The notes under the pieces were generated by a model. The model was not told the origin of the DNA. It did not search any database and saw nothing but the letters and a program-made list of their open reading frames with translations. A stretch of 64,000 bases of DNA from Butyrivibrio fibrisolvens (GTDB taxonomy: Bacteria; Bacillota; Clostridia; Lachnospirales; Lachnospiraceae): NCBI RefSeq assembly GCF_023206215.1, contig NZ_CP065800.1, forward strand, positions 3,348,001 through 3,412,000, written 5' to 3'. A program made the translations under genes and the position numbers. This document shows positions 1-64,000 of the stretch, piece after piece (position 1 is the first letter of the stretch; each line of letters begins with the position of its first letter).

Positions 1-588
1 AGCTTCATATGCATCCTCATCATCTTCTTCATTCATAAGAAACATATAGTCGAAGTTCTCATCATAGACAGCAGCAGTACTATATTCAAAGGCATTGTAA
101 TTATAAGCTGATGAGTCTCTTGCTGCAGAAGAAGATCCATCGCCCATATAGTGACTGGCATCGTACTTCACAATGACATCGTACTTTTTGTCACTGCCGG
201 AAGATACCATAAGATCATTGATGGCGAACTCATATATGTTATTGTCCGAACCTATAAAGCTTCCATCTTCGGCGTAGTAGTTTCCAAGAGGTCTGAACTT
301 AGAATACTGGGAACTTGGGATGATAAAAGGTGATGGCGCATCCTCATTGAACATAAGCGCGATATCTTCTATCGTAAAATTCCAGCTTCCTTCGAATATG
401 GTCTGTGACAGTGTTTCGTACTCTTCGAGTTCTCCGGCTCTTTTACTAAGCTTCTGCGTGACTACAAAGCCCCTCATAAGAGGAACTACCAGAATCGCAA
501 CTATGATGACTGCTATGATGACTTCTATTAGAGAAAAGCCGCTATTGTCATCTTTTAACCTCATGTCAGTTCTTTTATCTTCGACCAT
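1..588 (-). CDS. Type IV pilus prepilin-like protein (3' end outside window)
   Basis: An open frame runs from the ATG at 588 to the left edge with no stop, so the gene is partial. It begins with a short charged leader of about 17 residues ending in Gly, followed by FSLIEVIIAVIIVAILVV. This is the class III signal: cleavage after Gly, Phe at +1 and Glu at +5. After the hydrophobic helix comes a Tyr/Ser/Asp-rich soluble domain ending, as far as seen, in an acidic Asp/Glu-rich stretch. It is therefore a pseudopilin or minor pilin processed by the PilD encoded at 3966-4724. It lies on the same strand downstream of the pilO-like gene, separated from it by a 298-bp palindrome. Which minor pilin it is cannot be said. 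Confidence 0.85.
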   Translation of the reverse strand, partial: MVEDKRTDMRLKDDNSGFSLIEVIIAVIIVAILVVPLMRGFVVTQKLSKRAGELEEYETLSQTIFEGSWNFTIEDIALMFNEDAPSPFIIPSSQYSKFRPLGNYYAEDGSFIGSDNNIYEFAINDLMVSSGSDKKYDVIVKYDASHYMGDGSSSAARDSSAYNYNAFEYSTAAVYDENFDYMFLMNEEDDEDAYEA

Positions 589-651
589 GATCAGTATAAG
601 TTCCTTTACTAAGTTCTCTTATAACTGCCTATATCATGAGTGTCATATTAT

Positions 652-967
652 TTTTATAAATCAAACTTCGCACTTGCCAAACATACGCCACCCTCTGAGG
701 CAGCGCCGATACGGCCTGTTTATAATACATTTTCGTATCTTTTGAAGGTGTTATTAAATTCAGGAGCAAGATATCTGGATCTTTATATTCTTCTTAGGGT
801 CCACCTGTCTGAGCGAAGCGAGTTTGGACCCTAGAATATAAAGATCCAGATATCTTGCCCTGAATTATAATACCTTCAAGATACGAAAATGTATTATAAA
901 CGGGCCGTATCGGCGCTGCCTCAGAGGGTGGCGTATGTTTGGCAAGTGCGAAGTTTGAATTTTATAA
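652..967. repeat. Long imperfect palindrome (element A)
   Basis: The gap between the pilO-like gene and the prepilin gene is filled by one giant inverted repeat. The left arm starts at TCAAACTTCGCACTTGCC (661) and its reverse complement ends at 958. The arms are about 140 bp each with scattered mismatches. The centre (about 798-832) is a smaller hairpin, GGTCCA with TGGACC, around a loop containing GAGCGAAGCGAG. The outer module recurs at 45886-45936 and the centre recurs in the element at 20454-20872. A transcript through it could fold into a very long hairpin between two pilus genes. No protein-coding content was recognised. Confidence 0.9.
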
Positions 968-981
968 GTATAAGCAAAGGC

Positions 982-1734
982 TCATTGTCCGCTGCTCTGA
1001 ATGTCTGTCACGTCTCCAAATATATTGTCAGTTCCATGATTGATAAGGCCAGGACTTGGGAAAGTGTACTCTTTGTCAGTGCCTTCAAGATAGTAATAAT
1101 CTATCGTCAGCTCTCCTGAAAGTCGTCCTGTTGATGAATCGTAGCTTACATCAAGCTCAGTAACATTTTTAAAATCTTCATGGTTTATCACATTCAGGAT
1201 GATCTGCTTAAGTCCGTTATATGTTGTATCAAAGGTCATAACTTCTACAGAATCATAGAACATAAGACCGGTAACATCAGGTATGGTCCCGTCTGATTCG
1301 TACTGATTAAGGGCTATAAGACCTGTAACATCTGCTCCTGCACCTGAGAGCTGATCTTCTCTCTCCGGAACCATGATATCCATAGCTACAGGCTCATTCA
1401 AAACTGCCTCATAGGTATAGGTAGGAACAAGGATATTGGTCAGAAGCTCTGTATACATGATCTTATCAGCAGTAGTCACAAGAGACGGATATCCTGCCAT
1501 TATCTTGTTGGTATTCAGGATATACCGGTCTGTATCATTGACATAGGTGTCCTTATTGGCAGAAACCGTAGTCAGAAGCTGAACCTGATTGCTTAGTGTC
1601 ACATTCTCATCTTCTATGACTTTGGTCTTCTCATTAAGGCCATAGTAGCCATAATAGTAGGTAAGACCTGCGATCACAACGCCTCCGAATATCATAAGAA
1701 GAGCTTTATCTCTCTCAGTGATTGTTAATGCCAT
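982..1734 (-). CDS. PilO-like type IV pilus assembly protein
   Basis: A 250-residue protein with a single N-terminal membrane helix (about residues 12-30), then a short coiled stretch beginning after the membrane and a compact extracytoplasmic domain. This is the layout of PilO/GspM-type alignment proteins, which pair with PilN outside the membrane and link PilM to the rest of the pilus machine. Sequence identity to PilO is low by eye, so the call rests on topology and on position after the pilM-pilN fusion. The ATG at 1734 is chosen because GGAGG lies 7 bases upstream; a longer frame from 1764 has no such site. The next gene downstream is the prepilin, beyond a long palindrome. Confidence 0.7.
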   Translation of the reverse strand: MALTITERDKALLMIFGGVVIAGLTYYYGYYGLNEKTKVIEDENVTLSNQVQLLTTVSANKDTYVNDTDRYILNTNKIMAGYPSLVTTADKIMYTELLTNILVPTYTYEAVLNEPVAMDIMVPEREDQLSGAGADVTGLIALNQYESDGTIPDVTGLMFYDSVEVMTFDTTYNGLKQIILNVINHEDFKNVTELDVSYDSSTGRLSGELTIDYYYLEGTDKEYTFPSPGLINHGTDNIFGDVTDIQSSGQ

Positions 1735-1839
1735 AATAACCTCCGAATCTCTGTCTATAGCCAAAATAAGCTTTGAAATAAACCATTTACTATAACGTTA
1801 CTACTTCATCACCAGATCAGATTACGTGATCGCAGGATA

Positions 1840-3924
1840 TCAGCCTACAGCCTCGCTGCTATTACTTCCTGCATCTTCTGTACTTCCATCATCTGCATTT
1901 CCATCTTCTGATGCTCCGTTTTCACTGTCTGTTTCTTCTTCGCCGGATACGTCCGGGCTCTCATCACCTGTTGTACCTGCACCTGATACATCTTCATCGC
2001 CTGTTGCCTCGTTTGAAGCAGCGCTGCTATCATCTCCTGTAGATTCCTGACCGGCATTATCTGATTCATTGCCTTCCGGTATGATATCTTCTGTATCGTT
2101 TTGAGTTTCTACGGTATCTAATGTATCTTCTTCACTTCTTTCAGCATATACGCAGACGGCTGTAAATGTGACGTATCCTTGACCCTCATCAGAGGTATCA
2201 TCTGAGATCCTGTCTATGACTACACTATCTACTGATTCAAACATGCACAGCTGCTCGTATACATCTGCTGCTTCTTCCTTGGTGCCAACTGTCATCTTGA
2301 TGGATACGCTAGTATTATCGCTGCTGATATTTTGTACCAGAATATCTGCAGGCATCTTCTCTTCCATCTCTTCGAGGAATTCGACTATATGAGCTGTCGG
2401 TTCATCTTTTAATCTATATGCTTCATTTACAAATTCATAAGCCTGTTTGGACAATGTATATTTCTGGTATATAGGTATGATGGACACTACCGACTGAAGC
2501 TGACTTCGCAGCGACTTATTGGTGTTCCCCGCACTGATATAAGGCGGGAGCGATACAGCCAGAAGCACTGCAGATAAGCCTACACATCCTATCAGGACCA
2601 GTCTTCCTATAGCTACTATATCTGTTCCGGAGGATTTTGCTTTTTTCTCCGTAATAAGGAAATTCACAGGGCTTATAGTAGCGCCTATACATCCTATGTA
2701 TTCACCAAATACGCCGTTTTTAAATACCTTGCCAAGCTGCACGCCTTCGAGTGTTTCTATCTGCTTAGCAGGCACATCAAGAGTATTGGCGATAAGATCA
2801 TCTATTCCCTGGATAGTTCCGCCTATACCGGTTATCACCACTCTGTCGACCTTCTGGCCTTTGGTTCTCGAATAATACAGATCCAGGACAGTAGAAAGAC
2901 CGCTTACAAGATTTTCAAAAGAGAATGTTACATTCTCTCTGAGCTCTTTCATCTGGGGTGAAAGCTCTTCCTCCTCTTCTTCGGGAGGAAGAATAGGCTC
3001 ATACTGCTGCGCTACTGCAGCAGGCTCTGTAGCAGGTTCTGCTGCCGCATCAGCTCCAGGTTCCTGACCATCAGGATTGTCTACCGCTTCGCCATCACCG
3101 CTTTCGCCTTCTTCTGCGGCTTTGGCCTGTTCTAACAATCTCATCCTCTCTTCTGCCTTAGCCTTTTTATAAGCTTCCATGTCAAAAGCAGGATTGACAC
3201 ACTTCATTCCTCTAAGGAAGCCTATAGCTTCAGAGTATGTCGTATTATCTGAATATACGTGGCTGTAGATGATAGTATCCACAGCTTCTTCAATTCCATA
3301 AGGTACAGTTCTTGTAAGGCTCTGTACTCCGTCCTTCATAACAGTAACTATAGAGTTCTTCTCATCTATCTTGATAACTATCTGGCTACCGACACTGCAT
3401 TCTTTTTTGACAGCCTGATACAGTGAGTTGCCATCATAGTCAATCGCTTCCAGCTCAAGTCCTGCTGCCTTTGCAAATTCCTTATAGCTTTCCAGCATTT
3501 CAGAAGGCATAGCAAGCGCATTGACTCTAAGCGCCTTAGCTCCCTCTTCATTTTGAAGCTTCTCCAGAACAGTATAAGTGATGCTATAATCTGCAATGTT
3601 TACAGGAAAATAATCCGAGGCGTTGGCCAATACGAAATCCCTTATCTGATTTTCTTTAAGAAAAGGAATCTCCACTTCTCTGCTGGCTATCCTGTTTGAA
3701 GATACAGAGAAGATAGCTCTTTTAGCCTTAAACCCCTTAGCTTTGAGCATCTTACTAAGAGCCTGAGCATAGTTCTCGAAGCCGTAGAGCATTCCATCAT
3801 CCATGACTCCTTCGGGAGTAGACAACATAAGGCTTTTGTAGATTTTGGGATTTCTGACCTTATAATCCATCTCAACAATTTCTGTTAATGTAGATCCGAT
3901 CTCGATACTTAGGACTTTTGCCAT
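1840..3924 (-). CDS. pilM: PilM-PilN fusion, type IV pilus assembly
   Basis: 694 residues. Residues 1-430 are a PilM/FtsA-type actin-like ATPase: the N-terminal SIEIGSTLTEIVE is the phosphate-1 loop, and VVITGIGGTIQGID is the usual second nucleotide-binding loop. An acidic Ala/Pro/Glu-rich insertion (about 251-321) interrupts it. A membrane helix follows at about 435-460, then an extracytoplasmic domain resembling PilN. The C-terminal 95 residues are a low-complexity Ser/Asp/Glu/Gly tail. PilM and PilN are normally separate cytoplasmic and membrane proteins that bind through the PilN N-terminus; here they are one chain. GGAGG precedes the ATG by 7 bases. pilD is 41 bases upstream and the pilO-like gene 105 bases downstream. 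Confidence 0.85.
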   Translation of the reverse strand: MAKVLSIEIGSTLTEIVEMDYKVRNPKIYKSLMLSTPEGVMDDGMLYGFENYAQALSKMLKAKGFKAKRAIFSVSSNRIASREVEIPFLKENQIRDFVLANASDYFPVNIADYSITYTVLEKLQNEEGAKALRVNALAMPSEMLESYKEFAKAAGLELEAIDYDGNSLYQAVKKECSVGSQIVIKIDEKNSIVTVMKDGVQSLTRTVPYGIEEAVDTIIYSHVYSDNTTYSEAIGFLRGMKCVNPAFDMEAYKKAKAEERMRLLEQAKAAEEGESGDGEAVDNPDGQEPGADAAAEPATEPAAVAQQYEPILPPEEEEEELSPQMKELRENVTFSFENLVSGLSTVLDLYYSRTKGQKVDRVVITGIGGTIQGIDDLIANTLDVPAKQIETLEGVQLGKVFKNGVFGEYIGCIGATISPVNFLITEKKAKSSGTDIVAIGRLVLIGCVGLSAVLLAVSLPPYISAGNTNKSLRSQLQSVVSIIPIYQKYTLSKQAYEFVNEAYRLKDEPTAHIVEFLEEMEEKMPADILVQNISSDNTSVSIKMTVGTKEEAADVYEQLCMFESVDSVVIDRISDDTSDEGQGYVTFTAVCVYAERSEEDTLDTVETQNDTEDIIPEGNESDNAGQESTGDDSSAASNEATGDEDVSGAGTTGDESPDVSGEEETDSENGASEDGNADDGSTEDAGSNSSEAVG

Positions 3925-3965
3925 CCTTTTGTCCTCCGGAATAATATGTTTACTACCTGTGACAG

Positions 3966-4724
3966 TTACATGATCTTACCAAAGTACCAACTGATAATTC
4001 TATCTCCGACAAGTATCGCAGTCATGACGCCTCCTGCCAGATACGGTCCAAGCGCTAGAACATGCCCTTTATGACTTACCCTCATACGGATTATGTGTAT
4101 GACACTTCCATATATACATCCTAGGAAAAAAGCAAGAATATTAAGCTTCCACCCTACAAGCAGCCCCGTTGCTGCCATAAGCTTTATGTCTCCGCCTCCA
4201 ATCCATCGCCCTTTTGATATCGTATACAAGATAAACAGGAAAAAGGCTACGGATACAAACCCCAGCAGATAATTTGCAAAATTTTTGTAATCTACCGCCA
4301 TCCTAATAATTCCAAGTATACATATAGTATAATTCAACCCAGCCGGAATTACCATTGTTCGATGATCTATAACTGATATTGCGATAAGCACGGACGCTGC
4401 AAGGCATATCAGTACTGTATCTACACTTATTCCATATACAATTCCAACCAGCACATATACTACTCCATTAAGAGCCTCTATAAGTGGGTATTGGACTGAG
4501 ATCTTCTGACCACAATTTCTGCATCTGCCTTTGTAGATGACCCATGATACGATAGGTATCAGATCAAACCATCTAAGCTGGTATCCGCAACTCATGCAGT
4601 GCGAACGTATCTTCACGAAATCTTCGTGTTTAGGAAGCCTGTAAATCAGAACATTTACAAAGCTGCCTATGACAATACCGTATACAAATAGTATTAAGTA
4701 GAATATCACTAGCATCCCCTGCAT
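3966..4724 (-). CDS. pilD: Prepilin peptidase / N-methyltransferase PilD
   Basis: A polytopic membrane aspartic protease of 252 residues that cleaves class III leaders and methylates the new N-terminus of pilins. The N-terminus has the GSFVNVLIYRLP signature, followed by two CxxC pairs (CMSCG and CRNCG) of the zinc-binding methylase loop. Further on is the GGGDIKLMAATG motif with the conserved catalytic Asp after GG; the first catalytic Asp is probably in VIDHRTMVIP. Its substrates include the prepilins at 1-588 and 37473-37988. The ATG at 4724 has GAGG six bases upstream. A GTG at 4736 overlapping the previous stop codon (GTGA) is an alternative. It is translationally coupled or nearly so to the upstream EAL gene. 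Confidence 0.93.
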   Translation of the reverse strand: MQGMLVIFYLILFVYGIVIGSFVNVLIYRLPKHEDFVKIRSHCMSCGYQLRWFDLIPIVSWVIYKGRCRNCGQKISVQYPLIEALNGVVYVLVGIVYGISVDTVLICLAASVLIAISVIDHRTMVIPAGLNYTICILGIIRMAVDYKNFANYLLGFVSVAFFLFILYTISKGRWIGGGDIKLMAATGLLVGWKLNILAFFLGCIYGSVIHIIRMRVSHKGHVLALGPYLAGGVMTAILVGDRIISWYFGKIM

Positions 4725-4732
4725 ATTAGTCC

Positions 4733-6682
4733 TCACTTTTTCTTGGAAAAGTATTTTCTAAGATCGCTGATAGGCACAGGCTTTGCATAATGGAATCCCT
4801 GAATATAGTCAAAGCCATGAGTGATACTATAATCCTTGTGAGCATCGGACTCTACGCCTTCTACGAGGGTATTGATTCCGCTGCTTTTCAAGGTTTCTAT
4901 CATATTTGAGACAATGCCGTCCATACGCTCATCATCTATTGACTGATACAAAAGGGTTTTATCGAACTTAATGATCCTGAACGGAAGGTCTATGACTCTT
5001 GCCATAGCCGAATATCCTGTTCCAAAGTCATCAAGATAGAAAGATACACCCTTTTCCCTTAACAGATACATGTTGTTCCTAAGTTTGTTGCTGTCATCTG
5101 CAACTGCACTCTCTGTAAGCTCAAGTCTGATCTTTTGTGGCTCAACATCATATCGCTGAAGGATATTTAGGATCTCATCTGCAAGTCCCGGAAGCGTGAA
5201 CTCTGATGCAGAGCAGTTGATACTGATGCATTGGAATTCATACTCTTTTTCCAATTCTTTGAGTTCCTTGCAAACCTTACTGAGCATTATAAGAGTCAGA
5301 ACATGTATACTGTCTGTCTCTTCTGCGATCGGTATGAAGAGCCCCGGACTTATAATCTGACCATCAAGCTCAAGTCGCATAAGAGCTTCCGCAGTTCTGA
5401 AGGATTCTGATTCTACCTCATATATAGGCTGTGCGTAGCATACAACCCTTGCATCATCCATATCCCTTTTAAATCTTATGTCCATGAGCTCCTGTTCTAT
5501 TCTGTATCTCTCCTGGAACTTCTCGTTATCTTCTTTGGTCGCTACATATCTAAAATTCTCAAGAGGATTAAGCTTCTTTCTTATAATCTGATTGACCATC
5601 TCTCTGGCCATTGCTATAGATCTGATCTGTTCAAAGCAAGGAAGAACTACCATTATGATCCTTGCAAGTTCATCTATCTCACTAAGCCTTTTTTCTGCAA
5701 GATCTGCAAGGGCGTCAAGTATCTTGTCATGCTCATCACTTTGCATGGCTTCATATATGAAGGTGTAGGTTCCGGCGCTTTGCTTGTATATATGCAGGTT
5801 TGGATATTTGGATTCTGCCATCCTGCAATAATCTATGATTGTTTCATAGCCTATCCCCATCTTGGAAGACGGGCCGGATATATCCGATCTGTTAAAAGAT
5901 GGAATGATAAGATAACCGATGTAAAATGGCTTTTTTAATAAGATATCGTCTTCGAAACGACTTTCAAGTGAGTACGTATTCTGAAGCCCCAGAATCTCAT
6001 CATATGGATTGGAATGGAATAATATATAGAATATACACATCGGAACAACATAAGTCATCGCGATTATGATGTCATCTGTATTGGACCTTTGTACCAGAAG
6101 CAGCAGAACATTAATTGGATATACTGCAAATATGATAGTCCTTACAACCTTGGGCATATCCTTGGTAACAGTAAGTGCGAAGATCATAGAAGCAGTACTG
6201 CTGACCATACCGCAGTTGACCATCTTGATGACAAAAAATGAGATATCTGCAACCTCTCCTCCATAGTATGAAAACATAGTGCCTTTGAAGATAGCCACCA
6301 TGCAATAGAAAACCATGAAGAATACAAAGCAGAAGCACAATATCCTGTAGTTTCCTTCCTTGCTCCTGTTCCTATAGGGAAGTGTACACAGATACATAGA
6401 CAAATTGAATAATATGAAAGAATACACAAAGATATATGCAATCATAACACATTGGAGCATTACGATTCCATATATTTCGATATGAGAAGCCATATATACG
6501 ATCAGAACCATAAGAAAGGGAGCCACTATACAGAAGAACATTCCGAAGAAATCATAAACATAGCTGGAAGTCCTACGTGGCTTAGTTCCGATCATCATTA
6601 TAAAAAAAATAAATGAAACTATAAAAAATGCTATTTCAACATCTACGTTATATGCCAAATTCCCGATAAGTGCAGATAGCAT
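4733..6682 (-). CDS. Membrane-bound EAL-domain c-di-GMP phosphodiesterase
   Basis: 649 residues. The N-terminal ~225 residues form about seven or more membrane helices. The middle (about 230-400) has no GGDEF signature; it may be a degenerate GGDEF or a linker. Residues ~410-645 are an EAL domain with the catalytic motifs intact: AEALMRL, LELTES, LDDFGTGYSA, IKFDKTLL, VEGVES and QGFHYAKP. It should hydrolyse c-di-GMP to pGpG at the membrane. It is the first gene of the T4P operon as seen here and overlaps the region of the pilD start, so it is probably co-translated with pilus genes. The start has a GGTGAG site just upstream. The signal sensed by the membrane part is unknown. Confidence 0.9.
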   Translation of the reverse strand: MLSALIGNLAYNVDVEIAFFIVSFIFFIMMIGTKPRRTSSYVYDFFGMFFCIVAPFLMVLIVYMASHIEIYGIVMLQCVMIAYIFVYSFILFNLSMYLCTLPYRNRSKEGNYRILCFCFVFFMVFYCMVAIFKGTMFSYYGGEVADISFFVIKMVNCGMVSSTASMIFALTVTKDMPKVVRTIIFAVYPINVLLLLVQRSNTDDIIIAMTYVVPMCIFYILFHSNPYDEILGLQNTYSLESRFEDDILLKKPFYIGYLIIPSFNRSDISGPSSKMGIGYETIIDYCRMAESKYPNLHIYKQSAGTYTFIYEAMQSDEHDKILDALADLAEKRLSEIDELARIIMVVLPCFEQIRSIAMAREMVNQIIRKKLNPLENFRYVATKEDNEKFQERYRIEQELMDIRFKRDMDDARVVCYAQPIYEVESESFRTAEALMRLELDGQIISPGLFIPIAEETDSIHVLTLIMLSKVCKELKELEKEYEFQCISINCSASEFTLPGLADEILNILQRYDVEPQKIRLELTESAVADDSNKLRNNMYLLREKGVSFYLDDFGTGYSAMARVIDLPFRIIKFDKTLLYQSIDDERMDGIVSNMIETLKSSGINTLVEGVESDAHKDYSITHGFDYIQGFHYAKPVPISDLRKYFSKKK

Positions 6683-6826
6683 ATGCTCACCTCATAAAAG
6701 CATCAACTTATTATCATATCTTACGTAAATATATCGGCTAAAACTGTGATAAAAAGAATAGCTTTATGGCAAATAACTAAAAGGTCTGTTTATGGTATAT
6801 CTGCACTATAATAATGTTGAACCGGA

Positions 6827-7042
6827 TCAATATTCTACATCCTCTGCCAGCAATATCCCTTGATTAGCATAATAATCATTCATACTGTCTCTACAAGTCT
6901 CGATTCCTGCATTGATATGCCTTATACCGGCAGATGCTACGAACAGATTACGTATTGTAAAGATAAGAAGTGTGATCGTAAGGATCATGATGATACGCAT
7001 TACAAGGTTGTATACTCTTCTGGATACATAAATATTTCTCAT
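6827..7042 (-). CDS. Small membrane protein downstream of lexA
   Basis: A 71-residue protein with one membrane helix at about residues 14-34, a short basic N-terminus and a ~35-residue tail with one Cys. A good ribosome site (AGAGGGG) lies 9 bases before the ATG. It starts 53 bases after the lexA stop on the same strand, so it is probably in the lexA transcript and SOS-inducible. In Bacillus the gene next to lexA is yneA, a small membrane-anchored division inhibitor with a LysM domain. This protein has the size and anchor but no LysM domain that I can see, so a division-checkpoint role is only inferred from context. Confidence 0.6.
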   Translation of the reverse strand: MRNIYVSRRVYNLVMRIIMILTITLLIFTIRNLFVASAGIRHINAGIETCRDSMNDYYANQGILLAEDVEY

Positions 7043-7095
7043 AATCTATTACCCCTCTTTCTTATGAGAACACCAATACCTATGATACTGATACT

Positions 7096-7710
7096 TTAAG
7101 CAAATCTCTTGATCACTGAAGAAAGGACACCTTGAATGATGATCTTATCCGGTCGTATGTCGTCATATCCTCTTTGAACATTTTCAGGATGAAGCACCAG
7201 CCTCTTAAGATTCGCATCATACTTAAGTCTCTTAAGTGTATTCTCTCCATCCTCGTTTAGTGCTACTACTATATCTCCCTGTCTTGCAGTCGATGCCTTC
7301 CTGATTACAAGAAGATCTCCCGAATCAATGCCTGCATCTATCATAGAATCTCCGACTGCATGAAGTATAAAAAGCTCTCCGCTTCCAAAAAGTGCTGTAG
7401 GAAGCTGTACATAACTATCTATATCACTGCTCTCAGTCTCCGGAGCGCCGCAAGTGATGCCATCCTGCATAAGAGGAGCTGAGGTCATGTTCTCATCCAT
7501 CTTCATAGTAGAATCTGTACTGATACGCCCCTCACTATAATCGAGCATTCCCTCTTTGTTCATAGCCACAAGATATCTGTAGGCTGTACTCTTATCTATC
7601 GAAAGGCCTCTTCCAATCTCTGCAGTAGAGGGATCACGCATATTCTCTTTATGAAATTGTATGATGAAGTCCTTGATCTTCTCCTTTAGTTCAGGGCTTT
7701 TTGATCTCAT
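7096..7710 (-). CDS. lexA: LexA repressor
   Basis: A 204-residue SOS repressor. The N-terminal third is a winged helix ([24 protein letters not shown]). The C-terminal part is the S24 peptidase/dimerisation domain with catalytic Ser in GDSMIDAGI and catalytic Lys in [10 protein letters not shown]. Autocleavage normally occurs at Ala-Gly; the matching place here reads ITCGAPE, a Cys-Gly bond. The start at 7710 is chosen for the AGGCGGG site upstream; the open frame extends further up to 7806 but that region carries the promoter. A promoter and a palindrome lie immediately upstream, fitting autorepression. The DNA-binding domain is rather diverged from Bacillus LexA. Confidence 0.9.
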
Positions 7711-7753
7711 ATAATGCACCCGCCTTTTGTTAACTGCAACACTTTTTCTATCT

Positions 7754-7768
7754 GCAACGACCCGTTGC
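7754..7768. promoter_or_regulatory. Palindrome between lexA promoter and start, candidate LexA operator
   Basis: GCAACG-ACC-CGTTGC is a perfect 6-bp inverted repeat with a 3-bp centre, placed just downstream of the -10 box of lexA. Further GTTGC half-sites occur nearby at about 7734-7740 and 7824-7828. It does not resemble the Bacillus CGAAC...GTTCG box. Assignment as the operator rests only on position and symmetry. Confidence 0.5.
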
Positions 7769-7778
7769 TGATAGAAAT

Positions 7779-7806
7779 ATAATACCATACTTGTATATAA
7801 AGTCAA
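7779..7806 (-). promoter_or_regulatory. lexA promoter
   Basis: On the minus strand TTGACT (-35, 7806-7801) is separated by 16 bases from TATTAT (-10, 7784-7779), a good vegetative sigma-A promoter about 70 bases upstream of the lexA start codon. Confidence 0.65.
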
Positions 7807-7997
7807 TATCTTCTTTTACTGTTGCGATTAAATCACGCACAACGTATAATGGTCTATGCTATATTCACTGATAGCTGCAACCTATAAACGGCTGGTCCTA
7901 TTGGAACAGATCATAGGCAGCACTTATATACTCTTTGATATAAGGCAGAAGCAAAAACATCTATCTAAAAATAATCATTACAAGGAAGAATAATTGT

Positions 7998-9416
7998 ATG
8001 GCTAATACCTATTCAAACAAAGACAATTCAAAATCCCTAATCGCACCACGCCCTTTCTATGGCCATGTTCTGGCCGTTGCTGTTCCTATCATGATTCAGA
8101 ACGGCATAACCAATCTTGTTGGTATGCTGGACAATCTCATGGTAGGTCAGCTCAGTACAGAAGCCATGTCCGGTGTTTCAATCGTCAACCAGCTACTATT
8201 TGTATTCTATCTGTGCATATTTGGAGGACTTGCCGGAATCGGCATATTCAGTGCCCAGTTTTGGGGCAAGAAAGACCTTAAAGGAATGCAGTACACTATG
8301 CGCGCTAAGATGATCCTTGCATTCATAATCACTATAATAGGCGTACTGGTTCTGTATATATTCAGAACATCCCTTATCGGAATGTTCCTTCATGAAGGTG
8401 GTGACACAGGGGATCTGGAGCTCACATTGCAACATGCCATCTCTTACCTTCTCGTAATGTACGCAGGACTTCTTCCTATGGCTATCACCAATGTCTATGC
8501 CTCTACTCTTCGTGAGACAGGCCAGACTCTTGTACCCATGAGTGCGGGAATCATAGCAGTATTTGTAAACCTTATTGGTAACTATATCCTTATTTATGGT
8601 AAGTTTGGTGCACCTGCTCTTGGAGTTACAGGTGCTGCTCTTGCTACAGTGATATCAAGATTTATAGAGATGTTCATAGTTGTCTCTTGGACACATAACA
8701 ATCCTGATAAGAACCCCTATATCAGAAGATGCTATAGCAGTATGTATATTCCTTCTGATCTTGTATTTAAGTTCATAATCAAAGGTGCTCCACTCCTTGC
8801 CAATGAAGCACTCTGGTCTATAGGAACCACTATGCTCGTTCAGTGCTACTCTGTAAGAGGACTTAATGCAGTAGCTGCTTTTAACATATCCAACTCCCTT
8901 GCCAATGTATTCAATATAGTATTTATAGCAATGGGAAGTGCCACATCCATACTCCTTGGTCAGGAACTCGGTGCAGGAAGACTGGATGGCGCCAAGCTGT
9001 ATGCACTAAGACTTACGACCTTCTCTGTGATACTAAGCTCTATATCCGGTTTGATGTTATTTATAATAGCTCCTGTATTCCCGGATCTATATAACACTAC
9101 AGATAATATCAAGCACATAGCTTTGGGCCTACTACGCGTCAACGCAGTATGTATGCCTTTGTATGCATTTACAAACTCCGCATACTTCACCATCAGATCC
9201 GGCGGCAAGACTTTTATCACATTCCTCTTCGACAGTTGCTTTTGCTGGGTAGTATCTTTTCCTGTTGCATTTGTACTATCCCGCTATACGAACATGCCTA
9301 TCATATGGATGTTCCTAACTGTTCAGTCTATGGACCTGCTTAAATCTGTGATTGGTTTCATAATCGTAATGAGGGGTAAGTGGATACACGACCTTACTAA
9401 ATACGCAGGGAACTAG
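7998..9416 (+). CDS. MATE family efflux transporter
   Basis: 472 residues with about twelve hydrophobic segments and the two-fold repeated layout of the MATE (NorM/DinF-like) family. Typical features are the first helix region VAVPIMIQNGITNLVGMLDNLMVGQL, described here by its parts VPIMIQN and LDNLMVG, and the second-half match LGQELGAGRLDGAKLYA. These proteins export cationic compounds in exchange for Na+ or H+; the substrate cannot be read from sequence. It is transcribed divergently from lexA and is a single-gene unit closed by the bidirectional terminator at 9467-9513. Spacing to lexA (about 290 bases) leaves room for its own promoter. Confidence 0.9.
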   Translation: MANTYSNKDNSKSLIAPRPFYGHVLAVAVPIMIQNGITNLVGMLDNLMVGQLSTEAMSGVSIVNQLLFVFYLCIFGGLAGIGIFSAQFWGKKDLKGMQYTMRAKMILAFIITIIGVLVLYIFRTSLIGMFLHEGGDTGDLELTLQHAISYLLVMYAGLLPMAITNVYASTLRETGQTLVPMSAGIIAVFVNLIGNYILIYGKFGAPALGVTGAALATVISRFIEMFIVVSWTHNNPDKNPYIRRCYSSMYIPSDLVFKFIIKGAPLLANEALWSIGTTMLVQCYSVRGLNAVAAFNISNSLANVFNIVFIAMGSATSILLGQELGAGRLDGAKLYALRLTTFSVILSSISGLMLFIIAPVFPDLYNTTDNIKHIALGLLRVNAVCMPLYAFTNSAYFTIRSGGKTFITFLFDSCFCWVVSFPVAFVLSRYTNMPIIWMFLTVQSMDLLKSVIGFIIVMRGKWIHDLTKYAGN

Positions 9417-9466
9417 CTTCGGGCGGTAGCCCCCCAAAACAAGTCCCAGCTCTCGGGCAGGCGAAG

Positions 9467-9513
9467 AAAAAAGCCACCCAGCTCTCGGGTGCCTGAGAGC
9501 TGGGTGGCTTTTT
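9467..9513. terminator. Bidirectional intrinsic terminator
   Basis: A perfect stem AAAGCCACCCAGCTCTC...GAGAGCTGGGTGGCTTT flanked by A-run and T-run sits between the convergent MATE and hybrid-kinase genes, so it can serve both strands. A partial copy of the stem (CCCAGCTCTCGGGCAGG) lies just before it at 9445-9461. Confidence 0.9.
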
Positions 9514-9522
9514 CTTTGGTCA

Positions 9523-11466
9523 CTACCCGCGTTCGATCTTCTCTTCCGGTAGCAGCTTTAGCAGCAGCTTTTCAAGTTCCTCAGAATCCACAGGTTTGGA
9601 CATATATGATACGAATCCTTCCTTGAGATACATCTTCTCAGCTCCTGGCGTGGCATTGGCAGTAAGAGCTACAACAGGGGTTGCATAGCTAAGAGCCATA
9701 TAGTCATTCTTTAGAAGGTGAAGCGTCTGTATACCATCAGGTTCCGGCATCATATGATCCATGAATATAATGTCATATTTTTTCTTCTTGGCTTTCTCTA
9801 TAGCTTCCGTTCCGCCTCCTGCACTATCTATCTTGATCTTGGTCCTTTTAAGAAGTCCTACGAACACTTCAATATTCATCCTGTTGTCATCAACAACGAG
9901 AACATTGGCAGTCGGAGCCTTGAAAAGTTCTTTGTATGTCGCATTATTTACTGTATACTTTCTTATAGCTTCTTCAAGATCGCCTATCGGTTCATCAGAT
10001 ATTACTACTTGTGGCAATAATATTGTAAAGGTAGACCCTTCACCATAGACGCTTTCTACGCTTATCTGACCACCCATGGCATCCACAAGTCTCTTTGTAA
10101 TAGATAATCCAAGACCTGTTCCTTCTATATGACGATTTTCTTTTTCATCGGCCCTGTTATAACTGTTGAATATCTCTCCTATATCCTCTGGTTTGATGCC
10201 AATTCCTGTATCCTTGACTATTATGCATAGATTGAACTTGCCGTCTATATATCTTTTTTCTGCCACAAAGGTAATGGTACCTCTGTTAGTGTACTTGACA
10301 GCATTGGTAAGGACATTGGTTATTATCTGCATGATCCTTACAGAATCACCATACAGGATTGATGGAAGGTCTTTACTAACCTTATTCTCAAAATCAAGTC
10401 CGTCCTGTCTTGCTCTTGATATCAGAAGACTTATACAGTCTACAAGAAGCGGGGCAAGATTATATTCATCTACCTCAAGTTCAACTTTGGATTTGGCAGA
10501 TCTATCCACATCCAGCATGTCGTTGATAAGTGACATGAGCATACGTACAGCATTCCTTATACTGCTTGCATAGGCTTTGATATCGGGGCTCTTAGTCTCT
10601 CTTTCAATAAGTTCTGCCATTCCGGATATGGTATTGATAGGAGTCCTGATCCTATGTGACATCAAAGACAAAAACTCAGACTTTCTCTCACCGGATGCCA
10701 CTGCTATTATCTTCTGGCTATGGACTCTTATCATACTGACAGCAGCTTCAACCACTACAGAGATAAGCAGGAGCATAAGTCCCAATACGTATACAAGGGA
10801 GGATGTTGCAGCTATATCATTGAACTCTCTTATAAGCTCTATTACCATCATTATCATGAAGATGATAAGTCCCATGATAACCGCCTTATGCTCTTTGATC
10901 CTGCCACTTACTATATCTATGATCGTGATAAAAAGAACGCTTGAAAGTGACATCAATATCACTATAAAGGTGTAAGTAAGTGTCCCGGCAAAATATACTA
11001 CCCCCGTGTAATGAAGAAATGACACCGTAGCAGCATATACGAAGCACATATCTTCCATTATCTTATAGAATCTTGTGTATCTACCGGCATGAAGACAGTC
11101 AGCAAAAAGAAGAAATGGTACCGGAAGAACTACAAGGATCTGGCATGAGGTCTCAAACATTCTGGCATAATCAGCAGATTCATACTGCATAAAGGTATTG
11201 CTGGACGGTGTCGAACCAAGCCTCCACAAACATACGCAGAAGATTCCCATTGCAAGGTACAGAACTGCCGAAGGTCTCTTTGTAACAAAGGCAAAATATG
11301 ATGAAATAAGTATAGTTATTATTGATATCGATCCCAAAACCAGAGTTATCATGGATGACATCATTGTATTCTTGGCATAATATCCCCATATTCCGCCCTG
11401 AGAGCCTAGTATTACTTCTCCAACCCAGCCTTTGAACATGGACTCTGATTCGAATTCGATAGTCAC
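9523..11466 (-). CDS. Hybrid sensor histidine kinase, 3' part of a frameshifted gene
   Basis: 647 residues: several membrane helices (about 30-245), HisKA, HATPase_c and a C-terminal receiver. The H-box reads MSHRIRTPIN; the acidic residue usually following His is Arg. ATP-site motifs NAVKYTN, DTGIGIKPEDIGEIF and GTGLGLSI are intact, and the receiver has DD, the MDHMMPEPDG phospho-Asp site, TANA and the SKPV Lys. The apparent GTG start (11466) overlaps the stop of the upstream frame. Alignment with the neighbouring paralogue shows that both frames are one gene split by a one-base loss at 11482-11486. The intact gene would span 9523-11915 (about 797 residues). No Hpt domain, unlike the paralogue. 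Confidence 0.85.
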   Translation of the reverse strand: MTIEFESESMFKGWVGEVILGSQGGIWGYYAKNTMMSSMITLVLGSISIITILISSYFAFVTKRPSAVLYLAMGIFCVCLWRLGSTPSSNTFMQYESADYARMFETSCQILVVLPVPFLLFADCLHAGRYTRFYKIMEDMCFVYAATVSFLHYTGVVYFAGTLTYTFIVILMSLSSVLFITIIDIVSGRIKEHKAVIMGLIIFMIMMVIELIREFNDIAATSSLVYVLGLMLLLISVVVEAAVSMIRVHSQKIIAVASGERKSEFLSLMSHRIRTPINTISGMAELIERETKSPDIKAYASSIRNAVRMLMSLINDMLDVDRSAKSKVELEVDEYNLAPLLVDCISLLISRARQDGLDFENKVSKDLPSILYGDSVRIMQIITNVLTNAVKYTNRGTITFVAEKRYIDGKFNLCIIVKDTGIGIKPEDIGEIFNSYNRADEKENRHIEGTGLGLSITKRLVDAMGGQISVESVYGEGSTFTILLPQVVISDEPIGDLEEAIRKYTVNNATYKELFKAPTANVLVVDDNRMNIEVFVGLLKRTKIKIDSAGGGTEAIEKAKKKKYDIIFMDHMMPEPDGIQTLHLLKNDYMALSYATPVVALTANATPGAEKMYLKEGFVSYMSKPVDSEELEKLLLKLLPEEKIERG

Positions 11467-11915
11467 AGTTTTACCGGCGTCTTTTTATATAATTTGGCAA
11501 AAACATGTGCTGTGGGACTTGTCCTTGATCCGATACCGGTCTCTCCGGGTTTAAGCGAGTATTCTGTTCTTAATTCATCTTCTATGTATATCTTTACGAT
11601 AGATATATAACCTGTTACAGCAAGCCATTTTCCCTCTTCTATCGTATCCGGAAGTCTGTTGACTATCACAACCCTTCCATCAGGAGTTGAGAATTTGGCC
11701 GGCAGCTCTTGTATATCTGACAAGCTATCATCCTGTACCTGCTTCCATCCGGTGTTATAGCGTACAAACTCGTACTCATTGTCGCCAAAGTCATTGAACC
11801 TTATACTCTGGCGTACAACCAGCATGACAACTACAGATACGACAGCAACAACGCATCCTATCATCAATATCTGATATAAATTCAGTTTTGGAGTCTTCTT
11901 GATATCAGTAATCAT
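11463..11915 (-). CDS. N-terminal sensor part of the frameshifted hybrid kinase
   Basis: 150 residues: one membrane helix (about 15-37) and an extracellular domain that matches residues 1-160 of the paralogous kinase next door (GWKQVQDD against GWEQVLAD; LPDTIEEGKWLAV against LPDSITEHSWLSI). The frame ends at TGA 11465-11463. If the run of five A at 11482-11486 (minus strand) had six, the frame would read Lys-Lys-Asp-Ala-Gly-Lys-Thr-Val and continue straight into the downstream kinase. The paralogue has the equivalent Lys-Asp-Asp-Ile-Gly-Lys-Asn-Ile at this place. GAGG lies 7 bases before the ATG. It starts 28 bases after the end of the upstream kinase. Confidence 0.8.
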   Translation of the reverse strand: MITDIKKTPKLNLYQILMIGCVVAVVSVVVMLVVRQSIRFNDFGDNEYEFVRYNTGWKQVQDDSLSDIQELPAKFSTPDGRVVIVNRLPDTIEEGKWLAVTGYISIVKIYIEDELRTEYSLKPGETGIGSRTSPTAHVFAKLYKKTPVKL

Positions 11916-11943
11916 CCGAAAACCTCATATCTTATTCAGATCT

Positions 11944-14900
11944 TTATTCAGATCCTTCCGCCTTGATCGCCTTGATTATTCTGTCATTATCAACTGCTGC
12001 AAGTCCTTTCTTTATAAGAGCTACCTTCTTTTTATCTTCATCACCAAGCTTATATCCTGCAAGTTCATTAAGTATCTGCTCTATGCTGTCATAGTCAAGG
12101 CTTATGGCGCACTCTTCTATGGCCGAATACGCATCTTTTAGTTCATCAGGAGTTATCTCCATAAGACTATCCTCATCAGTCGCCACTTCATGTTCCTGAC
12201 AGATAGCTTTTAATCTGTCTGTAAGCTCTATATATTCTGTAAGAAGCTTCGGTACACCATTCCAGAAAGTCTCCACGTCTCCCTGATCTCCGCGCTCTTC
12301 AAGAAAGGCAGCATGCTCTGACAAGGTGCCGCATCCTATGACTCTTGCATTGGACTTAAGAGCATGAACTTTGATGACACCGTTTTTAAGATCCTTAGAA
12401 TTGATAAGATCATTAAGCATCTGTATATTATCATCAGAAGTATCTACAAAAGTCTTAACAGCATTAACAAAAAGCTCTTTGCTTCCGCAATATTTTATTC
12501 CATTATCAGTATTAATTCCGTCAACACCCTTGATACTGTCAAAGACATCATCATAAGGGCAGCTCTCATCCACTACCTCAGGAGGGCTTTGGGCCATATC
12601 TTCACAATATGTCCACAGCATCTTCTCAAGATCAAATGTCTTAACAGGCTTAGATAGATAATCATCAAATCCCATCTTCAGGTACTCTTTCCTTGCACCT
12701 TCAAATTCATTGCCTGTAAGAGCTATTATTACTATTTTCCGATCAATCCTTTGGTAGTGTTTTCTTAGCATATTCATGGCTTTCTCGCCGCCCATACCTG
12801 GCATGCGATGATCCATGAAGATAACATCATATTGTTCTAATATAGCAAGGCTTACTGCCTCTTCACCGGATGTTGCAGTCTTTATACTTGCTCCGGTTCT
12901 TTTTAGAAGTCCCTCTATAACAGACAGATTCATAGTTGAATCGTCTACGCACAGGACGTTTAGTTTCTCCGAATAGTATCTTCCTTTTTCTTTTAATATA
13001 CTAAGATCCGGTTGTATAGGCTTGGTATTCCATCCTGCAATCTCTATCTCCCCAGCTTTTTTCTGTATTATGTCAAAAGAAAACTCAGATCCCTTGCCAA
13101 GTCTCGACCTGACGCTCAATCTGCTGCCCATTGCCTCTAACATCCTATTAACAACAACAAGGGACATGCCGCTTTGACCGTCTTTCTCTCCTGTGTTTTC
13201 AAAAGGATCGAAGATCTTCTTAAGGTCTGTATCACTTATTCCAACGCCTGTATCAGTAACTCTTATAGAAAGCATGACAAGATCATGCCCTGTCTCATCA
13301 GTCTTGTCCAGATCTTCTATAAAAGCCTCAAGCGTAACCTTACCTTCATCTGTGTAGTTTATGGCATTGGTCAGGATCTCACCTATCATTTTGCAGATCT
13401 TCTCATTGTCACCAAGAAGGAGTCTTCCCTTTATGCCGTGCTCCCTAAGTTCCATTTTCAGACCTTTTTTGTCAGCAATAGGTTCGAATATCTTGTACAA
13501 AGATGTTATAGCTATCTCTGCATCAAAGGTTTCTTCTATAAGATTGACATTGCCTGATTCAAGCCTTGAATAATCAAGGATCTCATTGACAAGCCTAAGA
13601 AGTGACTTACCATAATCTCTTATATTCCTGGCGTAGGCTGTTATCTCTTCTTCTCTTGATTCGCGCAGGATCAGCTCATCCATACCCATGATGGAGTTTA
13701 TGGGAGTTCTGATCTCATGGGACATACTGGCGATGAACTGGGACTTGGCTGATGATACTTCTTCTGCGACTATCCTGTCCCTTCTGTCTATTACATAAGA
13801 ATGGATCATATCAACAACTGCGCATACCATGATCATGATCATGCCAAGATTAACTATAGGAGTAGCAGGTGTGTCAGGCTTTATGGCAAAAAATACTCCC
13901 GCAATAATACCGGAAAAGGCAAATCCAAGATAACCGGATATCGTGATCTTATTTTCCACAAGTCTTTTTTTGAAAATATCTATAAATATAGTTATGAGCA
14001 TGTAGATTGTAGACAAGACTGCTCCGGCTACAAGATAAGGCATTGTGAATATAAAGGCCACATACCCCATATCATTAAGATAACCTGTAACCAACGATAA
14101 TGATGCGATCATAAGGGCACAGAACATATTGGACTTGTGATACCTTTTTTGCAAAAGGATATCAAGACTATATAAGAAAGGAATCGGGATCAGTGAAAAG
14201 ATCATATAGGCAGCATCGGATGCAACGCTGATATTATAGAACAGGAGCTGCCTTAGGTGGGAATCACACACTTCCCATGAAGAATAAAGTAATACGCCAA
14301 GTCCCAGGAATATGAACCTGCGACTTGTCTTACTATAAATACTCACGATAATGAGGATACTCAGAACTCCGATCGCTATAAAAAATACTATAAGAGGCAG
14401 TACAAACCCGGAATAATCCTTGATAGCGTAGTAATACCAGATTCCCATCTGATTGCCCATGACTACTTCATTGATATTATAGGCAAAAGAACTGTATGCA
14501 GAAGATCCGACTATCCTGATGTTTTTGCCTATGTCATCTTTGTGAAGCTGAACGAACAGATAGAAACTTGGAACAGTAGTCCTGCCATACTCTTCAAAGG
14601 TCCTGTAATAGGACTTTCTAAGTTGTCCATCTATATAGATGTAGATATTCTGACGGGTGCTTCTTATAGATAACCAGGAATGCTCTGTAATAGAATCAGG
14701 GAGTGTGCTTTGTATTTCGAATCTGTTACTTCCGTCTTTCACAGCATCGCCCGGGACTTCTGCGGGCACTATACTTCCATCTGCAAGTACCTGTTCCCAT
14801 CCTTGTGACAGCACACTATAAGAAAGCTCATTTTCAATGTAGTCATTGGATTTAAACAAACCACTTGAAAAGAGCTTAGCTGCAATTAAAACCAGCAAGA

Positions 14901-14946
14901 CGTAGCATATAATTGATTCAAAACTGAATTTGGTCTTACTAATCAT
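11944..14946 (-). CDS. Hybrid sensor histidine kinase with receiver and Hpt domains
   Basis: About 1000 residues. An N-terminal helix and extracellular beta-rich domain (about 40-160), then seven or so membrane helices (about 180-390) resembling 7TMR-DISM receptors. HisKA has a normal H-box (SMSHEIRTPIN). HATPase_c has NAINYTD, DTGVGIS and a weak second G-box (SGMSLVVVN). The receiver (about 660-775) has CVDDS, MDHRMPGMGG, LTGN and SKPVK. A C-terminal Hpt domain carries the phospho-acceptor in KVHALKSNAR. This is a complete internal phosphorelay; no output regulator is nearby, so the target is unknown. Start ATG 14946, with TTG 14955 as alternative; neither has a clear ribosome site. Likely operon with the frameshifted paralogue downstream. 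Confidence 0.88.
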   Translation of the reverse strand: MISKTKFSFESIICYVLLVLIAAKLFSSGLFKSNDYIENELSYSVLSQGWEQVLADGSIVPAEVPGDAVKDGSNRFEIQSTLPDSITEHSWLSIRSTRQNIYIYIDGQLRKSYYRTFEEYGRTTVPSFYLFVQLHKDDIGKNIRIVGSSAYSSFAYNINEVVMGNQMGIWYYYAIKDYSGFVLPLIVFFIAIGVLSILIIVSIYSKTSRRFIFLGLGVLLYSSWEVCDSHLRQLLFYNISVASDAAYMIFSLIPIPFLYSLDILLQKRYHKSNMFCALMIASLSLVTGYLNDMGYVAFIFTMPYLVAGAVLSTIYMLITIFIDIFKKRLVENKITISGYLGFAFSGIIAGVFFAIKPDTPATPIVNLGMIMIMVCAVVDMIHSYVIDRRDRIVAEEVSSAKSQFIASMSHEIRTPINSIMGMDELILRESREEEITAYARNIRDYGKSLLRLVNEILDYSRLESGNVNLIEETFDAEIAITSLYKIFEPIADKKGLKMELREHGIKGRLLLGDNEKICKMIGEILTNAINYTDEGKVTLEAFIEDLDKTDETGHDLVMLSIRVTDTGVGISDTDLKKIFDPFENTGEKDGQSGMSLVVVNRMLEAMGSRLSVRSRLGKGSEFSFDIIQKKAGEIEIAGWNTKPIQPDLSILKEKGRYYSEKLNVLCVDDSTMNLSVIEGLLKRTGASIKTATSGEEAVSLAILEQYDVIFMDHRMPGMGGEKAMNMLRKHYQRIDRKIVIIALTGNEFEGARKEYLKMGFDDYLSKPVKTFDLEKMLWTYCEDMAQSPPEVVDESCPYDDVFDSIKGVDGINTDNGIKYCGSKELFVNAVKTFVDTSDDNIQMLNDLINSKDLKNGVIKVHALKSNARVIGCGTLSEHAAFLEERGDQGDVETFWNGVPKLLTEYIELTDRLKAICQEHEVATDEDSLMEITPDELKDAYSAIEECAISLDYDSIEQILNELAGYKLGDEDKKKVALIKKGLAAVDNDRIIKAIKAEGSE

Positions 14947-15000
14947 ATCAAGCAATATATCGGTTTATCTTACTTGAAAACTTATAATAAAACATGCTCA

Positions 15001-15039
15001 AAAAAACTGCTGCCAGAACTTCCGTCCTGACAGCAGTTT
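15001..15039 (-). terminator. Terminator of the M13 peptidase gene
   Basis: On the minus strand AAACTGCTGTCAGG pairs with its complement ending GGCAGCAGTTT, followed by a T-run, 27 bases after the stop of the M13 peptidase gene. It also insulates the downstream hybrid kinase genes. Confidence 0.85.
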
Positions 15040-15066
15040 GCTTGATAAATCATCAGTTATTAAAAA

Positions 15067-17124
15067 TTATTTCCAAATACCTACACGGTCTTCGGGAGCT
15101 ACGTACATTCCGTCGCCTTCCTGGATATCAAAAGCTTCATAGAATGCGTCCATGCTGGATAATACAGCATTAACTCTGGCACGTCCCGGTGAGTGTACAT
15201 CCATCATAAGGAGCATGCTTGCATATTCGTAAGTCATCTTCTCAGCCCACATGTTAGCATATGATACAAATGCTTCCTGAAGGGCATCCTTGTCATGACC
15301 GATGATCTGAGTTACTGCATACATACCACCAAGGTCAGCGATGTTCTCTGTGATAGTAAGAGCACCATCAACAGTTGAACCTGTCTCTACTGAAGGGAAT
15401 ACATCATAGTAGTCGATGATATCCTGACACATATTGGTATATGTGATGTATTCATCTTCTGTCCACCATGGGTTGTAGTTGCCGTTAGCATCATACTGTG
15501 ATCCTGATGAATCAAATGCATGGCTGATCTCGTGACCGATTACTACACCGATAGCACCAAGGTTAGCTGCTTCTGAAGCGTCAGGATTGTAGAAAGGATC
15601 CTGCATGATACCTGCAAGGATTGTGATACCGTTGTTAGCAGGATCATAGAAAGCGTTGATAGTCTGAGGTGTAGCGATCCACTTTGTCTTATCAACTGGC
15701 TTTCCAAGAAGTGAAAGCTCATAAGCTACGTATCTCTGGTGCATTGTGATTGTGTTAGCTGTAAGTGATCCGCCCTCTTCCTTGCCGGCGATAGGAGCTT
15801 CAAGGCTTAAGTAGTAGCTGAAATCATCAGGATATCCAACTTTAACCTGAAGTGTATCAAGCTTGGCAATAGCTGCCTGCTTAGTAACATCACTCATCCA
15901 AGTCTGAGCACCAATGATGTTCTTGTACTCAGTGATGATCTCTGTGATCATGTTTGTAACTTCTTTTTTGGCTTCTTCTGAGCAGTAATTGTCTGTATAG
16001 AGAAGTCCATAGTTCCACTCAAGTGCTGCAGCAGTCTGAGCCATCCAGTAATACTCGTTAGGTCTTGCCTCTGTAATACCGTTGAGCTTGTTGCTAAGCT
16101 CTACTGTAAGATCATAAGCTGTCTGAGTTGTTATGGAAGCAAGGTCAGAAACGAGGACAGTTGCAGAATAGTCCTTGAGCACCTGAAGGTTATCTTCTGT
16201 AAGAAGGCTTGCGCACTCTGCAAACTTATCTTCATCAGGAACAAGGTATCTGTCCTGACCTGCAAATCCAAGAGCCTGCATATAGCTTGCCATATCAATA
16301 GATGGGAATGCAGCTATGATATCTGCTTCTGTATATACATTGTATATCTTCTCAATATCATAGTAGTCAGTTCTCTCAAGCTCTACAGAAGCAAGGTCTC
16401 TGGCAACCTTATCAGTATTGGCAACCATTCTCTGAGCATCAGCTTCTGAGAATCCGTTTACAACAAGAAGATTACCAAGATACTGATTATAAAGTTCAAT
16501 ATAAGCTTCATAGCCTTCTGTCTCATAGTAATCCTTGCCCATTAAAGAGTCGCCGGCGTCAGCTACAACTACATACTGTGTAGAGTCAAGATCGTCCTGT
16601 GATACATCAAATGAAGGAAGGATTGAACCATATCCACAGTCTACAGAGAGGCTCATTACAGCAGTAACATATTCTGTAAGATTCTGTGAATTTACAATAG
16701 CATCCAGATATGACTGGAACTCTCCAAGTCCATCAGCATTTCTTGCTTCTGTATCAGCATAAAGTTCATACAGATCATGAAGCTTCTGCTCAGGTGTTCC
16801 CTTTCCATAATTTTCTTTTGAATTAATTTCATTGAAGATCTCTTCCATCTGAACGTCCTGTTCATCAGAAAGTTCTCCAAACCATGACCACTGTGCACTT
16901 GTTGCAGGGATTTCATGAGAAGCGAATGTTGTTGCATTAACAACGTCATAGAAGTTATCCTTGTAGCTTGTGCCCGTAGCCTGAGACAGAGTTTCGAGCT
17001 GAGTCTCAATGCTTGTTGTAGCAACTTCATCAGCGAATGCTGTGATCGAAGCCTGAGGCACGATCATTACGGAAGCTGCCAGTATCACTGATAATAGTGA
17101 TTTAGATTTAGATAATCTGAGCAT
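15067..17124 (-). CDS. Secreted M13 family zinc metallopeptidase
   Basis: 685 residues with a cleavable signal peptide (basic start, hydrophobic core, cut near AFADE at about residue 32). The catalytic domain has the gluzincin motif VIGHEISHAFD near residue 530 and the third zinc ligand in ENIADLGGM, as in neprilysin and PepO. Length fits the family (630-700). The usual C-terminal Cys-x-x-Trp ending is replaced by VGIWK, as is common in bacterial members. It should be an exported oligopeptidase, perhaps for peptide nutrition. It is a single gene with its own terminator, divergent from a diguanylate cyclase. The ribosome site AAAGGA lies before the ATG. Confidence 0.92.
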   Translation of the reverse strand: MLRLSKSKSLLSVILAASVMIVPQASITAFADEVATTSIETQLETLSQATGTSYKDNFYDVVNATTFASHEIPATSAQWSWFGELSDEQDVQMEEIFNEINSKENYGKGTPEQKLHDLYELYADTEARNADGLGEFQSYLDAIVNSQNLTEYVTAVMSLSVDCGYGSILPSFDVSQDDLDSTQYVVVADAGDSLMGKDYYETEGYEAYIELYNQYLGNLLVVNGFSEADAQRMVANTDKVARDLASVELERTDYYDIEKIYNVYTEADIIAAFPSIDMASYMQALGFAGQDRYLVPDEDKFAECASLLTEDNLQVLKDYSATVLVSDLASITTQTAYDLTVELSNKLNGITEARPNEYYWMAQTAAALEWNYGLLYTDNYCSEEAKKEVTNMITEIITEYKNIIGAQTWMSDVTKQAAIAKLDTLQVKVGYPDDFSYYLSLEAPIAGKEEGGSLTANTITMHQRYVAYELSLLGKPVDKTKWIATPQTINAFYDPANNGITILAGIMQDPFYNPDASEAANLGAIGVVIGHEISHAFDSSGSQYDANGNYNPWWTEDEYITYTNMCQDIIDYYDVFPSVETGSTVDGALTITENIADLGGMYAVTQIIGHDKDALQEAFVSYANMWAEKMTYEYASMLLMMDVHSPGRARVNAVLSSMDAFYEAFDIQEGDGMYVAPEDRVGIWK

Positions 17125-17151
17125 ATATCTTTGTCCTTTCTAAAATGTCAT

Positions 17152-17172
17152 AACATCCTATCATAAGATGTT
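17152..17172. promoter_or_regulatory. Small palindrome upstream of the M13 peptidase gene
   Basis: AACATC-9 bases-GATGTT lies 28 bases upstream of the peptidase start codon. It could be an operator or a leader hairpin; no regulator can be named. Confidence 0.3.
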
Positions 17173-17378
17173 AATTGATAATCGCTACACCTACAGTTTA
17201 GCAATATATATATTGGCTTGCAAGAAAAAAGTATATTAAAATTAAACTTTTTAATCATTTTGAATATCTGCTGCAGCAAATGCCTGATATTCATATCTTA
17301 ATACGATACTTATTTTTTTATGATTCATGACGATATAGATATAAGACGTACCAAGTCCACTCAAAAGGAACACTACGT

Positions 17379-19118
17379 ATGAAAAAGAACACATCTGGCA
17401 TTTCAATGTTAGTAATCATAACATGCTGTATATTTATAGCATGTTTTTTGATCATGCCTGTTTTCAATAGTATCATTACCCCAAATGCAAATATTAATTC
17501 AGATGGCAATTCACAAAGTGCCTACAGTTATGATTCGAATTCTTTCACTCATGTCCATGCGTCAGGTTCAAATGATACTATAATTCCATTTAACATCCTA
17601 TGCATATGTTCTTATAACTATTCTTATGATACTGTTCCACAGCACATACAAGGGATAGAAGCAGGACTTGGCGATCTTTCATATGAGATCACATATGAAA
17701 ATATGGATGCCAAAAGATTCTACGAAGCAGATGATATCCAGGAGTTCTATAACTATCTTTCTTATAAGATTGATAAGATAGATGCACACTATGATCTTAT
17801 TTTCGTAATAGATGATACTGCACTTAGATTTGTGATCAATTACAGGAGCGAACTTTTTGGAGACGTTCCTGTAGTATTCATGGGTATCAATTCTGTTTCT
17901 GATGCCACAACTTCTGCTGCTCTTCACAATGTTACAGGTATATCAGAGACTCTTGATTTCGAATCCAATTATGATCTTATGAAGGCTCTTTTTCCTGACA
18001 GAAATGAGATCGTAGTATTATGTGACGGATCCAATACAAGTTCCGGCGAGTATGTGGAATTTTTGAAGTTCACGGAAAATCACCCCGAGATCAGCTATAG
18101 AGTCCTTAATGCTTCATATTATACGCAAAAAGGGCTAAAAAGGGCTCTGTCAGAGCTTGATAATAACAATATAATCTACTATCTTGAATTCTCTCAGGAT
18201 GGAGATGGCAACCTGTATACTATCAACTCAGCTTCCTCTTTTGTTGATAATAATGTTACAAATGTGCCTGTGATAAGACTTACTATGGCCAATTGTACAA
18301 ACAACATCTTAGGTGGTATATCGTATTCGTATACACATGCCGGAGAAGTTGCAGGCAAGATGGCAGGCAAGATATTAAATGGTGTAAGTGCTGACAATAT
18401 CGCGCTTATCAGTGATACCATAACCGAAAGCTACTTCTACCAGGACAAGATGGATGAGTTCGGTATCAAGTCATCCCAGCTTCCGGCAGATAGCTATATT
18501 GCCAACGAAAGATTCAATCCTATCCGCTACTATCAGGAGAATGCTCTTATCCTGAACCTGATAATACTTATTATCATACTTTTGTTCATAATAATAGTCA
18601 TTCAGGCCAAGGCCAACCGCCAGCACGAACGTATGCTCAACAACGATTATCTGACTCAGATACCTAACCGTCATTATATCAATCAGAAGATCGATCAGCT
18701 CAATTCTACTTTCACGCCTTACGGACTCGCCATGATAGACGTAGATCACTTCAAAGACATCAATGATACCTATGGACACCTTGTGGGTGATGAAGTTCTC
18801 GTGGAGATAAGTACCAGATTTTCAAGTATAGCATCCAAATATATCACCTTCGCCAGAATAGGTGGTGATGAATTCATGATGCTCATAACAGGTCCCGAAA
18901 TAGACAATGCCGACAATATATGCCGGCAGATTCAAAATATAATACGTAATGCAGTTGTCATTAATAAGAAAAAACTGGAAATAACCCTTAGCATAGGCTG
19001 TGCTCTGTATCCTTCTGATACCAACGATCCTACTCAGATCATGGCTCTGGCCGACAGGGCTCTGTATTATGTAAAAGAAAACGGAAGAAACGATTATAAA
19101 CTATTCGGCGACCTGTAA
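17379..19118 (+). CDS. Diguanylate cyclase with extracytoplasmic ABC-substrate-binding-like sensor
   Basis: 579 residues. A helix at about 10-30 anchors a large extracellular domain (about 65-350) resembling the ABC_sub_bind (PF04392) periplasmic-binding fold. A second helix near 390-412 leads to a cytoplasmic GGDEF domain. The active site reads ARIGGDEFMML with DYLTQIPNR and IDVDHFKDINDTYGH upstream, so it is probably an active cyclase. The RxxD inhibitory site is not seen at its usual place before GGDEF. A ligand outside the cell may control c-di-GMP synthesis. It is divergent from the M13 peptidase gene. Its 3' end overlaps by 18 bases the convergent gene for a sugar-binding lipoprotein. 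Confidence 0.88.
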   Translation: MKKNTSGISMLVIITCCIFIACFLIMPVFNSIITPNANINSDGNSQSAYSYDSNSFTHVHASGSNDTIIPFNILCICSYNYSYDTVPQHIQGIEAGLGDLSYEITYENMDAKRFYEADDIQEFYNYLSYKIDKIDAHYDLIFVIDDTALRFVINYRSELFGDVPVVFMGINSVSDATTSAALHNVTGISETLDFESNYDLMKALFPDRNEIVVLCDGSNTSSGEYVEFLKFTENHPEISYRVLNASYYTQKGLKRALSELDNNNIIYYLEFSQDGDGNLYTINSASSFVDNNVTNVPVIRLTMANCTNNILGGISYSYTHAGEVAGKMAGKILNGVSADNIALISDTITESYFYQDKMDEFGIKSSQLPADSYIANERFNPIRYYQENALILNLIILIIILLFIIIVIQAKANRQHERMLNNDYLTQIPNRHYINQKIDQLNSTFTPYGLAMIDVDHFKDINDTYGHLVGDEVLVEISTRFSSIASKYITFARIGGDEFMMLITGPEIDNADNICRQIQNIIRNAVVINKKKLEITLSIGCALYPSDTNDPTQIMALADRALYYVKENGRNDYKLFGDL

Positions 19119-20309
19119 GCTTCCGTCTTCAGATAGCACATATGTTCCGTAATTGTCTACCAGTTCCTGCACCATATTGTCACTTGTTATCTCTACAGGT
19201 TCAAGGAGAAATGCAGGAACTACTATCTTGCCATTATCATATGACTGGGTATCATAGACACATTCATAGTCAAGATTCCAGCTATCGATCAAGGATTGTG
19301 ACATCACTTCCCCATGATACAAAGAGTCTACGACCATGACAGTCACATAGGCTTCATATGCCAGATTCTTGTAAACATCCATAGACTGTCTTCCATCCAT
19401 AAGTCTGCGCAGGTTCTCTACATCACAGTCCTGACCTGTTATCACCACATCATTGCCACCATTATAACTGTCTCTGATCGCATCCTGTACTCCAATAGAT
19501 GTAGAATCATTGGAACACAGCACAGCATCAAGTTTTCTGTCACCGGAATAATAAGAACCTATCAGGATCTGAAATCTGACATTAGCAGTCTCTGTTGACC
19601 ACTGAGAAGTTGATACTGTATAGAAATCACACTGGCCTGAGGGAACATTCAAAGTCCCATTGTCTATATAGGGCCTTAAAACATCCATTGCTCCGTCAAA
19701 AAAGAATCTTGCATTATTATCAACAGAATCTCCTGCTGTAAACTCTATGTTATAGATCTTGCCTGTAACTTTATCAAGTTCCAGAGCATTCTTTATATAC
19801 TCTCCCTGAAGTCTTCCCACCTGATAATTGTCAAAAGATACATAAGCACTCACATACTCTGTGTTACATATGAGTCTGTCATAGGCAAAAACCGGGATCC
19901 CGGCTTCATAGGCTCTCTCCATGACTTTACCAAGAGACAGTCCATCAACCGCACCTATCACCAGCACATCAACACCATCATCTATCATCTCATAGATGGC
20001 GTCAATCTGAGTATCTATAAGGTTTCCGGCATAGCGCAGATCAACTTCATATCCAAGTGCTTCAAATGATGCTTTTAGATTGTTGCCATCACGGGTCCAT
20101 CTCTCAAGATACTGTGTGGGCATACTTATGCCTATTTTGTCTATGCCGTCTTCTGAGTGGGTATCGGCTATTCTTGTATCGTCTGTATCAGACTGTGCTG
20201 TATTATCCGGCGCGGAAGTCTTTGAAGCAGTCGAGCACGCTGACACCATAAGGCTTAATGTAATGGGAGCTATCAGATATCTTGTATAATGCCTATTAGA
20301 AAGTACCAT
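19101..20309 (-). CDS. Sugar-binding lipoprotein (ABC-type, ChvE/xylose-binding-like), solitary
   Basis: 402 residues with a lipoprotein signal: basic start, hydrophobic core and a Ser-Ala-Cys lipobox at about residue 25, then a Ser/Thr/Asp-rich linker. The mature part is a periplasmic-binding-protein fold of the ribose/xylose/ChvE type (KIGISMPTQ, AGIPVFAYDR, VSFDNYQVGR, CSNDSTSIGVQDAI, VITGQDCD). Such proteins deliver sugars to ABC importers or to receptors. No permease or ATPase gene is adjacent, so it may act with a distant transporter or as a ligand presenter. It converges with and overlaps the 3' end of the cyclase gene. AAAGGG lies 9 bases before the ATG. Confidence 0.88.
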   Translation of the reverse strand: MVLSNRHYTRYLIAPITLSLMVSACSTASKTSAPDNTAQSDTDDTRIADTHSEDGIDKIGISMPTQYLERWTRDGNNLKASFEALGYEVDLRYAGNLIDTQIDAIYEMIDDGVDVLVIGAVDGLSLGKVMERAYEAGIPVFAYDRLICNTEYVSAYVSFDNYQVGRLQGEYIKNALELDKVTGKIYNIEFTAGDSVDNNARFFFDGAMDVLRPYIDNGTLNVPSGQCDFYTVSTSQWSTETANVRFQILIGSYYSGDRKLDAVLCSNDSTSIGVQDAIRDSYNGGNDVVITGQDCDVENLRRLMDGRQSMDVYKNLAYEAYVTVMVVDSLYHGEVMSQSLIDSWNLDYECVYDTQSYDNGKIVVPAFLLEPVEITSDNMVQELVDNYGTYVLSEDGSLQVAE

Positions 20310-20453
20310 ATACGATCACCCTTTCTGTAAAAGAAGCTGGATCTTGCACTCCATTTATGATCAATAGAAAAAGTATACCGCTATGGATATCGGATTAATA
20401 CGCGAATAACTGTAGGTTATGGGGAGATTTCGTATGTATTTAGGTTATCGCGG

Positions 20454-20872
20454 CATTCGTATTTGCCGGCGAGGGATGTTTAGTAATAGTTTTAGCATCT
20501 TGATAGTTTTATTTGCAGACTTCCCACTTGGACGGGCCAGCATCCCCACAGTCTTTACAGGGGCAGGCAGTATATAAATCATTTCCACGCTGTTAATCGT
20601 TTTATGAATTCATGGCATGATATCTGTAGCTTTTTATTCTGGGGTCCAAACTCGCTTCGCTCAGACAGGTGAACCCCTGGCAGAATAAAAAACCACAGCT
20701 ATCACGCTCATGAATTCTATAAAACAATTAAAAAGCGTGGAAATGATTTATATACTGCCTGCCCCTGCAAAGACTTTGGGGATGCCGGCCCGTCCAAGTG
20801 GGAAGTCTGCAAATAAAACTCTCAAAGATGCTAAAACTATTTATAAACAGCCCTCGCCGGCAAATCCGAATG
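20454..20872. repeat. Long imperfect palindrome (element B, ~419 bp)
   Basis: The 583-base gap between the sugar-binding protein gene and the Nudix gene holds a giant inverted repeat. Outer arms are CATTCGTATTTGCCGGCGAG (20454) and its complement ending at 20872. The centre (about 20642-20676) is the hairpin GGGGTCCA...GAACCCC around CTCGCTTCGCTCAGACAGG, the reverse complement of the centre of the element at 652-967. Inside each arm is a module CCCACTTGGACGGGCC...CATCCCC that also occurs as separate ~75-bp hairpins at 33219 and 43372. The right inner module recurs at 37242-37345. No coding content was recognised. Confidence 0.9.
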
Positions 20873-20892
20873 TTGGTAAACTTATTTATATA

Positions 20893-21297
20893 TCAGTGAT
20901 CTATGTGTTTACAGATTTCATCTACCACTTTTATATCTGCAGGGAGCCAGGATACGCTGTAGAGCTCATCTAAGGAAAGCCACTTGGCGGCTTCGTGCTC
21001 CAGGAGGGATAGTTCGCCCTCAGCTACTGCCACATAGAAGCAGCTCATGTGGAGGTGGAAGGTGTCGTAGTCGTGGTCTACTACGCAGGCAAGTTTGTGA
21101 ACTTTTATTGTTGCGCCAAGTTCTTCTTTGATTTCACGAACAATAGCTTCTTCCGGAGTCTCTCCTTCTTCTATCTTGCCACCGGGGAATTCCCAGCCGT
21201 CCTTGAACTCGCCGTAGCCACGCTGTGTTGCAAATATTCTGGATATATTATCATAGTTGTCGCAGATTATAGCTGCTACGACGTTTACTGTTTTCAT
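20893..21297 (-). CDS. Nudix hydrolase, MutT type (8-oxo-dGTP diphosphatase-like)
   Basis: 134 residues. The full Nudix box is present as GGKIEEGETPEEAIVREIKE followed by ELGA, matching Gx5Ex7REUxEExGU. Length and the N-terminal VNVVAAIICD strand fit MutT-type 8-oxo-(d)GTP diphosphatases that clean the nucleotide pool, although Nudix substrates cannot be settled from sequence. A GGAG site lies about 12 bases before the ATG. The gene is downstream of the WG-repeat gene on the same strand with a 72-base gap, and is followed by the long palindrome at 20454-20872. Confidence 0.9.
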   Translation of the reverse strand: MKTVNVVAAIICDNYDNISRIFATQRGYGEFKDGWEFPGGKIEEGETPEEAIVREIKEELGATIKVHKLACVVDHDYDTFHLHMSCFYVAVAEGELSLLEHEAAKWLSLDELYSVSWLPADIKVVDEICKHIDH

Positions 21298-21369
21298 ATA
21301 CTACTGTGTCTCCTGCCTTTTCTTTAAACTTATTTGCATAATATCGTTTTTTCTAGATTAGTTAGATAG

Positions 21370-23622
21370 TTATTTTATGATCTCCTGCCCTTTACTTAAA
21401 GTCACTTGAATAACTCCATTTGACGTAGATGCCAGTTCAAATTGAGGTTCATATATCCAGTTTCCTTTGGCATCGACTATTCCGTATTTCCCATCTGTAG
21501 TCTTTACAGCAGCCATAACTTCGCCTTTTTCTAACTTATTGTAGTTATCGGAATGTAACACTTCAATATATTCATATTCAAAGTCAAGTAACAGATTACA
21601 GTCCTGATCATAAAGTCCATACAATCCTGATGCCTCATCCTTAACAGCTACTATCTCCATACTTATATCAGAATCAGTAATTCCAAGGTATTCTCCTTTG
21701 TAGTTATATACCTTGTAACCACTCATTCCATCAATACTTACTTCGATCATATTATTATTTATATGCGCGAAGTTAACTGTATCATTAAGCTCTCCCACTG
21801 TACTTCCATCATACATAATAGTCAGATGATTGTTTTCGAGCATTACCAGGAGTGTTTTGTCGTAAACCGTTGCTACCTCCACATTATATAAAAAGTCATT
21901 GAATTCCTTAATGATATTTCCACTTGCATCTATAACATAATCTTTCTCTTTATAGTCTACATAATTCTTGCCCAAGAAAAGGTCTCCTCCAAGATATTCC
22001 AAACTACCAAAATGGAATTCTTCCGGGAGGCTATCCGGCTTTAGGACAACCCACTTATTATTGGCAAATTCGAAATACAGCATATCTTCATCAGAAGCAT
22101 ATCGATAAGATCCTTTATCATAATTATCCTTTATGCCTTCATATAACCTATAGTCCTGCGGCTCAATAACATTTTCACCATCCTTAGTTACAACACCAGT
22201 CCTGTTATCATTCGTAATGACTATGTATTTATCACCCATCTCTTTAGTATACATGTTATGTCTTAAGATTTTTTTATAATTAAAATCAATCAAAGTCTCT
22301 CCGCATATATCAATAACACCATATTGATCATCTAAGACGGCAATCATGTATCCTTGATCATAATGCTGTGATTCAAGTTCAGAATATTTGAAATCAAGCC
22401 GGATATTGCCAAAGCAATCAATTACTCCGTATTTGTCATTAGTTTTTGCAATATAAAAATCACCAGAACCATCTATATCTTCCAAATAGTCATAACTATT
22501 ATCCGATAGCAATTTTCCATCCGGATCACAGAAATAATACTTACCATTCTGATCTTCTATTACGAAAATATATGGCATATCATTATCTTCTACCTGATTT
22601 ACAAGCTTTATGGATTTGTAAGAAGCTCCAAGAATATCATTAAGCTCAAAGTCAAGAAGTCTATAATTAGATTCTTTATCTTCTACTACAATTCTCCGAA
22701 CTTGTTTTTCTACCGAGATACTTGTATATACCGGCTCAAGAAGCTCCTGCCCCTTATAATTATATATTCCATAACGTTTATCCTCTGGATCAACATAATC
22801 AGAGCCATCTGTATCATCTATTTCTACAATCATAAAGTCATCTTTAAAATCGATATTACCGTAATACGGCCCTATTATTGCATTTCCTTTATAGTCATAT
22901 AATGAATAAAAGCATGTGTAGCCTTCAAAACTATGAGCAAAAATAAAGTCATCTTTAAGTTCAATATATTCGTAATCAGGTTCGATCAGTATATTATAAT
23001 CAAGATCAATTACTCCTAATTCTCTCCGGTAATATGATCCTTTGTTAACTATTATGATTCCCTTGTCTGCATAACTGACATCTATTCCCTGGTACTCCGG
23101 GGATAGAATCCAATTCCCGCGTATATCAGCTATCCCATATCTCCCTGTTTTTATGTCAAATAAAAAAAGATTTCCATCATCCATACCGAAGGATTTATTA
23201 TCAACCACCTCTGATTTAAAACTAATTTTCTTTGCCATCTGGTATATAACATCTTTCTTAGGGGAATTATAATAGAAATCATCCCAAAAAGAGCGTATGT
23301 ATCCTGCATTTGACATATTTTCAGGTATACTATTTTCATCGGAGTCTATATCATAACTACCATTTACAACTCTGTATAATTCACTTCCTTCTTTCCAATG
23401 ATTCGAATAAGTATATCCTATATTGGGATAATTCTCTGTATCCAAAGGAGTAGCGCTTGAAATAGAAGCAATAATATTCCCTTCCCTATCAAGTATGTAT
23501 CTTTCTTCTCCAGCATCAAAGGAATTCATATATAGCAGAAATCTGCCCATTATAAATGCTGCGATAATAAAAAAAACCGATATTATTATATTTACCAATA
23601 ATTGTTTTTTTATCTGACTCAT
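21370..23622 (-). CDS. Membrane-anchored WG-repeat protein
   Basis: 750 residues. One N-terminal membrane helix (about 8-28) followed by an extracellular chain of about ten WG-type repeats, each roughly YG(I/V)xDxxGNxxxxPxYxxI. Clear copies are YGIADIRGNWILSPEY, YGIYNYKGQELLEPVY, YGVIDCFGNIRLDFKY, YGVIDICGETLIDFNY and YGIVDAKGNWIYEPQF. WG repeats form beta-strand arrays and are presumed binding surfaces; no enzymatic motif is seen. GAGG lies 7 bases before the ATG. A short upstream frame ends 9 bases before the start. Function unknown; AT-richer codon use than its neighbours hints at a different history. Confidence 0.85.
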   Translation of the reverse strand: MSQIKKQLLVNIIISVFFIIAAFIMGRFLLYMNSFDAGEERYILDREGNIIASISSATPLDTENYPNIGYTYSNHWKEGSELYRVVNGSYDIDSDENSIPENMSNAGYIRSFWDDFYYNSPKKDVIYQMAKKISFKSEVVDNKSFGMDDGNLFLFDIKTGRYGIADIRGNWILSPEYQGIDVSYADKGIIIVNKGSYYRRELGVIDLDYNILIEPDYEYIELKDDFIFAHSFEGYTCFYSLYDYKGNAIIGPYYGNIDFKDDFMIVEIDDTDGSDYVDPEDKRYGIYNYKGQELLEPVYTSISVEKQVRRIVVEDKESNYRLLDFELNDILGASYKSIKLVNQVEDNDMPYIFVIEDQNGKYYFCDPDGKLLSDNSYDYLEDIDGSGDFYIAKTNDKYGVIDCFGNIRLDFKYSELESQHYDQGYMIAVLDDQYGVIDICGETLIDFNYKKILRHNMYTKEMGDKYIVITNDNRTGVVTKDGENVIEPQDYRLYEGIKDNYDKGSYRYASDEDMLYFEFANNKWVVLKPDSLPEEFHFGSLEYLGGDLFLGKNYVDYKEKDYVIDASGNIIKEFNDFLYNVEVATVYDKTLLVMLENNHLTIMYDGSTVGELNDTVNFAHINNNMIEVSIDGMSGYKVYNYKGEYLGITDSDISMEIVAVKDEASGLYGLYDQDCNLLLDFEYEYIEVLHSDNYNKLEKGEVMAAVKTTDGKYGIVDAKGNWIYEPQFELASTSNGVIQVTLSKGQEIIK

Positions 23623-23631
23623 ATTTTAACC

Positions 23632-23775
23632 TCAGTTTTTCTGCACTACATAGCGTATCAAGTAATATAACCTTATAATTTGCCATATTAATATACAAAT
23701 AACTGCGAAGGCAAAAAGAATAACAATATATATGCCGAGATCATTTATATCTATATTTATTTCAAGTATCTTCAA
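23632..23775 (-). CDS. Possible small membrane peptide upstream of the WG-repeat gene
   Basis: An open frame of 47 codons if the TTG at 23775 is the start. It encodes one hydrophobic helix (IVILFAFAVICILIW) and a basic Tyr/Arg-rich tail, ending 9 bases before the WG-repeat start. No ribosome site is seen at the TTG, so it may be a remnant or a leader. Supported only by composition and position. Confidence 0.3.
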   Translation of the reverse strand: MKILEINIDINDLGIYIVILFAFAVICILIWQIIRLYYLIRYVVQKN

Positions 23776-23884
23776 AAATAAAAAAGAGCGACCATTAAAT
23801 TACAAAAAAACAAACAGTCTTTTAATTCTCCACCAGTTTTATTGATCATTACATATAAAGCCAATGATTCAGTCAAAAATTCAA

Positions 23885-24268
23885 CTAAAAAAATAAACTA
23901 TATGCTACTAATAGAAAATTTCCCCCGTAGTTGTACTTGCCATGCATACACACTGTAAAAACAAATTCAAGTAAACAAACACCTGCGTAGACTATAAAAA
24001 ACTTGCTGGACTTTATACGCTTTTCATCTGCCCTGAATACATATAGCACATTATACGCAAAAAGAAGGATAACAATTATCCTTACTATATCTATTATGTA
24101 GCCGTACAACACGCTTCCCTTATCCGTGATACTGAGATATGTGTACAAAACAAAACTAATTGGAATGTATATGGCATAGATTAGTGAAATACACTTAGAT
24201 ACCACATTAGAGATTATTAGACCTATTCGATTATTCTTTTGTTGCATTGTTATAAATCCTGTCCCCAC
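23885..24268 (-). CDS. Hypothetical small multi-pass membrane protein
   Basis: 127 residues (120 if the internal Met at residue 8 is used) with four probable membrane segments and short basic loops; it ends in a hydrophobic stretch (LLVAYSLFF). No family was recognised. It is AT-rich like the two genes downstream on the same strand (the possible small peptide and the WG-repeat protein) and may share a transcript with them. The upstream region toward 24362 has no further gene. Confidence 0.5.
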   Translation of the reverse strand: MGTGFITMQQKNNRIGLIISNVVSKCISLIYAIYIPISFVLYTYLSITDKGSVLYGYIIDIVRIIVILLFAYNVLYVFRADEKRIKSSKFFIVYAGVCLLEFVFTVCMHGKYNYGGNFLLVAYSLFF

Positions 24269-24418
24269 AATAAAACTTAAATAAATAAAACCATTATATT
24301 CTATCGTAACTTTCTGCTTTTTACAACTTTACGTTATGCCATAACAAAAGTTCCTGATATAGTGATAATTAATTCACCATACCAGGAGCCTGACGTCTTA
24401 TCTAAGCTTCTTTTTGTA

Positions 24419-24730
24419 TCAGCAGCCTTTTCTGCCACTCTTATGATCGTCTATAGAGCAGGCATCCGGAGACCCATACTCAACAAGTCCTGCATCTGCA
24501 GGATCGATCGACACCCTGCCATCTTCAAATACAAAGGCAGGAATTCCCACATCTCCAATCTCTTTGCAATGATCAAACACAGGATTGGTATCACGTAGCC
24601 TTGTAAAAGCGCTCATATTACGGATATTCTCACCAATATTTATATACTGGAATTCATCTTCTCTACCCTTGATCTGTTCGTGTACAAAATCACAATACGG
24701 GCAAGTTGGCATTCCATAGATTTTAATCAT
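24419..24730 (-). CDS. Glutaredoxin-related thiol-disulfide protein
   Basis: 103 residues with a thioredoxin-like fold start and the active-site CPYC in MPTCPYCDFVHEQI, followed by GIPAFVFEDG, where the conserved cis-Pro region of glutaredoxins (here GIPAF) is recognisable. A short tail rich in Asp, Ser and two Cys extends beyond the core. It should reduce or isomerise small disulfides in the cytoplasm. A GGAGG site lies just upstream of the ATG. The upstream gene on the same strand is the SCP2-like gene at 24808-25125, about 77 bases away. Confidence 0.85.
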   Translation of the reverse strand: MIKIYGMPTCPYCDFVHEQIKGREDEFQYINIGENIRNMSAFTRLRDTNPVFDHCKEIGDVGIPAFVFEDGRVSIDPADAGLVEYGSPDACSIDDHKSGRKGC

Positions 24731-24807
24731 ATAGGCCTCCTTATCACAATCATAGCTGCAGTTCCATTTTCATACATCTTTAACCTCATGTTGCGAGAGA
24801 AAAAGAA

Positions 24808-25125
24808 TCATTTTAGCAGATTTGAAAACTCCAGTGCCTTACCAATATCTCCGTCGACCTTGAGCTTACCAACAGTAAAAGCAGCTACAGGATCAAGCTC
24901 TCCCGATATAAGCTTATCAAAATCATCAGACTTCATGGATATGGCACAATTCCTATCATGATAATCATAAGGCTCTACATTCACCTTATGATCCTTAACC
25001 TCAACATAGAACATACCCGGATCACAATCTGTCAAAGTAACCTGCACCGCCATAAAGTCAACATGAGATACATCCGCATCTGCAGCCAGCTTACGCACCT
25101 TAGATATAACAGTTTCAAGATTCAT
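24808..25125 (-). CDS. SCP2 sterol-binding-domain family protein
   Basis: 105 residues that make up one SCP2-type lipid-binding fold: a beta-rich first half (VDFMAVQVTLTD, MFYVEVKDHKV) and the typical end DDFDKLISGELDPVAAFTVG then KLKVDGDIGKALEF. In bacteria such small SCP2 proteins bind fatty acyl or other hydrophobic ligands; the ligand is unknown. GGGGG lies before the ATG. It is probably co-transcribed with the glutaredoxin-like gene downstream. Confidence 0.88.
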   Translation of the reverse strand: MNLETVISKVRKLAADADVSHVDFMAVQVTLTDCDPGMFYVEVKDHKVNVEPYDYHDRNCAISMKSDDFDKLISGELDPVAAFTVGKLKVDGDIGKALEFSNLLK

Positions 25126-25312
25126 TTTATGTTACCCCCTTGTATAGTTACTATACCCAAACATGTATATCTATTATATACTTCAGCGCCCTTTCCTGCC
25201 ACACTTGTATTATACTATAATGAAAAGCCATGGAATATACCGACCATTCATAACAATCTCCATTCTACCGCCCTTGGCTAGCGGTACTAACATGGTTAAT
25301 ACCATTATGAAA

Positions 25313-25352
25313 CATTGTTCGGAACAATATCAAAGTATTTTTGATTTTGTTC
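25313..25352. repeat. Inverted repeat after the glycerate kinase gene
   Basis: ATTGTTCGGAACA...ATCAAA pairs with TTTGAT..TGTTCCGAACAAT around a short centre. It begins 17 bases after the glycerate kinase stop. No T-run follows on the minus strand, so it may be a terminator-like or mRNA-stabilising hairpin, or an operator. Confidence 0.55.
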
Positions 25353-25368
25353 CGAACAATATCACGTT

Positions 25369-26511
25369 TTAGCAATAATATGCCATTATAAGCCTCATAA
25401 CCTGCTTGGCTGTTGCTGTCAGATTATCCTTGGCATTTTGAGGATTCATGGCTTCTTCAAGAGTTGTTATACCTCTTACTATCGGGAAGAAAGCATCTAT
25501 TCCGTTTTTATTGCACTCTTCAGCGTCCATTTTTACCGCACCTGCGAATGCTATTACTTTCTTGTTGTATTTCTTGGCAAGTCTGGCTACTCCTATAGGA
25601 GCCTTGCCCATTGCTGTCTGATGGTCAAGCATTCCTTCGCCGGTGACTACAAGGTCGGCATCTTGTATATAGTCTTCAAGTCTGGTTTCTTCTATGACTA
25701 TGTCTATACCTGGCTTTAATGTCGCATTTGTAAATGTCTTGAAGGCATATCCCATTCCACCTGCTGCCCCTGTACCGGGATATTGCGGGTCTGCATTTTC
25801 TTTAATATCACGACATATTGATGCATAGCGGCTTAGCCATCTATCCATGTCTTCGATCATGGAAGGTGTTGCACCCTTCTGAGGGCCATAGATCACGCTG
25901 CAGCCATTAGGACCGCATAGAGGATTGGTCACGTCGCAGGCGATCATAAACTGACATTCCTTAAGATGAGGGATGACGCCATCTTCATCAATGGTCTTAA
26001 GGTCTTTTAGGCCGATCGCGCCTCGAGGGATCTGATCTCCTTTTTCATCAAGGAGTCCATATCCCAGCGCCTGGAGCATCCCTGCTCCACCATCATTGGT
26101 AGCGCTGCCTCCTATTCCTATTATGAATCTGCGACAGCCCTTATCTATCGCATCTATGATCACTTCACCCACGCCATATGTAGTTGCATGAAGCGGATCA
26201 AGATCATCCTTTGGTATTAATGTGATGCCGGCGGCTCCGCTCATCTCTAAAACTGCAGTCATCGTCTCTTCTATCACCGCATAAGTACAACTTACAGGTG
26301 TTCCCAAAGGACCTGTGACTGTTATCGTATAAAGCCGTCCATTCATGCCCTCTGCAAGAGCTTCTACCGTACCTTCTCCGCCATCAGCAAGAGGACATAC
26401 TACTACTTCTGCACTATTATTTACACTTCTAAAGCCGCTTGAAACCGCATAACCGGCTTCAAGGGATGATATACTCCCTTTAAATGAATCGATTGCTGCT
26501 ACTATTTTCAT
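25369..26511 (-). CDS. Glycerate kinase (GarK/GlxK family)
   Basis: 380 residues, the usual family length. N-terminal KIVAAIDSFKGSISSLEAG, the glycine-rich GIGGSATNDGGAGMLQALG, CDVTNPLCGPNG, GAAGGMGYA and VVTGEGMLDHQT are all family hallmarks. The enzyme phosphorylates D-glycerate to 2- or 3-phosphoglycerate, feeding it into glycolysis. The gene follows the asparaginase gene on the same strand by 30 bases; the ribosome site (GGGAT) is weak, suggesting coupling to upstream translation. Confidence 0.95.
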   Translation of the reverse strand: MKIVAAIDSFKGSISSLEAGYAVSSGFRSVNNSAEVVVCPLADGGEGTVEALAEGMNGRLYTITVTGPLGTPVSCTYAVIEETMTAVLEMSGAAGITLIPKDDLDPLHATTYGVGEVIIDAIDKGCRRFIIGIGGSATNDGGAGMLQALGYGLLDEKGDQIPRGAIGLKDLKTIDEDGVIPHLKECQFMIACDVTNPLCGPNGCSVIYGPQKGATPSMIEDMDRWLSRYASICRDIKENADPQYPGTGAAGGMGYAFKTFTNATLKPGIDIVIEETRLEDYIQDADLVVTGEGMLDHQTAMGKAPIGVARLAKKYNKKVIAFAGAVKMDAEECNKNGIDAFFPIVRGITTLEEAMNPQNAKDNLTATAKQVMRLIMAYYC

Positions 26512-26541
26512 AGGCCATATCCCGGTTTTCTTTTTTATTTT

Positions 26542-27540
26542 TTAAATCTTAGCCATCTCTCCAGCCATATTGATGGAGTAATAGTCACGGATTTCCTTGA
26601 CGTCCTCAGTCATTCCCAAGATCCACATAAGCTTTGTAAGCGCGGCTTCGCTTGTCATATCACGAGCTTCGAGAGCACCTATTGCCATAGCTCTTTTGCC
26701 GGTCTCGTATACATCCATCTTGGTGCCTTCGTATCTGCACTGGGTACCTACTACCACGGTCATGCCTTCCTGTATGACCTTATCAAGTGCTCCTATAAAA
26801 TCATGCTTTATAAATGGCATACCTCCGATTCCGTAAGCTTCGATATATAAGCCTTTATAGCCCTGACCCGCGATAGATTCGATAAGACTTCTATGGATAC
26901 CTGGGAACATCTTGAGCATGCAGACCTTATCAGAATACGTGTTGGATAGCTTGAATATTCCTGTTCGCTCAGGAACAGCTGCTGTCTCGATCTTCATACC
27001 AAGAGAACTGATGGTTGCTATATTAGGATAATTGATACTCTCAAAGGCATCGAAACTAAGCGACCTTACTTTAGAAGCTCTGCATCCTAATATGACTTTT
27101 CTGTTGAATGCCACAAATACTCCGGGGATCCTACTGGCTGCCATATGGATAGCACATCTGCAATTCTCCATGGCATCAGCCACAGGGTTAGTTATGGACA
27201 GCTGCGAACCTGTGATAACTACAGGGATATTGATATTCCGTAGCATGAATGAAAGCATGGATGAGGTATATGCAAGTGTATCAGTTCCATGTATTACTAC
27301 GATTCCGTCATAATCATTCCTGCATTCACTGATCCTCTTTGCAAGTTCACACCAGTCTTCCGGGAAAATATTAGCACTGTCCACAGAGCAGAAATCTTCA
27401 ATCTCTATGTCAGTGTCTCCTGACACCATCTGAAGCTCTTTTTGCATATCATGTATGGACAGCCCAGGGATAAGCCCGTTCTTCTTCATAACAGAAGACA
27501 GGGTACCGCCTGTATTTATTATTAATATTTTTCTACTCAT
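26542..27540 (-). CDS. L-asparaginase (type I, cytoplasmic)
   Basis: 332 residues, no signal peptide. The first catalytic Thr is in INTGGTLSSV and the second Thr-Asp pair in VVIHGTDTLAYTSSMLSFML, both textbook asparaginase/glutaminase signatures. Length and lack of export signal fit the type I cytoplasmic enzyme that converts asparagine to aspartate and ammonia. AAGGAT lies before the ATG. It probably shares a transcript with glycerate kinase; the metabolic link between the two is not obvious. Confidence 0.94.
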   Translation of the reverse strand: MSRKILIINTGGTLSSVMKKNGLIPGLSIHDMQKELQMVSGDTDIEIEDFCSVDSANIFPEDWCELAKRISECRNDYDGIVVIHGTDTLAYTSSMLSFMLRNINIPVVITGSQLSITNPVADAMENCRCAIHMAASRIPGVFVAFNRKVILGCRASKVRSLSFDAFESINYPNIATISSLGMKIETAAVPERTGIFKLSNTYSDKVCMLKMFPGIHRSLIESIAGQGYKGLYIEAYGIGGMPFIKHDFIGALDKVIQEGMTVVVGTQCRYEGTKMDVYETGKRAMAIGALEARDMTSEAALTKLMWILGMTEDVKEIRDYYSINMAGEMAKI

Positions 27541-27798
27541 AGATCATCCTTCTTGATTCTTCTTATCTATTTACTTGACTTTATCATATTCTATAGATTT
27601 TTAAAAATACATTTCTTTCAAACCACTAAATACTTAATAGGTTGAGTTTCTTATAAAAAATCTGTCTGAAGCTTTTATCGAACGATGTAAGAAATCAGCT
27701 ATACAATAAATATACAACAAAAATTATATTCTTCTCTTCTTCTCTGCTACTTTTGTGGTACTATAGTTCTTGGCCCAAAATCATTACCGGAGATTTAC

Positions 27799-28557
27799 AT
27801 GAGATCAGAAGAGTTCATATGCCCTAGCTGCGGCAGATCAGATGTTATTAAGACCAATAGAAAGATAGTGCGTTGCAAATACTGTGATACTCTATTAACT
27901 GTAGAGTATAATCCTGAAGATACAAAGATTTCGAAACCAAAGGCAACTGCTCAAGGATTCAAAGTTCAGAAAAAACAAAAGCTCGTCTCCTGGATACTTA
28001 TCGGTATCATATGTGCCTTATTAATATATTACTATTGTTTTAATTCCAAAACCCAGGCTATGAACTTCTCTGATAGCGAGAATGCAACCGGAACAGAAGC
28101 TAGTACCAATATATACGAAATAGGTTATGTTTCAAAACTATCCGAAATCCCTGAAGACACCTTTAACAGCTTTGAAGATACGGCTTTAGAAGCAGTATCT
28201 TCAATATATCTATCTACTATGGACACTATCGCAATGGTTGACGAGCCGGAGTGCATAGGAGTATACCTTTTGTGTAATAAAAATGATGATACTAATATGC
28301 TCTATTTTGCATATCATGTCACATGGGGGAGAACTCTTAAAAACGGCGATGTTGAAACAGTAGAAGCTTATCCAGCATTTTATTTTTCCAACATAATGCT
28401 GATGTCTGATGGCAGCGTCCAATCCGACTTCAAGACATGGAATGAAAACCCTTCTATCGTTCTTGGCAACAGTTTCGTATTTGGATATAATTCTAAAATC
28501 GATTTCTATAATAAATGCATCTCGTCAAGACCGGACTATAAAGTCAAAAAGAAATGA
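27799..28557 (+). CDS. Hypothetical protein with N-terminal zinc ribbon and one membrane helix
   Basis: 252 residues. Residues 8-33 hold CPSCG and CKYCD, a zinc ribbon. A membrane helix follows at about 67-85, then an exported domain of ~160 residues with no recognised family (YEIGYVSKLSEIPEDTF near its start). The arrangement of cytoplasmic zinc ribbon, helix and outside domain is common in uncharacterised Clostridia proteins. GGAG lies 6 bases before the ATG. It is divergent from asparaginase and convergent with the MetH-activation-like gene. Confidence 0.7.
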   Translation: MRSEEFICPSCGRSDVIKTNRKIVRCKYCDTLLTVEYNPEDTKISKPKATAQGFKVQKKQKLVSWILIGIICALLIYYYCFNSKTQAMNFSDSENATGTEASTNIYEIGYVSKLSEIPEDTFNSFEDTALEAVSSIYLSTMDTIAMVDEPECIGVYLLCNKNDDTNMLYFAYHVTWGRTLKNGDVETVEAYPAFYFSNIMLMSDGSVQSDFKTWNENPSIVLGNSFVFGYNSKIDFYNKCISSRPDYKVKKK

Positions 28558-28588
28558 TGATATAAAGAAATCCCCATCATGCATAGCA

Positions 28589-29149
28589 TCAAACCTGACA
28601 ACTTCTATTAACGCAGTCCTTATTGCCACACATACTGCACATGCCTTTTTTGTGAACCTTATCTTTGCTTAGGCCTGCCTTGAACAGAACGCTCTTTTTG
28701 GGTGTCAGAACATATGCATTATTGTATCTTATCTTCTTCTGACCTAGCTTTCGCATGATATCAGGCATAGTCTGCAGCGGAAGTCTCTCATCTCCCACAA
28801 AGGTGTAATCTCCAACATACATGCCTGTCAGTTCATGGATTCTGTCATCTATGCCCTCATAAGCTTTATCAAGAAGCTGTATTCCAAGACAATCAATGAT
28901 ATATGCCTTTTGGATATCTCCTTTTTTAAGGAAGCTGTCCTGAAGGCTGTCAATTCCTCTTCCAAGGCTGGCTATGACATATATGCTGCCTTTTTCGATC
29001 ACATAATGGAAGATGGCATGCACCCGTGGATAAAGCTGTTTGTAGAGACGCACTATATCTTTTTTATCATTATCATTAAAATGGTATCGTCTGATGAGAT
29101 CTGACAGGCAGTTCTCATCAAGCGATACTTCTACAGGTTCGAAATACAT
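28589..29149 (-). CDS. Cobalamin-dependent methionine synthase activation-domain-like protein
   Basis: 186 residues. The middle resembles the C-terminal activation domain of MetH: YIIDCLGIQLLDKAYE, then GDERLPLQTMPDIMRKL and NAYVLTPKKSVLFKAGLS, where the domain binds S-adenosylmethionine for reductive reactivation of cobalamin. The C-terminus carries a Cys cluster (CSMCGNKDCVNRSC), seen in stand-alone Clostridia versions and probably metal-binding. No metH gene is in this window. It begins 2 bases after the stop of the histidine phosphatase gene, so the two are translationally linked. Recognition is by motif only. Confidence 0.7.
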   Translation of the reverse strand: MYFEPVEVSLDENCLSDLIRRYHFNDNDKKDIVRLYKQLYPRVHAIFHYVIEKGSIYVIASLGRGIDSLQDSFLKKGDIQKAYIIDCLGIQLLDKAYEGIDDRIHELTGMYVGDYTFVGDERLPLQTMPDIMRKLGQKKIRYNNAYVLTPKKSVLFKAGLSKDKVHKKGMCSMCGNKDCVNRSCQV

Positions 29150-29151
29150 TT

Positions 29152-29694
29152 TCAGTTTTCTCCGAAATCATATCTTTTTATTTCGCAGTTTTTTATTCCA
29201 CATGATGAGAACTCTTCATTACTCATCTCGCGGAAGTATGATTCGACCATTCTGGTTATCCCGTTATGAGCTACCAGTATCACTTCCCTGTCTCCTTCTT
29301 TGATATCATCAAGGAGATTATAGATCCTTTGGGCAAGATGAAGCATTGATTCGCCTGTTCCAAACCTGCTTGCCATGTCTTTTTTGGCTTCATGAAACTC
29401 CTTGCCGTCTCTTGGAGTTGATTCATACTTGCCAAAGTTCTGCTCTTTGAGTCTTGGCTCAACTTCCATAGGGATTCCTGTTATTTCTGATATATGCCTT
29501 GCAGTCTCTTTGGCACGAACTAAAGGTGATGTAAGTATTATATCTGCCTTTATTCCCATTTCAAGAATCTTCCTACCGGTCTCGATTGCCTGCTCATGCC
29601 CTTTTTGAGTCAGTTCAATATCCGTAGCTCCGCATATCTTATTCTCAACATTCCAGACAGTTTCGCCGTGTCTTATAAAATAAAAATGATCCAT
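29152..29694 (-). CDS. Histidine phosphatase family (phosphoglycerate mutase-like) protein
   Basis: 180 residues. The catalytic RHGE motif is in FIRHGETVWNVENKICG, the second Arg in SPLVRAKETARHI, the general acid Glu in FGKYESTP, and the second His in ILVAHNGITR. Length and sequence fit small cofactor-independent-looking broad phosphatases such as CobC or PhoE rather than a glycolytic mutase. The neighbour, a cobalamin-related MetH activation-like protein, weakly favours a CobC-like role, but this is guesswork. Confidence 0.9.
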   Translation of the reverse strand: MDHFYFIRHGETVWNVENKICGATDIELTQKGHEQAIETGRKILEMGIKADIILTSPLVRAKETARHISEITGIPMEVEPRLKEQNFGKYESTPRDGKEFHEAKKDMASRFGTGESMLHLAQRIYNLLDDIKEGDREVILVAHNGITRMVESYFREMSNEEFSSCGIKNCEIKRYDFGEN

Positions 29695-29806
29695 CGATCC
29701 TCCCTGTAAAGCTTTGCTTTGTATTTAATGAGCATACCACAGCCCGCCTTATACTTACAACCAGGATGTTCAGAAGGATGTTTTATTAATTTATAAGACT
29801 ATAACG

Positions 29807-29847
29807 CAGAATCTGCCGCCGGCCTAGGGGCCACGCGGCAGATTCTG
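29807..29847. terminator. Strong hairpin after the secreted coiled-coil gene
   Basis: CAGAATCTGCCGC pairs perfectly with GCGGCAGATTCTG around a GC-rich loop. It lies about 70 bases past the stop of the gene at 29916. The only short T-run follows on the plus strand, so it is a weak terminator for the minus-strand gene but could still protect the 3' end. Confidence 0.55.
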
Positions 29848-29915
29848 TTTGCCTTGTGTGTTTACTTTTTTATCGGAGGGAAGTATAAGCTTCTATGATC
29901 TTTTGCTATCTTATA

Positions 29916-32453
29916 TTACCTTTCATTGACTCTTTTAACCTTTTCAGATACGTTTCTGGATCCTGCTATAGCTCCTGCGAGGATCAACAGCCACCACCAG
30001 AACAGATCTTTCTTCTGAGTATTCTGAGTTGTAGGGAATGCTGTCTTAGCACTTGCTTCGTCGTCTATGATCTTAGGTGTTCTTGGTACTACTGCATCTG
30101 AAATTTGCGCCTGTGCTGTCTGTGTCTCTTCTATAGCGGCTTCGATAGAGTTAAGATCTTCGATCTGAGGCATCTCTATACCTGCTGCAAGTATAGCTTC
30201 GCCATCTTCTATTGTAGTAGCTCCTCCAATTAGCTGTGCGTCTCCTATAACCGATGTTTCTGTAACAGGAGTCATAGCTATCATCTCAAGTGCTGCCTGG
30301 TCTATTGTTACTTCCTGTGCTGCGGTTTCTGCATCTGCTACTGCCATGTTATCTGCTGTAAGAGTTTCATCAGAAGGTGCTATAGCTGTCATAGCTACTG
30401 CAACAGCCTCATCTGAAGGTGCTGCTGGTGTTGCAGGTATTACATCTTCTGCGATCACATCTGCTGCCATCGGTACTGCTACTTCTTCTATAACCACTTC
30501 AGTTCCTGCTGTTTCTGCACTTGGAGCTTCTGTGCCGGGGATTGTACCAGCAACTATAACTTCATCATCTGTAAGGCTAAGTGCTATCTCATCAAGCTTT
30601 TCATTAAGAGTATCAAGTGTAGCTGTAGCCTCTTCTACTTTTGCACTTGCTCCTGCAAGCATTGCATCAAGGTATGCTATAGCTTCACGAACTGTCATGT
30701 TGTTAAGGACATCTGCCTGATCCTGTGTTACTTCGATTCCAAGATATGTTGCCACATCGTTTACGCCAAGAGCATCTACTGCTTTGAGAACAGGATTGCC
30801 ATGCTTATTTTTAAGTGTTCCTATAGCTCCTTTGAGCTCGTCTACTTCATCCTGGGCCGACTCTATAGCTTCTTTAGTGTCAGTTACTACTGAGCTAAGT
30901 GCCTGATACTGATCTGCTGTAGCATCTGCATTTGCAAGGAATGTTTCTAGGTCAGGAGCATTGGATGTATCGATTATATATTCACCGCCGCGAACTTTGC
31001 TGTTAGCTGCCTGTACTACTTCTGTAACTACAGTTCCTGCCAGCTCTTCATTTTTCTGCGTAAATACATATCCATCAGAAGTCTGTACTATTTCGCCACT
31101 TTCTATAGCTGCATTCAGCTCTTCTCTTACCCAGTATGTCTTTTTATTATCAGCATCCTCATATACGAATACATCTAATTGGCCTGAATTAGCCATGCTC
31201 GTTAATTCATTTCTGGTAAAAGATGCTCCGTCATAATACTCGAAGAGATGATTATTAGCTTCGATCTCATCTTGAGACTTCTCATATACTACGATCTGCT
31301 CGCTGGTTCCAAGATTGCTATATCTGTTTTTGGAAAGCTTCTTGTCAGCACGGTCGTAATTGAAGAATCTTGTAACTTCATTGCCCTGAGAATCTGTGTA
31401 GGTAAAAGAGTAATAATTGTAATCCTGTGTATCGAAAGAATTCGGTCTTTTAACAACTACTGTATCAGGGTCTATCATCTCTCCTTCCATCTGAGGAATG
31501 ATATAATTAACTACCAGAAGCTTTAGATAAGCTCTCTGAGGACCCCAATCACATATAAGTGTTGCATCATTGATTGCATCTGCTGCTGCCTTCTCATAAT
31601 CAAGCTTGTCCTGCGCTTCTTCAAGAGCACTTTCGATATTCTCAACAGTTTCTTTGGCCTGTACAAGAGCATCTTCTGCTTCTTCTACGTTTCCTTCTGC
31701 TGCATTTACAGCTTCTTCATACTTAGCTTCTGCTTCAAGGAGCGCTTGCTTAGCGTCATCATACTGCTGTGTCATCTCATCGATGTACGCCTGCTGCTGA
31801 TCTACTGTTTCCTGAGTCTGAGCTACAAGAGTCTCAAGTTCTGTATATGTATCTCGTGCCACATCTTTGTCATCTGTATTCTCTATTGTTTCAACAAGTT
31901 CATCTGCCTTGGCATTTGTATCTTCTACAAGACCTGCCATGTTATCAGCTGTAGTTACAACTTCATTGACAGCTTCTACTGTCTCTACTGCTGCTTCATT
32001 TGCAGTTGTATCATATACTGCTGCTTCACTGGCCTGTGTGCTGACTTCTTCAACTGTCTCTAAAGCTTCCTGGATATTCTCTACAAGCTGATCTTCCTGA
32101 GCCTGTGCTACTTCTTCTGCAAGATTTTCAACTGCAGGAGAAGCGATAGTGCCGCCATCATCAGGAGTAACTGTCTCGCTCATCTGAGTCATCATCTCTT
32201 CTGCACTTGATGCTGCTGTATCAACTGCTTCTGTAGTCTCCTGTACCTGCTCTACAACCTGCTCAGCGGATTCCTGAACTTCTGTCACGGGAGCTTCTAC
32301 GTTCTGCTCTACAGTTTCACTGGGAGTATTAGTATCTGCTACAGCATCTTCACTTTCTGCATAAGCAGTGATCCCTGTATTTAAGGCCATCATTGTAGAG
32401 ATTCCTACAGTCAAAGCGAAAATAATTTTGTTATCCTTCTTGTTCTTCATCAT
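29916..32453 (-). CDS. Large secreted, membrane-tethered coiled-coil surface protein
   Basis: 845 residues from the ATG at 32453, chosen for AAAGGAGA just upstream. A signal peptide (KNKKDNKIIFALTVG onward, cut near AYAE) is followed by an Ala/Glu/Val/Thr-rich acidic region, long coiled coil (about 200-290), a globular part with many Tyr and Asp (about 300-500), a second coiled coil and an Ala/Thr/Val-rich low-complexity region. The end is a hydrophobic segment LFWWWLLILAGAIAG plus a basic tail, which looks like a membrane or sorting anchor without LPXTG. Role probably adhesion or cell-wall spanning. The PilZ gene lies 73 bases upstream on the same strand. Confidence 0.8.
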   Translation of the reverse strand: MMKNKKDNKIIFALTVGISTMMALNTGITAYAESEDAVADTNTPSETVEQNVEAPVTEVQESAEQVVEQVQETTEAVDTAASSAEEMMTQMSETVTPDDGGTIASPAVENLAEEVAQAQEDQLVENIQEALETVEEVSTQASEAAVYDTTANEAAVETVEAVNEVVTTADNMAGLVEDTNAKADELVETIENTDDKDVARDTYTELETLVAQTQETVDQQQAYIDEMTQQYDDAKQALLEAEAKYEEAVNAAEGNVEEAEDALVQAKETVENIESALEEAQDKLDYEKAAADAINDATLICDWGPQRAYLKLLVVNYIIPQMEGEMIDPDTVVVKRPNSFDTQDYNYYSFTYTDSQGNEVTRFFNYDRADKKLSKNRYSNLGTSEQIVVYEKSQDEIEANNHLFEYYDGASFTRNELTSMANSGQLDVFVYEDADNKKTYWVREELNAAIESGEIVQTSDGYVFTQKNEELAGTVVTEVVQAANSKVRGGEYIIDTSNAPDLETFLANADATADQYQALSSVVTDTKEAIESAQDEVDELKGAIGTLKNKHGNPVLKAVDALGVNDVATYLGIEVTQDQADVLNNMTVREAIAYLDAMLAGASAKVEEATATLDTLNEKLDEIALSLTDDEVIVAGTIPGTEAPSAETAGTEVVIEEVAVPMAADVIAEDVIPATPAAPSDEAVAVAMTAIAPSDETLTADNMAVADAETAAQEVTIDQAALEMIAMTPVTETSVIGDAQLIGGATTIEDGEAILAAGIEMPQIEDLNSIEAAIEETQTAQAQISDAVVPRTPKIIDDEASAKTAFPTTQNTQKKDLFWWWLLILAGAIAGSRNVSEKVKRVNER

Positions 32454-32526
32454 AGTGTCTCTCCTTTCATAATTGGCGGCATAATGAAACTTTGTCATTA
32501 TGAAGAAAATAGTTGTTACTTACATC

Positions 32527-32850
32527 TCACTTGGTATCTTGCGGTGATATGTGTTCGAATAGATACTCTAGAACATCCTGTGTGAATCTCTTGGCTGTAA
32601 AGGCTACTACCCTTTGACCATTTTCTGACGGATCCTCACGTACTGCATCAGCGTACATGATAAGCGTCTCTGCTACTATGATCACACTTTTGCCCAAAAG
32701 AGAAGGAGTATCTTCAGGAACTATTATTGCTATACCAAGCGGAGAGATATTTTTTGTGGTTCCTATGTATTTATCAGCTGTATCCGGAAGTACTATAACG
32801 CTTTTACTTTCGTAATCTACTCTGTTTAACTGTCTTCTTTCTTTGATCAT
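32527..32850 (-). CDS. PilZ-domain c-di-GMP receptor
   Basis: 107 residues, essentially a lone PilZ domain. The RxxxR motif is in ERRQLNRVDY and the NxSxxG motif in KNISPLGIAI; both are needed for binding c-di-GMP. The remainder forms the beta barrel and a C-terminal helix (QDVLEYLFEHIS). The ATG at 32850 is chosen for GGAGGG 8 bases upstream. It is the first gene of a probable two-gene unit with the large secreted protein, suggesting c-di-GMP control of that protein's export, display or partner. Confidence 0.85.
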   Translation of the reverse strand: MIKERRQLNRVDYESKSVIVLPDTADKYIGTTKNISPLGIAIIVPEDTPSLLGKSVIIVAETLIMYADAVREDPSENGQRVVAFTAKRFTQDVLEYLFEHISPQDTK

Positions 32851-33218
32851 CTTATCTTCCCTCCGACCACACACTAATAAACGATTTATTCTCTGTTTGT
32901 TGTATCATATTTCGGATATTATTTACAAATATTTAGTGTTTTATGATGATTTTTAATATATTTTGGAGTTTTCTGCCAATTCAGTATTATTACGAGTTTG
33001 GAACTTGTATACATATATTTAGTTTCCTTAAATTCTCACTATCTCCTAAAAACAACTCTGTAATAATCACTTTATTAAAATCTCAACTTCCAAAAATTAT
33101 TTTCCACAAATCAACCATTCCCTAAAAAACAGCTATTATAATCTTCTTCCAAAAGCAATAAAAAATCCTATCAGCCTCTAACCATCTGATGGGAATCGCA
33201 TATTTGTATTTGATTTCT
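32851..33218. other. AT-rich gene-free spacer
   Basis: About 370 bases upstream of the PilZ gene and downstream of the frameshifted EAL gene. No plausible gene, RNA or clear promoter was recognised. It must hold the PilZ promoter; the sequence is strongly AT-rich throughout. Confidence 0.5.
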
Positions 33219-33291
33219 AAAACTACCCACTTAGACGGGCCGGCATCCCCAAAGTCTTTACTGGGGCAGGCCTGTCCAAGTGGGTAGTTTT
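33219..33291. repeat. Short palindromic element (C1)
   Basis: AAAACTACCCACTTAGACGG pairs with its near complement ending TGGGTAGTTTT; an inner CCCC...GGGG pair surrounds AAAGTCTTTACT. It starts 2 bases after the stop of the EAL gene and is followed by TTTT on the minus strand, so it can act as a terminator. The same module is found at 43372-43445 and twice in the long element at 20454-20872. Confidence 0.85.
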
Positions 33292-33293
33292 AT

Positions 33294-33689
33294 TTATTTA
33301 TCCAATACTTCTTCAAATTCTTTTTCAGGCATCGGTTTATAGAAATAGTAGCCTTGTATGTAGTCGCAGTCGTAGCTTTTAAGGAAATCAAGCTGCTCTT
33401 TGGTCTCAACACCCTCTGCAGTAACCGTAGCACCTATCATATGGGCAAGACCTATCGTAGTTATGATTATGGATTCTGCCTTTTCATTAATACCAATCTT
33501 TCTGATAAATCCCAGATCCAGCTTGATAATATCGAAATTGAAATCTTCAAGCATGGACAAGGAGCTCATTCCACTACCATAGTCATCCAAAAGTATCTTG
33601 ATGCCATACGACTGCATGTTGTTGAGATACTCCATAGACTTAACTTCAAGGTCCGTATATGCCGATTCAGTTACTTCAAACCTTACCAT
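33294..33689 (-). CDS. C-terminal half of EAL domain, 3' part of a frameshifted gene
   Basis: 131 codons in the frame beyond the break. It holds the second half of an EAL domain: VRFEVTES, LLDDYGSGMSS, IIKLDLGFI, TAEGVET and YIQGYYFYKP, all catalytically plausible. It has no ribosome site at the internal ATG. Adding one base at about 33717-33735 joins it in register to the upstream frame, giving FIES-x-M-K-R-INDLNINPS, exactly the length seen in the EAL protein at 4733. So this is not an independent gene; see the upstream fragment. Confidence 0.85.
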   Translation of the reverse strand: MVRFEVTESAYTDLEVKSMEYLNNMQSYGIKILLDDYGSGMSSLSMLEDFNFDIIKLDLGFIRKIGINEKAESIIITTIGLAHMIGATVTAEGVETKEQLDFLKSYDCDYIQGYYFYKPMPEKEFEEVLDK

Positions 33690-35659
33690 CGAAGGGTTGA
33701 TGTTAAGATCATTGATCCTTTCATAATACTTTCAATAAATAAAGTATCGTAGAAGTCTACCCTTGACAGGTTTATAGCACATGGAACCACTTTTTTCTTC
33801 TGATAAGCTCTCCTTGCTATAAGTTCCATGCCGCGATTGACTATAAAATTATCAAGAACCGATATCTTGCCTTCTGATTCTATGACCGGGATAAAAACTG
33901 CCGGAGATACCATACCAAAGTCCTTGTGATGCCATCTTATGAGCATCTCTGCACTGACTATCTCTCCGGTCTTAGCATCAACTATAGGCTGGTAATATGG
34001 TTCAAACTCATTCTCGTTCAGACCTCTTTCAAAATCCGCCAGAAGGAAACGCTGCTTAACATAATTTTCCTTCATAAAGTCATCATAATACGCATAAAGA
34101 AGACTTCCTTTGCCGGTCTTGATGTTCTTCTCAGCAAGCTTGGCACCGGCTATGAGATGAGCTACATCCATATTGGAATTATGTATAGAGAAGATTCCAC
34201 AACGGATCTCATAGTTATATTCCTTGTTCTCTATCCTGAACACCTGATTGCACAGCGCTTTGAGGTTTTCTTCGCTCAGGTTCTTATCCTCTGTGATAAA
34301 CACAAAGTGATCACTTTCAAGTCTTCCCATGATGACAGGCTTTAGATATTGTCTGATAACATCCCTTGTCTGGAATATTACAAGGTCACCATTCTTATCA
34401 CCAAACAGTTCATTGACAGCCTTAAATCCATTGACATTGGTATATACCAGTGAAAAGTGTCCAAGTGGTGATATCTCAGATATAAAGAGCCTTGCTCTAT
34501 CCATGAATCCCGTTCTTGTATACTCATCTGTCATCCAGTCATGATCTATTACAGTCGTAACATCAAGGAACATAAATAAAAACCAGTCAGGATATCCAGG
34601 AACCTCTTTTACCCTGATATTCTTGGCACGTCTTCCAAGCGATGTATCTATATGAACCGTTCGTACGAAATTGCCTCTTTCTGCAAGCTCATCTCTGATA
34701 AAAGACAAGTCGCTTTCATTGACGAAGGCATCTCTCTCATCATCTACTATCCTCTGAGCTATCCTGAAAAAGATATCCTTGTACGTAAGCTTGGCTCCTT
34801 CAAATACGCTAAGAAGCTTTTCATCAAGATGATATATCTCACAGACATCATTGGTCGTATTGACAGTCATAACGATGTCATACCCTTCTGATAGAAGCGC
34901 TCTGACAACGGGCTGTTCTATAACGCCCATATAAGGGATGATCGGACCTTCCTTGAGGGGTGATATAGTTCCGTCTTCGATGACCTGTCCTACTCCTTTG
35001 AATTTGGTCTTGCCGTTTTTGGATTTAAAATAGCTGCCGTCTTCGACCAGGTAGAATCTCCTGCCATAACTGTCAGGAAGTACGATATCTTCTATGAATC
35101 TAAGGCCGTCAATAACTGCATCCTTCATAGTCTTGGCATGAGGAATCATGTCAATATTGGTCAGATCGAGTCCATCAGTAAAGCGGACATAGTTAGGATC
35201 TGCAGCTTCGCCTTCAAGTTCCGGCATAAGATATACATCATATGCAGCATTAATAGAACCGGCACTAAGTCCTATGATTATGCCGGGATAGTCTGTCAGC
35301 GCATCTTTGAGTCCTATACGTTTCATGAAAGCCAGCTGCGTAGGCGCATGACCGCCTCCCATATATATGACATCAGACCAGACGATAAGGCCTTTGAGGG
35401 CATCATTACAGTTATCATCTAGTGTCTTAACTTCTGCCACTTTAAGATCTTTGTATTCAAAGGCGTCGATCACTTGTTGTATCTGGTTTTCATTGTCTTT
35501 GGTAAGTGTGGGATCTGCCGGCACGAAGAGAACATTGGCAGAATCTGGCCATTCTTTTTTCAGATCATCAAAAAATCCATAACAATCCTCAGGCGGTGTT
35601 TTCTTATATTCGCCCGGTTCCTGATATGGGATAAAACTACTTGTAAGGTATAAAACCAT
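33683..35659 (-). CDS. Peptidase S51 - GGDEF(degenerate) - EAL fusion, 5' part of a frameshifted gene
   Basis: 658 residues in this frame, ending in nine aberrant residues after a frameshift; intact length would be about 788. Residues 1-235 resemble peptidase S51 (dipeptidase E): YMGGGHAPTQL, the Ser nucleophile in GLSAGSINAA and a His in DMIPHAKT. A sensor-like segment (about 290-395) follows, then a GGDEF domain whose active site reads RLESDHF instead of GGDEF, hence inactive, then EAL with YYQPIVDAKTG and AEMLIRW. The protein would be a c-di-GMP phosphodiesterase controlled by, or tied to, a small-peptide hydrolase fold. I know of no standard family with this order. It is divergent from the PAS-GGDEF gene. 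Confidence 0.85.
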   Translation of the reverse strand: MVLYLTSSFIPYQEPGEYKKTPPEDCYGFFDDLKKEWPDSANVLFVPADPTLTKDNENQIQQVIDAFEYKDLKVAEVKTLDDNCNDALKGLIVWSDVIYMGGGHAPTQLAFMKRIGLKDALTDYPGIIIGLSAGSINAAYDVYLMPELEGEAADPNYVRFTDGLDLTNIDMIPHAKTMKDAVIDGLRFIEDIVLPDSYGRRFYLVEDGSYFKSKNGKTKFKGVGQVIEDGTISPLKEGPIIPYMGVIEQPVVRALLSEGYDIVMTVNTTNDVCEIYHLDEKLLSVFEGAKLTYKDIFFRIAQRIVDDERDAFVNESDLSFIRDELAERGNFVRTVHIDTSLGRRAKNIRVKEVPGYPDWFLFMFLDVTTVIDHDWMTDEYTRTGFMDRARLFISEISPLGHFSLVYTNVNGFKAVNELFGDKNGDLVIFQTRDVIRQYLKPVIMGRLESDHFVFITEDKNLSEENLKALCNQVFRIENKEYNYEIRCGIFSIHNSNMDVAHLIAGAKLAEKNIKTGKGSLLYAYYDDFMKENYVKQRFLLADFERGLNENEFEPYYQPIVDAKTGEIVSAEMLIRWHHKDFGMVSPAVFIPVIESEGKISVLDNFIVNRGMELIARRAYQKKKVVPCAINLSRVDFYDTLFIESIMKGSMILTSTLRW

Positions 35660-35898
35660 ATATTCTCTCCGCTAAAGATGTTATCTGTCCGGTAACTTGA
35701 TTAACGATTCTTCATAGATATTAATATTGTATCACGTATTATAATATACGTCTTCTAATTATAAAAAAACTATAGCTTTAATTAATTCAGGCACAAACAA
35801 GATGCTTTCTTATCGTATTTGTAATATCATTACAAACGTTTTTAGTGTATAATAATAATTGGAAGTATTGTGTAAAAAAAGGATTCATGAGGTTAAGT

Positions 35899-37263
35899 AT
35901 GAGCAGAATCAAACGCTATTATGTTGAGATAGACAGCAACTGTCAGGTTCTTAAATGCAGTAATGACTTTCTTGTATATATAGGCAGGAAAGAGCTTCTT
36001 AATATTGAGAGTATTATCAAGGATAGCGATATCAATAATCTTAAAGATGCTATCTCTTCGCTTGAGAAAGGGGACAATACTCTTGTAGTTTTTCGCACAG
36101 TCTGCCAAGATGGTAGACTTAACTGGATGTCTGCGAACGTACATAGATCCAAACATGATGCTTCTATTATAAAGCTCGACATCTACGATCTTCATTCCTT
36201 TGAGATAGACAAGGCAGAAGGCTATTACGACGAGATGACAGGGCTTTTGTCCAAAAGTGCTATAACGGATCATGCCAAAAGGCTGATGGAACAGACTAAT
36301 ACTCCGCCATTTTATTTTTTCCTGATGGATATTGATAATTTCAAATCTATCAATGACACATATGGTCACATGAAGGGCGATGATGTTATAGTCGAAGTTG
36401 CAGGTATACTAAAAAAATGTGTCGGTGACAAAGGAGTTGTCGGACGTATCGGCGGAGATGAGTTTCTTATGATACTGGAAAAGATTCATACAGAACCGGA
36501 ACTTCGCGATGTCCTTAGGAATATAAGATATGATGTCAGGGAAAAATATGCTGACGAAGACAACAACTATACTATAACCACTTCTCTTGGCGGAGCCCTG
36601 TTCCCAACAGACGCCTCCAATTATGAGGATATGTTCAAGCTTGCCGACAAGATGCTATATATAGCTAAAGCCAAAGGTCGTGATCGGTATATCATATACA
36701 CACCGTCTGTTCACGGCGATGCCAAAGTTGATACAGAGGTTGTGACAATCACACAAAGGGCGATGCAGAATCGTATCAAGAATGCTCTTATCATGGATCT
36801 TATGGAGGGTTTCCTTCTAAATAATAAGATATCTCTAAGAGACGCTTTTAATAAAGTAATAGAAACTTATATGCTGGATACTGTCTATATTGTAGACAAA
36901 AAAACAGGTCGTTCTAACTTCGGAATATCGCGTGATGGAAAGGATGTTGCTATTGATCTGTCAAGTCTTAATCCTTCTGACTATCAGCCTTTATTCGAGA
37001 CATATCCTATCAAGGTCATCAATATGTATGATCTTCAGAAGGCCAATTATCTGAAGTTCTCTGAATTCATGCTTCTTAATAGTTTCAGGATCATTGTAGT
37101 CTATTATATGCGTAATGTCCCCGATGGCGGATATCTTATGTATGTAAGCAGAGTTAACAGCAACTGCAGATTCTCAGAGACCGACTTCTCTGATCTTATC
37201 TACTTCTCAAGGATGCTGGAACTAAGCGGGAAGATGCAAACAGGTGGACCCTTTGCAGAATAA
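35899..37263 (+). CDS. PAS-GGDEF diguanylate cyclase with C-terminal extra domain
   Basis: 454 residues. Residues 1-115 look like a PAS sensor (YVEIDSNCQVLKCSNDFL). GGDEF follows (about 125-285) with the intact motif GRIGGDEFLMIL, MDIDNFKSINDTYGHMKG and a normal metal Asp, so it should make c-di-GMP. The last 155 residues are an extra domain, perhaps GAF-like. The ATG at 35899 has GAGG 6 bases upstream; an ATG at 35887 is an alternative. The last few codons (Thr-Gly-Gly-Pro-Phe-Ala-Glu-stop) lie inside a half copy of the long palindrome family, which seems to have supplied the C-terminus. Cytoplasmic, no membrane helix. Confidence 0.88.
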   Translation: MSRIKRYYVEIDSNCQVLKCSNDFLVYIGRKELLNIESIIKDSDINNLKDAISSLEKGDNTLVVFRTVCQDGRLNWMSANVHRSKHDASIIKLDIYDLHSFEIDKAEGYYDEMTGLLSKSAITDHAKRLMEQTNTPPFYFFLMDIDNFKSINDTYGHMKGDDVIVEVAGILKKCVGDKGVVGRIGGDEFLMILEKIHTEPELRDVLRNIRYDVREKYADEDNNYTITTSLGGALFPTDASNYEDMFKLADKMLYIAKAKGRDRYIIYTPSVHGDAKVDTEVVTITQRAMQNRIKNALIMDLMEGFLLNNKISLRDAFNKVIETYMLDTVYIVDKKTGRSNFGISRDGKDVAIDLSSLNPSDYQPLFETYPIKVINMYDLQKANYLKFSEFMLLNSFRIIVVYYMRNVPDGGYLMYVSRVNSNCRFSETDFSDLIYFSRMLELSGKMQTGGPFAE

Positions 37264-37345
37264 AAAGCGACATCTATCATACTCATGAATTTTTATAAAA
37301 CAATTAAAGCACGGCAATTATTTATATTCTGGCTGCCCTTGGTAC
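37242..37345. repeat. Half copy of the long palindrome family
   Basis: AGGTGGACCCTTTGCAGAATAA... through ATGAATTTTTATAAAACAAT and TTTATATTCTGGCTGCC matches the right inner module of the element at 20454-20872 (about 20665-20763). It has no inverted partner here. It contains the stop codon of the cyclase gene. Confidence 0.75.
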
Positions 37346-37389
37346 TTGCTTTACTGTAGAACCTTCAGGGATGCAGCTTGATAGTGAAT

Positions 37390-37434
37390 AAAAAACGAGC
37401 CCCGGAAAAACAAATGATCGTTTTTCGAGGCTCG
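37390..37434 (-). terminator. Terminator of the major pilin gene
   Basis: On the minus strand CGAGCCTCGAAAAAC pairs with GTTTTTCCGGGGCTCG, followed by TTTTTT, 38 bases after the pilin stop. Confidence 0.85.
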
Positions 37435-37472
37435 CTTGTTATTAACAATATATATTCAGAGGTAATCCGGGA

Positions 37473-37988
37473 TTATTCGCCTTTAGTTGTAGATACACTG
37501 CCCTTTGCCATGTAGTTAGCAAAATCATCGCTGCCTGTACCATACTGAATATCAACTGAACCATCTGCTTCAAGAGTAAATGTTATAGAATACTCTGTCC
37601 ATGATGTACGGCTCTTACATGTTATATCAGAAGTATTACCATATCCTGCAGCTTTAAGTGCAGCTGTTATTACAGCAGCTCCGGTTTCATCTGTACTAAA
37701 TCCGGCGCTTGTAACTTTAACTATACCCTTGCTATTCTTAGTCCAAGAAGAGATATCATAGCTAGGATCAGCAACATATGTCTGAACTGCAGATACGATA
37801 CTTGTAGCATTAGTAGCATCTGTTGAATTTCTGGATCTTTCAACATACTGTAAGAACTGAGGTGCAAGTACAGCTACCAGGATAGCCATGATAGCAATTA
37901 CGATAATAAGCTCAACAAGTGAAAATCCCTTGTTATCTTCTTCATTGTTTTCTGTGTTGTTTTTGTAGTTGCGCATGAATTTGATCAT
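37473..37988 (-). CDS. Type IV pilin (major pilin candidate)
   Basis: 171 residues. A charged leader ends in NKG, then FSLVELIIVIAIMAILVAVL gives Phe +1, Glu +5 and the N-terminal polymerisation helix. The C-terminal domain is small and Ser/Thr/Gly-rich, with a single Cys, and ends SVSTTKGE. The ATG at 37988 is chosen for AGGAGAAGGAG just upstream; the open frame runs further up into the leader but has no such site. It follows pilC and pilB on the same strand but has its own consensus promoter at 38206-38234 and its own terminator, as expected for a highly expressed major pilin. Confidence 0.93.
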   Translation of the reverse strand: MIKFMRNYKNNTENNEEDNKGFSLVELIIVIAIMAILVAVLAPQFLQYVERSRNSTDATNATSIVSAVQTYVADPSYDISSWTKNSKGIVKVTSAGFSTDETGAAVITAALKAAGYGNTSDITCKSRTSWTEYSITFTLEADGSVDIQYGTGSDDFANYMAKGSVSTTKGE

Positions 37989-38205
37989 TTGTTTTTTCTC
38001 CTTCTCCTGCTGGTACATGCCGCAGGTGTCAAACCCGCCGTAATTCCTTTTACACGGCACTCTTCATTTCTTACCCGTACTATCAGTCGTATCGGTCTTT
38101 CATAAAAATCCAAACTGCAATATGGAATGAAGACATGCTATAGAAAACGTATATATCATATATTTGAATCAGATTTACATTTTCTTTTGTCTTCGCGCAT
38201 GATTT
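37989..38205 (-). promoter_or_regulatory. Long structured 5' leader of the pilin mRNA
   Basis: From the promoter the leader runs about 210 bases. It can form GCCGTGTAA/ATTACGGC at about 38031-38052 and CCTGC/GCAGG at about 38007-38027, the latter directly before the ribosome site. The fold could control translation. I cannot match it by eye to class I or II c-di-GMP riboswitches. Confidence 0.4.
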
Positions 38206-38234
38206 ATATTATTACCACCTCCCCGTTTTGTCAA
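38206..38234 (-). promoter_or_regulatory. Pilin promoter
   Basis: TTGACA (38234-38229), 17 bases, TAATAT (38211-38206) on the minus strand: a near-perfect sigma-A promoter between the end of pilC and the pilin gene. Confidence 0.8.
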
Positions 38235-38277
38235 TACATAATTTTGGAAACTTTTTCACGTTATTTAGTTTTTATGT

Positions 38278-39489
38278 TTATAGATTATCAAGTGACTGAT
38301 ACATGGTCACCATTGGTGACATAATAGCTGCAATAAGGAAGCCTACTACTCCTGCAAGGACTATGATGATCATAGGTTCCATAGCTGCCATAAGAGCTGC
38401 AGTTGCGGATTCTACTTCCTGGTCATAGTACTCGGCTAGCTTTTCAAGCATCTCATCTGTAGAACCGGACTCTTCTCCTATCCTTATCATGTGATACATC
38501 ATAGGTGGGAACATGTTAGTATTTTCAAGGGCCAGTGACATAGGCTGACCGGCTATTACGGCATCTTTGGTCTCATTAAGAGCATTCTTATATAAGACAT
38601 TGTCCATAGTCTTAGCTGTGATATCCAGTGAATCCACTATAGTTACACCGGATGCAAAAAGGGTCGACATAGTTCGTGACAGGTTAGAACAGGCTTTCTT
38701 CTGAGTCAGATCTCCTATTATAGGAAGCTTCATCTGAAGTCTTCCAAGTGTCAGCTGGCCTACAGGAGTAGAGCTAAACCACTTGAAGAAGATGATAACA
38801 GCTGCTGCCACAGCTATTATCAGATACCACTTGGATATTACGAAGTCGCTCATCCGTACTACCAATTTAGTGATAGCAGGAAGTTCTGTTCCCAGCTGAT
38901 CGAACATGTCCGTATATGACGGGATTACGACTACAAGCATTACTCCTACTACGCCTATAGCTACGATAAGGACGATGATAGGATATACCATGGCCTTTTT
39001 GACCATATCTTCTACCATGGCAGTTTTCTCAAGCTGAACAGCCATTCTCTCAAAGGCCATATCAAGGTTACCTGACGCTTCTCCGGCGCCAACTGTAGTT
39101 ATCAGAAGATTTGGGAAGATCTTCTTGTGCTTCTCCATAGCAGTTGTCAGGGTCTCGCCCTTTTCAATATCCGTAACCATCTCCCTGATGGCACTCGCAA
39201 GGGCCTTGTTTTCAGTCTGTTCGGACAACAGCTGCATGTTCTGAATGATAGGAACTCCGGCCTTGGATATACTCACAAACTGCCTACAGAACATAGCAAG
39301 TTCTTTGGTCTTAACACCTCCCACTTCAAAGTTTATATCTCTGGTCAAAAGATTCTGACTTTCAACTTTGACAGGTGTTAAGCCTTTAAACTTGAGTTCC
39401 CTAAGAACATATTCACGGCTGTCGCCGTCCATACTGCCTTTAACTTGTTTTCCCGAAGCATCAAATGCAACATATCCAAATGAAGGCAT
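38278..39489 (-). CDS. pilC: Type IV pilus inner-membrane platform protein PilC
   Basis: 403 residues with two repeats of the T2SSF domain: MFCRQFVSISKAGVPIIQNM in the first and LSRTMSTLFASGVTIVDSLD in the second, each with GEASGNLD or GEESGSTD-type motifs. Three or so membrane helices include the C-terminal one (MIIIVLAGVVGFLIAAIMSP). The platform couples the PilB motor to pilin insertion. The start lies 44 bases after the pilB stop, so they are co-transcribed. The family length (about 400) fits. Confidence 0.95.
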   Translation of the reverse strand: MPSFGYVAFDASGKQVKGSMDGDSREYVLRELKFKGLTPVKVESQNLLTRDINFEVGGVKTKELAMFCRQFVSISKAGVPIIQNMQLLSEQTENKALASAIREMVTDIEKGETLTTAMEKHKKIFPNLLITTVGAGEASGNLDMAFERMAVQLEKTAMVEDMVKKAMVYPIIVLIVAIGVVGVMLVVVIPSYTDMFDQLGTELPAITKLVVRMSDFVISKWYLIIAVAAAVIIFFKWFSSTPVGQLTLGRLQMKLPIIGDLTQKKACSNLSRTMSTLFASGVTIVDSLDITAKTMDNVLYKNALNETKDAVIAGQPMSLALENTNMFPPMMYHMIRIGEESGSTDEMLEKLAEYYDQEVESATAALMAAMEPMIIIVLAGVVGFLIAAIMSPMVTMYQSLDNL

Positions 39490-39533
39490 GGTATTCCTTT
39501 CCCTATAGAATCATCATACTTTCTATATATTTG

Positions 39534-41225
39534 CTATACATCAAACGAAACCTTCTTCATCTCATCAACTGTAGTGATTCCTTCAAGAACATATTTGGTA
39601 GCACTCATTCTGAGCGTCTTCATGCCTTCCTTGAGCGCCTGATTCTTGATCTCATCTGCAGTTCCTTTTCTCTCTATTATCAATTTGAGGTCATGCGTAA
39701 CTTCCATGATCTCATACACACCGGTACGTCCTGCAAATCCGGTACCGCTGCATTTAGGGCATCCTACTCTCTTGTATAGAGTAAGGGGTTTAGCAGGGTC
39801 TACGCCCAGTAGATTTTTTTCCTGCTCAGAAGCTTCATATGGCTGCTTGCAGTCAGGGCACAGGCGTCTTACAAGTCTCTGGGCTATGATACCTATAACA
39901 GAGTCAGCGATAAGATAAGCTTCAAGTCCCATGTCTTCAAGTCTTGTAACTGTGCTGGCTGCCGAATTGGTATGAAGTGTCGATACTACAAGGTGACCTG
40001 TGATAGATGCCTGAACCGCTATAGAAGCTGTCTCTCTATCTCTTATCTCACCTATCATGATGATATCCGGGTCCTGACGCAGGATAGATCTAAGTGCTGA
40101 GGCAAAAGAGAGTTCTGCCTTAGGATTGACCTGAACCTGATTAATGCCGTTGATATTAGCTTCCACAGGATCTTCGACAGTTACTATGTTAACGTCTTCT
40201 CTGTTCAGCTCTGAAAGAGCTGTATAAAGGGTCGTTGATTTACCGGATCCTGTAGGTCCTGTAACCAGAAGTATTCCATTTGGATTGGACAAAATTCTGT
40301 CAAATACTGTCATCTCATCAGGCTTAAGTCCCAGCTGATCTTTACTTCTGTTAAGAGCCTGTTTGGAGGCAAGTCGCATTACGACTTTTTCTCCGTATAC
40401 GGTTGGAAGGGTGGATACACGGATATCGTACTCAAGCTTATCAACTATCTGTGTCATACGTCCGTCAAGGGGTTTTCTCTTCTCAGATATATCCATCCCG
40501 CTGACGATCTTGATACGGGTGACTATAGCACCAAGCAGGTTATTGTTATAATTGGCTCTTTCGTACAACGCGCCGTCTATTCTGAACCTGATACGAAGAT
40601 TCCTTGCACCGGGCTCTATATGTATATCTGATGCGCGCTGACGCACAGCTGACTCTATCATGGTGGTAACCAGCTGTACTATAGGTGAATTGGTAACTTC
40701 CGCAGTCTCCTGATTGATCTCTTCCTGTACATGGGTCCTTTCCTTGGCATACTGCTCTGCTGCATTCTTGAGATCTGTATTGCCATAATACTTATCAAGC
40801 GCCAGCATGATGCTCTGGGACGTGCTAAGTACAGGCTCTATAGACAGATTGGTAACGATTCCTATATCATCGATCGCTACTGTGTCCATAGGGTCTGACA
40901 TGGCAAGGTGCAGGGTATTGGGAGCACCCGGTTTATATTCAAACGGTATAACCTTGTGTTTTCTAAGGATCTGGGGCGGGACCATGTTAAGAATGTCATC
41001 CGGAATCTCTATAAGCTGCAGGTTGACAATTCCAAGACCCATCTGATTACTTAAAGCTGTTGCAAGCTGTTCACCCGTAACGAAGCCGTTCTCAACCAGG
41101 AGTTCTCCAAGCCTTTTTCCGCTGCTTTTCTGAAGAGCAAGGGCTTCATCCAGTTTTTCCTGAGTTATGAAATTCTCATTTAAGAGACATTCTCCGATCC
41201 TGATACGCTTTCTGATGAAAGCCAT
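39534..41225 (-). CDS. pilB: Type IV pilus assembly ATPase PilB
   Basis: 563 residues. N-terminal GspE N-domain (IGECLLNENFITQEKLDEAL), then the ATPase with Walker A GPTGSGKST, Asp box, Walker B region IIMIGEIRDRETA and His box (SIAVQASITGHLVVSTLHTN). A zinc finger (CPDCKQPYE and CPKCSGTGFAGRTG) lies near the C-terminus. This is the extension motor of the pilus. No pilT (retraction) gene is in the window. It heads a block with pilC and the pilin, with two small genes upstream on the same strand. Confidence 0.96.
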   Translation of the reverse strand: MAFIRKRIRIGECLLNENFITQEKLDEALALQKSSGKRLGELLVENGFVTGEQLATALSNQMGLGIVNLQLIEIPDDILNMVPPQILRKHKVIPFEYKPGAPNTLHLAMSDPMDTVAIDDIGIVTNLSIEPVLSTSQSIMLALDKYYGNTDLKNAAEQYAKERTHVQEEINQETAEVTNSPIVQLVTTMIESAVRQRASDIHIEPGARNLRIRFRIDGALYERANYNNNLLGAIVTRIKIVSGMDISEKRKPLDGRMTQIVDKLEYDIRVSTLPTVYGEKVVMRLASKQALNRSKDQLGLKPDEMTVFDRILSNPNGILLVTGPTGSGKSTTLYTALSELNREDVNIVTVEDPVEANINGINQVQVNPKAELSFASALRSILRQDPDIIMIGEIRDRETASIAVQASITGHLVVSTLHTNSAASTVTRLEDMGLEAYLIADSVIGIIAQRLVRRLCPDCKQPYEASEQEKNLLGVDPAKPLTLYKRVGCPKCSGTGFAGRTGVYEIMEVTHDLKLIIERKGTADEIKNQALKEGMKTLRMSATKYVLEGITTVDEMKKVSFDV

Positions 41226-41263
41226 GAGTTATCCTCCATAGCGCATTACGACTGAATCTACGC

Positions 41264-41518
41264 TTAAATCTTATTAAGGTCTTTCTTTCGACTAATGCAA
41301 AAAACTCTAATATCTATATCGGCATCACTTCCTAAAATCTTGAACATATCCAAGGTAAAAATAAAAAAGAAGAGCATTCCGCGAAATGCTCTTACTTCTC
41401 TCTTGTTACCTATATTCTCATTGGTCTTATTGAACAAGATGACCATATTGACAATAGATAAAATAAGCAGCAGCAATATAAATGGCCGCAGCTGCACCTC
41501 TATAGGAATATCTACCAT
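41264..41518 (-). CDS. Small membrane protein, probably a truncated remnant
   Basis: 84 residues: an N-terminal segment IPIEVQLRPF, one clear membrane helix and part of a second (GMLFFFIFTLDMF), then an unrelated-looking Arg/Lys tail. The beginning resembles the membrane sensor start of Lachnospiraceae GGDEF/EAL proteins, which continue for several more helices. It is therefore probably the stub of a deleted signalling gene ahead of pilB, though an intact small gene cannot be excluded. It starts 4 bases after the stop of the upstream gene. Confidence 0.5.
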   Translation of the reverse strand: MVDIPIEVQLRPFILLLLILSIVNMVILFNKTNENIGNKREVRAFRGMLFFFIFTLDMFKILGSDADIDIRVFCISRKKDLNKI

Positions 41519-41522
41519 GATC

Positions 41523-41816
41523 TTACCAACCTATTGTAATATTCTGGGGTTCACTATTATGAATCTCACCTTTTCGGCACCTGAATATAACACCATTTTT
41601 CAGATAGATAAGCTGATGCTCATTCATAGCCTTGGCAAGTTCATCAACCAGCTGTTCATATCTGGTCTCAGTCATAGGCACGATGTAATCGTGGTTCTCA
41701 TGCTCTGTTGATATCACAGCGGTCTTATAACGATTATCATACCTTATCCCGCGAAATTCACAGATCTCTGTTGTAGTCTTTTCGGAATTGTCCTGACATG
41801 ACATGCAGATAAACAT
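41523..41816 (-). CDS. Hypothetical protein upstream of pilB
   Basis: 97 residues, soluble, with no signal or membrane segment and no recognised family. The start (MFICMSCQDN) has two Cys, and there is one more later (FRCRKGE). The middle is TETRYEQLVDELAKAMNE. GGAGG lies 5 bases before the ATG at 41816. It is the first gene of the pilB block and its conservation there would suggest a pilus-related role. Confidence 0.55.
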   Translation of the reverse strand: MFICMSCQDNSEKTTTEICEFRGIRYDNRYKTAVISTEHENHDYIVPMTETRYEQLVDELAKAMNEHQLIYLKNGVIFRCRKGEIHNSEPQNITIGW

Positions 41817-42129
41817 ACGCCCTCCTGCCACTTATGGCTATACATGGATCAACCGGGTATCTGATAACTCCCCAGTTTCACAAAAAGGTGGTAGCTTCAG
41901 TTGATAATTTATACAGATAATATCGGTCAATTAGTCATAAAACTAATTATCATCTTTAATTATATCGCTTTTATGTACATTTGAAAACTCAGTACCGGTC
42001 AAACAATCTGATATTATCGCATATCATAGTTGTCCAAAAGATGCTAAACTATAGTATATACAGTCAAGAGAAAATTTTTCATATACTTTTTTCTATATAA
42101 AACTAAAACTTCCAGACACGAGGTTTGAT

Positions 42130-42375
42130 GTGAAAAAAACAGATTCCAAACACGAAAGTATGATAAGAAAGCGAAATATAAGAAACAGGGTCTTCAAGAT
42201 GGTATCGGTTGGTGTTGTCGATGAGCCGGTCAATCAGATGTATGACATATTAAGCATATCTGCTCTATTACTTAATCTTGGGGCTTCGGTCATGGCGACT
42301 TTTGACAATCTGCAGGCTCAATATGGAGACATATTCCATATTATTGAAGTTGTCACTGTAGCTTTTTTGCAATAG
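42130..42375 (+). CDS. N-terminal part of frameshifted voltage-gated K+ channel
   Basis: 81 residues from a GTG start with GAGG just upstream: a basic cytoplasmic start and the first helix or so (SISALLLNLGASVMATF) of a six-helix channel. The frame ends at TAG 42373. One extra T in the run at 42363-42368 would turn Phe-Leu-Gln-stop into Phe-Phe-Ala-Ile-Asp-Cys-Ile-Leu-Arg-Ile-Tyr, which is typical S2 sequence and continues into the downstream frame. So it is the 5' piece of the gene that continues at 42510-43346. Confidence 0.75.
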   Translation: MKKTDSKHESMIRKRNIRNRVFKMVSVGVVDEPVNQMYDILSISALLLNLGASVMATFDNLQAQYGDIFHIIEVVTVAFLQ

Positions 42376-42509
42376 ATTGTATATTAAGAATATATACTGC
42401 CAAGTGCCATTTTCCCAAAGAAACTGAAGCGGGTGCTATAAAAAAATATATCTTTTCACTGGACGGAATAATTGATATCCTATCATTCCTTCCTTACTAT
42501 CTGCCCTTC

Positions 42510-43346
42510 ATGTTTCCAAACGGCGCTGTTGCCTTCAAGATGTTCAGAGTTGCCAGGATCTTGAGGCTCTTCAGGATCAATGCATATTATGATTCTCTGA
42601 ATGTTATCACAGATGTTATAAAGAGTAAAAGTCAGCAGCTTATGTCTTCTGTATTTATAATCCTGGTACTAATGCTGGGTTCAAGTCTTTGCATGTATTC
42701 ACTGGAGCATGACGCACAGCCGGAAGTATTCTCCAACGCTTTCTCCGGTGTATGGTGGTCTATGTCCACACTTCTGACTGTAGGATATGGTGATATATAT
42801 CCTGTGACTACACTTGGTAAGTTCTTTGGTATCATCATTGCTTTTCTTGGGGTAGGAATTGTAGCTATCCCAACAGGTATCATAAGCGCCGGATTCGTCG
42901 AGCAGTATACTCATCTATCCACAGTAGGAGATTCTACTGATACTGAGCTCAACTTCATTCAGGTCAAGATCACCGAAAACGATGACTGGGCCGGCAAATA
43001 TATTAAAGACCTGCATCTTCCTGACAACATCATAATCGCTGCTCTTCAAAGAAATAACAAAACTTCCATCCCCAAAGGCAATACCCTTATTCATGAAGGA
43101 GACCAGCTCGTTCTGGGATCTGAACCGCTTCAGAAGGACAAGTTCATCAATTTCAAAGAGATGAAACTTGAATACGGGCACTCCTGGATAGGCCTAAGGA
43201 TTGATGAGCTTGATATCTCCAGAACTACTTTTATCGTGATGATAAGACGTGGTAATAGGCCCCTCGTACCAAGAGGCAATCTGGTGCTTATGGAGGGCGA
43301 TGTCTTATTCCTATATAGCGTAACAAAAGCAGGGATTGATCTGTAG
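42510..43346 (+). CDS. Voltage-gated potassium channel with two RCK_C domains, 3' part of a frameshifted gene
   Basis: 278 residues from the first ATG; homologous sequence starts already near 42370. The S4 voltage sensor has regularly spaced Arg (FRVARILRLFRI), the pore has the K+ filter LTVGYGD, and the last helix follows. Two TrkA-C/RCK_C-type domains end the protein (IQVKITENDDWAGKYI and LEYGHSWIGLRIDELD), suggesting ligand gating. It would be a membrane K+ channel of about 405 residues if intact. The stop codon lies in the loop of its own terminator. Confidence 0.85.
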   Translation: MFPNGAVAFKMFRVARILRLFRINAYYDSLNVITDVIKSKSQQLMSSVFIILVLMLGSSLCMYSLEHDAQPEVFSNAFSGVWWSMSTLLTVGYGDIYPVTTLGKFFGIIIAFLGVGIVAIPTGIISAGFVEQYTHLSTVGDSTDTELNFIQVKITENDDWAGKYIKDLHLPDNIIIAALQRNNKTSIPKGNTLIHEGDQLVLGSEPLQKDKFINFKEMKLEYGHSWIGLRIDELDISRTTFIVMIRRGNRPLVPRGNLVLMEGDVLFLYSVTKAGIDL

Positions 43347-43363
43347 AGGCAATCCCTGCTTTT
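43325..43363 (+). terminator. Terminator overlapping the channel gene end
   Basis: AAAAGCAGGGATTG pairs with CAATCCCTGCTTTT; the loop contains the TAG stop. T-run follows. Confidence 0.85.
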
Positions 43364-43371
43364 GCAAAACT

Positions 43372-43445
43372 AAAACCACCCACTTGAACGGACCGGCATC
43401 TCCAAAGTCTTTGCAGGGGCAGGTCCGTCCAAGTTGGGTAGTATT
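43372..43445. repeat. Short palindromic element (C2)
   Basis: CCACCCACTTGAACGGACC pairs with GGTCCGTCCAAGTTGGGT; inner CATCTCC AAAGTCTTTGC AGGGGC. Same family as 33219-33291 and the inner arms of 20454-20872. It lies between the convergent channel and Lys-rich protein genes. Confidence 0.85.
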
Positions 43446-43473
43446 AGTTAAAAATCAAAATACTGGCGGTAGT

Positions 43474-44322
43474 CTATATGTTAAAATCAAAGTGCTGTCC
43501 TACCATCATTTCTTCCTGTGTTCTGACGCTGTCGCTTCTAAAGAGCATAGCCTGATCTGCTATCTTTTTTAGGAGTTCATCAGCGGTATTTGCTGTAATT
43601 GTTACATACTCATCTTCATCAGGAATTCTATCTTTGTCCCTTGTTTTGTTAGTATTATCTGCAACTTTTTCATCCTTATCGCTAATATGTTTATTGCTGA
43701 TATCCCTGTCTTTATCCTTCTTATGGGCTTTCTTTTCTTCCAGTTTCCTGGCTGCCTTTTCTTCCGCCTTCTTCTTGGCTGCTTTTTTCTCAATGCGGGC
43801 TTTCTGAGCCTTTGAAGAGTTCTTTAATGTTGCAAAAAGTGTAGCTGTGCCGTCATCATTAATCTTCATGCCGTATCCTTGAACATCTGCTCCTGTAGAT
43901 GCAAGACCGCTACTAAGGGCTTTGATCTGAGCTTCTGCACCTTTGATAGTTGCTTCTATCTTGCTTGCATACTTCTCATCATTAGCCATTCTCTCGATTT
44001 TCTCATCATCGATAAGAACTACTGTCTTATTGGCCTTGCCATATGCAGCAGCATTGGCCTCGACCTGTTCTTTCATATCCTTGGATACCAGGACGAAGTC
44101 CATGCCGGGAAATTTGGCTTTAAACTTCTCATAGAACTTTGCAGCCTTTTCACTTAACTGAACATCACCTACTGTCCTGCCTGTAACCTTTGGTGTATTC
44201 TTGTTTTCAGCTGCTTTGGTTTTATCTGACTGCTCTTCTTTTTTGACGGATTTATTGTATGACGAAGTGTCATACATAGACTGTGCCGCGCTTATACGCG
44301 CGATATCATTTGATAATGCCAT
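43474..44322 (-). CDS. Lys-rich hypothetical protein (DUF6033-like)
   Basis: 282 residues, soluble. N-terminal Ser/Lys-rich region, a globular middle (about 55-165: VQLSEKAAKFYEKFKAKF, GMDFVLVSKDMKEQVEANAA), a highly basic Lys/Ala/Glu helix (about 175-215) and an acidic-basic tail. It looks like the small Lachnospiraceae family I recall as DUF6033; the family name is from memory. No function is known. The ATG at 44322 is chosen for AAAGGAG upstream; the frame extends to 44433 without a site. It may bind nucleic acid or a surface through its basic helix, but that is speculation. Confidence 0.65.
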   Translation of the reverse strand: MALSNDIARISAAQSMYDTSSYNKSVKKEEQSDKTKAAENKNTPKVTGRTVGDVQLSEKAAKFYEKFKAKFPGMDFVLVSKDMKEQVEANAAAYGKANKTVVLIDDEKIERMANDEKYASKIEATIKGAEAQIKALSSGLASTGADVQGYGMKINDDGTATLFATLKNSSKAQKARIEKKAAKKKAEEKAARKLEEKKAHKKDKDRDISNKHISDKDEKVADNTNKTRDKDRIPDEDEYVTITANTADELLKKIADQAMLFRSDSVRTQEEMMVGQHFDFNI

Positions 44323-44595
44323 AACAGACTCCTTTCCTAAGAGATATACGCTTCTATCACTGATCATATCCGGTGAAGCAATCTCTATATACGCATCCTT
44401 GCAACTACTACTTTTACCAGTGTGCCGGATCATTCACATTTAATTAAATACAAAAGAATCCGTACACTAAATCGACGACACTATCTCAATTTGTATATCG
44501 GAATTATCTAAGACTTTATTTATAGCTTCCTGCTTAGTAGGTGCAATATCCGGGGGCATTTGTACACTGCCTTTTTCTCTTTAACTAAAAATATA

Positions 44596-44625
44596 AGCAG
44601 TGACATTATAAACTGCCACTGCCTA
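44596..44625 (-). terminator. Possible terminator of ribU
   Basis: GCAGTG...CACTGC with a following T-rich stretch on the minus strand, about 50 bases after the ribU stop. Short stem, so low confidence. Confidence 0.35.
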
Positions 44626-44670
44626 CTATACAGATGATCTATCAAATTCAGATCATAAGCTCCAAAAAAA

Positions 44671-45435
44671 TTATTCTGCATATGTTTTCTTTCTTGAAGC
44701 CGGTACAAATGTAACATTCTTAAGGATTACGCTGATCCTCTTATATACAAATACTGTAATAATAGAATCAATACCGCCCTTGATAAGATTGAGAGGAACT
44801 ACACAGTACAATACAAGTGTCCAGATACTTGTAACGTTATTATTAGCTTCAGCACCCATTCCTACAAATGCATCTATAGGCATTCCGTACAGTGCGCTAT
44901 ACGCAGGGAGCAGGTAGAATGCGTTCATAAGGCTTCCTACAATAGTGATAACAAGTGTTCCGATAATACAGGATATAAGCGCCATAGTGCGGGTCTTTTT
45001 GAAAGTATAGATAATAGATGCCGGAAGTATGAAGCAGCATCCTATAACAAAATTGGCAAGTTCTCCTACAAATGCTGTAGAAGTTCCTCTAATAACAAGC
45101 TCTAAGAGAATCTTCACAAACTCGATCATAACGCCTGCCATCGGCCCAAATGAAAATGCACCGATAAGAGCAGGAAGATCAGAAAGATCCAGCTTATAGA
45201 AAGATGGTGCAAAAGGAAGCGCAATCTCGAACATCATAAGAACAACAGATATAGCTGCAAATGTTCCTATAACTACTACCTTTCTGGTGCTGAGCATGGG
45301 CTCTTTAATTCCGTTGATCTTCTGTGCCAGCTTCTCACATACGATAGCGATTGCAAAGGCCGCTGCGATGATGATCGCAAAACCTATCAAATACTCTACA
45401 TTTTCTGCAATACTAGCAAATAATCCATTGGTCAT
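44671..45435 (-). CDS. ribU: Riboflavin ECF transporter S component RibU
   Basis: 254 residues with six membrane helices of the ECF S-component type. The family stretch DLSDLPALIGAFSFGPMAG is present, and an N-terminal extension with a helix (about 15-35) precedes it. It binds riboflavin and works with a shared EcfA/A'/T module encoded elsewhere. The upstream FMN riboswitch confirms the substrate. The ATG at 45435 is chosen for GGAGG 8 bases before. Confidence 0.93.
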   Translation of the reverse strand: MTNGLFASIAENVEYLIGFAIIIAAAFAIAIVCEKLAQKINGIKEPMLSTRKVVVIGTFAAISVVLMMFEIALPFAPSFYKLDLSDLPALIGAFSFGPMAGVMIEFVKILLELVIRGTSTAFVGELANFVIGCCFILPASIIYTFKKTRTMALISCIIGTLVITIVGSLMNAFYLLPAYSALYGMPIDAFVGMGAEANNNVTSIWTLVLYCVVPLNLIKGGIDSIITVFVYKRISVILKNVTFVPASRKKTYAE

Positions 45436-45620
45436 TTCTTTATCCCTCCTATGTCTGTACACATGTGTTATTTTCGGGAATTATTGGTTTTACGCCTGCG
45501 TTGTGAATTTAGGAATCCGGATGAATGCGTATCCTTAGAAGCGTGATTTTTGTGGGCATTTTCATCTTTTGCCAGCATAAATTCACAGTTTGGGACATAT
45601 CGGACTTTTGTGTTACATAC

Positions 45621-45650
45621 AAAAAAAGCTCCGGCATATATCCGGGGCTA
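45621..45650 (-). terminator. Riboswitch-controlled terminator before ribU
   Basis: Minus strand AGCCCCGG-ATATAT-GCCGGAGCT followed by seven T, about 40 bases after the FMN aptamer. Expected to form when FMN is bound, stopping ribU transcription. Confidence 0.85.
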
Positions 45651-45689
45651 ACAATTCATCCATAATCCTACAGATCATAAGATCTGCAT

Positions 45690-45797
45690 ATCCTTCTTCC
45701 ATCCAGACTTTACTGTCGGTACCGGAATCACACCGGTTCATGCTATCAAAGCTCGCGGACTATACCGCCGGTAGGGAATCTCACCCAACCCCGAAGT
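45690..45797 (-). ncRNA. FMN riboswitch (RFN element)
   Basis: On the minus strand the conserved RFN pieces appear in order: CTTCGGGGTTGGGTGAGATT, CCCTACCGGCGGTATAGTCC, GCGAGC, CCGGTGTGATTCCGGTACCG, ACAGTAAAGTCTGGATGGAA and GAAGG. It is followed by an intrinsic terminator and then ribU, a standard transcription-attenuation arrangement. The 255-base leader after the aptamer is longer than usual. Confidence 0.95.
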
Positions 45798-45885
45798 TTT
45801 ATTTTGTTTTCAAATGCTATGTTAATACGCAATGTAATATGAGTCAATAGGTCAAATAAATTTTTTGCAACTTATTTTTGTTCAA

Positions 45886-45936
45886 ACTTAGCACTTGCCA
45901 AACATACGCCACCATTTGGGGTAAGGCGAATTTTCA
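45886..45936. repeat. Fragment of palindrome family (outer module of element A)
   Basis: TCAAACTTAGCACTTGCCAA ACATACGCCACC is a near copy of 661-692, without an inverted partner. It lies between the FMN riboswitch and the dehydrogenase gene. Confidence 0.75.
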
Positions 45937-46085
45937 GTTTTTACTTATACAACTGCTCCACAGGTATTTTCATCTTGAAATAGGTCTTAGGGCGATATAT
46001 TATGATGAATGACATAGGTCTATTTCAAAATCTAAAAATAATATTGATAAGTAAATATATCAATCTAAGAATATGGAGGCCACTT

Positions 46086-47024
46086 ATGAAAATCGTATTT
46101 CTTGACCGCAAAACAATAGGTGAAGATATTGATCTAACCCCTTTTAACAGATTTGGAGAAGTTGTGATACATGACTTCTCAAAGCCGGAGGAAGTTCCTG
46201 CAAGGGTCGAGGATGCAGATATTATCATCCTTAACAAAGTCCCGATCAATGAAAAGACAATCGGAACTGCCAAGAATCTAAAGCTTGTATGTGTCACAGC
46301 AACAGGTGTCAATAATCTCGATCTTGACTATCTTGCATCAAAAGGCATTGAATGGCGCAATGTTGCAGGATATTCTACTCAGACAGTTACACAGCACACC
46401 TTTGCTCTTTTGTTCTATCTTTTTGAAAACCTTGCATACTATGACAACTATGTTAAGACAGACGGATATACCAAAGATTTTATGTTCACACATTTTGAAA
46501 AAAGATTTGGAGAGCTCTGCGGTAAGACATATGGTATAATCGGTCTTGGTGCTATCGGAAGACAGGTTGCAAGCGTTGCCAAGGCTTTTGGATGCAATGT
46601 AATCTACTATTCAACCTCTGGTAAAAATCATGACTCAGAATATAAGGAAGTTTCTTTTGACGAATTATTAGAAACATCCGATATTATATCTATTCATGCA
46701 CCGCTTAATGACGCAACCGCCAACCTGATTAATAAGGACGCCCTTTCCAAGATGAAGAAATCTGCAATTCTCTTAAACCTTGGACGTGGTCCTATTGTTA
46801 ACGAGAAGGATCTTGCTGATGCTCTTGAAAACGGAACTATCCGTGCTGCGGGTCTTGACGTACTCTCTGTTGAACCAATCGAAGAGTCCAATCCTCTTCT
46901 TAAGATCAAGGACAGCACTAAGCTTCTTATAACACCTCATATTGCATGGGCTAGTGTAGAAGCAAGAACAAGACTCATGAAGATCATTGAGGATCACATC
47001 GACAAGTTCCTTGCCGGTAAATAA
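46086..47024 (+). CDS. D-2-hydroxyacid dehydrogenase
   Basis: 312 residues, the NAD-dependent D-isomer-specific family. The Rossmann motif is GIIGLGAIGRQVASVAKAFG; catalytic Arg in LLNLGRGPIV, Glu in LDVLSVEP and His in LITPHIAWAS. The sequence is closest to glycerate/hydroxypyruvate-type members. The ATG at 46086 has GGAGG 6 bases upstream; a longer frame from 46002 lacks a site. The dus gene starts 22 bases after the stop. Confidence 0.92.
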   Translation: MKIVFLDRKTIGEDIDLTPFNRFGEVVIHDFSKPEEVPARVEDADIIILNKVPINEKTIGTAKNLKLVCVTATGVNNLDLDYLASKGIEWRNVAGYSTQTVTQHTFALLFYLFENLAYYDNYVKTDGYTKDFMFTHFEKRFGELCGKTYGIIGLGAIGRQVASVAKAFGCNVIYYSTSGKNHDSEYKEVSFDELLETSDIISIHAPLNDATANLINKDALSKMKKSAILLNLGRGPIVNEKDLADALENGTIRAAGLDVLSVEPIEESNPLLKIKDSTKLLITPHIAWASVEARTRLMKIIEDHIDKFLAGK

Positions 47025-47046
47025 GTTATTTTTAGGATTTATATAG

Positions 47047-48195
47047 ATGAACATATATTATGCGCCCATGGAGGGCATCACAACATATCTGTACAGACAG
47101 CTTCACAATAAGTATTTTGGAGGGGTGGATACATATTTCACCCCTTTTATTAGTGTATTTCCCGATCACTATATCAAAAAGCGTGATGAGAGGGAGATAG
47201 ATCCTGCCAACAACGAAGGGATGAGGGTCGTACCTCAGGTTCTGGCCAACAGTTCCAAAGAGCTCATATGGATCTTCAAAAAGCTCACCTCCATGGGCTA
47301 TGATGAAATCAATCTCAATCTTGGATGTCCATCCGGCACAGTTACAGCTAAGGGTAGAGGTTCAGGATTTTTAAAAGAGCCTGATAAGCTAGGTACCTTC
47401 TTTGACGAAGTATTCGATTCTCTAGGCGATGATGCACGAAAACTATCAGTTAAGACCAGGATCGGGTATCTTGACGCATCTGAGATGGAGCATCTGTCCA
47501 AGATATATGCCAGATACCCTATCAAGGAGCTGACTATACACCCACGTATCAGGAAACAGTTCTATAAAGGTGTTCCTGATATGGAAGTATTTGAAAAGGC
47601 TCTTATGATGAGCTCTTGCCCTGTATGCTACAACGGCAATGTATTTACTCTGGATGACTACAATAATATCAATGATAGATATGGATATAAGGAAGGCTCA
47701 GATCTTCATGATGTAAGTGGTGGGCTAAAGGAAGGTTCTGGTCTTCATGATATAGGTGATATGACCAAAGATACCTTAGATATTCATGATATAAATGGTG
47801 ATCTATCAAAAGATATCACTCTGCATTATCATATGAATACAGCCGGTTCTGCAGATAATAAAATATCTTCCGTTATGCTCGGAAGAGGCATCGTAGCTGA
47901 TCCTTCTCTTGCTCGCCAGATCAAAGGCGGAAGTCACATGGACAAGGCTGAGTTCAAAGAGTTCAGACGCGCTATGGAAGCTATGTACAAAGAGAATCTT
48001 AAAGACGGCAATAATGTCTTCAACAAGATGAAAGAGATGTGGTTCTACATGTCACAGTCTTTCGAAGGTTCAGAAGGCTACATAAAGAATATACTAAAAT
48101 CAAAATCATATGCAGAGTACCTGGCAGCAGCCAACACGCTGGAAGGTAACTGTGATATTAAAAGCGGACCAAATGCATCCCCGGTATCCTTCTAA
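47047..48195 (+). CDS. tRNA-dihydrouridine synthase with an insertion
   Basis: 382 residues. FMN-dependent TIM barrel with YYAPMEGIT at the start, catalytic Cys in LNLGCPSGTVTAKGRGSGF, VKTRIGY, the LTIHPR strand, VCYNGNVFT and VMLGRGIVADPSL. Between CYNGNV and VMLGRG the normal short loop is replaced by about 60 residues containing repeated Asp/His/Gly segments (SDLHDVSGG, SGLHDIGDM, LDIHDINGD). The enzyme reduces uridines in the tRNA D-loop. Insertion lies between the FMN-binding strands and may be a tolerated surface loop. Confidence 0.92.
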   Translation: MNIYYAPMEGITTYLYRQLHNKYFGGVDTYFTPFISVFPDHYIKKRDEREIDPANNEGMRVVPQVLANSSKELIWIFKKLTSMGYDEINLNLGCPSGTVTAKGRGSGFLKEPDKLGTFFDEVFDSLGDDARKLSVKTRIGYLDASEMEHLSKIYARYPIKELTIHPRIRKQFYKGVPDMEVFEKALMMSSCPVCYNGNVFTLDDYNNINDRYGYKEGSDLHDVSGGLKEGSGLHDIGDMTKDTLDIHDINGDLSKDITLHYHMNTAGSADNKISSVMLGRGIVADPSLARQIKGGSHMDKAEFKEFRRAMEAMYKENLKDGNNVFNKMKEMWFYMSQSFEGSEGYIKNILKSKSYAEYLAAANTLEGNCDIKSGPNASPVSF

Positions 48196-48210
48196 GGACC
48201 GGGGATTTTT
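48178..48210 (+). terminator. Terminator of the dus gene
   Basis: TCCCCGGTATCC pairs with GGACCGGGGA, followed by TTTTT; the stop codon is in the loop. Confidence 0.85.
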
Positions 48211-48249
48211 CATTTGGGATTTTTTAAATTGACCTAATAATATGATGTA

Positions 48250-48274
48250 GGTGTCAAAAGTTCCTATTGACGCC
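48250..48274. repeat. Short inverted repeat GGTGTCAA/TTGACGCC
   Basis: A small hairpin related to the one at 52151-52183 by the GGTGTCAAAA arm. Possible interspersed motif. Confidence 0.4.
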
Positions 48275-48328
48275 ATATGACTACCGGATTGTTCCGTTTC
48301 TCAGAAGCTCAGACAATCCTCAAACATG

Positions 48329-48373
48329 AAAAAAAAAGTACCACCCCATGAGCTATACTCATGAAACAGTACT
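48329..48373 (-). terminator. Terminator of the tRNA-Lys gene
   Basis: Minus strand GTACTGTTTCATGAG pairs with CTCATGGGGTGGTAC, followed by nine T, just after the tRNA. Confidence 0.8.
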
Positions 48374-48378
48374 CGGCG

Positions 48379-48451
48379 TGCGCTGCCAGGGTCTCGAACC
48401 CTGGACAACCTGATTAAGAGTCAGGTGCTCTACCAACTGAGCTAGCAGCGC
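48379..48451 (-). tRNA. tRNA-Lys (anticodon CTT)
   Basis: Minus strand acceptor GCGCTGC/GCAGCGC, D-arm with AGCTCAGTTGGTAGAGC, anticodon stem CCTGA/TCAGG with loop CTCTTAA (anticodon CTT, reads AAG), and T-arm CCAGG-GTTCGAG-CCTGG. 73 bases including the discriminator A; CCA is not encoded. It is alone, not in a tRNA cluster. Confidence 0.97.
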
Positions 48452-48602
48452 ATCTTTATTATCTTTTGTTGCTGTCGTTCCTTGCAACAAAAGATACTTT
48501 ACTACAACCTTAAGATAAATGCAAGTACTTTTTTGAAAAATCTTTTATTCGATTCATAACAAACGTTTTTGTGATATATATTGTTCATGATCATTCATTC
48601 TT

Positions 48603-50318
48603 CTACATGCATTCCATTGCCGCCTTTTCCATTAAGGGTAGAGCTTTTGCAAAATCAGCTTCACTAGCTGCGCCAAAGCTTACAAGGAAATGGTGATCAT
48701 ATTGGCTGTTATGGCTATAACAATAGTCGTTTATGCAAGACAGCTTTATTCCCTTATATGACAATGCTTTTATAAACTTCTCATCATCAAGGCTATCAGG
48801 AGCCTTTAGGACTATTCTAAGACCTGCAACATCCTTTATCGGTACAAATATACCTGTTTCACTGTTTTCTTTTTGTTTTTGGATATAGGATCTGTCAGCA
48901 TGAGTATTGTCATGAGTCTCTTTAGTATCATCATATTTTTCTTTAGTATCATTCCTATTGATAGAACCCTTTTCTTTGGATTCAAATAATCTCATGATGC
49001 TTTCACGCCTTTTGCCATAATAATTCCTCATTCTGGAAAGGTGACGTTCATAGTATCCTCCATTTATAAATTCTGCCAGAACCAGCTGTTCAAAAGAAGA
49101 AACCGTCCCTGAGTAAAACGATAATTTCTGCCTGTAACGATCCATTAGTTTATCCGGAAGGACCATGAAGGCTATCCTTATAGACGGAGCCAGGGTTCTT
49201 GTAAATGTATTCATGTAAATGACCCTTTCAGGATATGCAGCAGCAATAGGAGAAATAGGCCTTCCTGAAAATCTAAACTCTGAATCGTAGTCATCCTCTG
49301 CTATATAGGCATCTTCCCTTTCAGCCCAGTCTACAAGCTGAGCCCTCCTGCCGGCAGACATGACAACACCTGTAGGGAAATGGTGAGATGGCGAGATATT
49401 AACAAGTCTTACGCTTGTTCCTTCCAGCACAGATACATCCAGGCCGTCCCTATCAACAGGTATATGAAGACACTTGTGCCCGGCTCTCTCACACAGAAGG
49501 CCCATCTTCTTGTATCCGGGATCTTCTACAGCTGTAAGTGCACCTCCGCCTGACAATATCAAAAGTATATTTTCTAAATATTCCGTACCCGGTCCTACTA
49601 TGATATTATCAGGATCTGCATCTATACCCCTGCTTCTCATAAGATAACCGGCGATTGCATATCTAAGAACGGGAAGTCCGCAAGGATCTGGTGGTGCAAG
49701 GCATTCCGGATTTCTGTCAGACAAGACTTTGCGCATGAGTTTGGACCATATATCAAACGGGAAGGCATCATCAAAAAGACGCTGCGATACAAAATCTGCT
49801 ATATCAGGAACTTGGGGAATATCTCTTTCAATAACACCAGATATATTATTGTTACTATTAGTAATATTGGCTTTACTATTAGTATTATTGGCTCTACTAT
49901 TAGTATTATTGGCTCTACTATTGGTATTATTGGCTTTGCTATTGGTATTATTGGCTTTTCTACTAGTATTATCAGTTTTGATATTGCCAATACTATTATT
50001 AGCATATCTATGATTAAGATATATATTACCATTTGACGATCTGCTGCTATCATCACTATAGTCACTCATTACAAATCGTCCTGCGTCAAAGCTTACATAA
50101 TATCCGCTTCTCTCCCTGCTTTCGATATAGCCTTCCACAAGGAGCTGTTCGTATGCATTCTCAACGGTTATAAGTGCAACGCCCTCCTGCCTTGCAAGAC
50201 GTCTCTTAGAAAGGAGCTTCTCGCCGTTTCTAATCCTGCCGCTTACTATATCATTTCGAATACATTTATACAGATACTCATAAATTGGTACATTGCCTCT
50301 TTTTTCTACATCATACAT
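48603..50318 (-). CDS. MocR/PdxR-family regulator (GntR helix-turn-helix plus aminotransferase-like domain)
   Basis: 571 residues. N-terminal GntR wHTH (VPIYEYLYKCIRNDIVSG, LLSKRRLARQEGVALITVEN), then a linker with five tandem copies of ANNTNS(K/R), then a fold-type I aminotransferase-like domain (PSHHFPTGVVMSAGRRAQL, EDDYDSEFRF). The place of the PLP Schiff-base lysine, normally FSKTLAP, reads FTRTLAP. A second low-complexity insertion (about 430-470) lies near the C-terminus. MocR proteins activate B6 genes by sensing PLP. It is divergent from a pyridoxal/pyridoxamine kinase gene, which fits that job. Start ATG 50318 follows GGGGGAA. Confidence 0.88.
   Translation of the reverse strand: MYDVEKRGNVPIYEYLYKCIRNDIVSGRIRNGEKLLSKRRLARQEGVALITVENAYEQLLVEGYIESRERSGYYVSFDAGRFVMSDYSDDSSRSSNGNIYLNHRYANNSIGNIKTDNTSRKANNTNSKANNTNSRANNTNSRANNTNSKANITNSNNNISGVIERDIPQVPDIADFVSQRLFDDAFPFDIWSKLMRKVLSDRNPECLAPPDPCGLPVLRYAIAGYLMRSRGIDADPDNIIVGPGTEYLENILLILSGGGALTAVEDPGYKKMGLLCERAGHKCLHIPVDRDGLDVSVLEGTSVRLVNISPSHHFPTGVVMSAGRRAQLVDWAEREDAYIAEDDYDSEFRFSGRPISPIAAAYPERVIYMNTFTRTLAPSIRIAFMVLPDKLMDRYRQKLSFYSGTVSSFEQLVLAEFINGGYYERHLSRMRNYYGKRRESIMRLFESKEKGSINRNDTKEKYDDTKETHDNTHADRSYIQKQKENSETGIFVPIKDVAGLRIVLKAPDSLDDEKFIKALSYKGIKLSCINDYCYSHNSQYDHHFLVSFGAASEADFAKALPLMEKAAMECM
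49855..49975. repeat. 21-bp tandem repeats inside the MocR gene
   Basis: About five copies of a 21-bp unit (ATTGGCTCTACTATTAGTATT and variants) encode the ANNTNS(K/R) heptads of the inter-domain linker. Copy number can be expected to vary. Confidence 0.85.
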
Positions 50319-50367
50319 ATATTCTTCCCCCTTGTTTCTTATCCACATGAACAGGTTACGATATATC

Positions 50368-50475
50368 TTACTTGTTTTTCTTACTTGTTTTTCTTACTTG
50401 TTTTTCTTACTTGTTTTTCTTACTTGTTTTTCTTACTTGTTTTTCTTACTTGTTTTTCTTACTTGTTTTTTTACT
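50368..50475. repeat. 13-bp tandem repeat array between the MocR and kinase genes
   Basis: Eight near-identical copies of TTACTTGTTTTTC. It lies 50 bases upstream of the MocR gene start and about 210 bases upstream of the B6 kinase start. MocR proteins bind direct repeats, so the array may be a multi-site operator, or it may be a slippage product. Confidence 0.9.
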
Positions 50476-50685
50476 AATTTTTCTTTTAATTTTGTGTATA
50501 TCTGGTCTTATTCAAAATTCATAAAATGGTTATAATAATAATTCCAGTTTTATAATATACTCTTTAATCAGTGATGGCAATGTCATTTGCCTTTAGACAT
50601 TACAAGCACACCGGCTCATTCTATTTTTTCCAGAATAGGTCCGGACAATTACTACACTCAGATACAGACAGATTGGAGACCCGCT

Positions 50686-51525
50686 ATGAAGAGAATCGTA
50701 TCAATTCAAGACATTTCCTGCGTAGGCAAGTGCTCGCTTACTGTAGCACTTCCTATCATCAGCGCCATGGGAGTTGAGACATCGATCGTGCCGACCGCTG
50801 TACTCTCCACACACACTATGTTCAAGGGATTTACATTTAGAGATCTTACAGATGATATGCTCCCAATTCTGGAGCATTGGAAGAAAGAAGGCTTTAAATT
50901 CGATGCAATCTATACAGGATATCTGGGAAGCCTTCGTCAGATAGATATAGTAAAAGAATATTTTGACTCACTTAAAGGTGAAAACACAGCCATTATAGTC
51001 GATCCTGCCATGGCCGATAATGGCAAGCTTTATGTTGGTTTTGATGAGGCATTTGCCAAAGAGATGCTGAATCTATGCACCAAGGCAGATATCACACTTC
51101 CTAACATATCCGAAGCTGCTCTTATGCTTGGTGAAGAGTACCCGGGTGAAGAGGCAAATGAAGATGTAGTCAGAGGCCTTCTAACAAAACTTGTTAATGC
51201 AGGATGTAAGTTCCCTGTGATAACAGGTGTTACTCTTGATAACGGAAGCTTTGGTTTTATAGGTCTTAACAGTGAAAATGGCGAATTCATAAGCTATGGC
51301 ACCACCAAGGTTCCTTATAAGTCTCACGGAACAGGTGATGTATACGCCAGCGCATTCACAGGTGCTCTTACTCTTGGCAAGAGTGTATATACTGCCCTTA
51401 AGATAGCTACAGACTTCACAGCTGCCAGCATCCGTAATACATACGAAGACCCTTACAGCGTAAACTATGCCGTAAACTTCGAAGCTGAGATACCGTATCT
51501 TCTTAAGCTCATAAATGAGAATTAA
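50686..51525 (+). CDS. Pyridoxal/pyridoxamine kinase (PdxK/PdxY type)
   Basis: 279 residues, ribokinase-like fold. Start RIVSIQDISCVGKCSLTVAL, then PTAVLSTHTMFKGFTFRDLT, the ATP/anion-hole motif SHGTGDVYASAFTGAL with catalytic Asp, and DPAMADNGKLY. It phosphorylates B6 vitamers to the active 5'-phosphates. The ATG at 50686 has GGAG 7 bases upstream; the longer frame from 50587 has no site. Divergence from the MocR regulator supports the B6 assignment. Confidence 0.92.
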   Translation: MKRIVSIQDISCVGKCSLTVALPIISAMGVETSIVPTAVLSTHTMFKGFTFRDLTDDMLPILEHWKKEGFKFDAIYTGYLGSLRQIDIVKEYFDSLKGENTAIIVDPAMADNGKLYVGFDEAFAKEMLNLCTKADITLPNISEAALMLGEEYPGEEANEDVVRGLLTKLVNAGCKFPVITGVTLDNGSFGFIGLNSENGEFISYGTTKVPYKSHGTGDVYASAFTGALTLGKSVYTALKIATDFTAASIRNTYEDPYSVNYAVNFEAEIPYLLKLINEN

Positions 51526-51603
51526 TACTATTAAACTAATAGAAATAAATATACTTGAACTTCCAAATTGGAATATCAAATTTACATAAGATTGTATATC
51601 AAT

Positions 51604-51630
51604 AAAGCCTTCGACAATGTCGAAGGCTTT
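51604..51630. terminator. Bidirectional terminator between B6 kinase and cdd
   Basis: AAAGCCTTCGAC pairs with GTCGAAGGCTTT, flanked by A-rich and T-containing sequence, between convergent genes. Confidence 0.8.
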
Positions 51631-51649
51631 CATACAATAATTGTATTAT

Positions 51650-52069
51650 TTATAAGTTTTCTGGTCCAAAGCTGTTAGGAAGCATCTCTGAAAGAGTCTG
51701 AACAGTAACCTTGCCATCAGCCCCTTCAAGTATTATCTCAAAATCAGGTCCGCAGAACTCTCTCATTACCTGTCTGCAGATACCACATGGCTGTGAATCA
51801 GTGAGTTTATCTATATTGCCATTCTCATCCTCAGGACCGCCTACTATGGCAATCGCTTTAAAGTTTTTCTCCCCATTGGCAATAGCTGTAAAAAACGCTG
51901 TACGTTCTGCGCAGTTAGTAGCGCCGTATGAAGCGTTCTCAACATTACATCCGCCATATATCTTACCCTCTTTTGTAAGAAGCGCAGCGCCTACATGAAA
52001 ATGTGAATAGGGCACATATGACATCTTGCGCATCTCTTTGGCCTTATCTAAAAGCTTCGTATAATCCAT
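51650..52069 (-). CDS. cdd: Cytidine deaminase
   Basis: 139 residues, the tetrameric zinc type. The proton-shuttling Glu and first zinc Cys are in NCAERTAFF, and the other Cys pair in QPCGICRQVM. FHVGAALLTKEGKIYGGCNV is the substrate-binding stretch. It deaminates cytidine and deoxycytidine to uridine forms in pyrimidine salvage. The ATG at 52069 is preferred; an in-frame ATG at 52081 has AAAGG directly against it, too close for a ribosome site. Confidence 0.95.
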   Translation of the reverse strand: MDYTKLLDKAKEMRKMSYVPYSHFHVGAALLTKEGKIYGGCNVENASYGATNCAERTAFFTAIANGEKNFKAIAIVGGPEDENGNIDKLTDSQPCGICRQVMREFCGPDFEIILEGADGKVTVQTLSEMLPNSFGPENL

Positions 52070-52150
52070 ACCTTTTACCATCCTTTATGCTGATATTACC
52101 ACCTAACCTGAAGGTTGCTATATATTAGTTCATCTTTCAAGTCAGTAATA

Positions 52151-52183
52151 GGTGCCAAATGACACCCCTGTCATTTTGACACC
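52151..52183. repeat. Hairpin GGTGCCAAATGACA/TGTCATTTTGACACC
   Basis: Near-perfect 14-15-bp stem with a CCCC loop between cdd and mazF. No T-run follows on either strand. Arm resembles that at 48250-48274. Confidence 0.7.
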
Positions 52184-52268
52184 CACATATATAATATCAG
52201 ATATTCCAAAAATAGCCAAACTATTTATCAGTACATTATGTTAGTAGTTTTTCACAGTAATTGTGTTA

Positions 52269-52580
52269 TCAATCGTACTCAAAAATTCCTTGCACGGCAT
52301 CTGAAACATTCATGATATCCTCATACGCTAGAAAATCAACCCTATTACATTCTCTTGCCCCAGGATCTATCGCTTTAATCTGCTCGCAAATTACAGTTCC
52401 AGACTCGCCCTTTTTCCCGCACACCGGAATATGTATAGGCCCAGCCTTAATATTAGAAAGCATAGGACATACATGAAATATGCCAGTTGCTTTTATAAAA
52501 GCATTTTTACTAACTATAACAAACAACTGTCTTTTGAAACCTGATATTCTTATAATGTCTCCCTGACAAAACCCGCTCAT
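52269..52580 (-). CDS. mazF: MazF-like toxin, type II mRNA endoribonuclease
   Basis: 103 residues of the PemK/MazF fold: QGDIIRISGFKRQLFVIVS at the start, a middle strand (IHIPVCGKKGESGTVICEQIKAID) and the expected C-terminal helix. It cleaves single-stranded RNA when free of its antitoxin. The start overlaps the mazE stop by 4 bases. The conserved Arg/Thr catalytic pair is plausibly R and T in the GDIIRISG and SGTVICEQIK segments. It is the last gene of its unit. Confidence 0.88.
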   Translation of the reverse strand: MSGFCQGDIIRISGFKRQLFVIVSKNAFIKATGIFHVCPMLSNIKAGPIHIPVCGKKGESGTVICEQIKAIDPGARECNRVDFLAYEDIMNVSDAVQGIFEYD

Positions 52581-52819
52581 AAAATCTCTCTTCCTACAGG
52601 TTCACCCCAATCAAAATCGCAAACCGTTATCTCACCGTTAAACTCCGCAAGTCGTTCTTCAAAAGTTTTATGAACAAACTGCTTTCTAAGTACAATACTG
52701 TCATTTTCTATTTCTATATCCAACACATCAGAAACCTTTAACTGCAATTTTTCCAGTATATCCTTAGGTATTCGTATTCCCTGGCTATTACCCCAGCTTC
52801 TTATTGCAACCTGTTCCAT
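52577..52819 (-). CDS. mazE: MazE-like antitoxin
   Basis: 80 residues. N-terminal AbrB/SpoVT-type swapped-hairpin domain (QVAIRSWGNSQGIRIPKDIL) that binds DNA, and an acidic C-terminal tail (FEERLAEFNGEITVCDFDWG) that wraps the toxin. The ATG at 52819 has GGAGGTGATC directly upstream. A consensus promoter and an AT-rich palindromic stretch (GTATATAC repeats) precede it, where MazE-MazF should bind. Confidence 0.92.
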   Translation of the reverse strand: MEQVAIRSWGNSQGIRIPKDILEKLQLKVSDVLDIEIENDSIVLRKQFVHKTFEERLAEFNGEITVCDFDWGEPVGREIL

Positions 52820-52846
52820 AGGATCACCTCCTTCGTATGTATATAC

Positions 52847-52875
52847 ATTATACCGTATATCCTTTGTGTATGCAA
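52847..52875 (-). promoter_or_regulatory. mazEF promoter
   Basis: Minus strand TTGCAT (52875-52870), 17 bases, TATAAT (52852-52847). GTATATAC and GTATATGT-like symmetric sequences around the -10 box are candidate operator sites for MazE. Confidence 0.7.
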
Positions 52876-52954
52876 TCACCTGCTGTAGTTCTAATCCGTT
52901 ATAAATGCGGTATTTTAAACGCTTTAACTCTTTATCGTTATTTTGTTATTGTAT

Positions 52955-52991
52955 AAAGGCCTATTCAGGATTCACTCCCGAATAGGCCTTT
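52955..52991 (-). terminator. carB terminator
   Basis: AAAGGCCTATTC pairs perfectly with GAATAGGCCTTT around a 13-base loop, 26 bases after carB. Confidence 0.85.
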
Positions 52992-53016
52992 CTCTATCCC
53001 ATTTCATTTTAATAGA

Positions 53017-56000
53017 TCAAAGCGCCTCAATACTTGCATGATACTCCTGAAGTGATCTTACAGGCACTCCTTCGCCAAGTTTCTCTGCTCCTATTCCTTC
53101 TGCTGATGCTCTTGCTGCAGCCATTGTGGTGATGTAAGGGATATGATGCTTGATGGCATTCTTACGGATGTAGCTGTCGCTTACATCATCTTTTTTGGTA
53201 GTAGGAGTATCTACGATAAGGTCAATCTCACCATTGGTGATAGCATCTACGATATCAGGTCTTCCCTCGAATATCTTATTGATCCTCTTTGCAGGTATAC
53301 CTGCTTCACTTATCATGGTATAGGTCCTGCCTGTTGCAAGGATGTTAAAACCATCATCATGGAACTTCTGTGCAACCTCTACAAGCTCAGGCTTATCCTT
53401 GTCATTGACGCTGATAAGTACGGTTCCTTCTGTAGGAAGCTCCGTCTTAGTTCCTTCCTGAGCTTTGAAGAATGCTCTGCCCCAGTCTTCAGACAGGCCC
53501 AGTGCTTCACCTGTAGATCTCATCTCAGGTCCAAGTACAGGGTCTACTTCAGGGAACATGTTGAATGGGAATACTGCCTCTTTGACTCCATAATAAGGAA
53601 TCTTCCTGTCGCGGAGCTTGCCTACAGGTGACTCGCAGCCAGTTATAGGAAGCGTCATGATATTCGTAGCTTCTCTAACCATATTGATATCGCATACTTT
53701 GGATACAAGCGGTACTGTACGGGATGCTCTTGGATTAGCTTCAAGAACATATACCACGCCGTCCTCTATGGCATACTGCATGTTCATAAGGCCTACTACA
53801 TGCATTTCTTTGGCTATACGTCTTGTATAGTCTTTGATCGTAGCAACGGTCTCATCACTTAGATGCTTAGAAGGAAGTACACAAGCAGAGTCGCCGGAGT
53901 GAATACCTGCAAGCTCGATATGTTCCATAACAGCCGGTACGAATACATCTTCACCATCACTTATTGCATCTGCTTCACATTCTATTGCATGATTAAGGAA
54001 CCTGTCGATAAGAATAGGCCTATCCGGTGTAACGCCTACCGCCTGAGCCATGTATATATCCATCTGTTCATCGCTGTGAACGACTTCCATACCACGACCG
54101 CCGAGTACGTACGAAGGACGTACCATAACAGGATATCCGATCCTACCTGCTATCTCCTTGGCTTCTTCTACATTTGAAGCCATTCCTGACTCTGCCATAG
54201 GGATTCCAAGTCTTTCCATCATATCTCTGAAGAGATCTCTGTCTTCAGCCATATCTATGGTTTCAGGACTTGTTCCAAGGATGTTGACACCATTTTTCTT
54301 AAGGTCTGATGCCAGATTAAGAGGTGTCTGTCCGCCGAACTGGGCTATAACTCCAATAGGCTTCTCCTTCTTGTAGATACTAAGTACATCTTCAAGTGTA
54401 AGAGGCTCGAAGTAGAGCTTATCTGATGTATCATAATCCGTTGATACAGTCTCAGGATTACAGTTGACAATAACTGTTTCAAATCCAAGCTTCTTAAGAG
54501 CAAAAGCTGCATGTACACAGCAATAGTCAAATTCAATACCCTGACCTATCCTGTTAGGTCCGCCTCCAAGGATCATAACTTTAGGCTTATCTGTACTTAC
54601 AGGACTATTATCTTTTATATTATAACTTGAGAAATAGTATGCACTGTCCTTAGTTCCGCTTACATGTACGCCTTCCCAGCCTTCTGTAATGCCGGCGCTT
54701 TCACGCGTACTTCTGATATCATCTTCAGATACGTGACATATCTGTGCCAGATACTTATCAGAAAAGCCATCTTTCTTGGCTTTTTCAAGAACTGTAATCT
54801 CCGGAACCTTACCATAAGAAGTCTTAATAATCTCCTCTTCTTCCTCAACAAGTTCTTTCATCTGCTCTATAAAATATCTCTTGATCTTAGTAAGTTCATA
54901 GAGTCTGTCTATATCAGCGCCCTTTCTGAGAGCTTCGTACATGATGAACTGGCGCTCACTTGTAGGGATGACAAGCATTTTGTAAAGCTCGTCAAGTGTT
55001 TTTGTATTAAAGTCTTTGACAAATCCAAGGCCATAGCGGCTCTTTTCAAGTGAACGGATAGCCTTCTGGAAAGCCTCTTTATATGTCTTACCGATAGACA
55101 TTACTTCACCAACGGCTCTCATCTGCGTTCCAAGATGGTCTTCTACGCCTTTGAACTTCTCGAATGCCCATCTTGCAAACTTGATAACAATATAATCTCC
55201 GTCCGGCTTATATTTATCAAGGGTTCCGTACTTGCCACACTCGATGTCATCAAGGTCAAGTCCGCAGGCAAGCATAGCAGAAACAAGAGCAATAGGGAAT
55301 CCTGTTGCCTTGGATGCAAGTGCTGATGAACGTGATGTACGGGGATTGATCTCGATAACTATGATACGATCTGTCTTGGGATCATGTGCAAACTGGCAGT
55401 TACAGCCGCCGATAACCTGAACCTTATCAACGATCTTGTATGCCTGTTCCTGAAGTCTGTCCTGGACTTCCTGGGATATTGTAAGCATGGGGGCAGAGCA
55501 AAAAGAATCGCCAGTGTGAACACCCATCGGATCTATATTCTCTATAAAGCATACTGTTATCATCTGGCCTTTGGAGTCTCTTACTACTTCAAGTTCGAGC
55601 TCTTCCCAGCCTATAACAGACTCTTCTACAAGCACCTGATGTACCATAGAAGCCTGAAGACCACGTGCACATACTGTCTTTAACTCTTCTACATTGTAAA
55701 CAAGGCCGCCGCCTGAGCCGCCCATAGTATACGCCGGACGAAGTACTACTGGATATCCAAGTCTTGAAGCTATCTCAACAGCTTCATCAACAGAATATGC
55801 AACCTGGCTTCGTGCCATTTCAATTCCAAGTTCGTCCATTGTATTCTTGAACTCGATCCTGTCTTCACCGCGCTCGATGGCATCGATCTGTACACCTATT
55901 ACTTTGACGCCATACTTCTCAAGTACGCCTGCCTTTGAAAGTTCAGAAGCAAGATTAAGACCTGACTGGCCGCCGAGATTAGGAAGAAGGGCATCAGGGC

Positions 56001-56241
56001 GCTCTTTTTCGATAATCTGAGTAAGTCTTTTGACATTAAGAGGCTCGATATAGGTAACATCAGCCGTCTCTGGATCTGTCATGATAGTTGCGGGGTTAGA
56101 ATTAACAAGGATGATCTCATAGCCCAGCTTTCGAAGAGCTTTACAGGCCTGAGTGCCGGAATAATCGAATTCGCACGCCTGACCTATGATGATCGGGCCG
56201 GAACCGATGATTAGAATGCGGTGGATATCTTCACGTTTCAT
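53017..56241 (-). CDS. carB: Carbamoyl-phosphate synthase large subunit
   Basis: 1074 residues, the full length of CarB (about 1070). Two homologous ATP-grasp halves, each starting with a glycine-rich region (LIIGSGPIIIGQACEFDYSG and ILGGGPNRIGQGIEFDYC), and a C-terminal MGS-like allosteric domain (about 935-1074). It makes carbamoyl phosphate from bicarbonate, ammonia delivered by the small subunit, and two ATP, for pyrimidine and arginine synthesis. The carA gene is not next to it. The start at 56241 is chosen from the family start; GGAGG is 12 bases upstream, a long spacing. Confidence 0.97.
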   Translation of the reverse strand: MKREDIHRILIIGSGPIIIGQACEFDYSGTQACKALRKLGYEIILVNSNPATIMTDPETADVTYIEPLNVKRLTQIIEKERPDALLPNLGGQSGLNLASELSKAGVLEKYGVKVIGVQIDAIERGEDRIEFKNTMDELGIEMARSQVAYSVDEAVEIASRLGYPVVLRPAYTMGGSGGGLVYNVEELKTVCARGLQASMVHQVLVEESVIGWEELELEVVRDSKGQMITVCFIENIDPMGVHTGDSFCSAPMLTISQEVQDRLQEQAYKIVDKVQVIGGCNCQFAHDPKTDRIIVIEINPRTSRSSALASKATGFPIALVSAMLACGLDLDDIECGKYGTLDKYKPDGDYIVIKFARWAFEKFKGVEDHLGTQMRAVGEVMSIGKTYKEAFQKAIRSLEKSRYGLGFVKDFNTKTLDELYKMLVIPTSERQFIMYEALRKGADIDRLYELTKIKRYFIEQMKELVEEEEEIIKTSYGKVPEITVLEKAKKDGFSDKYLAQICHVSEDDIRSTRESAGITEGWEGVHVSGTKDSAYYFSSYNIKDNSPVSTDKPKVMILGGGPNRIGQGIEFDYCCVHAAFALKKLGFETVIVNCNPETVSTDYDTSDKLYFEPLTLEDVLSIYKKEKPIGVIAQFGGQTPLNLASDLKKNGVNILGTSPETIDMAEDRDLFRDMMERLGIPMAESGMASNVEEAKEIAGRIGYPVMVRPSYVLGGRGMEVVHSDEQMDIYMAQAVGVTPDRPILIDRFLNHAIECEADAISDGEDVFVPAVMEHIELAGIHSGDSACVLPSKHLSDETVATIKDYTRRIAKEMHVVGLMNMQYAIEDGVVYVLEANPRASRTVPLVSKVCDINMVREATNIMTLPITGCESPVGKLRDRKIPYYGVKEAVFPFNMFPEVDPVLGPEMRSTGEALGLSEDWGRAFFKAQEGTKTELPTEGTVLISVNDKDKPELVEVAQKFHDDGFNILATGRTYTMISEAGIPAKRINKIFEGRPDIVDAITNGEIDLIVDTPTTKKDDVSDSYIRKNAIKHHIPYITTMAAARASAEGIGAEKLGEGVPVRSLQEYHASIEAL

Positions 56242-56372
56242 GTCTTTGATCTGCCTCCCAAATTTCATTATGATACGTACAGTGACCGGATATGGACAAG
56301 TCAATATACTCTTTTCAACTATACATACGATAGCATACTGAGAGACATTATAGCAAAATAAATTCAAAAAAA

Positions 56373-56415
56373 CAGGACTAAAATTAATCTGATCAAAAGA
56401 TTAATTTTAGTCCTG
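56373..56415 (-). terminator. Terminator of the DEAD-box helicase gene
   Basis: An 18-bp stem CAGGACTAAAATTAATCT with its perfect complement, then seven T on the minus strand, 27 bases after the stop of the helicase gene. Confidence 0.92.
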
Positions 56416-56441
56416 TATGTGATTAATAATGATCTATTCAT

Positions 56442-58640
56442 TTAGTCATTATAGAACTTGCCATCAGCACCCTTGGTCTTAATAGCAACTCTTCCAAAGA
56501 AACGCTCCTGGCTTCTTTCTACTTTCATGGAATCCTTACGACCGGATCCCTTTTTACCTGACTTGTCTGCGTTTCTAAAGGTCCTTGCGCTCTTATCAAA
56601 GGACTTGGAATCACGAGATCCCTTGCCTCTTACATCTCTTGCGCTTCTGCCATCGCGGCTGTAGCTCTTGGAAGGCTTGCCATCACGGCCAAATCTTGCG
56701 CCTTTGCCATCACGACTTCTTCCTGATCTGCCATCTTTACCATAACCGGAACGAGCACCATCACGGCTTCCTCTTCCGTATCCGGAACGTGCGCCGTCGC
56801 GGCCTCTTGATCTTCCATCACGACCGCCTCTTCTTCTCTCAGGGATCTTAAGATCTTCTACATCCTTGCCCATCTTGAGTCTCATGAAACCTGCAGCAAG
56901 CTGTTCAGCGGTATACTCGCCCTCTTCAACCTTCTGCTGGATAAATGCCATAACAGAATCTACATCGCCGTTTTCAATTACATCTATAACTTCTGCAAAT
57001 ACCTTCTGGGACTTAGCCTTAGTGATATCCTTGGCAGAAGGAACCTTGCGCTCTTCGATCTTGGTGTGGCAGATCTTCTCGATGTCACGGATCTTGTATG
57101 TCTCACGACCTGAACACAGTGTAAAGCTCTTACCGCTCTTGCCGGCTCTTCCTGTACGTCCGATACGGTGAACATAGTATTCAATATCTTCCGGAATATC
57201 GAAGTTGAATACACAATCAACTCCGCTTACATCGATACCTCTTGCTGCAACATCAGTTGCGATAAGGATGTTGATGCGGCCGTTTCTAAAGATATTCATG
57301 ACCATGTCACGCTGGTTCTGAGACAGGTCACCATGAAGTCCGTCAGCCTGATATCCTCTGTCTTTGAGCATACTTGCAAGCTGATCTACCATTCTCTTAG
57401 TATTAGCGAATATCAGAGATCTCTGTGGCTGATAGTAATCAAGAAGTCTTGTAAGAACCTCAAACTTCATCTCTCTTGGTATTACAAAGTATGACTGCTC
57501 GATAGACTTAACAGTGATCTCCTTGGGAGTCATACGGATATACTCAGCATCAGCCTTCTGATACTGTCTTGTGATCTCAAGGATAGGCTTTGGCATGGTA
57601 GCTGAGAAAAGAGCTGTCTGGCGATCCTCAGGCATTCCCTTAAGGACTGTCTCGATATCTTCTCTAAAGCCCATGTCAAGCATCTCATCAGCTTCATCAA
57701 GTACCAGAGTCTTAACCGCATCCATCTTCATGGTATGACGTCTCATGTGATCCATAACACGTCCGGGTGTTCCTACTACGATCTGAACGCCCTGAGACAG
57801 AGCCTTGATCTGACGTACTATATCCTGTCCACCATATACTGCAAGAGTCTTGATACCATGCATATACTTGGCAAAATCTCTAAGATCATCTGCAGCCTGC
57901 ATAGCAAGCTCTCTTGTAGGGCAGAGGATTACTGCCTGAAGACGCTTGTCATCAGGATTAACATTAGAAAGAACCGGGATACCGAATGCAGCAGTCTTAC
58001 CTGTACCTGTCTGAGCCTGTCCGATGATATCCTTGCCCTTGAGCATTACAGGGATTGCAGCTGCCTGAATAGGAGACATATATTCAAATCCCATCTCTGA
58101 TACCGCTCTGATGATACGTTCGTCAAGTTCTGACTCATCATAACGGACGCGGTTATCTTCTTTGTCTTCGCCAACTTCTTCATTTGAAGCTGACTCTTCT
58201 AATGTTGATGCATTATCTACCATTGATGCATCTTCATTTATATCTGAATATGATGTTGTTTTGGCTGAATCCTCTGCATATGTTACTGTGTCAGATTCAA
58301 GTATAACTTCTGATGCCGATGTTTCAAGTGCTGATGTTTCGTAGTTCTTTGTTTCAAAAATTGTTGTATCTATTGTTGTTACCTTATCTTTCTTTTCTGA
58401 ATCTTTATCAAAAAAATCTTTTTTAAACTTGTCTTTCTTAAACTTATCCTTCTTGAACTTGTCTTTTCTTTCAGACTCTTCAGATGGACGATCTGACTGT
58501 GCAAGAATGTCATGGCTCTTTTTCTTGGAACCAAAAATTCCTCTCTTCTTGCTGATCTGACTGTAAACGTCTTCCTCTCTGTGCTTGAACTTCTCATCGC
58601 CGAGACCGAATATCTCGAGATCTTCTAAAATATCGCTCAT
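56442..58640 (-). CDS. DEAD-box ATP-dependent RNA helicase (CshA/CsdA-like)
   Basis: 732 residues. An acidic, low-complexity N-terminal extension (about 1-185) with the repeat KDKFKKDKFKKD, then the helicase core with Q motif (GFEYMSPIQ), AQTGTGKTAAF, PTRELAMQ, GTPGRVMDH, VLDEADEML, SATMP, IFANTKRMVDQL, ATDVAARGIDV and HRIGRTGRAG. A C-terminal Arg/Gly/Ser/Lys-rich tail of about 130 residues with RDGxRSGYG repeats should bind RNA. It acts in ribosome assembly or mRNA decay. The N-terminal extension is not usual for CshA. The start is the ATG at 58640 with AAAGG 7 bases upstream. Confidence 0.93.
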   Translation of the reverse strand: MSDILEDLEIFGLGDEKFKHREEDVYSQISKKRGIFGSKKKSHDILAQSDRPSEESERKDKFKKDKFKKDKFKKDFFDKDSEKKDKVTTIDTTIFETKNYETSALETSASEVILESDTVTYAEDSAKTTSYSDINEDASMVDNASTLEESASNEEVGEDKEDNRVRYDESELDERIIRAVSEMGFEYMSPIQAAAIPVMLKGKDIIGQAQTGTGKTAAFGIPVLSNVNPDDKRLQAVILCPTRELAMQAADDLRDFAKYMHGIKTLAVYGGQDIVRQIKALSQGVQIVVGTPGRVMDHMRRHTMKMDAVKTLVLDEADEMLDMGFREDIETVLKGMPEDRQTALFSATMPKPILEITRQYQKADAEYIRMTPKEITVKSIEQSYFVIPREMKFEVLTRLLDYYQPQRSLIFANTKRMVDQLASMLKDRGYQADGLHGDLSQNQRDMVMNIFRNGRINILIATDVAARGIDVSGVDCVFNFDIPEDIEYYVHRIGRTGRAGKSGKSFTLCSGRETYKIRDIEKICHTKIEERKVPSAKDITKAKSQKVFAEVIDVIENGDVDSVMAFIQQKVEEGEYTAEQLAAGFMRLKMGKDVEDLKIPERRRGGRDGRSRGRDGARSGYGRGSRDGARSGYGKDGRSGRSRDGKGARFGRDGKPSKSYSRDGRSARDVRGKGSRDSKSFDKSARTFRNADKSGKKGSGRKDSMKVERSQERFFGRVAIKTKGADGKFYND

Positions 58641-58710
58641 TCCTAAACCTTTCCGGCACTTATGTGCCTTATGCGGTTCCTGGACGCCCTTCAAAATCAA
58701 TTACAAAACA

Positions 58711-58745
58711 AAAACAGCAGGCAAGATCTTTAAGGCCTGCTGTTT
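58711..58745 (-). terminator. Terminator of the pncC/cinA gene
   Basis: AAACAGCAGGC pairs with GCCTGCTGTTT and is followed by TTTTGTTTTG on the minus strand. Confidence 0.8.
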
Positions 58746-58810
58746 CAAAAAAGTAATAAAGCTTAGTGCTTTTATTCTTTAAGCATCACTTAAACCACAT
58801 ATAATACTAA

Positions 58811-59278
58811 TTACTGCAGCATCTGCAGCATACCATGAATCGCACGCTGTGCTGCCAGTCTGCGTACCTGTCTTCTGTCTCCTTCAAACAGGTGCTTCTC
58901 TGTTACGACCATTCCTTTTACATAGAATCCTATGTATACACATCCAACCGGTGCAAGTTCTGTTCCACCACCCGGTCCTGCGATTCCTGTTACAGAGACG
59001 GCTACATCCGCATCCGCAATTTGTGCACATCCACGCGCCATGGCCTCTGCGCATTGTGGACTGACCGCAGTAAAATTATCAAGAATATCCTGATCAACTC
59101 CAAGCATTTCATGCTTGGCCTCGTCACAATATGTAACAAAGCTTCTTTTAAAAACTTCTGATGAACCGGCGACATCAGTGATCGCCGCAGCTACCATGCC
59201 GCCTGTACAGGACTCGGCGCATGATATAGTAAGCTTTTTTTGTGCCAGTAGGTGCACTAATAATTCATTTTCGTTCAA
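58811..59278 (-). CDS. CinA C-terminal domain protein, nicotinamide-nucleotide amidohydrolase (PncC)
   Basis: 155 residues, a lone CinA-C domain with SCAESCTGGMVAAAITDVAG, the catalytic Ser in GSSEVFKRSFVTYCDEAKH and SVTGIAGPGGGT. It deamidates nicotinamide mononucleotide in NAD recycling. In Bacillus the cinA gene lies in the same neighbourhood after pgsA, as here. A full CinA with its N-terminal MoCF domain is not present. Confidence 0.93.
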   Translation of the reverse strand: MNENELLVHLLAQKKLTISCAESCTGGMVAAAITDVAGSSEVFKRSFVTYCDEAKHEMLGVDQDILDNFTAVSPQCAEAMARGCAQIADADVAVSVTGIAGPGGGTELAPVGCVYIGFYVKGMVVTEKHLFEGDRRQVRRLAAQRAIHGMLQMLQ

Positions 59279-59374
59279 AGAGTGTGCCTTTCAACTATTA
59301 TATAGATATTCGCGAAAACGTCAAGGTATTATCGTAAATAAACTTATGTTGCAAGCAATGAAAATAGCTAATGG

Positions 59375-59408
59375 CTCAAATTGGTGTAGCTAAAGGCACC
59401 AATTTGAG
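59375..59408. repeat. Inverted repeat after pgsA (CTCAAATTGGTG)
   Basis: CTCAAATTGGTG pairs with CACCAATTTGAG around 10 bases; a second small hairpin (TGAAAATG/CATTTTCA) lies at 59431-59449 right after pgsA. No T-run, so not clear terminators. Confidence 0.5.
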
Positions 59409-59454
59409 AAGTTAATTTCTAATCAACCTTTGAAAATGGAACATTTTCAAACTT

Positions 59455-60009
59455 TTACATCTGGCCATCCATCACGTTCCAGTTCTTAAGCAGATAATCT
59501 ACAAGTGAGATAATAGTAAGAGCTACTGCTATCACCGTAATGATCCATGTCAATACGCCATAGATCTGTCCGAAGACGCCAGCCTCACTCCAGGCATAAT
59601 CCACATCTATGATCATCATAATGACCATGATCATCTGGAATGTTGTCTTGAACTTGCCCCACATACTTGCAGCTATGACTTTGCCCTTCTCAGCAGCAAT
59701 GAGTCTGAAACCACTTATGATGAACTCTCTGGCAACAATCACTATTACGATCCAAGTCCAGATACGATTCATACCCACAAGGCATATAAGTGCGGATATT
59801 ACAAGCATCTTATCTGCAAGGGGGTCCATAAACTTTCCAAAATCAGTTATAAGGTTATATTTACGGGCAATCTTGCCATCAGCCATATCTGTAAGACTTG
59901 CTATTACAAATAATATAAGTGCGATCCATTTAAATCCTGTAAGCATGAATGCTACAAAAAAAGGAATCATGATAACTCGAAGCAACGTAAGTTTGTTAGG
60001 TAAATTCAT
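59455..60009 (-). CDS. pgsA: CDP-diacylglycerol-glycerol-3-phosphate 3-phosphatidyltransferase
   Basis: 184 residues, a multi-pass membrane enzyme with the CDP-alcohol phosphotransferase signature DGKIARKYNLITDFGKFMDP ending in LADK. It makes phosphatidylglycerol phosphate, the precursor of phosphatidylglycerol and cardiolipin. The ATG at 60009 has GAGG 5 bases upstream; a frame from 60057 is longer but has no site. It follows rimO on the same strand by 94 bases. Confidence 0.95.
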   Translation of the reverse strand: MNLPNKLTLLRVIMIPFFVAFMLTGFKWIALILFVIASLTDMADGKIARKYNLITDFGKFMDPLADKMLVISALICLVGMNRIWTWIVIVIVAREFIISGFRLIAAEKGKVIAASMWGKFKTTFQMIMVIMMIIDVDYAWSEAGVFGQIYGVLTWIITVIAVALTIISLVDYLLKNWNVMDGQM

Positions 60010-60103
60010 CTTGTCCTCTTTCCGCCTGTTACGGCAAAAAATAATCTTCTTCATCATCTTTTACTGTCTGTAAATCTCCCAAAGCAAAACAGTAAAATAA
60101 CCC

Positions 60104-61462
60104 TCATTCTGCTAATTCACCAATAAGATCATACTCATCAGAACCTGTGATCATTACATCAACAAATTTGCCACTCATAAGATCATAAGGAACATTTTCT
60201 ATAAAGAGGAAACCGTCTATATCAGGACTGTCCTTATAGGTTCTTGCAACATATGTGTACAGCGGTCTTCCCTGATCATCTGTATCCGGATCTTCATCAC
60301 CAATCCTGCCTTCTATGATGGCTTTAAGTTTCCTTCCAACCATCTTCCTGGCGCCTTCAAATGCAAACTCCTGCTGCATCTTCATAAGTTTGGTACGACG
60401 AGTCTTCTTGGTTCTCTCAGGCACCTGATCTTCCATAGCTGCAGCGACAGTATCCTCTTCAGGTGAATATGTGAAAACACCAAGTCTGTCAAATCTAAGA
60501 TCAGAGATAAGTTTCATGGTCTGATTGTGATCATCTGCTGTCTCACCGGGGAAACCTGAAATAAGAGTTGTACGAAGGCAGATATCCGGAATCTCTGAGC
60601 GAAGCTTCTCAACAATCCTTCTGATATCTGCATTATCAGTACGTCTACCCATCTTACGAAGGATTGCATCACTGCCTGACTGTATAGGCAGATCAAGATA
60701 ATGGCAGATCTTAGGCTCTTTCTTCATAACTTCGATAAGCTCATCTGTTATCTCTTCAGGATAGCAGTACATGATACGGATCCATTCGAATCCCTCTATC
60801 CTGCAAAGCTTTGTCAAAAGCTCAGGAAGCATCTTTTTGCCATACAGATCTACGCCATATACAGTAGTCTCCTGAGCTACTATGATAAGCTCCTTGATAC
60901 CGTTATAGGCAAGCTCCTCAGCTTCCTTAATAAGATCTTCCATAGGAACGCTTCTGTAATGTCCACGAACCTTAGGAATGATACAGTATGTACAATTCTT
61001 GTTACAGCCCTCAGCGATCTTGAGATAACTATAGGCTGTTCCTGTGGAAAGTATTCTGTTATACGTAACAGGCTTTCTATCGATGCTCTCGAAATAGTTC
61101 TGTACCTGTCCTTTTAATACTTCATCCAGAGCTTCTACTATCTTGTCAAAAGCTGTAGTTCCGAGGATACTGTCAACTTCAGGAATCTCCTTCTGGATCT
61201 CTTCCTTGTAACGCTGACCAAGGCATCCTGCAACTATCAGTGCACGAAGCTTGCCGCTCTTTCTAAGTTCAGCAAGCTCTAAGATAGTATCGATGCTTTC
61301 CTGTTTAGCATCATTAATAAAGCAGCAGGTGTTGATTACTGCTGCTTCTGCACTTTGTGCATCATCTGTAAATTCATAACCATGCTCAGCAAGTATACCG
61401 AGCATATACTCGGTTTCTACACGGTTTTTCTCGCAACCTAGAGAAATAAATAATATCTTCAT
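60104..61462 (-). CDS. rimO: Ribosomal protein S12 methylthiotransferase RimO
   Basis: 452 residues. N-terminal MTTase domain with Cys in SLGCEKNRVETE, NTCCFINDA and VAGCLGQRY for one cluster; radical SAM motif CNKNCTYC for the other, followed by IIPKVRGHYRS typical of RimO rather than MiaB; C-terminal TRAM domain. It adds a methylthio group to an Asp of ribosomal protein S12. In the housekeeping run on the same strand, after rpoZ. Confidence 0.95.
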   Translation of the reverse strand: MKILFISLGCEKNRVETEYMLGILAEHGYEFTDDAQSAEAAVINTCCFINDAKQESIDTILELAELRKSGKLRALIVAGCLGQRYKEEIQKEIPEVDSILGTTAFDKIVEALDEVLKGQVQNYFESIDRKPVTYNRILSTGTAYSYLKIAEGCNKNCTYCIIPKVRGHYRSVPMEDLIKEAEELAYNGIKELIIVAQETTVYGVDLYGKKMLPELLTKLCRIEGFEWIRIMYCYPEEITDELIEVMKKEPKICHYLDLPIQSGSDAILRKMGRRTDNADIRRIVEKLRSEIPDICLRTTLISGFPGETADDHNQTMKLISDLRFDRLGVFTYSPEEDTVAAAMEDQVPERTKKTRRTKLMKMQQEFAFEGARKMVGRKLKAIIEGRIGDEDPDTDDQGRPLYTYVARTYKDSPDIDGFLFIENVPYDLMSGKFVDVMITGSDEYDLIGELAE

Positions 61463-61487
61463 AATATGGAAATTATTGCCTTATAAA

Positions 61488-61835
61488 TTACTCTTCTTCT
61501 GACTCTTCTGTTTCATTAACAGCTTCATCAAGAGATGCTGCAGCCTTCTGGCTACCTTCTTCAGCATTCTTCTGCTCTATAAGCTGAGCCATAGCTTCCT
61601 TCTCTTCATCTGTAAGGATTGCAAGCTTATCAGCATAAAGTTCCTTAACAGCTGTGCTTAATGGCTTGTCCTTAGGATCAACATTGATCATCGCTTCATC
61701 GCCAGCTACAAGCTGTCTTGCACGCTTAGCAGTAGCCATAACGATTGAATAACGGCTGCTGATTACAGGCTCTTCACCTTCCTCTACTCCTTTATTAACT
61801 ACATTCATGAGATCTACATAAGACGGATGAATCAT
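61488..61835 (-). CDS. rpoZ: RNA polymerase omega subunit
   Basis: 115 residues. SSRYSIVMATAKRARQLVAG is the conserved omega segment and KPLSTAVKELYADKL follows. The C-terminus is an acidic tail. It stabilises the assembly of RNA polymerase. It lies between gmk and rimO, as in many Firmicutes. Confidence 0.95.
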   Translation of the reverse strand: MIHPSYVDLMNVVNKGVEEGEEPVISSRYSIVMATAKRARQLVAGDEAMINVDPKDKPLSTAVKELYADKLAILTDEEKEAMAQLIEQKNAEEGSQKAAASLDEAVNETEESEEE

Positions 61836-61982
61836 ATTCTTTTTCCTTTCGTAAATGCATATTAACCTAATAATTAATTTTATACCATGCTGTCAAATTT
61901 TAACAGCAAAACCAAGCAATTTCAACAAAAATATTATGTCGAGTTTATAAATAATTCCTTATAACCTTATCTTAACACAATT

Positions 61983-62606
61983 TTAAGCGAATTTCTGAAC
62001 CTCATCACGAATCTTGTCGATGAATTCCTGATTCCTTGAAGGAGTATTGTGTGCGCTGTCAATTACCTGATGCATCTTGTCTACGCACTCCTGAAGGTCA
62101 TCATTGACAAGGATGTAGTCATACTCTTCGATGCCCTCTGACTCTTCAACTGCTCTCTTAAGGCGGCCTCTTATAACTTCATCAGATTCTGTACCACGTC
62201 CTCTGAGTCTTTTTTCAAGTTCAGCAGCAGACGGAGGCATTACGAATAATAAAAGTGCATCCGGGTACTGCTTCCTTATCTGTCTTGCGCCCTGGATCTC
62301 GATCTCAAGGATCACGTCCTTGCCTTCTTCCATCTGCTTTTCTACAAAGCTTCTGGGTGTTCCGTAATAGTGTCCGCAGTATCCTGCATGTTCTATAAGT
62401 CCGTCTTCTTCTATGAGCTTCTCGAACTCATTATCTGTAATGAAGAAGTACTCTCTTCCGTTCTCTTCGCCCGGTCTTGGATCTCTGGTCGTAGCAGAAA
62501 CAGACAGTGCATAACCGTCATACTTCTTGACCAGTTCCTTCATAAGTGTACCTTTGCCTGTGCCGGAAAAACCTGACACAACTACTAAAAATCCTTTACG
62601 TTTCAT
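61983..62606 (-). CDS. gmk: Guanylate kinase
   Basis: 207 residues. P-loop GFSGTGKGTLMK, then the GMP-binding part (SVSATTRDPRPGEENGREYF, HAGYCGHYYGTP) and the lid. It converts GMP to GDP. The start overlaps remA by 11 bases, so translation is coupled. Confidence 0.96.
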   Translation of the reverse strand: MKRKGFLVVVSGFSGTGKGTLMKELVKKYDGYALSVSATTRDPRPGEENGREYFFITDNEFEKLIEEDGLIEHAGYCGHYYGTPRSFVEKQMEEGKDVILEIEIQGARQIRKQYPDALLLFVMPPSAAELEKRLRGRGTESDEVIRGRLKRAVEESEGIEEYDYILVNDDLQECVDKMHQVIDSAHNTPSRNQEFIDKIRDEVQKFA

Positions 62607-62856
62607 CTGTATCTTTTCCTATACTTCCTGTTTGTATTCTTGATGCAATCGTCTCCGGCAAAAGAGCCGAGAGAACGACTGTATTATTCTCCATAATAAG
62701 GACAGCTTTGGTCTTCCTGCCTGCGCTGGCATCTATGATACGGCCCTCATCCCTGGCTTTCTGGACAAGGCGCTTAACAGGCGCTGCATCAGGAACAACT
62801 ATACTGATGACCTTATCAACATTAACAATATTACCAAAACCTATATGAGTAAACAT
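62596..62856 (-). CDS. remA: RemA family regulatory protein (DUF370)
   Basis: 86 residues. The start FTHIGFGNIVNVDKVISIV and the RIIDASAGRKTKAVLIM stretch are standard for the family. In Bacillus RemA is a DNA-binding activator of biofilm matrix and osmoprotection genes. The ATG at 62856 has GAGG 5 bases upstream; a GTG at 62862 would lie within the ribosome site. The location between yicC and gmk is the same as in Bacillus. Confidence 0.93.
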   Translation of the reverse strand: MFTHIGFGNIVNVDKVISIVVPDAAPVKRLVQKARDEGRIIDASAGRKTKAVLIMENNTVVLSALLPETIASRIQTGSIGKDTDET

Positions 62857-62929
62857 ATACACCTCTTAATAGCTATGTCCAAAGCTATGATAGCTACCGC
62901 TCATCAGCTCCTCGACTAATGCGCTATTT

Positions 62930-63817
62930 TTACTCGATATTCTGAATCTGCTCTCTTATCTTCTCTATCGTAGTCTTGAGCTCGATAGCCTTGTCAGAAA
63001 CAGCTATATCTGTAGACTTGGAAAGAGTGGTGTTGGCTTCTCTGTTCATCTCCTGAGCAAGGAAGTCAAGCTTTCTGCCGATTCCGTTCTCATCATCGCC
63101 TTCTTCCAAAGCGCTTCGAACAGCTTCAATGTGGCTTCTGAGTCTTACAAGCTCTTCATCTACACAGATCTTATCTGCAAAAATGGTAACTTCCATAGCA
63201 AGCCTGTTCTCGTCTATCTGAGTATCTTCAAGAAGAGCTGCGATCTTCTCACGAAGAGAAGTCTTGTATTCCTCGATGATCTGCGGAGACCTTAGCGTGA
63301 TGAATTCTACATCCTGCTGCATGATATCAAGTTTCTTGTTAAGATCTTCCTTGAGGAACTCACCCTCTCTTGATCTTGCAGCCGCAAACTGCTCACACGC
63401 CTCATCAAGAGCCTTTTTAAGTGGCTCCCAGAGAGTCTTTTCATCTATCTCCATAGCTTCCATAGTAAGAACATCAGGGAATCTTGCAAGAACTGAAAGT
63501 CTTACGTCATTCTGTAATCCAAAATCTTCTGACATCTGTTTCAGGCAGTCCATATATTCAGCAGCGATATCATGATTGTACTGAACTTTGGTATCAGCCT
63601 CCGTAAGGTCTTCATAGTTTATAAAAACATCAACCTTACCTCTTTTCATATATAACTTAAGTTCCTTGCGGATGTCTGCTTCAAGTGAATTGAACATCTT
63701 GGGCATCTTGATTCCAAGGTCCAGATATCTGTTGTTTACTGATTTAAGTTCTACACTGATACGGCGATTGTCGAAGCTGACTTCGCTTCTGCCGAATCCT
63801 GTCATACTGCTGACCAT
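62930..63817 (-). CDS. YicC/YloC family endoribonuclease
   Basis: 295 residues with SSMTGFGRSE at the start and the C-terminal DUF1732-type region (EEGDDENGIGRKLDFLAQEM and NREANTTLSKS). The E. coli YicC is an endoribonuclease acting on the small RNA RyhB; the Bacillus YloC role is less clear. GGAGG lies 6 bases before the ATG. First gene of the yicC-remA-gmk-rpoZ run. Confidence 0.95.
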   Translation of the reverse strand: MVSSMTGFGRSEVSFDNRRISVELKSVNNRYLDLGIKMPKMFNSLEADIRKELKLYMKRGKVDVFINYEDLTEADTKVQYNHDIAAEYMDCLKQMSEDFGLQNDVRLSVLARFPDVLTMEAMEIDEKTLWEPLKKALDEACEQFAAARSREGEFLKEDLNKKLDIMQQDVEFITLRSPQIIEEYKTSLREKIAALLEDTQIDENRLAMEVTIFADKICVDEELVRLRSHIEAVRSALEEGDDENGIGRKLDFLAQEMNREANTTLSKSTDIAVSDKAIELKTTIEKIREQIQNIE

Positions 63818-63936
63818 AAAAAGCCTCCGAATTAGATTTTGATTTCAATCAAGAAAATACATAGATATAAACATTATAGGACGAAGTCAATATTAGCGTC
63901 AACAAGCTACGCGACGCATAAAGTCCCATAAAATTA

Positions 63937-63998
63937 GGGGCGCATCTTCATTACGCCCCATAGCCGCCATATCAGTCAGTCTGTGTAAGGGCTGATAT
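63937..63998. repeat. Two small inverted repeats upstream of yicC
   Basis: GGGGCG/CGCCCC (63937-63959) and ATATCAG/CTGATAT (63969-63998) near the right edge. The first could be a terminator of a gene outside the window; no T-run is visible. Confidence 0.35.
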
Positions 63999-64000
63999 AT

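What the first reader, a model, noticed from the sequence alone, without database searches (positions are those of the whole stretch)
33294..35659. Peptidase S51 domain fused to GGDEF-EAL
A dipeptidase E-like domain that keeps the Ser (GLSAGSIN) and a His (IPHA) precedes a degenerate GGDEF and a catalytic EAL domain. S51 enzymes also include cyanophycinases. The order suggests that a short acidic peptide or its cleavage regulates c-di-GMP breakdown, a kind of input I do not know to be described.
Basis: partly seen in the sequence, partly recalled or inferred. Interest (0 to 1): 0.75.

Follow-up and report, generated by a model that had tools for sequence, protein, structure and literature searches.

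The report
Peptidase-like sensor on c-di-GMP phosphodiesterase
A family of rumen and gut bacterial proteins carries a peptidase-shaped domain at the front of an enzyme that destroys the signal molecule cyclic di-GMP, and because many relatives have lost the peptidase's cutting residue but kept the rest of the site, the domain is probably used to sense a small molecule rather than to cut one.

Summary

The fusion is a family: 101 proteins, 33 of 79 genomes of the window's genus, 5 of 299 in a family-wide sample, each another genus. Ser132 is missing in 23 of 101 fused proteins (21 Gly, 1 Asn, 1 Cys) but in 0 of 112 standalone S51 relatives; the tree needs 11 changes, 8 forced by well-supported branches. 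The 23 keep the complete EAL catalytic set, H104 and D207; 22 keep H174. So cleavage is not required in those lineages. Best reading: a peptidase fold recruited, and repeatedly deactivated, as ligand-binding input of a c-di-GMP phosphodiesterase. Ligand unknown.

The parts
33683..35659 (-). ORF 1, 658 aa: S51 domain, PAS-like region, degenerate GGDEF and the first part of EAL (profile 3-105 of 236); ends at a stop after the frame break
33294..33689 (-). ORF 2, 131 aa: remainder of the EAL domain (profile 120-236) in another frame
33715..33727 (-). Zone of the frame break (one base fewer than 8 aligned relatives)
   Evidence: open frames of relatives
34940..35659 (-). Peptidase S51 domain, residues 1-240
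   Evidence: Pfam; model pLDDT 95.6; PDB matches
35264..35266 (-). Codon AGT of Ser132, the would-be nucleophile (GLSAGS)
   Evidence: conservation
35138..35140 (-). Codon of His174 (IPHA), triad
   Evidence: 100 of 101
35039..35041 (-). Codon of Asp207 (VEDGSYF), third triad residue
   Evidence: 101 of 101
34562..34924 (-). PAS-like linker domain, residues 246-366 (no Pfam hit; inferred from the model and its alignment with PAS-GGDEF-EAL structures)
34118..34546 (-). Degenerate GGDEF domain, residues 372-514 (ESDHF in place of GGDEF)
33725..34036 (-). First part of the EAL domain, residues 542-645

Best explanation
The protein family is a c-di-GMP phosphodiesterase (EAL) whose input domain is a recruited S51 (peptidase E-like) fold. 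A small molecule, most likely an aspartyl or isoaspartyl compound of the kind S51 enzymes handle, binds the old active-site pocket. Binding is relayed through the PAS-like and degenerate GGDEF domains (which are not expected to make c-di-GMP) to the EAL domain, changing the rate of c-di-GMP breakdown. Cleavage of the ligand is not needed, since lineages that lost the nucleophile keep most of the pocket and the full EAL catalytic set; where Ser remains, slow cleavage may reset the signal. In this window the EAL domain is interrupted, so this copy as sequenced is not expected to work as a phosphodiesterase. Shown: domains, fold, triad residues, family, repeated Ser loss, intact EAL residues in the family. 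Inferred: binding, ligand class, relay, direction of regulation.
Against: No ligand, binding or activity data. 78 of 101 keep Ser, so catalysis may matter in most lineages. Ser-less members also show changes not seen in the 78 (G102 to S/D in 6 of 23, E147 to D/K in 7 of 23) and slightly faster S51 divergence relative to EAL (mean ratio 1.57 against 1.40), and P0076 lost both Ser and His, so some S51 domains may be decaying. One locus with Ser, L029, has Lys at H104. Gene neighbours are not conserved, giving no independent hint. The window copy is broken.
Confidence: 0.58

Rival explanations
1. Bifunctional enzyme: the S51 domain is an active aspartyl dipeptidase-like hydrolase in Ser-bearing members and its turnover or product controls the EAL domain; Ser-less members are secondary losses.
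For: Triad S132-H174-D207 resembles MccG S133-H168-D196 (PMC9239234, passages) and Orf2 S134-H170-D198 (PMC11078827, passages), both tested by mutation there; 78 of 101 keep Ser.
Against: 11 changes at the nucleophile, 8 forced by starred branches, without loss of EAL residues; the 112 standalone relatives examined never lose it.
Confidence: 0.22
2. The S51 domain is only a dimerisation or stability module that holds two EAL domains together; no ligand.
For: Ser dispensable; that EAL enzymes often work as dimers is recalled.
Against: H104, H174, D207 and E151 stay near-invariant in Ser-bearing and Ser-less members, which a mere dimer module would not need.
Confidence: 0.13
3. Decaying relic: a fused peptidase drifting to loss, with no role in signalling.
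For: Faster S51 divergence in Ser-less members; broken window copy.
Against: Fusion found whole in most of 101 proteins and in 5 genera (the window's own copy, one of the five, is broken); S51 less divergent than the PAS-like region between Ser-bearing pairs (35.2 against 42.6%) and about equal between Ser-less pairs (41.4 against 40.4%).
Confidence: 0.07

Closest known systems
Peptidase E / aspartyl dipeptidase (S51, e.g. Salmonella PepE, PDB 6a4r, 1fy2)
   Different: 18% identity; third triad residue Asp, not Glu; fused to a c-di-GMP enzyme; nucleophile absent in part of the family
MccG / clade V S51 peptidases (PMC9239234) and Streptomyces Orf2 (PMC11078827)
   Same: Ser-His-Asp triad
   Different: Clade placement not tested here; those are standalone proteins with shown activity
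Cyanophycinase (CphB, 3en0) and pseudo-CphB (7uqv)
   Different: No cyanophycin synthetase over the cut-off in this genome; no evidence of the substrate
Standalone Clostridia 'type 1 glutamine amidotransferase-like' / 'peptidase E' proteins (S51, about 245 aa)
   Same: About 35-45% identity, same GGH, SAG, PH and DGSY motifs
   Different: Not fused; Ser kept in 112 of 112 examined
PAS-GGDEF-EAL and GGDEF-EAL phosphodiesterases (PA0861 5xge, MorA 4rnh, DosP)
   Same: PAS-GGDEF-EAL order (5xge) and EAL motifs (MorA)
   Different: Their input domains (recalled: PAS, haem, membrane sensors) are not a peptidase fold

Membership tests
Peptidase family S51 | Pfam PF03575 above curated cut-off | tested here: met
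   46.5 vs 23.9 bits
Peptidase family S51 | S51 fold | tested here: met
Peptidase family S51 | Ser-His-Asp/Glu triad | tested here: met
   S132, H174, D207 in this copy by alignment; 23 of 101 relatives lack Ser. Geometry in the model was not measured
Peptidase family S51 | Peptidase activity | not testable with these tools
   -
Cyanophycinase | Cleaves cyanophycin | not testable with these tools
   -
Cyanophycinase | Cyanophycin synthetase in the same genome (supporting, not strictly defining) | tested here: not met
   0 of 12 matches over the cut-off of 850 bits; best 153.4
MccG (clade V S51) | Third triad residue Asp | tested here: met
   D207 in 101 of 101
MccG (clade V S51) | Position in the clade V tree; cleavage of isoaspartyl-nucleotides | not tested
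   no clade V sequence was fetched
EAL c-di-GMP phosphodiesterase | Complete EAL domain with catalytic residues E,N,E,D,D,K,E,E,Q (set recalled; motifs aligned to MorA) | tested here: met
   98 of 101 fused proteins; the other 3 have gaps at most of these columns (one reads Thr at the last). In the window copy the domain is cut by a frame break
Diguanylate cyclase | GG[D/E]EF motif | tested here: not met
   ESDHF and variants; 0 of 101 canonical, one row truncated there

The most novel reading that the evidence does not exclude
A peptidase fold has been turned, repeatedly and mostly by the same Ser-to-Gly step, into a non-cleaving receptor domain that tells the c-di-GMP network about an intracellular aspartyl or isoaspartyl compound (dipeptide, damaged-protein fragment, or aspartyl-nucleotide such as a processed microcin C-like antibiotic), making this a new class of second-messenger input.
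Probability: 0.3. Interest if true: 0.75.

Novelty: new variant of a known kind. Interest (0 to 1): 0.52.

Why it matters
c-di-GMP enzymes are sorted by their input domains, and for many the ligand is unknown (recalled). Here the input domain comes from a family with characterised substrates, so the ligand can be looked for directly, and natural Ser-bearing and Ser-less members form a ready-made test of binding against cleavage. It would also be a clear case of an enzyme being turned into a sensor many times inside one family.

Tried and rejected
Programmed frameshift at the break: rejected as unsupported; none of the 8 aligned relatives has the break, and the other 32 genus copies are open. 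Whether it is an assembly error or a real lesion cannot be told here.

Gene neighbourhood as a clue to the ligand: in 32 loci (window included; several have short flanks) the most widespread cluster of neighbouring ORFs of at least 90 aa occurs in 5; the divergent GGDEF gene is shared with L004 only.

Cyanophycin as ligand: no synthetase over the cut-off.

Full-length fold search was filled by EAL/GGDEF entries and said nothing on S51, so the domain was folded alone. A sequence search of the PDB with the full protein listed no S51 entry at E 0.01 (50 sequences); the profile found DR_1070 (6iru, E 6e-6).

Plasmid search: 0 records covering 80% of P0001 among the 5000 best (limit reached). Literature: peptidase S51 + GGDEF 0 papers, Peptidase_S51 + EAL 0, dipeptidase E + cyclic di-GMP 0, a five-term pseudoenzyme search 0; Butyrivibrio + c-di-GMP 6 papers, listing and abstract starts seen, none seems to bear on this; one search held 1,022 papers with two of three terms, 20 listed, none of those with 'peptidase S51'. 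led to the two papers cited, of which I saw passages only. Only open-licence papers are held.

Limits: the trees are 'quick' ones; one search left out 5 of 101 rows as short (P0025, P0040, P0077, P0085, P0091) and warns of long branches among the distant rows. The 112 standalone proteins are those under 300 aa among P0107-P0221; of 120 listed (272 found) I dropped 3 longer ones (P0181, P0214, P0219) and P0102-P0106. Read, P0102, P0103 and P0104 run on into the PAS-like region (cut fused proteins), P0106 looks like a chimera, and P0105 (261 aa, Ser kept) ends at the domain boundary; whether it is a split fused gene was not examined. One of the 112 has Asn at D207. One search used 35 of 101 fused and 36 standalone rows. 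Fusion in genus and family genomes was counted from open-frame length (the tally was typed by hand); EAL motifs were checked in 5 of these genomes only, the four other genera and G037 (of the five, L057 lacked the first EAL motif, L055 the last one and L058 the Ser motif, each as I wrote them). The script stopped with an error after the alignment, so its codon listing is incomplete. Confidence values are unchanged by this check.

Full report
What is in the sequence. The gene lies on the minus strand. The first ORF (35659-33683, 658 aa) carries Peptidase_S51 (46.5 bits against a cut-off of 23.9), GGDEF (40.7) and the first part of EAL (79.6); a second ORF (33689-33294, 131 aa) carries the rest of EAL (116.2). 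The two are in different frames. Aligned with eight relatives, the window lacks one base near 33715-33727. A near-identical intact protein, P0001 (788 aa; 100% identical over residues 1-245; cluster of 55 member sequences), is in the protein database. Among 33 fused copies in the genus, the window's is the only one without a frame of 786-833 aa.

Family and spread. A search with residues 1-245, restricted by length to fused-size proteins, gave 101 proteins, most of 780-830 aa. Titled records are Butyrivibrio and other Lachnospiraceae, with L022 labelled Clostridiaceae and L031 Clostridium sp.. In whole genomes, judged by open-frame length, 33 of 79 of the window's genus carry the fusion (20 of the 47 that are at least 90% complete and at most 5% contaminated), and 5 of 299 in a family-wide sample, the window's included, each from a different genus; in the four others the same open frame holds EAL motifs. 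Fourteen loci (L035-L048) carry the PAS-like-GGDEF-EAL core with no S51 in frame (L035 is preceded by an unrelated gene; L048 is cut by its contig end inside EAL). In a 78-row S51 tree the 35 fused rows form one group (support 92, unstarred) with one short row, P0105, nested among them. This fits one fusion event.

The nucleophile. Residue 132 is Ser in 78 of 101 fused proteins, Gly in 21, Asn in 1, Cys in 1. The standalone relatives examined keep Ser in 112 of 112. On a tree built without the S51 domain (96 of 101 rows, 22 without Ser), the trait needs 11 changes, at least 8 forced by starred branches. The count cannot tell loss from gain; the standalone relatives make loss the natural reading, with regain possible. 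In the 23 Ser-less proteins H104, E151 and D207 are kept in 23 and H174 in 22; G102 is changed in 6 and E147 in 7, changes not seen in the 78. All 23 keep the nine EAL residues; 75 of the 78 others do, and the other three have gaps there. Among 31 loci from titled genome records 4 lack Ser, the isolates FCS014 (Gly), MB2005 (Asn), AE3009 (Gly) and WCD3002 (Gly). One locus, L029, has Lys in place of H104.

EAL and GGDEF. ESDHF or close variants replace GGDEF (0 of 101 canonical), so no cyclase is expected. EAL aligns with MorA across its motifs (that these residues are catalytic is recalled). The genome has 19 EAL matches, two of them the halves of this gene.

How it may work. Most of the pocket is kept while the nucleophile is not, and the output domain stays complete. 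The simplest account is a ligand-binding input. S51 substrates known from the literature are Asp-X dipeptides, isoAsp-Leu, cyanophycin and isoaspartyl-nucleotides (PMC11078827 and PMC9239234, passages read), so an aspartyl or isoaspartyl compound is the first guess. The triad with Asp in third place is like MccG S133-H168-D196 and Orf2 S134-H170-D198. Other S51 fusions found on the way join it to GNAT acetyltransferase, RsmH-like (MraW) methyltransferase, PfkB kinase, nitroreductase, and APH plus GNAT domains. An MccE2-type GNAT and S51 MccG both disarm processed microcin C (PMC9239234, passages), so the GNAT fusions are a lead to aspartyl-nucleotides, no more.

Against this reading: no binding or activity is shown; 78 of 101 keep Ser; S51 divergence relative to EAL is a little higher in Ser-less pairs (1.57 against 1.40), which could be decay.

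Novelty. The parts are known; the combination and the repeated nucleophile loss were not found in print in the searches. I rate it a new variant of a known kind.

Noticed in passing
window 32527-32874 (-): Small PilZ-domain protein (PF07238, 24.1 bits, cut-off 22.5) just downstream of the S51 gene: a likely c-di-GMP receptor beside a phosphodiesterase.
   Followed up: partly
window 35845-37263 (+): Divergent gene with a full GGDEF domain (GGDEF motif intact, 132.5 bits) next to the S51-EAL gene; among 32 loci the pair is shared with L004 only.
   Followed up: partly
L002 1462-2907 (own genome C1 about 1,710,200): Second S51 fusion in the same genome, S51 plus a SAM-dependent methyltransferase domain, 481 aa.
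   Followed up: partly
L049, L050, L052, L054, P0214, P0219: S51 fused to RsmH-like (MraW) methyltransferase, PfkB kinase, APH plus GNAT, GNAT, nitroreductase, GNAT: the S51 domain is fused to many partners.
   Followed up: partly
window 1840-6682 and 37473-41225: Type IV pilus-like genes (names by eye, except the pilin N-methylation motif of 37473-38060), with an EAL protein at 4733-6682.
   Followed up: no
window 17379-20309: GGDEF protein with an ABC-type substrate-binding domain as likely sensor, next to a periplasmic binding protein gene on the other strand.
   Followed up: no
window 45687-45802 (-): FMN riboswitch (105.9 bits) upstream of a membrane protein at 44671-45462 that by eye looks like a riboflavin transporter.
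   Followed up: no
window 33210-33290 (-): Long inverted repeat ending in a T run right after the S51 gene, by eye a terminator.
   Followed up: no
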